From IMG/VR virus record IMGVR_UViG_3300029319_000528, positions 1 through 23,501 of that record: 23,501 bases of DNA; one strand, given 5' to 3'. A program made the translations under genes and the position numbers. Position 1 is the stretch's first letter; each line of letters starts with the position of its first letter. The notes under the pieces were generated by a model. The model had not been told where the DNA came from and did no database searches. It was given only the letters and a program-made list of their open reading frames with translations. This document shows, piece by piece, positions 1-23,501 of the stretch. The DNA comes from a virus.

Positions 1-1365
1 TACGATGTTGACAGGTCAGCTGGACAGAGACCAGTACACACTTATCATGCAGATGAACTTGTAAAACAAGGATTGATAGAAGACAACATTCGAGGCACAA
101 CCACAAGTTCTGCTAGGAGAGAAACTCCATCACAAGTGTTTGGTATAAGCACTCCTGGACCAATTGATCCTAAAGGACAGAGTGCACCTGCAAGAGAATC
201 CGCAAACAGACATGGATTAACACAAGATGGAAGTAAAGTAAGTCATTCAAGGCTAGGTGGCCATCAGTTTGTGATGGATGATGGCACTCCACCCAAACAT
301 GATGGATCAAAATTTACAACAGATATTGAAAATGAATTAGTCCGTATTAGGACAAGATCTGGTGCACAAATTTTATTACACAATTCAGAAGACTTGGTGT
401 ACATTATTAACAATAGTGGCGATGCATGGATTGAACTTTCTAAAGGAGGAAAAATTGATGTGTATGCAAATGATTCAGTGTCTATGCACACTAACTCCGA
501 CTTTAATCTAAGAGCAGAAAGAGATATCAATATTGAATCTGGTAGAAACATAAACTTGAAGGCCACTGGACAAAACAAAGAAGAACAGTTGATCAATTCA
601 GACAAAGAGGCAATCACTGGAAGAATTCACATAGATGCCAGCGATAATATAGAAATGATATCTGCCAAAAGTGTAGAAATAAAAGCAGGCGAAGATATGG
701 AAGTGTTCACTGTAAAGGACTTTGCAGTTAAGTCCGAAGAGCAAACAATTATAGAAGCACAAAAAGATTTACGTGTAATGACCAGAGAAGATCTTCTATT
801 GTTTGCCACTGATTCTGCAAATATTGAAATAGGAAGTAGTGCTGGTGATAGCACTGGGATTGGAAACGTTAATGTGTTTGTTAAAAATGATATAGATATG
901 ACAGTGGGCAGAACTGTGAGAAAACACATTACAACAGATAATATTTTATCCGTTGGCACTGATAACAAAGTTTTTGCAGGTAACGATCATTTAGTAAACA
1001 CAGGAAATGAGATACATTTTAACACTTCAGGCAAAGTTACATCCTCAGTGTATGCCACAGCACAGAGACCTGCGGCAGATCTAGTTGGAGATTTAGGAGA
1101 ACGTGTGCCTGTAGATGTGGTGGTCCCTTTAACCACATTTACAAACAAAATTACTCCGGAAAATAAAGCACCATATGGCGAACGTGAATCAATAATGAAA
1201 CGTGTGCCTACAGCTGAACCATACGAAGAACATGAGAATAAAAAACGTGGTATAGAAGTTGATTTCACAGCACCTAAATACACAGACAGAGAAACTGACG
1301 ACAACCGAGATGCAAAATCTGACATAGGTGGTGACAGATACTCGGGTAAAGGACCAGAAGCATAA
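1..1365 (+). CDS. 5: gp5-like baseplate hub / needle protein, C-terminal part (5' end outside window)
   Basis: The frame is open from base 1, so the gene starts upstream; the TTG at 73 is only an in-frame leucine codon. About 454 residues are visible. A hydrophilic linker with RRETPSQVFGISTPG (about residues 36-50) is followed from about residue 110 by short repeating beta strands such as VRIRTRSGAQILL, INIESGRNINLKA and VEIKAGEDMEVF. This pattern is typical of the triple-stranded beta-helix needle of T4 gp5 and VgrG proteins, which trimerises under the tail tube and pierces the host envelope. The OB-fold, if present, and any lysozyme domain would lie upstream; none is visible here. The C-terminus is a charged tail without beta-repeats. 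The stop overlaps the start of the PAAR gene (TAATG), which fits needle and tip being made together. The family call is by pattern recognition and supported by context. Confidence 0.8.
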   Translation, partial: YDVDRSAGQRPVHTYHADELVKQGLIEDNIRGTTTSSARRETPSQVFGISTPGPIDPKGQSAPARESANRHGLTQDGSKVSHSRLGGHQFVMDDGTPPKHDGSKFTTDIENELVRIRTRSGAQILLHNSEDLVYIINNSGDAWIELSKGGKIDVYANDSVSMHTNSDFNLRAERDINIESGRNINLKATGQNKEEQLINSDKEAITGRIHIDASDNIEMISAKSVEIKAGEDMEVFTVKDFAVKSEEQTIIEAQKDLRVMTREDLLLFATDSANIEIGSSAGDSTGIGNVNVFVKNDIDMTVGRTVRKHITTDNILSVGTDNKVFAGNDHLVNTGNEIHFNTSGKVTSSVYATAQRPAADLVGDLGERVPVDVVVPLTTFTNKITPENKAPYGERESIMKRVPTAEPYEEHENKKRGIEVDFTAPKYTDRETDDNRDAKSDIGGDRYSGKGPEA

Positions 1366-1664
1366 TGCCAGGCATAGTAAGAGTAGGAACAGATTCACAC
1401 GTTGGTCACGCTTCTCCAACTCCCAATCCTTTTCATCAAACTGCCTATGCAACAGGTGCCTCAAAAGTTTTTGTAAATGGTTCCCAAGCCGTTAGGATTA
1501 CAGACACCACAGGATGTGGAGATCCAGCTTCTGAAGGATCTAGTGATGTGTTTGCTGAGGGACTAGGCGTGCATAGAATAGGCGACGCAACCAGTGGGCA
1601 TGGTTCTTGGGTCGCAAATTCTGCGGCCACAGGATCGGGGGACGTGAAAGCAAATGGAGCATAA
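1365..1664 (+). CDS. 5.4: PAAR-domain spike tip protein (T4 gp5.4 type)
   Basis: This 99-aa protein is close to the length of T4 gp5.4 (97 aa). It starts with MPGIVRVGTDSHVGHASPTP and continues with glycine-rich PAAR-type turns. Candidate metal ligands are His12 or His15, Cys51 (in TGCGDP), His70 and His79; PAAR tips typically bind one Zn or Fe through three His and one Cys. The protein should cap the gp5 beta-helix with a sharp cone that first contacts the membrane. Its ATG overlaps the upstream stop by one base (TAATG), and AAAGGA lies about 11 nt upstream, so translational coupling is likely. A PAAR gene directly after a gp5-like gene is the arrangement expected for a contractile tail. Alternatives are unlikely. 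Confidence 0.9.
   Translation: MPGIVRVGTDSHVGHASPTPNPFHQTAYATGASKVFVNGSQAVRITDTTGCGDPASEGSSDVFAEGLGVHRIGDATSGHGSWVANSAATGSGDVKANGA
1656..1659 (+). promoter_or_regulatory. Shine-Dalgarno GGAG for the 86-aa gene
   Basis: GGAG lies 10 nt upstream of the ATG at 1670 and overlaps the end of the PAAR gene. It shows that operon-internal genes in this phage can use a Shine-Dalgarno sequence, unlike the promoter-proximal genes. Confidence 0.45.
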
Positions 1665-1669
1665 AGTAA

Positions 1670-1930
1670 ATGGCTAATCCAGATTATGCAACACTGTTGG
1701 CACAGATAGCCGCCGAAACTGATTCAACAGCCAGACAGACATTGATCAATCAGTGCTATGTGTTTGAAACCACACCCACTACATCAGAACAAAATTTATT
1801 CAATTACGTTGAGTCTGATTATGTTGAAGACAATCCAGGCAACACAGATGATTCATCTTCAGCTGACTCATCGACTTTATTTTCTGCATATGCAGGAGTT
1901 TATTTTAACAATGATGGAGAATCGACATGA
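1670..1930 (+). CDS. Unknown 86-aa acidic protein
   Basis: I do not recognise this protein. Residues 1-50 look alpha-helical (DYATLLAQIAAETDSTARQT, then INQCYVFETTP) and the C-terminal third is a Ser/Asp-rich stretch with DDSSSADSST. No signal peptide or membrane segment is visible. It is preceded by GGAG and overlaps the next gene by ATGA (1927-1930), so it belongs to the tail operon. The DSST-type stretch resembles motifs scattered through the other virion proteins here. A small virion or assembly protein is possible, but that rests on position only. An overlapping +1-frame ORF (1758-1952) looks like a shadow. Confidence 0.7.
   Translation: MANPDYATLLAQIAAETDSTARQTLINQCYVFETTPTTSEQNLFNYVESDYVEDNPGNTDDSSSADSSTLFSAYAGVYFNNDGEST
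1916..1920 (+). promoter_or_regulatory. Shine-Dalgarno GGAGA for the 160-aa gene
   Basis: GGAGA with a 6-nt spacer before the ATG at 1927 is the clearest ribosome binding site in the window. It lies inside the upstream coding sequence and supports the ATGA overlap start. Confidence 0.6.
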
Positions 1931-2409
1931 CATTAACCAAACGTACAACTAAAGGATCAGCTTTAACCTATTCTGAAATGGATGGCAATTTAACACATCT
2001 AGGAGGAGATGGTACGTATCAGTTTCCTTCTACCGATGGAACTAGTGGTCACGTATTAACAACAAATGGTTCAGGTGCTTTAAGTTTCACAAATCTTTCA
2101 ACTACTCCAATTGTGTTTGGGGTGCAAACACTAACTGGCTCAGGAGGCACAGAAGTTATAAGTTTGACAGACACTGTGACACTACTAGTCACAACAGGAT
2201 CTGATCAAGCATTTTCATTGGCAGATGGTACGGAAGGACAACTTAAAATAATTTCAATGAAAACAGACGGTGGCGATGGAATAGTAACTCCTGCAAACTT
2301 TGTAAACGGAACACGGATTACATTCAATGATGTAGAAGATACCGTAACACTACTTTATCAAACAACTGGTTGGGTAGCTTTAGCACGTCAAAACGCAATC
2401 TTCTCATAA
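1927..2409 (+). CDS. Small tail fibre-like virion protein
   Basis: This 160-aa protein has an N-terminal MTLTKRTTKGSALTYSEMDG motif, a peptide often seen at the start of phage tail fibre and structural proteins. It is followed by GHVLTTNGSGALSFTNL (about residues 42-58), a common fibre linker. The C-terminal half, from about residue 60, is a beta-rich domain (VISLTDTVTLLVTTG, SLADGTEGQLKIISMKTDGG, VTLLYQTTGWVALA) resembling a knob-like module shared by many marine phage structural proteins. It overlaps the 86-aa gene by ATGA and has a good GGAGA site. Its place between the PAAR and gp25 genes suggests a short fibre or baseplate decoration. The fibre-like call rests on motif recognition; the receptor is unknown. 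Confidence 0.7.
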   Translation: MTLTKRTTKGSALTYSEMDGNLTHLGGDGTYQFPSTDGTSGHVLTTNGSGALSFTNLSTTPIVFGVQTLTGSGGTEVISLTDTVTLLVTTGSDQAFSLADGTEGQLKIISMKTDGGDGIVTPANFVNGTRITFNDVEDTVTLLYQTTGWVALARQNAIFS

Positions 2410-2417
2410 GATAAATA
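2410..2417 (+). promoter_or_regulatory. T4-type late promoter box (GATAAATA)
   Basis: GATAAATA matches the T4 late consensus TATAAATA at seven of eight positions. It sits just after the upstream stop. With T4 geometry (box at -13 to -6), +1 falls on 2423, the A of the next ATG. It would drive the Cys-rich protein and gp25. The mismatch makes it weaker evidence than the box at 3042, but the identical spacing to the start codon supports it. Confidence 0.6.
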
Positions 2418-2422
2418 TCAGC

Positions 2423-2563
2423 ATGGAAGAAAAAAACATCTGTAAAAACTGTGAATGTCCAAGTCATTGCACAGGCGGTCAATGCACAAATTGCCAACAA
2501 GCTGGTGAGTATTGTAATGAATGTGTTTGTGTGGACTGTGACGGTACAAACGTTATAAGATAA
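2423..2563 (+). CDS. 46-aa Cys-rich, metallothionein-like microprotein
   Basis: This short gene begins MEEKNICKNCECPSHC. Ten of its 46 residues are cysteine (7, 10, 12, 16, 21, 24, 31, 34, 36, 39) with one His (15). They form CxxCxC at 7-12 and CxxCxCxxC at 31-39, with a further CxxC at 21-24. Such density and spacing is typical of metal-thiolate proteins such as metallothioneins or of tiny zinc-binding knuckles; there is no signal peptide. ATG 2423 is the only plausible start and lies exactly at the predicted +1 of the late promoter box. The stop overlaps the gp25 start (TAATG), which ties its late synthesis to baseplate assembly. Possible roles, all inferred, are zinc or iron handling for metal-binding tail proteins such as PAAR, virion metal binding, or host metal or redox control. 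The periodic cysteines strongly favour a real gene. Confidence 0.8.
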   Translation: MEEKNICKNCECPSHCTGGQCTNCQQAGEYCNECVCVDCDGTNVIR

Positions 2564-3015
2564 TGGCTGTAAAAAATTTTAATGAAGTTGAGGGCACTAC
2601 ACAAGGTATAAGGAACACACGAATATTCCGTGGCCACAGCACAGTAGGTAGAACATTTGCTGATTCGAAAGTCTATGATATAGAATTAGTAAAACAAGAT
2701 TTGTTGAATCATTTTAATATTTTAAAAGGAGAAAAACTAGAAAATCCTGAATTTGGTACGAATATTTGGTTGTATTTGTTTGATCCACTTGACGATGAAC
2801 TTAAATCAGCTGTCATTGAAGATGTAGAAACAATTATAAATTATGATCCACGAGTTCAATTAGATAAAGTGGAAGTAAATCAGTACGAACATGGTCTGTC
2901 AGTAAGAGTGTCTGTGATATACACAGGATATGGTATTGGAGAGACAATGGACATGCTGTTTGATGAGCAACAAGGACTGTTGACAGGCCCTGCACAGGTA
3001 TATTCAGCGGCCTAA
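2563..3015 (+). CDS. 25: gp25-like baseplate wedge / sheath initiator
   Basis: This 150-aa protein belongs to the gp25 family of contractile-tail wedge components. The hallmark motif NPEFGTNIWLYLFDPLDD (about residues 62-79) is the conserved loop of gp25-type proteins, where the classical version carries an E-P-R or similar triad. A helix follows (SAVIEDVETIINYDPRVQLD), then beta strands (GLSVRVSVIYTG) as expected for the fold. In T4, gp25 is part of the wedge core with gp6 and gp53 and starts sheath polymerisation. It is slightly longer than T4 gp25 (132 aa), with the extra residues at the N-terminus. No Shine-Dalgarno sequence is visible; the start overlaps the upstream stop, so coupling to the Cys-rich gene is likely. 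Its neighbour gp6 is its structural partner. Confidence 0.92.
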   Translation: MAVKNFNEVEGTTQGIRNTRIFRGHSTVGRTFADSKVYDIELVKQDLLNHFNILKGEKLENPEFGTNIWLYLFDPLDDELKSAVIEDVETIINYDPRVQLDKVEVNQYEHGLSVRVSVIYTGYGIGETMDMLFDEQQGLLTGPAQVYSAA

Positions 3016-3041
3016 GTATTATCTTAGCACATTTCTAAAAC

Positions 3042-3049
3042 TATAAATA
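3042..3049 (+). promoter_or_regulatory. T4-type late promoter box (TATAAATA)
   Basis: This is an exact TATAAATA in the 39-base gap between gp25 and gp6. With T4 geometry the start of transcription would be 3055, the A of the gp6 ATG. No Shine-Dalgarno sequence lies between the box and the ATG. It would drive gp6 and the 13-kb giant gene, as no other promoter is seen up to 19567. Confidence 0.8.
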
Positions 3050-3054
3050 TTATT

Positions 3055-6000
3055 ATGCCATCAACAGACAGACAAAATGCCTTGCTGATAAACGATGCTT
3101 GGCAAAAAATATACAGGACGTTCTCACAAGCAGACTTCAAATCCTATGATTTTGATACTGTAAGGAGAACTTTGATTGATTATCTGCGTCTTAATTATTC
3201 AGAATCATTTAACGATTACATTGAATCCTCAGAATATGTTGCTTTAATTGATCTTATTTCATACATTGCCCAATCTATTTCTTATAGGGTTGATCTAAAT
3301 GCAAGAGAAAATTTTATTGATCTTGCTGAGCGTAAAGAATCGGTTTTAAGATTAGCAAGATTAATTTCTTATCAACCTAAAAGAAATATTGCAGGATCTG
3401 GTCTACTAAAAATTACATCTATATCAACGTCAGAGACTGTATTTGATGCAAACAGTAACAATTTAGCAAACACTCCTATTCTTTGGAATGATGTTACCAA
3501 CAACAATTGGCAAGAACAATTTAATGCAGTTTTAACAGCGGCACTACCAAGGGCACAATCAGTTGGCAAGCCAATATCAACAAGCACTGTCGGTGGAGTA
3601 ACAACTGATGTGTATAGATTTAATTCAAACAATTTAGGTTTGCCTATCAGTACATTTAGTAGAAATGTTAATGGAATAAACATGCAGTTTGAGATTGTAC
3701 CAAGCACACTTGAAGATGGTTTTGTTACAGAAGAACCGCCGGTGCCAGGTAATGCTTTAAGTTTTTTATACAAAAATGACACAAAAGGATTTGCTTCTAA
3801 CAACACTGGATTTTTTGTCCAATTTAAACAAGGCACAATACAGAATGAAGAATTTTCAATCACGTCACAACAACCAAATACTATTTTTAGTGTGTCGGAT
3901 ACAAGTATAAACAATGATGATGTGTATCTTTTTAAATTAGATCAAAACAAATTAATTGAAGAGTACTGGAAAAAAGTTCCTGCAATAACTGGCAACAATG
4001 TTATCTATAATAGTGTTGCAAGAAATATTCAGAACCAGTATGCAGTGGTAACAAGATCGAATGACGCCGTTGACTTAGTCTTTTCCGATGGTACATACGG
4101 AACTATGCCAGTTGGTACATTTAGAGTGTATTACAGAAAATCAAACGGTCTGTCATACAGAATACAAACTGCAGACATGCAAAATGTCACATTTGATATA
4201 GATTACGTGTCTAAGAATAATCAGATCAACACTCTTACTATTACAGCGTCTTTACAATCAGCTATCACCAATGCCGCACGTTCACAAACTATAGAAGAGA
4301 TCAAAACCTTAGCACCACAAAGTTATTACACCAACAATAGAATGATAACTCCGGAAGACTATCAAATTATTCCTTTGGTCGAAAATCCAAGTTTGGCTAA
4401 AGTGAGATCACAGGTAAGAGCAATTAGTGGCACATCAAGATTTTTGGATGTAACAGATCCAACTGGTGTTTATTCAGAAACAGACATAGTTGCAGATGAT
4501 GGGATATTGTACAAGGAAGAAACAGAAGAATCCTTTGATTTTTCATTCACCACTAGAGATGAGGCACGGAAAGTAATAACCAGTGATGTATCAAACATTT
4601 TTGAATCCAACAGTCTGAAACAGTATTATTATGACAAATACAATAGACCACAAATCGCTGGATCTAAACTGTGGAACAAGACTACACAAACAACTAACCA
4701 AGTTACAGGATATTTTAAAGATATTGCAGATGATTCTAGTGTATTTGCAGTTGGAACAAATGCACTTAATAATTTACAGTACGTAAAAGCAGGTGCCCTA
4801 CTAAAATTTATCCCTACTGCAGGAAATCATTTTATGCCTAACTTAGGTACACAGATGACAGGCACTGGCGGACATCCAGGTAGTGCTGATGTCATATGGA
4901 CCAAAGTTATAAGTGTAGAAGGTGACGGATCAAATGGAGGATTAGGCGATCTTGCTGATGGAACAGGCCCAATAGTGCTGTCCGATCTTGTGCCTACAGA
5001 TGCACAAATTACCGAAATTATTCCTAATTTTGTTGATTCAATTGCATCAAGTCTAGAGACTGCAATACTTGACAAACTAATTGATTACAAAAACTTTGGT
5101 CTAGGATATGATGAAAATGCCAGCACTTGGTATGTAATTGATGAAGATGATATCAACACAACACAAACATTTGATTTGTCATTTGCTAAGGACACAACAG
5201 GTGCTGGACGTGATAGATCATGGTTGATAAGGTTTTCTACTAATGGCGTAACATATTCAGTGTTTAATCGTGCAGTGCAATACACATTCCAAAGTTTTGA
5301 TAGAAACAAGTTTTATTTTGATCAATCTGAAAAGGCAGTTGACCCAGAAACAGGTCTAGTAATTAAAGATTCTATCACAGTATTAAAGTCGAACACAAAG
5401 CCTGATTTTGTAAGCAATTTAACTTATGATTACAAATGGCAAATTGTAAAAAATGTTGTGGGCACAGATGGCTACAATGACACAAGAATGATGCAAGTTG
5501 GACTGTTTGACTCAGATGATGATGGCGTGTTTGATAATCCAGATCTATTTGAATTAATAGTTGCTCCATCCACAAGCCAAGACAGCAAATATGTGTTTTT
5601 CCAAACTGTCACTGTCAACGGCTTCGAACAAGACAACCCTATAAAAAATACTGAATTTGTCACAGTTCCTACTGAAGACGATATTACTAATCTTGCAGTA
5701 TATGGAGATGAACAAAAATTTTATTTTTGGCAGGATGATGAATTTAAAACATACAACGCAACATCAGGAGTGCTAGAAGATTTAGAAGGATATAAAGCAA
5801 AGCAGGGCAGACAGGATTTAATATACAAGTACAATCATGGCGCACCAAGGACAAGGAGATTAGATCCTTCCGTTAGTAATATTGTTGATTGTTTTGTTTT
5901 AACAAAAACTTATGACACTGATTTTAGGATATGGTTGAACAATAATCAATTATCCACTAAACCAACACCTCCTACGGTGGCGGGACTAAACGACACATAT

Positions 6001-6564
6001 GGGCCTAGTCTTAACCAATTGAAAAGTGTAAGTGATACGGTTGTATTCAATCCAGGTGCATATGTTTTATTATTTGGAAAAGGTGCAGACAAAGAATTAC
6101 AAGCAACATTTAAGGTTGTAAAAAATCCTTCTACCGCAGTGTCAGACAATTCGATAAAATCAGATTTAATTACAGCCATTAACAATTTCTTTGCCTTACA
6201 ACTTTGGGACTTTGGGGATACTTTTTATTTTACAGAATTAGCCGCTTACTTACATAATGTACTAGCACCAGATGTTTTAAGTGTTGTTATTGTGCCAAGT
6301 AGCTCTACAGTTAGTTTCGGCTCTTTATTTGAAGTCACAGTAGGAGATAATCAACTTCCTATTTCTTCTGCAACAGTCGACAATGTTCAAATTATTTCAT
6401 CTAACACTGCTGAACAATTAAAAGCATCTGGTACAGTTGTTTCCTCAACAGGGACAACAACAACTACAGGCACGGCGTCTTCAGCTACCACTGCATCAAC
6501 AACAGCAAGTAGTTCTGTAAGTTCTACTGTGACATCAGGATCATCAGGCTCAGGATACTACTAA
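3055..6564 (+). CDS. 6: gp6-like baseplate wedge protein, enlarged
   Basis: This is a 1169-aa wedge core protein. The N-terminus (about residues 1-115) carries a conserved gp6 region including YSESFNDYIESSEYVALIDL and ENFIDLAERKESVLRLARLI. A baseplate J-like segment, DLVFSDGTYGTMPVGTFRVY, is near residues 340-360, and MITPEDYQIIPLVENPSLAK is near residue 430. The last large folded part (SDLITAINNFFALQLWDFGD onwards) resembles the gp6 C-terminal region used for dimer contacts. T4 gp6 has 660 residues, so this one has roughly 500 extra, mostly between about residues 450 and 1000. It ends in a Ser/Thr-rich low-complexity tail (about 1120-1169). In T4, gp6 dimers make the ring that holds the wedges together. 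The start is supported by the promoter position and the lack of nearby downstream ATGs. Confidence 0.9.
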   Translation: MPSTDRQNALLINDAWQKIYRTFSQADFKSYDFDTVRRTLIDYLRLNYSESFNDYIESSEYVALIDLISYIAQSISYRVDLNARENFIDLAERKESVLRLARLISYQPKRNIAGSGLLKITSISTSETVFDANSNNLANTPILWNDVTNNNWQEQFNAVLTAALPRAQSVGKPISTSTVGGVTTDVYRFNSNNLGLPISTFSRNVNGINMQFEIVPSTLEDGFVTEEPPVPGNALSFLYKNDTKGFASNNTGFFVQFKQGTIQNEEFSITSQQPNTIFSVSDTSINNDDVYLFKLDQNKLIEEYWKKVPAITGNNVIYNSVARNIQNQYAVVTRSNDAVDLVFSDGTYGTMPVGTFRVYYRKSNGLSYRIQTADMQNVTFDIDYVSKNNQINTLTITASLQSAITNAARSQTIEEIKTLAPQSYYTNNRMITPEDYQIIPLVENPSLAKVRSQVRAISGTSRFLDVTDPTGVYSETDIVADDGILYKEETEESFDFSFTTRDEARKVITSDVSNIFESNSLKQYYYDKYNRPQIAGSKLWNKTTQTTNQVTGYFKDIADDSSVFAVGTNALNNLQYVKAGALLKFIPTAGNHFMPNLGTQMTGTGGHPGSADVIWTKVISVEGDGSNGGLGDLADGTGPIVLSDLVPTDAQITEIIPNFVDSIASSLETAILDKLIDYKNFGLGYDENASTWYVIDEDDINTTQTFDLSFAKDTTGAGRDRSWLIRFSTNGVTYSVFNRAVQYTFQSFDRNKFYFDQSEKAVDPETGLVIKDSITVLKSNTKPDFVSNLTYDYKWQIVKNVVGTDGYNDTRMMQVGLFDSDDDGVFDNPDLFELIVAPSTSQDSKYVFFQTVTVNGFEQDNPIKNTEFVTVPTEDDITNLAVYGDEQKFYFWQDDEFKTYNATSGVLEDLEGYKAKQGRQDLIYKYNHGAPRTRRLDPSVSNIVDCFVLTKTYDTDFRIWLNNNQLSTKPTPPTVAGLNDTYGPSLNQLKSVSDTVVFNPGAYVLLFGKGADKELQATFKVVKNPSTAVSDNSIKSDLITAINNFFALQLWDFGDTFYFTELAAYLHNVLAPDVLSVVIVPSSSTVSFGSLFEVTVGDNQLPISSATVDNVQIISSNTAEQLKASGTVVSSTGTTTTTGTASSATTASTTASSSVSSTVTSGSSGSGYY

Positions 6565-6565
6565 G

Positions 6566-9500
6566 ATGGGTAAAAGCACACGCAAAACCCAAACGTTACT
6601 TCCTGCAATATTTCAAACTCCTAAAAATACGGATTTTCTTGAAGCAACACTTGATCAATTGATCGAACCCACTAAAGTACAAAAATTATCACAATTTGTT
6701 GGTAGAACAACTGAAGCAAACTACAAAATTGATGACGGATATGTACCGGAACTTTCAGAAGATAGGAAAAACTATCAATTGGAACCAGCAACAGTTTATA
6801 AGTCTGATGGCCAGACTGTGGATTTTGCTGTACCATACATTGATCTAATCAATGAAATAAATGCAAGTGGTGGAAATTATTCTAAACATGATAGAATGCT
6901 ATCAAATCAAACATACTCTTACGCACCGCCAATTGATGCTGACAAATTTGTAAATTATAGAGAATACTATTGGATGCCTTTGGGCCTATCCCCGATTAGA
7001 TTATCACCAGGCACACCTGGAGCTAGAGTTGGATTCGATGTGGTAAACAATGCCGCCGGAGGATATCAGTTCAGTCATAAGTCCATAAGCAATCCAGACA
7101 TTATTGTATACAAAGGCAACACGTATGATTTTAAAATAAATGCTTACGGACATCCGTTTTGGATCAAATCACAGTATGGCACAGGCACAGACTTTGCAAT
7201 TAGCACCGAATTAGTGACCAACAATGGAGCACAAGAAGGCACAGTCACTTTAAAAGTGCCGGCCAGTGATTCCAGCACAAACCATCCAAACGTATTATAC
7301 TATCAGTGCCAAAATCATATTGCAATGAAAGGCCGAATAATAATACGTGACCTTGCAGATGAGTTATTTGACGTAGAAGAAAATTTAATAGGAGCAACTG
7401 CATTTACAGACTACACTGGATTAGTAGCATCAAACGGGCAAGTTGTTACATTATCAACAGATGTAAGTGAAACACATCAAAATAAAACTTACTACATTGA
7501 AGGAGTTGGCACCGACATAGATTTAATTCCTGAAACTGAAATACGCACATATGGTGATTGGGCACAAGAACTAGGTGCTATATGGGACGAAGACGGTCTA
7601 GAGGGTTGGGACACCACGGGGTTCGATAATTCAACTGGACAATTAGTTAAGACAGATTATTTCACAATATCTAGACAATCGCCTGATAGAAATGCTTGGT
7701 CAAGATCAAACAGATGGTTTCACAAAAGCGTGATAGAGGAGTCGAACAAACGTAACAATTATGCAGTAAATTTAAAAGAAGCTGATAGAGCAAAAAGGCC
7801 AATTATTGAGTTTCAGTCAGGATTGAACCTTTATAATCATGGAACTTCGCACAGGGTGATAGATGTGCTTGACACAACCACAACTGATGCTTTAAGTCTT
7901 GTGGCAGGTACGTCAGGATTTATAGCAGATACCACACTGTTACGTGAAGGTGACAAAGTTGTGTTTACGGCTGATCCTGTTGAAAATAATAAAATTTTCA
8001 CTGTAAGATATCTTGCCTTAGATTCATCTACTGCTGTTGAAAACATAGACAATGTACAACGTATTCATCTACAACTGGAAGATGATTCAACAGTGATTGC
8101 AGATGGAACCGCAGTTGTTGCAAAAAGAGGCAACGCTAACAAAGGACAAACTTATTACTACACAAGGTCGACTGGTGAATGGACAAAGGCACAGCAAAAA
8201 ACAGGAGTCAATCAAGCTCCATTGTTTGATGTGTTTAACACATCGGGTATTTCAATTGGAAATCTAGATACCTACGTGTCTACAAACTTTACAGGAAATA
8301 CTGTGTTTGCGATTAACACAGATGAGCAAGGCACTGCTGATACTGTTTATGGACAAAACGTATTGTATTCCCGTTTAGGTCTACTATCAGATATACAAGT
8401 AAAAGATTCTTATAATGACAGCACATTTTCATATGTATCTGGAAGTGCAACAGTTACAGAAGATGTCAAACAACATTTTATGAGACGCACCAACAGACTT
8501 GGAGAGCACACTTATATCACAAACTATGCAAAATCTGGCACAGCTGTAAAACAGAGAGTGGTACAACAATACACTGCTGATAAAAATCAAACAGATTATG
8601 AAGTATCTTCTTTTGCTAAACCATCTGATTTGTCAGATTTAAATGTGCAAGTTTATGTAAATGGCATTAAAACAACTGAATTTTCCACTGTGTCTGGAAC
8701 TGACAGTAAATTATTTGTGAGGCTTGACACTGCGTCAGCACAAGATGATATTGTTACAATTAAGTCACATAGTACCACAGGCACTAGAACATCACAAGGT
8801 TATTATGAAGTGGCAGTGGCAGCTGAGAAAAATCCACTTAATGAAAGCATTTCTTTATTCACAGTTGGGGATATTAAAGAACATTATGTATCTGCACTTA
8901 ATAATCTTGACACAGTGACAGGAACACAAATAGGATCAAATAATACAAAAGACTTGCCCGCTGTATTTGAAAACGGCACAACCATTTTACAACATGAAGG
9001 AAGTTTTCCATTGGCATCTTTATTTGCTAGAGACAATGATGTTAATTTAGTAGACGCTTGGAGACAAACTGGATCCCATTATGAACAGTTCAAAGCAAAC
9101 ATTTTAAGACAAAGTGAAAAATTAGTTAGTGGGGATATAGCACGTGACAACCTTGATGCAATTTTGGAAGTTATTAATGCAAACAAAAATAGTGCCATGG
9201 CATATTACGACTCAGACATGTTGGCATATGGAACAGACAAGACCCAATTAAAATACACAGTTGTAGACAGTAGTGTACAATATTATCCTATAACAACAGA
9301 GTTTGATCTTGATTCACTTTCTACAAAAGCAATTTATGTGTACGTAAATGATGTACAACTTATACACGGAAAAGATTATAACTTTGTAGGTGTTGATGAC
9401 AGTGCAAATTTCACAGGTATAGAAGTAATGGCATCTTTAGCAAAAGATGATGTAATTAAAATAGAAGAATATGTTTCTACAGATGGAAACTTTGTGCCTC

Positions 9501-12500
9501 CTACTCCAGCCAAATTAGGATTAGCACCAGCATATGAACCAACTTTAAGTTTCGACAACACTTACCAAGCAGATGACAGTACAACAAATGGGGTCAAAGT
9601 ATTGCTTGGTCATGATGGAAGTAAAATGATTGCATTTAATGACTTTCGTGATGAGATAATGCTTGAATTTGAAAAAAGGATCTATAATAACATTAAAGTC
9701 AACCATGATGTAAGTATGTCAGATATCGCATTTGGTAGATTTAAAACAAATGAATATACTAGAACAGAATTGCTTAATATTTTTGCTAGGGACTTTTACT
9801 ATTGGTCAGGAGTAAATGGTGTAGACTACACAACCAATGACGTGTACACTGGAGAAAATGCATTCACATGGAACTATACTGATTTTTCCAAAACAATTAA
9901 CAGATCAACTGACACAGATCCACTACCTGGCCACTGGCGTGGAGCATATTTAGAATATTATGGCACGACATCTCCACACACTAAACCTTGGGAGATGTTT
10001 GATTTTTCAGTCAAACCTTCTTGGTGGGATGATGAATATGGACCTGCACCTTACACCGCTGGAAATGCTACTCTTTGGGATCACGTCAAACGCGGTCAAA
10101 TTGCAAGAGGCTCTAGAGCTGGAACATATGAAAGATATGCAAGACCTGACATATACACAGCCATACCAGTAAACGATAATGGGGATTTGCTAGATCCAGG
10201 GACTGCTGGATTACTGGCTGATGACACAGTCAATTCTTTAAACAAAACAAAAAATTGGATATATGGCGATCTAGGGCCTGCTGAACATGCTTGGCGATTT
10301 AGTTCATCATGGCGATTTGCAGAACAAATAGCACACTTTCTTTCACATCCTGTAAAGTATGCAGGATTATTTTTTGATGTATCAAGGCAGTCTAAGAATA
10401 TTATTAATCATACAGTGTATGACGGGAAATATCGAACTTCACCAAACAATTTTACATTACCTGGTACGGATCAAACAGCAGGTTATATTAATATTATTGC
10501 TGATTATCTAAAAGGCACAGGGGTTGATGTGATAAACGCATTGAAAGTAAGACTTGATAACCTTAGTGTGCAATTAGTTTACAAGATGGCAGGTTACACT
10601 AACAAAGATAATTTAGAAGTAAAATTAGGATCTAGTTCTCCGTTAAGTTCAAGTCAATCTGTTTTCGCGCCTAAAGAAAACTATGATCTTGTTGTTCACA
10701 AATCAGCACCATCATCTGTTGTTAATTATTCGGGTGTAATTGTAGAAAAGTCAACCAATGGATATAAAGTAAGCGGATATTCAAACTTCGATAGAGCTTT
10801 CACTATCTTTCCTGCTATTGTTAATAATGATTATGCCGACATTGCTGTTGGGCAAACCACAGAAAGTTTCACAGAATGGCAAGGTGGAGGATTTTATAAT
10901 ATTGGTTCGATCGTGCGGAATGAGGGCAAATATTATAGAGCTAAAAAGGCAATTTCTTCATCGCAAACATTTGTAGAAGGAAACTGGGATCTAATTGGTT
11001 CAGCATTACCTTTAAAAGGGGGAACAAAAGTAAGAAAATACAAGTCATACAGTCCAGTTGCGGCCACAGTGCCTTATGGTACAGAATATCGGACAGTGCA
11101 GGATCTAGCAAATTTTATCTACGGCTATGAAAAACATTTACAAGGTAAAGGTTTTGTGTTTGATGAATTTTCTACCGATCTAAATTTAACAATGGATTGG
11201 GATCTTTCAGCAAAAGAAATATTGTTCTGGACAACACAAAATTGGGCCAATGGATCTGTGCTGTCTGTTTCTCCGGCTTCCAGTGTATTAAAACACACCA
11301 AGAAAGACTCTATAGGAGATGATCTTGTACAAGGAGATAAGTTTTATACTGTGTTACAGCAAGATGGCCTACCTATACAACCAAAAAATCTGCGTGTAAG
11401 AAGAACAGATGGAGAGTTTATAATTGAAACCAATCCTGCTGAAGATGGAATATACAATGCTGATATTAGACCTGTACAGAAAGAACATTTACTAATTTTA
11501 GATAATGAAACATCGTTTAAAGATGTAATTTATGATCGAATACTTGGTACAAGACAAGTTCGACTAAAACTTGTAGGATTCAAAACTGCAGATTGGCAAG
11601 GTGATTTATATGCTCCAGGATTTATTATAGACAGAGCACTAGTGAAAGATTGGACTGAATACACTGATTACAAAATCGGAGATGTGGTAAGTTATCAAGG
11701 AAATACATATGCCGCCACAGTAAATCATGCATCGACCAACACATTTGATCCAAGTAAATTTGTTAATAAACCTACGCCGACTAATGATATTTTAAACAAC
11801 CTTGATAACAAGGCAGAATCTTTCCGCGATTTTTATAGTTTAGACACTGAAAACTTTGACGCGGAACAGCAAAGATACGCTCAACATTTGATAGGATATC
11901 AAAAAAGAGATTATCTTGTCAATTTAGGATTTGAAGAACAGACACAGTATAAATTGTATCAAGGATTTATCAAAGATAAAGGCACTAGTAAAGTTGTTGA
12001 TAGATTTAGGTTACCTAATCAGAAAGGACAAAGTAAAACATTCGATCTTTTTGAAGAATGGATGTTCCGTGTTGGTGAGTACGGCGGCCATAGAACACTA
12101 ACACAATTTGCCTATCCTGTGAGTGACAGCACGCACAAGGAATTGCAGTATGTGTATGAACTTACTGCATCAACAAAAGATGATACTGAAACTGTTATAA
12201 ATGTTGCGGACACTGAATTAAACAAAAGGCCATACAATTTGCCTTCGACAAAATTTGGCACATACACCTATGATAGTTCAAACTATCCTGCAAGTATTTT
12301 AAAACTTGGCACAGCAGGATACCCACAAACAGAACAAGTAGATTTTACTGTATGGGCAATAGATGATTTGTTTAATTTAGATGTATCAACTTTTGAAGAA
12401 GGCACATTAATTTGGGTAGCAAATACAGCCTCTGGTAGTTGGGACGTGTTACGAGTTAACACTTTAAAAACCCCTATTTTAGATTACAAACAGTTTGACG

Positions 12501-15500
12501 ACAAAGTACAATTCGAAACTAGAGATCAGCATGGATTAGTTGCTGGTGATATTTTGGCTGTGATGGACTTCAGCGGACAAGCAGAAGGTGTGTACAGATT
12601 AGAAGAGCCTTTTGATAGCACAGACACGTCGACAAAATTTAGTATAACATTTACTGACAGTCTAGACAGTGTTGCCACACAAGGGACTTTGGCAAAACTA
12701 CAATCAGTAAGAATAAATGACTTTGATGATATCAGCACAATTACTCCGCCGAAAGGTTGGCAAGTAGACGATTATGTTTATGTTGATAACAATTATGAAA
12801 CTAATGATGGGTTGTGGCAAGTATACAAACGTGATGCTCTGGGCAATTTCGAAGTGCAAGGATCTTTAACTTTGAATTCAGACTTATCGGATGCAAAAGC
12901 TGATGATGAAAACTTTGGTCATGATCTAACTTTATCCAATGACGGCAAATGGATGGCTGTTGGGTCACCAAATAAAAACAGGGTGCTAATTTACAACAGG
13001 CCAACCCTTAATGAAGCAATCATAAACTATCAACAATTAACACCAGACTTGGCTAACAGTGCCGCTGATGACCTTTTTGGAAACGCAGTTGACATTAGTA
13101 CAGACGGAACCACACTATTGATTGGTTGTCCACAGACAAGTGATATTGTTAAAATGACATCGGTATCACTAGATAGCACTAGAACTTTGTCTAGAGGCAC
13201 AGACGTTACAGGCGCAGTCACAGGAGCGACAGGAAAAATTCTGAGATATGAAGAAGGAGAGTCACAGGATGTGTTCCATATTAAAGTTACAGCAGGAACA
13301 GATTTTGCAGATTCTGCTTTAAATGCATTTGATTCATCATCAGTGACTGTTGTCGATGCAATCACTGATGGAGATAGAACAAATCAAGGAACGGTGTATG
13401 TGGTAACAAGAAATGTTGACCAGTTGTATGCAACCAGAGAAAATATTGTATCTCCAGTGTTAGCACAGGGCGAAAAATTTGGACATGCTGTGGCGATCAG
13501 TGAAAACAGTGAATGGATAGCAGTTGGAGCTCCTGGAGGCCCTAATGATTCTACTTTTGCAAACAGAGGATCAGTATATGTGTATAGACAAATTCAAGAC
13601 AGCAGTTCTGCTAGTGCAAGTTACATTTATCAACAAACTTTAACTCCAGGCGATGATGAAGAAGAAAAAGATGATTCTGCTAACCAAGAACAACAATTTG
13701 GTGATGTGGTTAAAATTAGTGGCGATGGCAACACAATAGTTGTTGGAGCAAAACTGCATGATGACTCTAGTGTTACAGATGCTGGTCGAGTATATGTGTT
13801 TAGAAAACTAAATGATACATTTGTAAAAGTTGAAGAGTTCGGACCAACTGTTGCAAGAAATGAAACAAGGTTTGGTGAAGCAATAGATATTAGTGCTGAT
13901 GGTGGAGATTTATTGATAGGTAGTCCAAGGGAAAAAGACACAGTGTCGGAAGAAGGAATTGTTTATCATTATACAAATAATGTATCTAATCATGTTGCTG
14001 ACGGTTCTACCACTGCTTTTGTCCCTTCTTTTACAGTAGACAAGTACACTAGATTGTATGTCTCGTCTGATGTTAATCAATATAAGTTTGACGATTCATC
14101 AACAACACTGTCTTATCATGTAAACGAAAGCACAAACACAGTGACATTGTCAAGTGCTCCTGCTCTTAATGAAAAAATTGTAATTCAGCAATACAAGTTC
14201 CAATCAAAAATTAAAGGCAGTCCAGTAGAAGTAGGTGCAAGATTTGGATCACAGATTGCTGTTTATAATGATCAGTTGGCTGTGTATTCATCTAGTGGAT
14301 TAACAACACGCAAAACAACATTTGATAAATTTAGATTAGACAGTTCTTCGACTGCACGTAATGAGACAACTTTCGATAACAAGGGAACCACATTCTCAAG
14401 TGATGTGCAAGATACTGGCAACGTACAGATGTTTAAAAAATACAGTGACACATTTATACACAATGAAACATTAACAAATAATTCAGCGGCATCTAACGAT
14501 AGTTTCGGTGAGGCACTTGCTGTATCAGACAGATACGTATATGTGGCAGCTCCAGATAGAGAAATTTTGGTTAACAATGATAGTTCAACCAGAGAAAATG
14601 CTGGTGAAGTATTCATTTATGAAAAAACTGGCACAATAGATTATTGGAATGTAGATGTAAAACAGCCTAATTTAGTAAATCCATTTTTATTACGTAAAAG
14701 TTTTTTATACACAAGAGGCAACAACACCCTTGTACAAGACATGCCAAGAATAGATCCTGTGAAAGATTTATTGTTTACAGATGTTGAACAAAACATAAAA
14801 TTCAAAGTGCCTTTTGACCCTGCAGATTATAATTCTTGGAACGATGAACATGTGGGAGAAGTTTGGTTAGACACTACACAACTAAAATTTTTATGGTATG
14901 AGCAAGGAGATTATAATTACAAACTTAAAAACTGGGGCAAGGTACATCCGTCTGCCACAGTGTCTGTCAAAGAATGGGTAAAAAGTTTGTTGACCCCAAC
15001 ACAATGGAACGCTCAATCAAGCACATCAGAAGGACAACAAGAAGGATTTACTGGTACAGCAAATGATGTTTTTGCAACACAACAGGTATTCGACGACAGG
15101 ACAAATGGTTTTGAAACTTATTACTATTACTGGGTAGAAGAATCAACAACTTTACCAAACGTAGACACAAGATCACTCACTACATCGCAAATAGCAAATG
15201 CAATTCGCGACCCAAAAAGTTTTGCAGAAAACTATTCAGCTGTGGTTGGACAAGATGCCATATTATTATCAATACAGCCAAGTGTTTTAACAAATAAAAA
15301 TCTTGCTTTTCATATCGAAAATACAACAGATGTTGATTTTATTGAGCCGCATGTAGAATATCAACTGGTTGCAGAAGGTGATGATGACATTACTATTAAT
15401 GCAGATTTAGTTGCGAAAATGGAAGACTCATTTATAGGATTCGATAAGTTTGGAAGATCAGTGCCAGACCTAACTTTCCCAGATGACATGAGATATGGCC

Positions 15501-18500
15501 TTGAGAACCGTCCAAGACAGACTATGTTCAAGGACAGAATAGGAGCTTTGAAAGGCATAGTAGAGTTTGCTAATGATAGATTACTTGATCAACCATATGC
15601 CACTCAAGTTGACCTTACATTGTTCAATCAAAAAGATCCTATACCTAATATACTTTTGGGTGAGTATGATAGGGCAGTTGATACAGAAATAGACATAGAA
15701 TACATTAACACAGAAACTTTATCAGCAGGATTTAAAGTTTTAGTAGAATTTGATTCACTTGCCGAAGGCTGGGTAATTTATGAATATGATGGGGCAACAT
15801 TCAGTAGAGTAAGAACACAAACATACGACACTACTAGATATTGGTCACTTGCTGATTATTATGTGACAGGATATTCGGCTTCAACAGTGCCAGATATAAT
15901 AGTTGCTGATGAAAAAGGCAAAAAGGAATTGGCCGCTCCAACCGCAGGCACAGTGGTCAAAGTAAGATCAAGTTACAATGGCAAATTTAGACTATATGTG
16001 AAGACAGCACAAGGATATGATGTTGTAGGAATAGGTGATGGCACAATCCAGTTGTCCACTGGAATATATGATCTAGCAAGTGTTAATGCAGGATTTGGTG
16101 GAGATGCATATGATACAAAAGTTTATGATGAAGAAGCAGTGCAGGAACTACGAAATATTTTACAGGGCATACAAAACTTCAATCAAAGTTCTGAATTTAA
16201 CTACAATGAGTTATTCTTTACAGCAGTAAAAATAGCATTAGAACAAGATTCAGGAGTAGATTGGGTCGTTAAATCTTCGTTCCTGAAGAAAAACAATATT
16301 ATTGAGTCGATGCCTATTGGCACTGAATTTGAATTGGATAATTCAGACAATGTAACGAAATATTTCAACGAAGTTTTACCTTTTGCTACAAAAGTCAGAG
16401 ACGATGTTAACAAATATGGCATACTCGACACTAATGAAGGTGACTTCACAGACTTTGATAATCAAACATATTGGGACACTACTAAACGTGAATATATAAA
16501 TCCAGAAGTCTTCCCAGGCGATTCGACTTATTATGATGTGTATGAGAATTACCCACACAAATTTTATTCTGACAACTACAAGTATTCAATTGCTTCAATA
16601 GTGGTTGACGATGGTGGTGCTGGGTATACAACTCCGCCAGACGTTAGCGTTGCAGGAGGCGGCGGAAGTGGCACAGTTGCAAAAGCAGTTGTCATCGATG
16701 GCGTTGTATCATCAATCCAAGTAACCACAGTAGGCACTGGATACATAGAAACACCAACAGTGGTCATTAATGGTGGTGGTGGAGCTGTAACAACAGAAGC
16801 AAAAGCACATGCGGTGTTATCTAATTCTAAAATAAGAAAACTTAACGAAACAATTAAGTTTGACAGAATAGCTTCCAATCATGGCTTGGCGGGAGGCCCA
16901 GCAAGTATTAAGACATGGACAAAAGACACTGTGTATTCTAAAGGTGACAACATTAGATTTGGAAATGAAATATATCGTGTGCAAAATAGTTTCAAATCAG
17001 GAGCAACATTTGATGCTGATGTGCTACAGGATGACTCCACAGTATCTGGTGACAGTAGCACGGTAGGAAGTCTTAATCCTCTTGTATTATGGAACGCGGC
17101 TGACAGAATACATGCATACTATTCTCCGACAACAGGTATGCCTGGACTAATAGGTGATGGTTCAACAGTTATTAATGCGTATGCACAATTGATGACAGGA
17201 TTAGAATACAAAGGAGTTAGGATTCAATCGCCAACGTTCTCAACAGGTGAAGGTTATGACCAATCAAACTATGACATGACCAATTATGATAAAAACACTA
17301 GTGATCCAGATCTTACAGCAGAAGATCTTACTGATCTTGATACAGTGATTGATTCAAAAACATTCACAACAAGTTTAGGCACGAGAGCAGAGGATATTAA
17401 TGTTGTTGGTGATGCATTCATTTCTGAATATTCGGCAAACGGGCCTGAAGAATTATTACCTGGCGGTGTGTATGATACTATGGATATGAAAATATTCACA
17501 AGGACTACGGACGGAGCAAGTATAATACAAAAAAGGAACCATTATGGTGATGGATCAACATCTACATTTAGTATTCCAGAGCCAAAAGCGGTAGATGGCG
17601 TACGGGTGTTTATAAATGATCAGTTCAAATTACAAACAACAGATTACACCATCGATTATAAAAATAAAACAATTACATTCACATCTGTACCGCCTCTTAA
17701 TTCATTTATAAAAATAGTTTGTTTCCAAGTGTCGACTGACAATTTACTTGCAAACATTACACGTGAAGGCGATGGCTCAACAGTTGCATTCAACATAAAT
17801 GTAACACACAATTTAATAAAACAAACTTACGTGTTAGTCAATGGAGTAAAAACAGCAATTACCCTGTCACGTGAAGTTGGTAAACAAACCAGCACAGTAA
17901 CATTCAGCACAGCGCCGGCTGACGATGCTGTGATTGATATGTACTTCTTTGACCTAGACACAAGTACAAAAGCATTTTCGGAAGTTGAAACAACAGAGTA
18001 CACTGTGGCCACTGACTCTTCCGAAACTACCCTAAGTTTAACAACACTGCCTAGTTCTTTTGGTCCTTTCCACCATAAAGTTATTGTTGAAGGAGTTGCA
18101 GGCACAACAAGCACAAATAGGTACAGACTTAAACCACCACAGGTAAAATATTATACAGGTGATGGTACAACTGTTATTTTCTTAGTGCCGGATGAACCAC
18201 AAGACAGCGAATTGGCAACTGTGGCAAATACAGAAGTGTATTTGAATGGAGTCAAACAATCTCCAGCAACATACCAGTTGGAAACTACCGCAGAACTAAA
18301 AAGTCAAATAAATTTTTCAACAGCACCAGCATCAGGTGATGCAATAGCTATTGTGATGAAAGTGGGGATGGATTACACTGTCAATGAGCAAGGGCAATTA
18401 AGATTATACAACAATTGGCCAGATGGTAGCACAATACACAATGAAAAAATATTTGTTACAACCTTTAATAATCATGATCAAATGGGTATGCGTACACAGG

Positions 18501-19567
18501 TGTTCAAAGCTTCAACAGGTGCTTTAGTGTTCAATGAAGTCGACTATGGTGCAGTTGCATTAGGAGATTCAAGCACAGATGATTCGTCCACAACACCTAT
18601 TGTTCCTGGCACATTTATTGATCTTGGAGCAATCACAAGTGCCGCTACATCAATTATAGATCGTGGATCGATTGTAAATGATGCATCAATAGCAGACATT
18701 TCGGAAAAAACATACGTGTTAGATTTTGTTCCTACTAATTCTGATTATGTGTTTGTGGCACTGAACAAAAATTATCTAACAGCCAATATAGATTTTAGAG
18801 TTGAAGGCAACAAAGTTATTATTCCTAGAATAGCTCCAAGTACAACTGATGTTGTCACAGTCCATTATTTGGCAGAAAATACTATCAGTCAAAATGCAAT
18901 AGGATACAGAATATTTAAAGATATTTTGAACAGATATCATTATAGAAGAATAAGTGAAACACATTCTACAGTGTTGACACAAACTTTAAATGTCAACGAC
19001 ACTGAGATACAGGTTAGCAATACAAGTGTGTTACCTACACCAGATATTGCAAACAATGTCCCTGGCGTAATATTCATTGGTAAAGAAAGGATTGCGTACT
19101 TCGAAAAAGATGGCAACACTCTGAAAAGATTGTTTAGAGGTACATTAGGAACTGGCGTTCAAACTCATGTTGGTGGCACCCGTGTAGTTGATGCATCTAA
19201 AATTCAAGAAATACCATATGAAGATACGACGACAATGAATCGTCATACTGGCGATGGTTCAACAGTGTTCTTCGGAACAACGTTCACCCCAAGTGATAAA
19301 AATCAATTAGTAGTTGAGGTTGGTGGCGAAACGACAACTGCATATTCACTTGGGGGTGATTCGAGTCAAGGCATACAGTTTGACACTGCTCCAGCGTCAG
19401 GCGTATTTGTTAGAATATATCTTAAAACTGGATCTATATGGTACACAGCTGGCACAGCAGATGATTCAAGCACAGCGGCAGATGGCTTAGGTTTACAACA
19501 ATCTAATACGGCCCAAGCAAAATTCCTTAAAGAAGAAACAACTAATATTGATTTAATTTTAGTTTAA
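6566..19567 (+). CDS. Giant 4333-aa modular baseplate / tail structural protein
   Basis: The gene starts one base after the gp6 stop, with a weak AGGA 10 nt upstream. Residues 1-160 begin with LLPAIFQTPKNTDFLEATLD and carry PPIDADKFVNYREYYWMP, a region I associate with large virion proteins of T4-like marine phages. Modules in order: cupredoxin-like domain (168-261); YFTISRQSPDRNAWSRSNRW region (about 365-385); Trp-rich block (about 1110-1270); two CBM5/12-like modules (about 1435-1480 and 1690-1740); seven FG-GAP-like repeats (about 2090-2690) with inserts; GLENRPRQTMFKDR region (about 2980); Gly-rich repeat (about 3340-3420); a third CBM-like module (from 3451); and several DGST-type beta modules to the end. 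No signal peptide or membrane segment is apparent. It sits where T4 has gene 7 and may do part of that job at the wedge periphery while also binding glycans; this is inference. A single open frame of 13 kb with no interruption argues that it is functional. Confidence 0.88.
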   Translation: MGKSTRKTQTLLPAIFQTPKNTDFLEATLDQLIEPTKVQKLSQFVGRTTEANYKIDDGYVPELSEDRKNYQLEPATVYKSDGQTVDFAVPYIDLINEINASGGNYSKHDRMLSNQTYSYAPPIDADKFVNYREYYWMPLGLSPIRLSPGTPGARVGFDVVNNAAGGYQFSHKSISNPDIIVYKGNTYDFKINAYGHPFWIKSQYGTGTDFAISTELVTNNGAQEGTVTLKVPASDSSTNHPNVLYYQCQNHIAMKGRIIIRDLADELFDVEENLIGATAFTDYTGLVASNGQVVTLSTDVSETHQNKTYYIEGVGTDIDLIPETEIRTYGDWAQELGAIWDEDGLEGWDTTGFDNSTGQLVKTDYFTISRQSPDRNAWSRSNRWFHKSVIEESNKRNNYAVNLKEADRAKRPIIEFQSGLNLYNHGTSHRVIDVLDTTTTDALSLVAGTSGFIADTTLLREGDKVVFTADPVENNKIFTVRYLALDSSTAVENIDNVQRIHLQLEDDSTVIADGTAVVAKRGNANKGQTYYYTRSTGEWTKAQQKTGVNQAPLFDVFNTSGISIGNLDTYVSTNFTGNTVFAINTDEQGTADTVYGQNVLYSRLGLLSDIQVKDSYNDSTFSYVSGSATVTEDVKQHFMRRTNRLGEHTYITNYAKSGTAVKQRVVQQYTADKNQTDYEVSSFAKPSDLSDLNVQVYVNGIKTTEFSTVSGTDSKLFVRLDTASAQDDIVTIKSHSTTGTRTSQGYYEVAVAAEKNPLNESISLFTVGDIKEHYVSALNNLDTVTGTQIGSNNTKDLPAVFENGTTILQHEGSFPLASLFARDNDVNLVDAWRQTGSHYEQFKANILRQSEKLVSGDIARDNLDAILEVINANKNSAMAYYDSDMLAYGTDKTQLKYTVVDSSVQYYPITTEFDLDSLSTKAIYVYVNDVQLIHGKDYNFVGVDDSANFTGIEVMASLAKDDVIKIEEYVSTDGNFVPPTPAKLGLAPAYEPTLSFDNTYQADDSTTNGVKVLLGHDGSKMIAFNDFRDEIMLEFEKRIYNNIKVNHDVSMSDIAFGRFKTNEYTRTELLNIFARDFYYWSGVNGVDYTTNDVYTGENAFTWNYTDFSKTINRSTDTDPLPGHWRGAYLEYYGTTSPHTKPWEMFDFSVKPSWWDDEYGPAPYTAGNATLWDHVKRGQIARGSRAGTYERYARPDIYTAIPVNDNGDLLDPGTAGLLADDTVNSLNKTKNWIYGDLGPAEHAWRFSSSWRFAEQIAHFLSHPVKYAGLFFDVSRQSKNIINHTVYDGKYRTSPNNFTLPGTDQTAGYINIIADYLKGTGVDVINALKVRLDNLSVQLVYKMAGYTNKDNLEVKLGSSSPLSSSQSVFAPKENYDLVVHKSAPSSVVNYSGVIVEKSTNGYKVSGYSNFDRAFTIFPAIVNNDYADIAVGQTTESFTEWQGGGFYNIGSIVRNEGKYYRAKKAISSSQTFVEGNWDLIGSALPLKGGTKVRKYKSYSPVAATVPYGTEYRTVQDLANFIYGYEKHLQGKGFVFDEFSTDLNLTMDWDLSAKEILFWTTQNWANGSVLSVSPASSVLKHTKKDSIGDDLVQGDKFYTVLQQDGLPIQPKNLRVRRTDGEFIIETNPAEDGIYNADIRPVQKEHLLILDNETSFKDVIYDRILGTRQVRLKLVGFKTADWQGDLYAPGFIIDRALVKDWTEYTDYKIGDVVSYQGNTYAATVNHASTNTFDPSKFVNKPTPTNDILNNLDNKAESFRDFYSLDTENFDAEQQRYAQHLIGYQKRDYLVNLGFEEQTQYKLYQGFIKDKGTSKVVDRFRLPNQKGQSKTFDLFEEWMFRVGEYGGHRTLTQFAYPVSDSTHKELQYVYELTASTKDDTETVINVADTELNKRPYNLPSTKFGTYTYDSSNYPASILKLGTAGYPQTEQVDFTVWAIDDLFNLDVSTFEEGTLIWVANTASGSWDVLRVNTLKTPILDYKQFDDKVQFETRDQHGLVAGDILAVMDFSGQAEGVYRLEEPFDSTDTSTKFSITFTDSLDSVATQGTLAKLQSVRINDFDDISTITPPKGWQVDDYVYVDNNYETNDGLWQVYKRDALGNFEVQGSLTLNSDLSDAKADDENFGHDLTLSNDGKWMAVGSPNKNRVLIYNRPTLNEAIINYQQLTPDLANSAADDLFGNAVDISTDGTTLLIGCPQTSDIVKMTSVSLDSTRTLSRGTDVTGAVTGATGKILRYEEGESQDVFHIKVTAGTDFADSALNAFDSSSVTVVDAITDGDRTNQGTVYVVTRNVDQLYATRENIVSPVLAQGEKFGHAVAISENSEWIAVGAPGGPNDSTFANRGSVYVYRQIQDSSSASASYIYQQTLTPGDDEEEKDDSANQEQQFGDVVKISGDGNTIVVGAKLHDDSSVTDAGRVYVFRKLNDTFVKVEEFGPTVARNETRFGEAIDISADGGDLLIGSPREKDTVSEEGIVYHYTNNVSNHVADGSTTAFVPSFTVDKYTRLYVSSDVNQYKFDDSSTTLSYHVNESTNTVTLSSAPALNEKIVIQQYKFQSKIKGSPVEVGARFGSQIAVYNDQLAVYSSSGLTTRKTTFDKFRLDSSSTARNETTFDNKGTTFSSDVQDTGNVQMFKKYSDTFIHNETLTNNSAASNDSFGEALAVSDRYVYVAAPDREILVNNDSSTRENAGEVFIYEKTGTIDYWNVDVKQPNLVNPFLLRKSFLYTRGNNTLVQDMPRIDPVKDLLFTDVEQNIKFKVPFDPADYNSWNDEHVGEVWLDTTQLKFLWYEQGDYNYKLKNWGKVHPSATVSVKEWVKSLLTPTQWNAQSSTSEGQQEGFTGTANDVFATQQVFDDRTNGFETYYYYWVEESTTLPNVDTRSLTTSQIANAIRDPKSFAENYSAVVGQDAILLSIQPSVLTNKNLAFHIENTTDVDFIEPHVEYQLVAEGDDDITINADLVAKMEDSFIGFDKFGRSVPDLTFPDDMRYGLENRPRQTMFKDRIGALKGIVEFANDRLLDQPYATQVDLTLFNQKDPIPNILLGEYDRAVDTEIDIEYINTETLSAGFKVLVEFDSLAEGWVIYEYDGATFSRVRTQTYDTTRYWSLADYYVTGYSASTVPDIIVADEKGKKELAAPTAGTVVKVRSSYNGKFRLYVKTAQGYDVVGIGDGTIQLSTGIYDLASVNAGFGGDAYDTKVYDEEAVQELRNILQGIQNFNQSSEFNYNELFFTAVKIALEQDSGVDWVVKSSFLKKNNIIESMPIGTEFELDNSDNVTKYFNEVLPFATKVRDDVNKYGILDTNEGDFTDFDNQTYWDTTKREYINPEVFPGDSTYYDVYENYPHKFYSDNYKYSIASIVVDDGGAGYTTPPDVSVAGGGGSGTVAKAVVIDGVVSSIQVTTVGTGYIETPTVVINGGGGAVTTEAKAHAVLSNSKIRKLNETIKFDRIASNHGLAGGPASIKTWTKDTVYSKGDNIRFGNEIYRVQNSFKSGATFDADVLQDDSTVSGDSSTVGSLNPLVLWNAADRIHAYYSPTTGMPGLIGDGSTVINAYAQLMTGLEYKGVRIQSPTFSTGEGYDQSNYDMTNYDKNTSDPDLTAEDLTDLDTVIDSKTFTTSLGTRAEDINVVGDAFISEYSANGPEELLPGGVYDTMDMKIFTRTTDGASIIQKRNHYGDGSTSTFSIPEPKAVDGVRVFINDQFKLQTTDYTIDYKNKTITFTSVPPLNSFIKIVCFQVSTDNLLANITREGDGSTVAFNINVTHNLIKQTYVLVNGVKTAITLSREVGKQTSTVTFSTAPADDAVIDMYFFDLDTSTKAFSEVETTEYTVATDSSETTLSLTTLPSSFGPFHHKVIVEGVAGTTSTNRYRLKPPQVKYYTGDGTTVIFLVPDEPQDSELATVANTEVYLNGVKQSPATYQLETTAELKSQINFSTAPASGDAIAIVMKVGMDYTVNEQGQLRLYNNWPDGSTIHNEKIFVTTFNNHDQMGMRTQVFKASTGALVFNEVDYGAVALGDSSTDDSSTTPIVPGTFIDLGAITSAATSIIDRGSIVNDASIADISEKTYVLDFVPTNSDYVFVALNKNYLTANIDFRVEGNKVIIPRIAPSTTDVVTVHYLAENTISQNAIGYRIFKDILNRYHYRRISETHSTVLTQTLNVNDTEIQVSNTSVLPTPDIANNVPGVIFIGKERIAYFEKDGNTLKRLFRGTLGTGVQTHVGGTRVVDASKIQEIPYEDTTTMNRHTGDGSTVFFGTTFTPSDKNQLVVEVGGETTTAYSLGGDSSQGIQFDTAPASGVFVRIYLKTGSIWYTAGTADDSSTAADGLGLQQSNTAQAKFLKEETTNIDLILV
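7067..7348 (+). other. Cupredoxin-like domain with complete type 1 copper ligand set
   Basis: Residues about 168-261 of the giant protein look like a cupredoxin beta-sandwich: strand GNTYDFKINAYGHPFWIKS, a middle hairpin, and then YYQCQNHIAMKGRIIIRD. His196, Cys248, His251 and Met254 are arranged as H...C-x2-H-x2-M, the amicyanin-type spacing of type 1 copper sites. The codons were checked at 7151, 7307, 7316 and 7325. Metal binding is inferred; the ligand pattern is seen directly. Confidence 0.65.
10868..11000 (+). other. CBM5/12-like module 1 in the giant protein
   Basis: Residues about 1435-1478 follow the small carbohydrate-binding module pattern: Trp (FTEWQGG), then FYNIGSIVRNEGKYYRAKKA, then a terminal GNWDLIG. 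The spacing of the aromatics fits chitin-binding-type CBM5/12 modules, which are common in phage tail proteins. The ligand is unknown. Confidence 0.5.
11642..11773 (+). other. CBM5/12-like module 2 in the giant protein
   Basis: Residues about 1693-1736 contain DWTEYTDYKIGDVVSYQGNT followed by YAATVNHASTNTFDPSKF. This is the best match of the three to the W...Y..GD.V.Y.G..Y.A pattern of CBM5/12. A role in attachment to host or particle glycans is plausible. Confidence 0.55.
12820..14632 (+). other. Seven FG-GAP-like repeats: predicted seven-bladed beta-propeller
   Basis: Seven FG-starting repeats occur at residues 2117, 2171, 2305, 2378, 2436, 2560 and 2647 of the giant protein (codons 12914, 13076, 13478, 13697, 13871, 14243, 14504). 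Examples are FGHAVAISENSEWIAVGAPG and FGDVVKISGDGNTIVVGAK, usually followed by a GxVYVY-type strand. This is the pattern of FG-GAP / integrin-alpha-type blades. Repeat 2 has an insert of about 75 residues before its GTVYVV strand, and a DGST-type module is inserted between repeats 5 and 6. The fold is inferred from repeat number and consensus. Confidence 0.7.
16591..16826 (+). other. Gly-rich GxGY/GGGG tandem module in the giant protein
   Basis: Residues about 3342-3420 hold two half-repeats: DDGGAGYTTPPDVSVAGGGG with VVIDGVVSSIQV, and then TTVGTGYIETPTVVINGGGG. This beta-hairpin-type repeat recurs in phage and bacterial surface proteins. Here only two units are present. The function is unknown. 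Confidence 0.55.
16907..17120 (+). other. CBM5/12-like module 3, with Ser/Asp insert, in the giant protein
   Basis: From Trp3451 the sequence reads WTKDTVYSKGDNIRFGNEIY, the same W...Y..GD...G..Y pattern as modules 1 and 2. A Ser/Asp/Thr-rich insert (DDSTVSGDSSTVGS) precedes the terminal LWN. It is the weakest of the three because of the insert. Confidence 0.4.
17540..19440 (+). repeat. C-terminal DGST-type beta modules of the giant protein
   Basis: At least four divergent modules begin with GDG(S/T)T near residues 3661, 3735, 3865 and 4229 (codons 17546, 17768, 18158, 19250). Each runs about 65-80 residues through a VxVNG strand and ends in a (T/S)xxPxxxxxI-type strand. Related modules appear at about 13997-14210 (inside the propeller) and, less clearly, near 8580-8790, 9270-9490 and 18700-18880. 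They are probably immunoglobulin-like or beta-sandwich spacers; identity between copies is low at both protein and DNA level. Confidence 0.6.
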
Positions 19568-21240
19568 ACCTGAATAAAAACTAAGCGAGAATGTGTTAGT
19601 AGATCGTCTACCATTGATCTACCAATTACTGCATTTGGATTGGCATCATTGTTTGCCATTGCATGACCGTCTGTGTTAGAAGTAACAAGAAGGTCGCCTT
19701 TGTTGACCGGTCCTGTAACCATACATTGTATTTTTCCTTTAAGAGCCACAGCAGGGCCTTCCTGATCAGCGTTCATTAGATACGCAGGTTTGTCGGATAC
19801 AACTCCTGCTATTTTAGTGTCATTTGCAGTGGTTGACTTTGTAACTTCTTTTGTTCCACCAAACACTAACACTGTACCAATTTCATATGCCATGTCTGCA
19901 TCATAACGCTCTGCCAAGTCAGCGTATTGTGCTGATGTTGCAGTTCCTGTAATCAGTCCTGACACACGTAAAGCATCATTTACAAGTATCTCTGTTGAAT
20001 CATGTGCGGACAATACCTGTGTTCTTATGTTTGTAATTGTAACCTCACTTGAATCTACTGATGTAATCTCATTAACTTGTAATGATCCTAATACTTCTAA
20101 GCCTTCATTTACTACAATATTTGTTGAGTCTGTTGACTCTATTTCTCGAACATCAAGCACTCCGCAAGTGATTGTGCCTGATGCATTCAAGTTTCTAAAT
20201 TCACTAGCATCTTTGTCAGCATTAACAACAACTGCTTTGTTGGCCGCTATTGTTCCATTTGTTATTCCATCTAGTTTTTCTAGATCAGTTTCATTCATGT
20301 CAGCTGATCCAATAATAAATGAACCAGTGGCTGTTACGTTTCTAAAATCACCTATGTCTTTGTTTGAATCAACAACTACTGCTTTGGATGCCGCAACTGT
20401 GCCTGCTGTGACGCCATCTATCGTTTCTAGTTCTGCCTCAACTATCTCAGCATCACCTATTGTAAATCCACTTGCTGTTACTACACCACTTGCTTCAACA
20501 GCTCCATCAATAGCGATTGTGGTTGAATCTTCTGCTCTTAAAGTTCCGGCTAACAATAGATCATCTGCTATTGTAATTCCTGTCGAATCGGATGATTGCA
20601 ATACGTTTACATTAATTGTATCACCACCGATAGTAGTGCCATTAGCAGTTATTGTTCCTGAAACTTCTAAACTTCCATCAACATTAAGTGTGGCAGAGTC
20701 TTCTGCACGTAAAGTTCCCGCCAACAATAAATCATCATTTATTGTAATACCTGTTGAGTCACTGCTTGTTAAAACATTTGTAGTGATTGTGTCAATAGTA
20801 AATGCTCCTGATACGCTTAATCCTCCATCTATACTAATAGTTGCAGAATCTTCTGCTCGTAATGTACCTGCTAAAAGTAAATCGTCTTTGATTGTTATGC
20901 CTGTCGAGTCTGTGGATGATATCTCATTAACTGTAATTTGGTTATCTAAATTAAATGTAATTGTATCACCTGTTACTGCTGATGTTAAACTTGTACCACC
21001 TAAAAACTTAATGTCAGATGTTCCTGGCGTCACTGTTAAACTGTTTGATGACGCATCTGAAAATGAGTGTGTGGTTGCCGTAAGTTCACTAAATGTAGCA
21101 ATTCTTGTACCGCCTGTTGTGGCGCCATCATGCACTCTGATTGTGTTAAGATCAGTATCTACAGTAACCTCTCCTGAGGCTCCTACAAATGAATTGTGGT
21201 CGTTTGTTGTGCCACGTCTAAATTGTACCTGAGTTGCCAT
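19564..21240 (-). CDS. Repeat-rich tail fibre, inverted relative to the baseplate genes
   Basis: This 558-aa protein has an N-terminus VQFRRGTTNDHNSFVGASGE followed by VDTDLNTIRVHDG, the short attachment-type domain found at the start of many phage fibres, including the Mtd family. Residues 100-260 hold three copies of DSTGITIxDDLLLAGTLRAE, and 271-355 hold two copies of an IDG/LDG repeat with ASKAVVV/ANKAVVV; both suggest a trimeric beta-helical shaft. The C-terminal region, YADLAERYDADMAYEIGTVL and KIAGVVSDKPAYLMN (about 439-489), is a conserved fibre-end domain in marine phages and vaguely resembles chaperone or peptidase G2-type tips. It is transcribed leftward from its own late promoter, converges with the giant gene and overlaps that gene's stop by four bases. 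It is probably a receptor-binding or shaft fibre. There is no reverse transcriptase or variable repeat nearby. Confidence 0.85.
   Translation of the reverse strand: MATQVQFRRGTTNDHNSFVGASGEVTVDTDLNTIRVHDGATTGGTRIATFSELTATTHSFSDASSNSLTVTPGTSDIKFLGGTSLTSAVTGDTITFNLDNQITVNEISSTDSTGITIKDDLLLAGTLRAEDSATISIDGGLSVSGAFTIDTITTNVLTSSDSTGITINDDLLLAGTLRAEDSATLNVDGSLEVSGTITANGTTIGGDTINVNVLQSSDSTGITIADDLLLAGTLRAEDSTTIAIDGAVEASGVVTASGFTIGDAEIVEAELETIDGVTAGTVAASKAVVVDSNKDIGDFRNVTATGSFIIGSADMNETDLEKLDGITNGTIAANKAVVVNADKDASEFRNLNASGTITCGVLDVREIESTDSTNIVVNEGLEVLGSLQVNEITSVDSSEVTITNIRTQVLSAHDSTEILVNDALRVSGLITGTATSAQYADLAERYDADMAYEIGTVLVFGGTKEVTKSTTANDTKIAGVVSDKPAYLMNADQEGPAVALKGKIQCMVTGPVNKGDLLVTSNTDGHAMANNDANPNAVIGRSMVDDLLTHSRLVFIQV
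20176..20430 (-). repeat. Two IDG/LDG fibre repeats
   Basis: Residues 271-306 and 320-355 of the inverted fibre repeat with a period of 49 residues: L-E-x-(I/L)-D-G-(V/I)-T-x-G-T, then A(S/N)KAVVV, then an FRN-containing end. This unit is common in phage fibre shafts. Confidence 0.75.
20525..20910 (-). repeat. Three 65-bp repeats in the inverted fibre gene
   Basis: Copies lie at 20525-20589, 20696-20760 and 20846-20910 and encode DSTGITIxDDLLLAGTLRAE plus flanks. They are offset by 171 and 150 bp. The protein copies are nearly identical while the DNA differs mainly at silent positions, so purifying selection on the shaft sequence is more likely than a very recent duplication. Confidence 0.8.
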
Positions 21241-21247
21241 ATGCAGT

Positions 21248-21255
21248 TATTTATA
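21248..21255 (-). promoter_or_regulatory. T4-type late promoter box, leftward
   Basis: On the minus strand this is an exact TATAAATA. With T4 geometry +1 would be 21242, leaving a two-base leader before the fibre ATG at 21240. No Shine-Dalgarno sequence is possible in that leader. Confidence 0.75.
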
Positions 21256-21257
21256 AC

Positions 21258-21265
21258 TATAAATA
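21258..21265 (+). promoter_or_regulatory. T4-type late promoter box, rightward
   Basis: This is an exact TATAAATA, two bases from the leftward box. With T4 geometry +1 would be 21271, giving a four-base leader before the ATG at 21275. It would drive the 219-aa structural gene and the paralogous pair behind it. Confidence 0.75.
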
Positions 21266-21274
21266 ACAGAGCAC

Positions 21275-21934
21275 ATGACAGATCAAGCTGACAATACGAT
21301 GCAAAAAAAGGACGATACAGTGAAAAAACCTGACGAAAAACAAGGACTTAACATTGAAGGTTACATCAAAATATTCGACCCTGAATCAGGCACTGTCTAC
21401 GTAGACAAAAAGAACGCAATACATTATGAAAATTTTTCAGTTGCACTAGCAAAGTCTATATCTAACAGAACTACAGGATTCATAGAAGAAATGCATTTTG
21501 GAAATGGTGGTACAACTGTAGATGCTACAGGCACAATCACATATTTGACACCAAATTCATCTGGGGACAATGCTAATCTTTACAACAAAACATATTCTAA
21601 AAGTATAAATGATACTTCGTCATTAAATTTAGATGCTTCAAGAAACAAAATTACAACAGCACACACAAATGGTACCACATACACAGATGTAATTGTTACA
21701 GCATTATTAGATTTTGGTGAGCCAGCTGGACAAAGTGCTTTTGATAACACAACAACTTTGAATGATACATTTGTGTTTGATGAAATAGGATTGTTTTCAT
21801 GGGAAGGATCAGCAGGTGAAGGTAATTTATTGACTCACGTCATATTTCACCCAGTGCAAAAATCATTAAACAGATTGATACAAATAGACTACACAATCAG
21901 GATACAAAGTTTGACTAATTTTGTGGATGTATAA
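21275..21934 (+). CDS. Virion structural protein of a T4-like marine phage type
   Basis: This 219-aa protein has a charged N-terminal tail (about 1-24, rich in Lys and Asp). The core starts at about residue 25 with NIEGYIKIFDPESGTVYVDK, followed by NAIHYENFSVALAKSISNRT and then FIEEMHFGNGGTTVD. I associate this core with structural proteins of T4-like cyanophages and pelagiphages. The middle is beta-rich and Thr/Asn-rich. The C-terminal HPVQKSLNRLIQIDYTIRIQ resembles closing strands of a virion or baseplate protein. The start is supported by the promoter immediately upstream; a second in-frame ATG (residue 9) is less likely because of its position. The next gene starts four bases after the stop. 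The exact location in the particle is not known to me. Confidence 0.7.
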   Translation: MTDQADNTMQKKDDTVKKPDEKQGLNIEGYIKIFDPESGTVYVDKKNAIHYENFSVALAKSISNRTTGFIEEMHFGNGGTTVDATGTITYLTPNSSGDNANLYNKTYSKSINDTSSLNLDASRNKITTAHTNGTTYTDVIVTALLDFGEPAGQSAFDNTTTLNDTFVFDEIGLFSWEGSAGEGNLLTHVIFHPVQKSLNRLIQIDYTIRIQSLTNFVDV

Positions 21935-21937
21935 CAT

Positions 21938-22708
21938 ATGTACACAATTAACAACACACGCGGAACAATATTAACAACAATAAATGATGGTGTGGTCGAT
22001 TCAACAACCACTGTGTCTTTGCCAGGTAGACAGTATCAAAACTATGGCGAATTAGTAAATGAAAACTTTATAAAACTTTTAGAAAATTCTGCAGGCACAA
22101 CTGCTCCAGGCAATCCATTAGAAGGAGAGCTTTGGTATGACACAACAAATTCGCAACTTAAAGTTAACAGAGGTGGTGACTCGTCATTAGCATTCTTAGC
22201 TCTTGCTACAACTGAAAATGGAGAAAGCAATATTACTATTGTAGGTGATGATTCAACCGGCACTGCTATTAATTTAGGTCAAGATTTTCAAATTGCTGGA
22301 GGTACAGGAATTTCCACTGCTGTAAGTGGCGATGTTTTAACTATCACTGCTGATGAGGATCAAATTGTAAACAGTTTAGAATCTTCAGATAGCACTGAAA
22401 TTATTGTCAAAGATTCTATGAGTGTGCAAGGAACAGTCACAGCAACCACAATAGATACTAATGAAATAAAATCTTCTGATTCAACTCAAATACAAATCAC
22501 AGACAGAGTAAGTATACATGAAATATTAAGTGTTGGAACGGTGCAAGTAAATGAAATAAATTCAACTGATTCTGCACAGGTTACAGTAGCAGATGGACTT
22601 ACTGTGACAGGCACTGTGGTCATGTTGGCAAATTTACCAACAAGTGATCCTGGCAATGCAGGACAATTATACAATGATTCAGGCACATTGAAAGTGAGTT
22701 CAGGATAA
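21938..22708 (+). CDS. Fibre-like structural protein, first of a tandem paralogous pair
   Basis: This 256-aa protein has an N-terminal domain (about 1-90) containing GRQYQNYGELVNENFIKLLE and NPLEGELWYDTTNSQLKV, a module typical of marine T4-like virion proteins. Residues 120-137 (GGTGISTAVSGDVLTI) and 148-225 (units such as ESSDSTEIIVKDSMSVQGTV and VNEINSTDSAQVTVADGLTV) form a beta-repeat shaft that resembles the inverted fibre at 19564-21240. The C-terminus, NLPTSDPGNAGQLYNDSGTL, is a frequent fibre ending. No clear Shine-Dalgarno sequence precedes the ATG; coupling to the upstream gene is likely. The stop overlaps the next start by TAATG. Confidence 0.75.
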   Translation: MYTINNTRGTILTTINDGVVDSTTTVSLPGRQYQNYGELVNENFIKLLENSAGTTAPGNPLEGELWYDTTNSQLKVNRGGDSSLAFLALATTENGESNITIVGDDSTGTAINLGQDFQIAGGTGISTAVSGDVLTITADEDQIVNSLESSDSTEIIVKDSMSVQGTVTATTIDTNEIKSSDSTQIQITDRVSIHEILSVGTVQVNEINSTDSAQVTVADGLTVTGTVVMLANLPTSDPGNAGQLYNDSGTLKVSSG

Positions 22709-23501
22709 TGGCATACGTTATTAATAAAACAGATGGATCAATAGTAGCAACTGTAGAAGACGGTGCTTTAAACAGTGATACAAGTTTACAATTAATTGGA
22801 CGAAACTATCAATCATATGGAGAGCCGTTTAATGAAAACTTAGTAAAACTATTAGAAAACAGTGCAAGTACATCAGCGCCAAGTAATCCTTTGAGAGGAG
22901 AGTTATGGTTTGATGTTACTACGTTACAATTAAAAATTTACAACGGATCTAATTTTGTAGGCATCAACAACACCACTAACTCTGCATCACAGCCAACTGG
23001 TTCTTATGAATCTGGTGCATTTTGGAATAACACAACAACAGATCAACTGTACATGTATGATGGCACAGATTGGGATCTTATAGGCCCGATATACAGCACT
23101 GCTGATGGCATATCTGGATTTAGAGTAGACAATGAAACACTTAGTGACAGCACCACAGCAAACGTATTAGGATTGTATCTCGATGGAACAAGAGTAGGTA
23201 TTTTAACAACTACAGACAGGACGTTGATTTCAACACCAACTGGATTTAGTTCAAGCACTTTAAAACAAGGACTTACATTATATACACCAACAGATTCAAC
23301 AACATTTAGGCTACACGCCACTGCACAAAACGCACTAGAACTTGCAGGTACACCAGCTTCTAACTATCTACTTGACAATGTAAACGAAACAATGACTGGC
23401 ACGTTGGCTATTCAAAATAACCAAGGCATAACTTTTGGAACAAGCAACGAAGGTAAATTATTTGTTGATTCTAACAATGTTGTCTTACAGAATGAAAATT
23501 T
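22708..23501 (+). CDS. Fibre-like structural protein, second paralog (3' end outside window)
   Basis: The frame runs open from the ATG in TAATG to the end of the window, giving 264 visible residues. Residues 1-80 (with GRNYQSYGEPFNENLVKLLE and NPLRGELWFDVTTLQLKI) match the N-terminal domain of the preceding protein at about 33 of 50 residues by eye. This is followed by ESGAFWNNTTTDQLYMYDGT (about 101-120), a second copy of the same type of W..TT..QLY.YDG strand pair. Further on it has a beta-rich region and then NVNETMTGTLAIQNNQGITF, a common fibre linker. It diverges fully from its neighbour after the N-terminal domain, which suggests a shared anchor with different distal parts. Its length and C-terminus cannot be seen. 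Confidence 0.75.
   Translation, partial: MAYVINKTDGSIVATVEDGALNSDTSLQLIGRNYQSYGEPFNENLVKLLENSASTSAPSNPLRGELWFDVTTLQLKIYNGSNFVGINNTTNSASQPTGSYESGAFWNNTTTDQLYMYDGTDWDLIGPIYSTADGISGFRVDNETLSDSTTANVLGLYLDGTRVGILTTTDRTLISTPTGFSSSTLKQGLTLYTPTDSTTFRLHATAQNALELAGTPASNYLLDNVNETMTGTLAIQNNQGITFGTSNEGKLFVDSNNVVLQNEN

Follow-up and report, generated by a model that had tools for sequence, protein, structure and literature searches.

The late genes of bacteriophage T4 are the textbook case of a promoter followed by a leader and a Shine-Dalgarno (SD) sequence. The T4 late box covers positions -13 to -6 (PMC1524935; see also PMC2988020), -13 being its variable position among T4-like phages (PMC1524935). In the Thermus phage phiYS40, middle and late mRNAs are leaderless, and IF2 goes up and IF3 down during infection (PMC3594737); the locus described here would share with it the leaderless later transcripts, but both phage and host are different. 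A second parallel comes from Deinococcus-Thermus, where a -10 region abutting the open reading frame yields leaderless mRNA (PMC12340547). There, too, a few bp separate a -10-type box from the start codon and spacing is constrained, but the genes are cellular and the motif is TANNNT, whereas a phage late sigma factor would be involved here. Late promoters of pelagimyophages could not be predicted in one study, which does not report leaderless-type late genes for these phages (PMC7029224); another gives 15 late promoters for Melnitz, in passages where leaders are not discussed (PMC9004378). Literature searches on leaderless mRNA, either in cyanophages or with late promoters of the T4 type, returned no direct precedent.

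The analysed stretch, called the window from here on, is an entire virus record of 23,501 nucleotides (IMGVR_UViG_3300029319_000528), itself a fragment. By gene content it belongs to a T4-superfamily myovirus: it carries a gp5-type hub, PAAR, gp25, a 1169-aa gp6, a 4333-aa ORF and tail-fibre genes. Among isolates, jumbo T4-like phages (Phosso, Atu_ph07, SCTP-2, PA5oct, RaK2 group) have the nearest gp6 proteins, and from the relatives of the window we infer a marine origin. The 4333-aa protein is encoded, after gp6, by a single ORF (6566-19567), which has a 4-nt overlap with the convergent gene for the tail fibre. The small Cys-rich protein located before gp25 is conserved, with a length of 46-54 aa and the pattern ICKxCxxPSHC...CxCxxCD. 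Coordinates are reported in Table 1.

Table 1. Late boxes, SD-like cores and relevant genes of the window; transcription starts (+1) and leaders (in nt) are predicted from the T4 start distance.
Feature	Position	Strand	Details
T4-type late box GATAAATA	2410..2417	+	predicted +1 at 2423, leader 0
T4-type late box TATAAATA	3042..3049	+	predicted +1 at 3055, leader 0
T4-type late box TATAAATA	21258..21265	+	predicted +1 at 21271, leader 4
T4-type late box TATAAATA, divergent	21248..21255	-	predicted +1 at 21242, leader 2
Weak SD-like GGAG, operon-internal gene 1670 (contrast)	1656..1659	+	10-nt gap
SD core GGAG, operon-internal gene 1927 (contrast)	1916..1919	+	7-nt gap, good
Small Cys-rich protein, 46 aa, heads gp25 operon	2423..2563	+	no SD; homologues in 7 relatives
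gp25 baseplate wedge, second gene of the operon	2563..3015	+	no SD
gp6 baseplate wedge	3055..6564	+	no SD; phrog_10646, E=1e-290
Tail fibre, 558 aa, Mtd N-terminal domain (PF18454)	19564..21240	-	no SD
219-aa gene, phrog_11259 (unknown function)	21275..21934	+	no SD; E=5e-72

An earlier note on this DNA had read four T4-type late boxes, and all of them were recovered, with the positions and strands of Table 1. The gaps that separate them from the ATGs at 2423, 3055, 21275 and 21240 (minus strand) are 5, 5, 9 and 7 nt, so that the distance is indeed the same at the 2410 and 3042 boxes, and the leader lengths given in that note are reproduced when the box is placed at -13 to -6, as in T4. The resemblance to the T4 system (gp55/gp33/gp45) extends to the motif TATAAATA, to its first base being the most variable and to its position ahead of late structural genes. 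The spacing is different: T4 boxes are found 12-35 nt from the ATG, with an SD in between, whereas in the clade of the window the distance is 5-10 nt and the SD is missing.

The arrangement recurs in relatives. For the 2410 box, a box 5 nt from the ATG of the homologous small gene is found in L155 and L198, and CTAAATA occupies the same place before the small Cys-rich gene in L199 and L153. The spacing of the gp6 box (3042) is kept at 5-6 nt across the clade, homologues of the 219-aa gene have their box mostly at 4-9 nt, and the 7-nt distance of the minus-strand box is identical in L277, L278, L280 and L386. The two divergent boxes (21248-21265) are 2 bp apart, and their simultaneous binding by two polymerases is hardly possible; divergent boxes in two relatives, G016 and G019, are about 40 bp apart.

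No AGGA, GGAG or GAGG core was found in SD position at any of the four box-led genes of the window, which bears out what had been claimed for them. The SD assigned by the same note to the operon-internal genes at 1670 and 1927 is good for the latter and only weak for the former (Table 1). The internal genes at 2563 and 21938 are likewise devoid of an SD.

Scans of viral contigs for gp25 and gp6 produced about 230 loci; the start codon of gene 6 is established by the homology of the N-termini. Of 142 distinct gp6 starts, 11 have the box 5 nt from the ATG, 27 at 6 nt, 32 at 14-16 nt and 64 at 18-30 nt; the remaining 8 have no exact box, and 5 of them carry GTAAATA at 5 nt. In the clade of the window, every member having a box has it at 5-6 nt, and no SD is present. 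One sister group has the box at 14-16 nt, also in the absence of an SD, and the other at 18-30 nt, where the interval up to the ATG usually contains an SD-like core (57 of the 61 tree rows at 18 nt or more). Four changes on the gp6 tree suffice for the three distance classes. The 5-6 nt class does not group together but forms two clades, one with 32 rows and one with 7, the smaller of which takes in the GTAAATA cases; over both lineages the spacer shows 18 different sequences and a constant length.

Two further features of gene 6 may be mentioned. In a sister clade (L206-L269), predicted leaders are 9-11 nt long and have no SD, an intermediate condition between leaderless and SD-led. A GCACATTT-like stretch (3027-3034 in the window) is located about 7-15 nt upstream of the late box and recurs at most gp6 promoters, in all three distance classes. 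Late promoters of T4, in contrast, lack any upstream element as well as a -35 region.

Distances were also tabulated, as the earlier note had proposed, beyond gene 6. In a clade set made up of the window and seven non-redundant contigs (eight records, 399 kb), 26 of the 40 ATAAATA sites are intergenic and have an ATG 5-10 nt downstream; the 20 remaining arrangements of these letters, taken together, are so placed in 37 of 3,899 cases, some of which overlap true boxes. Among the genes led by these boxes are those of virion proteins and of a widespread family with the N-terminus MAYTINKTDG; for this family the box-to-ATG distance is 6-15 nt within the clade and mostly 22-31 nt outside it. At clade genes other than gene 6 the distance varies over 5-11 nt, so that many leaders would measure 1-6 nt rather than zero; a few promoters (G016 5335, G019 71222) have the box at 16 nt and an SD. 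Overall, the sharp peak predicted in that note was obtained for the clade of the window, at 4-7 nt.

When all viral loci are considered, the distances of 278 distinct intergenic boxes are bimodal, with 86 at 4-11 nt, none at 12-13 nt and the rest mostly at 14-30 nt. An SD accompanies 3 of the 86 boxes at 4-11 nt vs. 94 of the 151 that are at least 15 nt away (Fisher P=1e-21), and becomes common from 18 nt. Since only 3 of the 278 boxes are closer than 4 nt, the lower edge of the distribution corresponds to the +1 of T4. Because gene starts are set at the first ATG that opens a long ORF, the procedure is biased to short distances; despite this bias, its application to T4 returned nothing under 12 nt, the boxes lying at 12-35 nt with SD sites, in agreement with the contrast drawn originally. 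GTAAATA is frequent at 4-7 nt, often upstream of gp25, and was excluded from the counts as an added box variant, AAGGTAAATA being also readable as an SD plus a stop codon. In L026, L029, L031 and others, AAGGTAAATA or GGGTAAATA precedes the ATG of gp25, and of some other genes, by 4-7 nt; these stretches could represent either a variant late box or an SD followed by a stop codon.

Cultured phages were analyzed as well. In HTVC008M, whose host is Ca. Pelagibacter ubique HTCC1062, seven intergenic boxes are located exactly 5 nt from an ATG, including that of gp25 and that of a gene annotated as tail-tube cap; SD-led genes having the box at 18-36 nt are present as well. The record positions of the seven are 6267, 7549, 16013, 18922, 19443, 31119 and 49747, and boxes with an 18-nt gap lie at 36494 and 46284. 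Five boxes at 5 nt are present in the Pelagibacter phage Mosig and three in the Methylophilales phage Melnitz (Kyanoviridae). Almost all of the 5-nt boxes of the three phages are SD-less, as in the clade of the window, but these phages form a different T4-like group, and only part of their late genes is so organized, the remainder being SD-led. Box-abutting starts in the clade and, separately, in the HTVC008M group indicate that no fewer than two groups acquired or retained this arrangement. In S-PM2, RaK2, Atu_ph07, Phosso and PA5oct the boxes are distant; in SCTP-2 they are mainly so, with one at 3 nt and one at 5 nt inside a gene call. An alphaproteobacterial host was rejected as the sole cause, given that Phosso and Atu_ph07 infect alphaproteobacteria, yet their boxes are distant. 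The proposal that leaderless initiation is a standard mode for late first genes would hold within the clade of the window, and not for the sister clades and the pelagiphages, which mix leaderless-type and SD-led late genes.

A late sigma factor of the gp55 family is encoded by most contigs of the clade, as in T4; in G001 the protein matches phrog_12791 (E=4e-76), and its gene is located about 7 kb upstream of gp6. No gp55 gene is found within the 23.5-kb fragment represented by the window. The gp55 proteins of the clade share 25-32% identity, over the aligned part, with that of HTVC008M, and the T4 start distance is carried over to these divergent proteins as an assumption. In HTVC008M, gp55, gp45, a putative late promoter factor and bS21 are annotated; annotations for the co-factors gp33 and gp45 are present in HTVC008M, Mosig and Melnitz.

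On these grounds, the four boxes are very probably late promoters read by gp55, from which the first genes of late operons would be expressed as leaderless or near-leaderless mRNAs, independently of an SD. The gp55-family factor would recognise the boxes as T4-type late promoters, and the polymerase carrying it would initiate at a fixed distance of about 6 nt beyond the box; with a box 5-10 nt before the ATG, the predicted +1 is the A of the AUG itself or at most 5 nt before it. Translation would then start in the absence of SD pairing, presumably via a 70S/IF2-type recognition of the 5' AUG, while the remaining genes of these phages would stay SD-led, and those of the sister lineage would rely on a promoter 18-30 nt upstream plus an SD. 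The constant length of 18 different spacers, the missing SD and the late sigma gene of the relatives all speak for this reading, and a fixed distance whose lower edge falls at +1 fits selection for a terminal or nearly terminal AUG.

It is improbable that the boxes are real late promoters whose start is shifted by a few bases, with leaders of 3-12 nt and SD-independent initiation at AT-rich starts. SD-less short leaders do exist, as judged from boxes lying 7-11 nt from the ATG at several clade genes and, with no SD, 14-16 nt from it at gene 6 of a sister clade, but the peaks at exactly 5 nt in HTVC008M and at 5-6 nt for gene 6 match the +1 of T4, and a leader of a few bases would not demand so exact a distance.

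Far less credible is that the boxes close to the ATG do not work, the genes being expressed from longer upstream transcripts and ATAAATA being just a feature of AT-rich start regions. The genes do sit in long co-directional operons, and an SD is absent at some internal genes too. Starts lacking a box, however, use SD sequences: 33% of the box-less clade genes with unambiguous starts have one, over a background of 6.8%, and SD use elsewhere in HTVC008M is 42%, so the missing SD at box-proximal starts does not reflect a global lack. Within the clade alone the contrast (28 of 84 box-less vs. 1 of 14 box-proximal starts) is marginal (P=0.06), and it reaches P = 5e-4 when the clade is pooled with HTVC008M and Mosig. 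Permuted 7-mers of equal composition are not enriched at these positions, the same box is found in relatives 18-30 nt upstream with an SD, and the divergent gene pair of the window has one box on each strand, all of which argue against non-working boxes. AUG is the codon at 82 of 83 box-proximal starts, even when GTG and TTG are allowed.

Chance or gene-start miscalls can be dismissed: one-mismatch boxes are no commoner than in shuffles (46 matches to TATAAATA in the window vs. 48.9), but all three exact copies lie 5, 7 or 9 nt upstream of a gene ATG, while only 132 of 46,988 placements fall 0-10 nt before a gene start (P ~2e-8 for 3/3), and the permuted 7-mer control, the many relatives and the homologous N-termini that fix the start codons agree with this. 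Given the one-mismatch figures, the signal is in the position of the boxes and not in their number, and copy number was dropped as evidence.

Returning to leaderless or near-leaderless expression, a doubtful extension would be that, in at least two marine T4-like groups, a single sigma factor serves two late modes, whose balance is set by a late change of ribosomes or initiation factors, for example by a phage-encoded bS21. This protein is encoded by HTVC008M (91228-91431), Mosig (9932-10141), Melnitz (35389-35661) and G022 (262775-262930), the first three being the isolates in which late genes of the leaderless type occur and the last a jumbo contig. As a general companion of the arrangement bS21 was discarded: it is present in 1 of 24 records and absent from all clade fragments searched, although fragments cannot prove absence. 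If true, the two-mode late programme would add a translational switch to late transcription.

Leaderless phage mRNA is already known from phiYS40 (PMC3594737); what appears to be new is its systematic use, in leaderless-type form, under T4-type late promoters of marine phages whose sister lineages have orthologues with leaders. At least two separate groups of ocean phages would have a T4-type promoter fused to the start codon, and the orthologues that keep a leader in a sister lineage offer natural paired comparisons. Late-promoter searches and SD-based start calling may overlook such starts during annotation. Under this reading, leaderless phage mRNA should be translated well in marine hosts such as SAR11, which is experimentally accessible, as both HTVC008M and its host are cultured.
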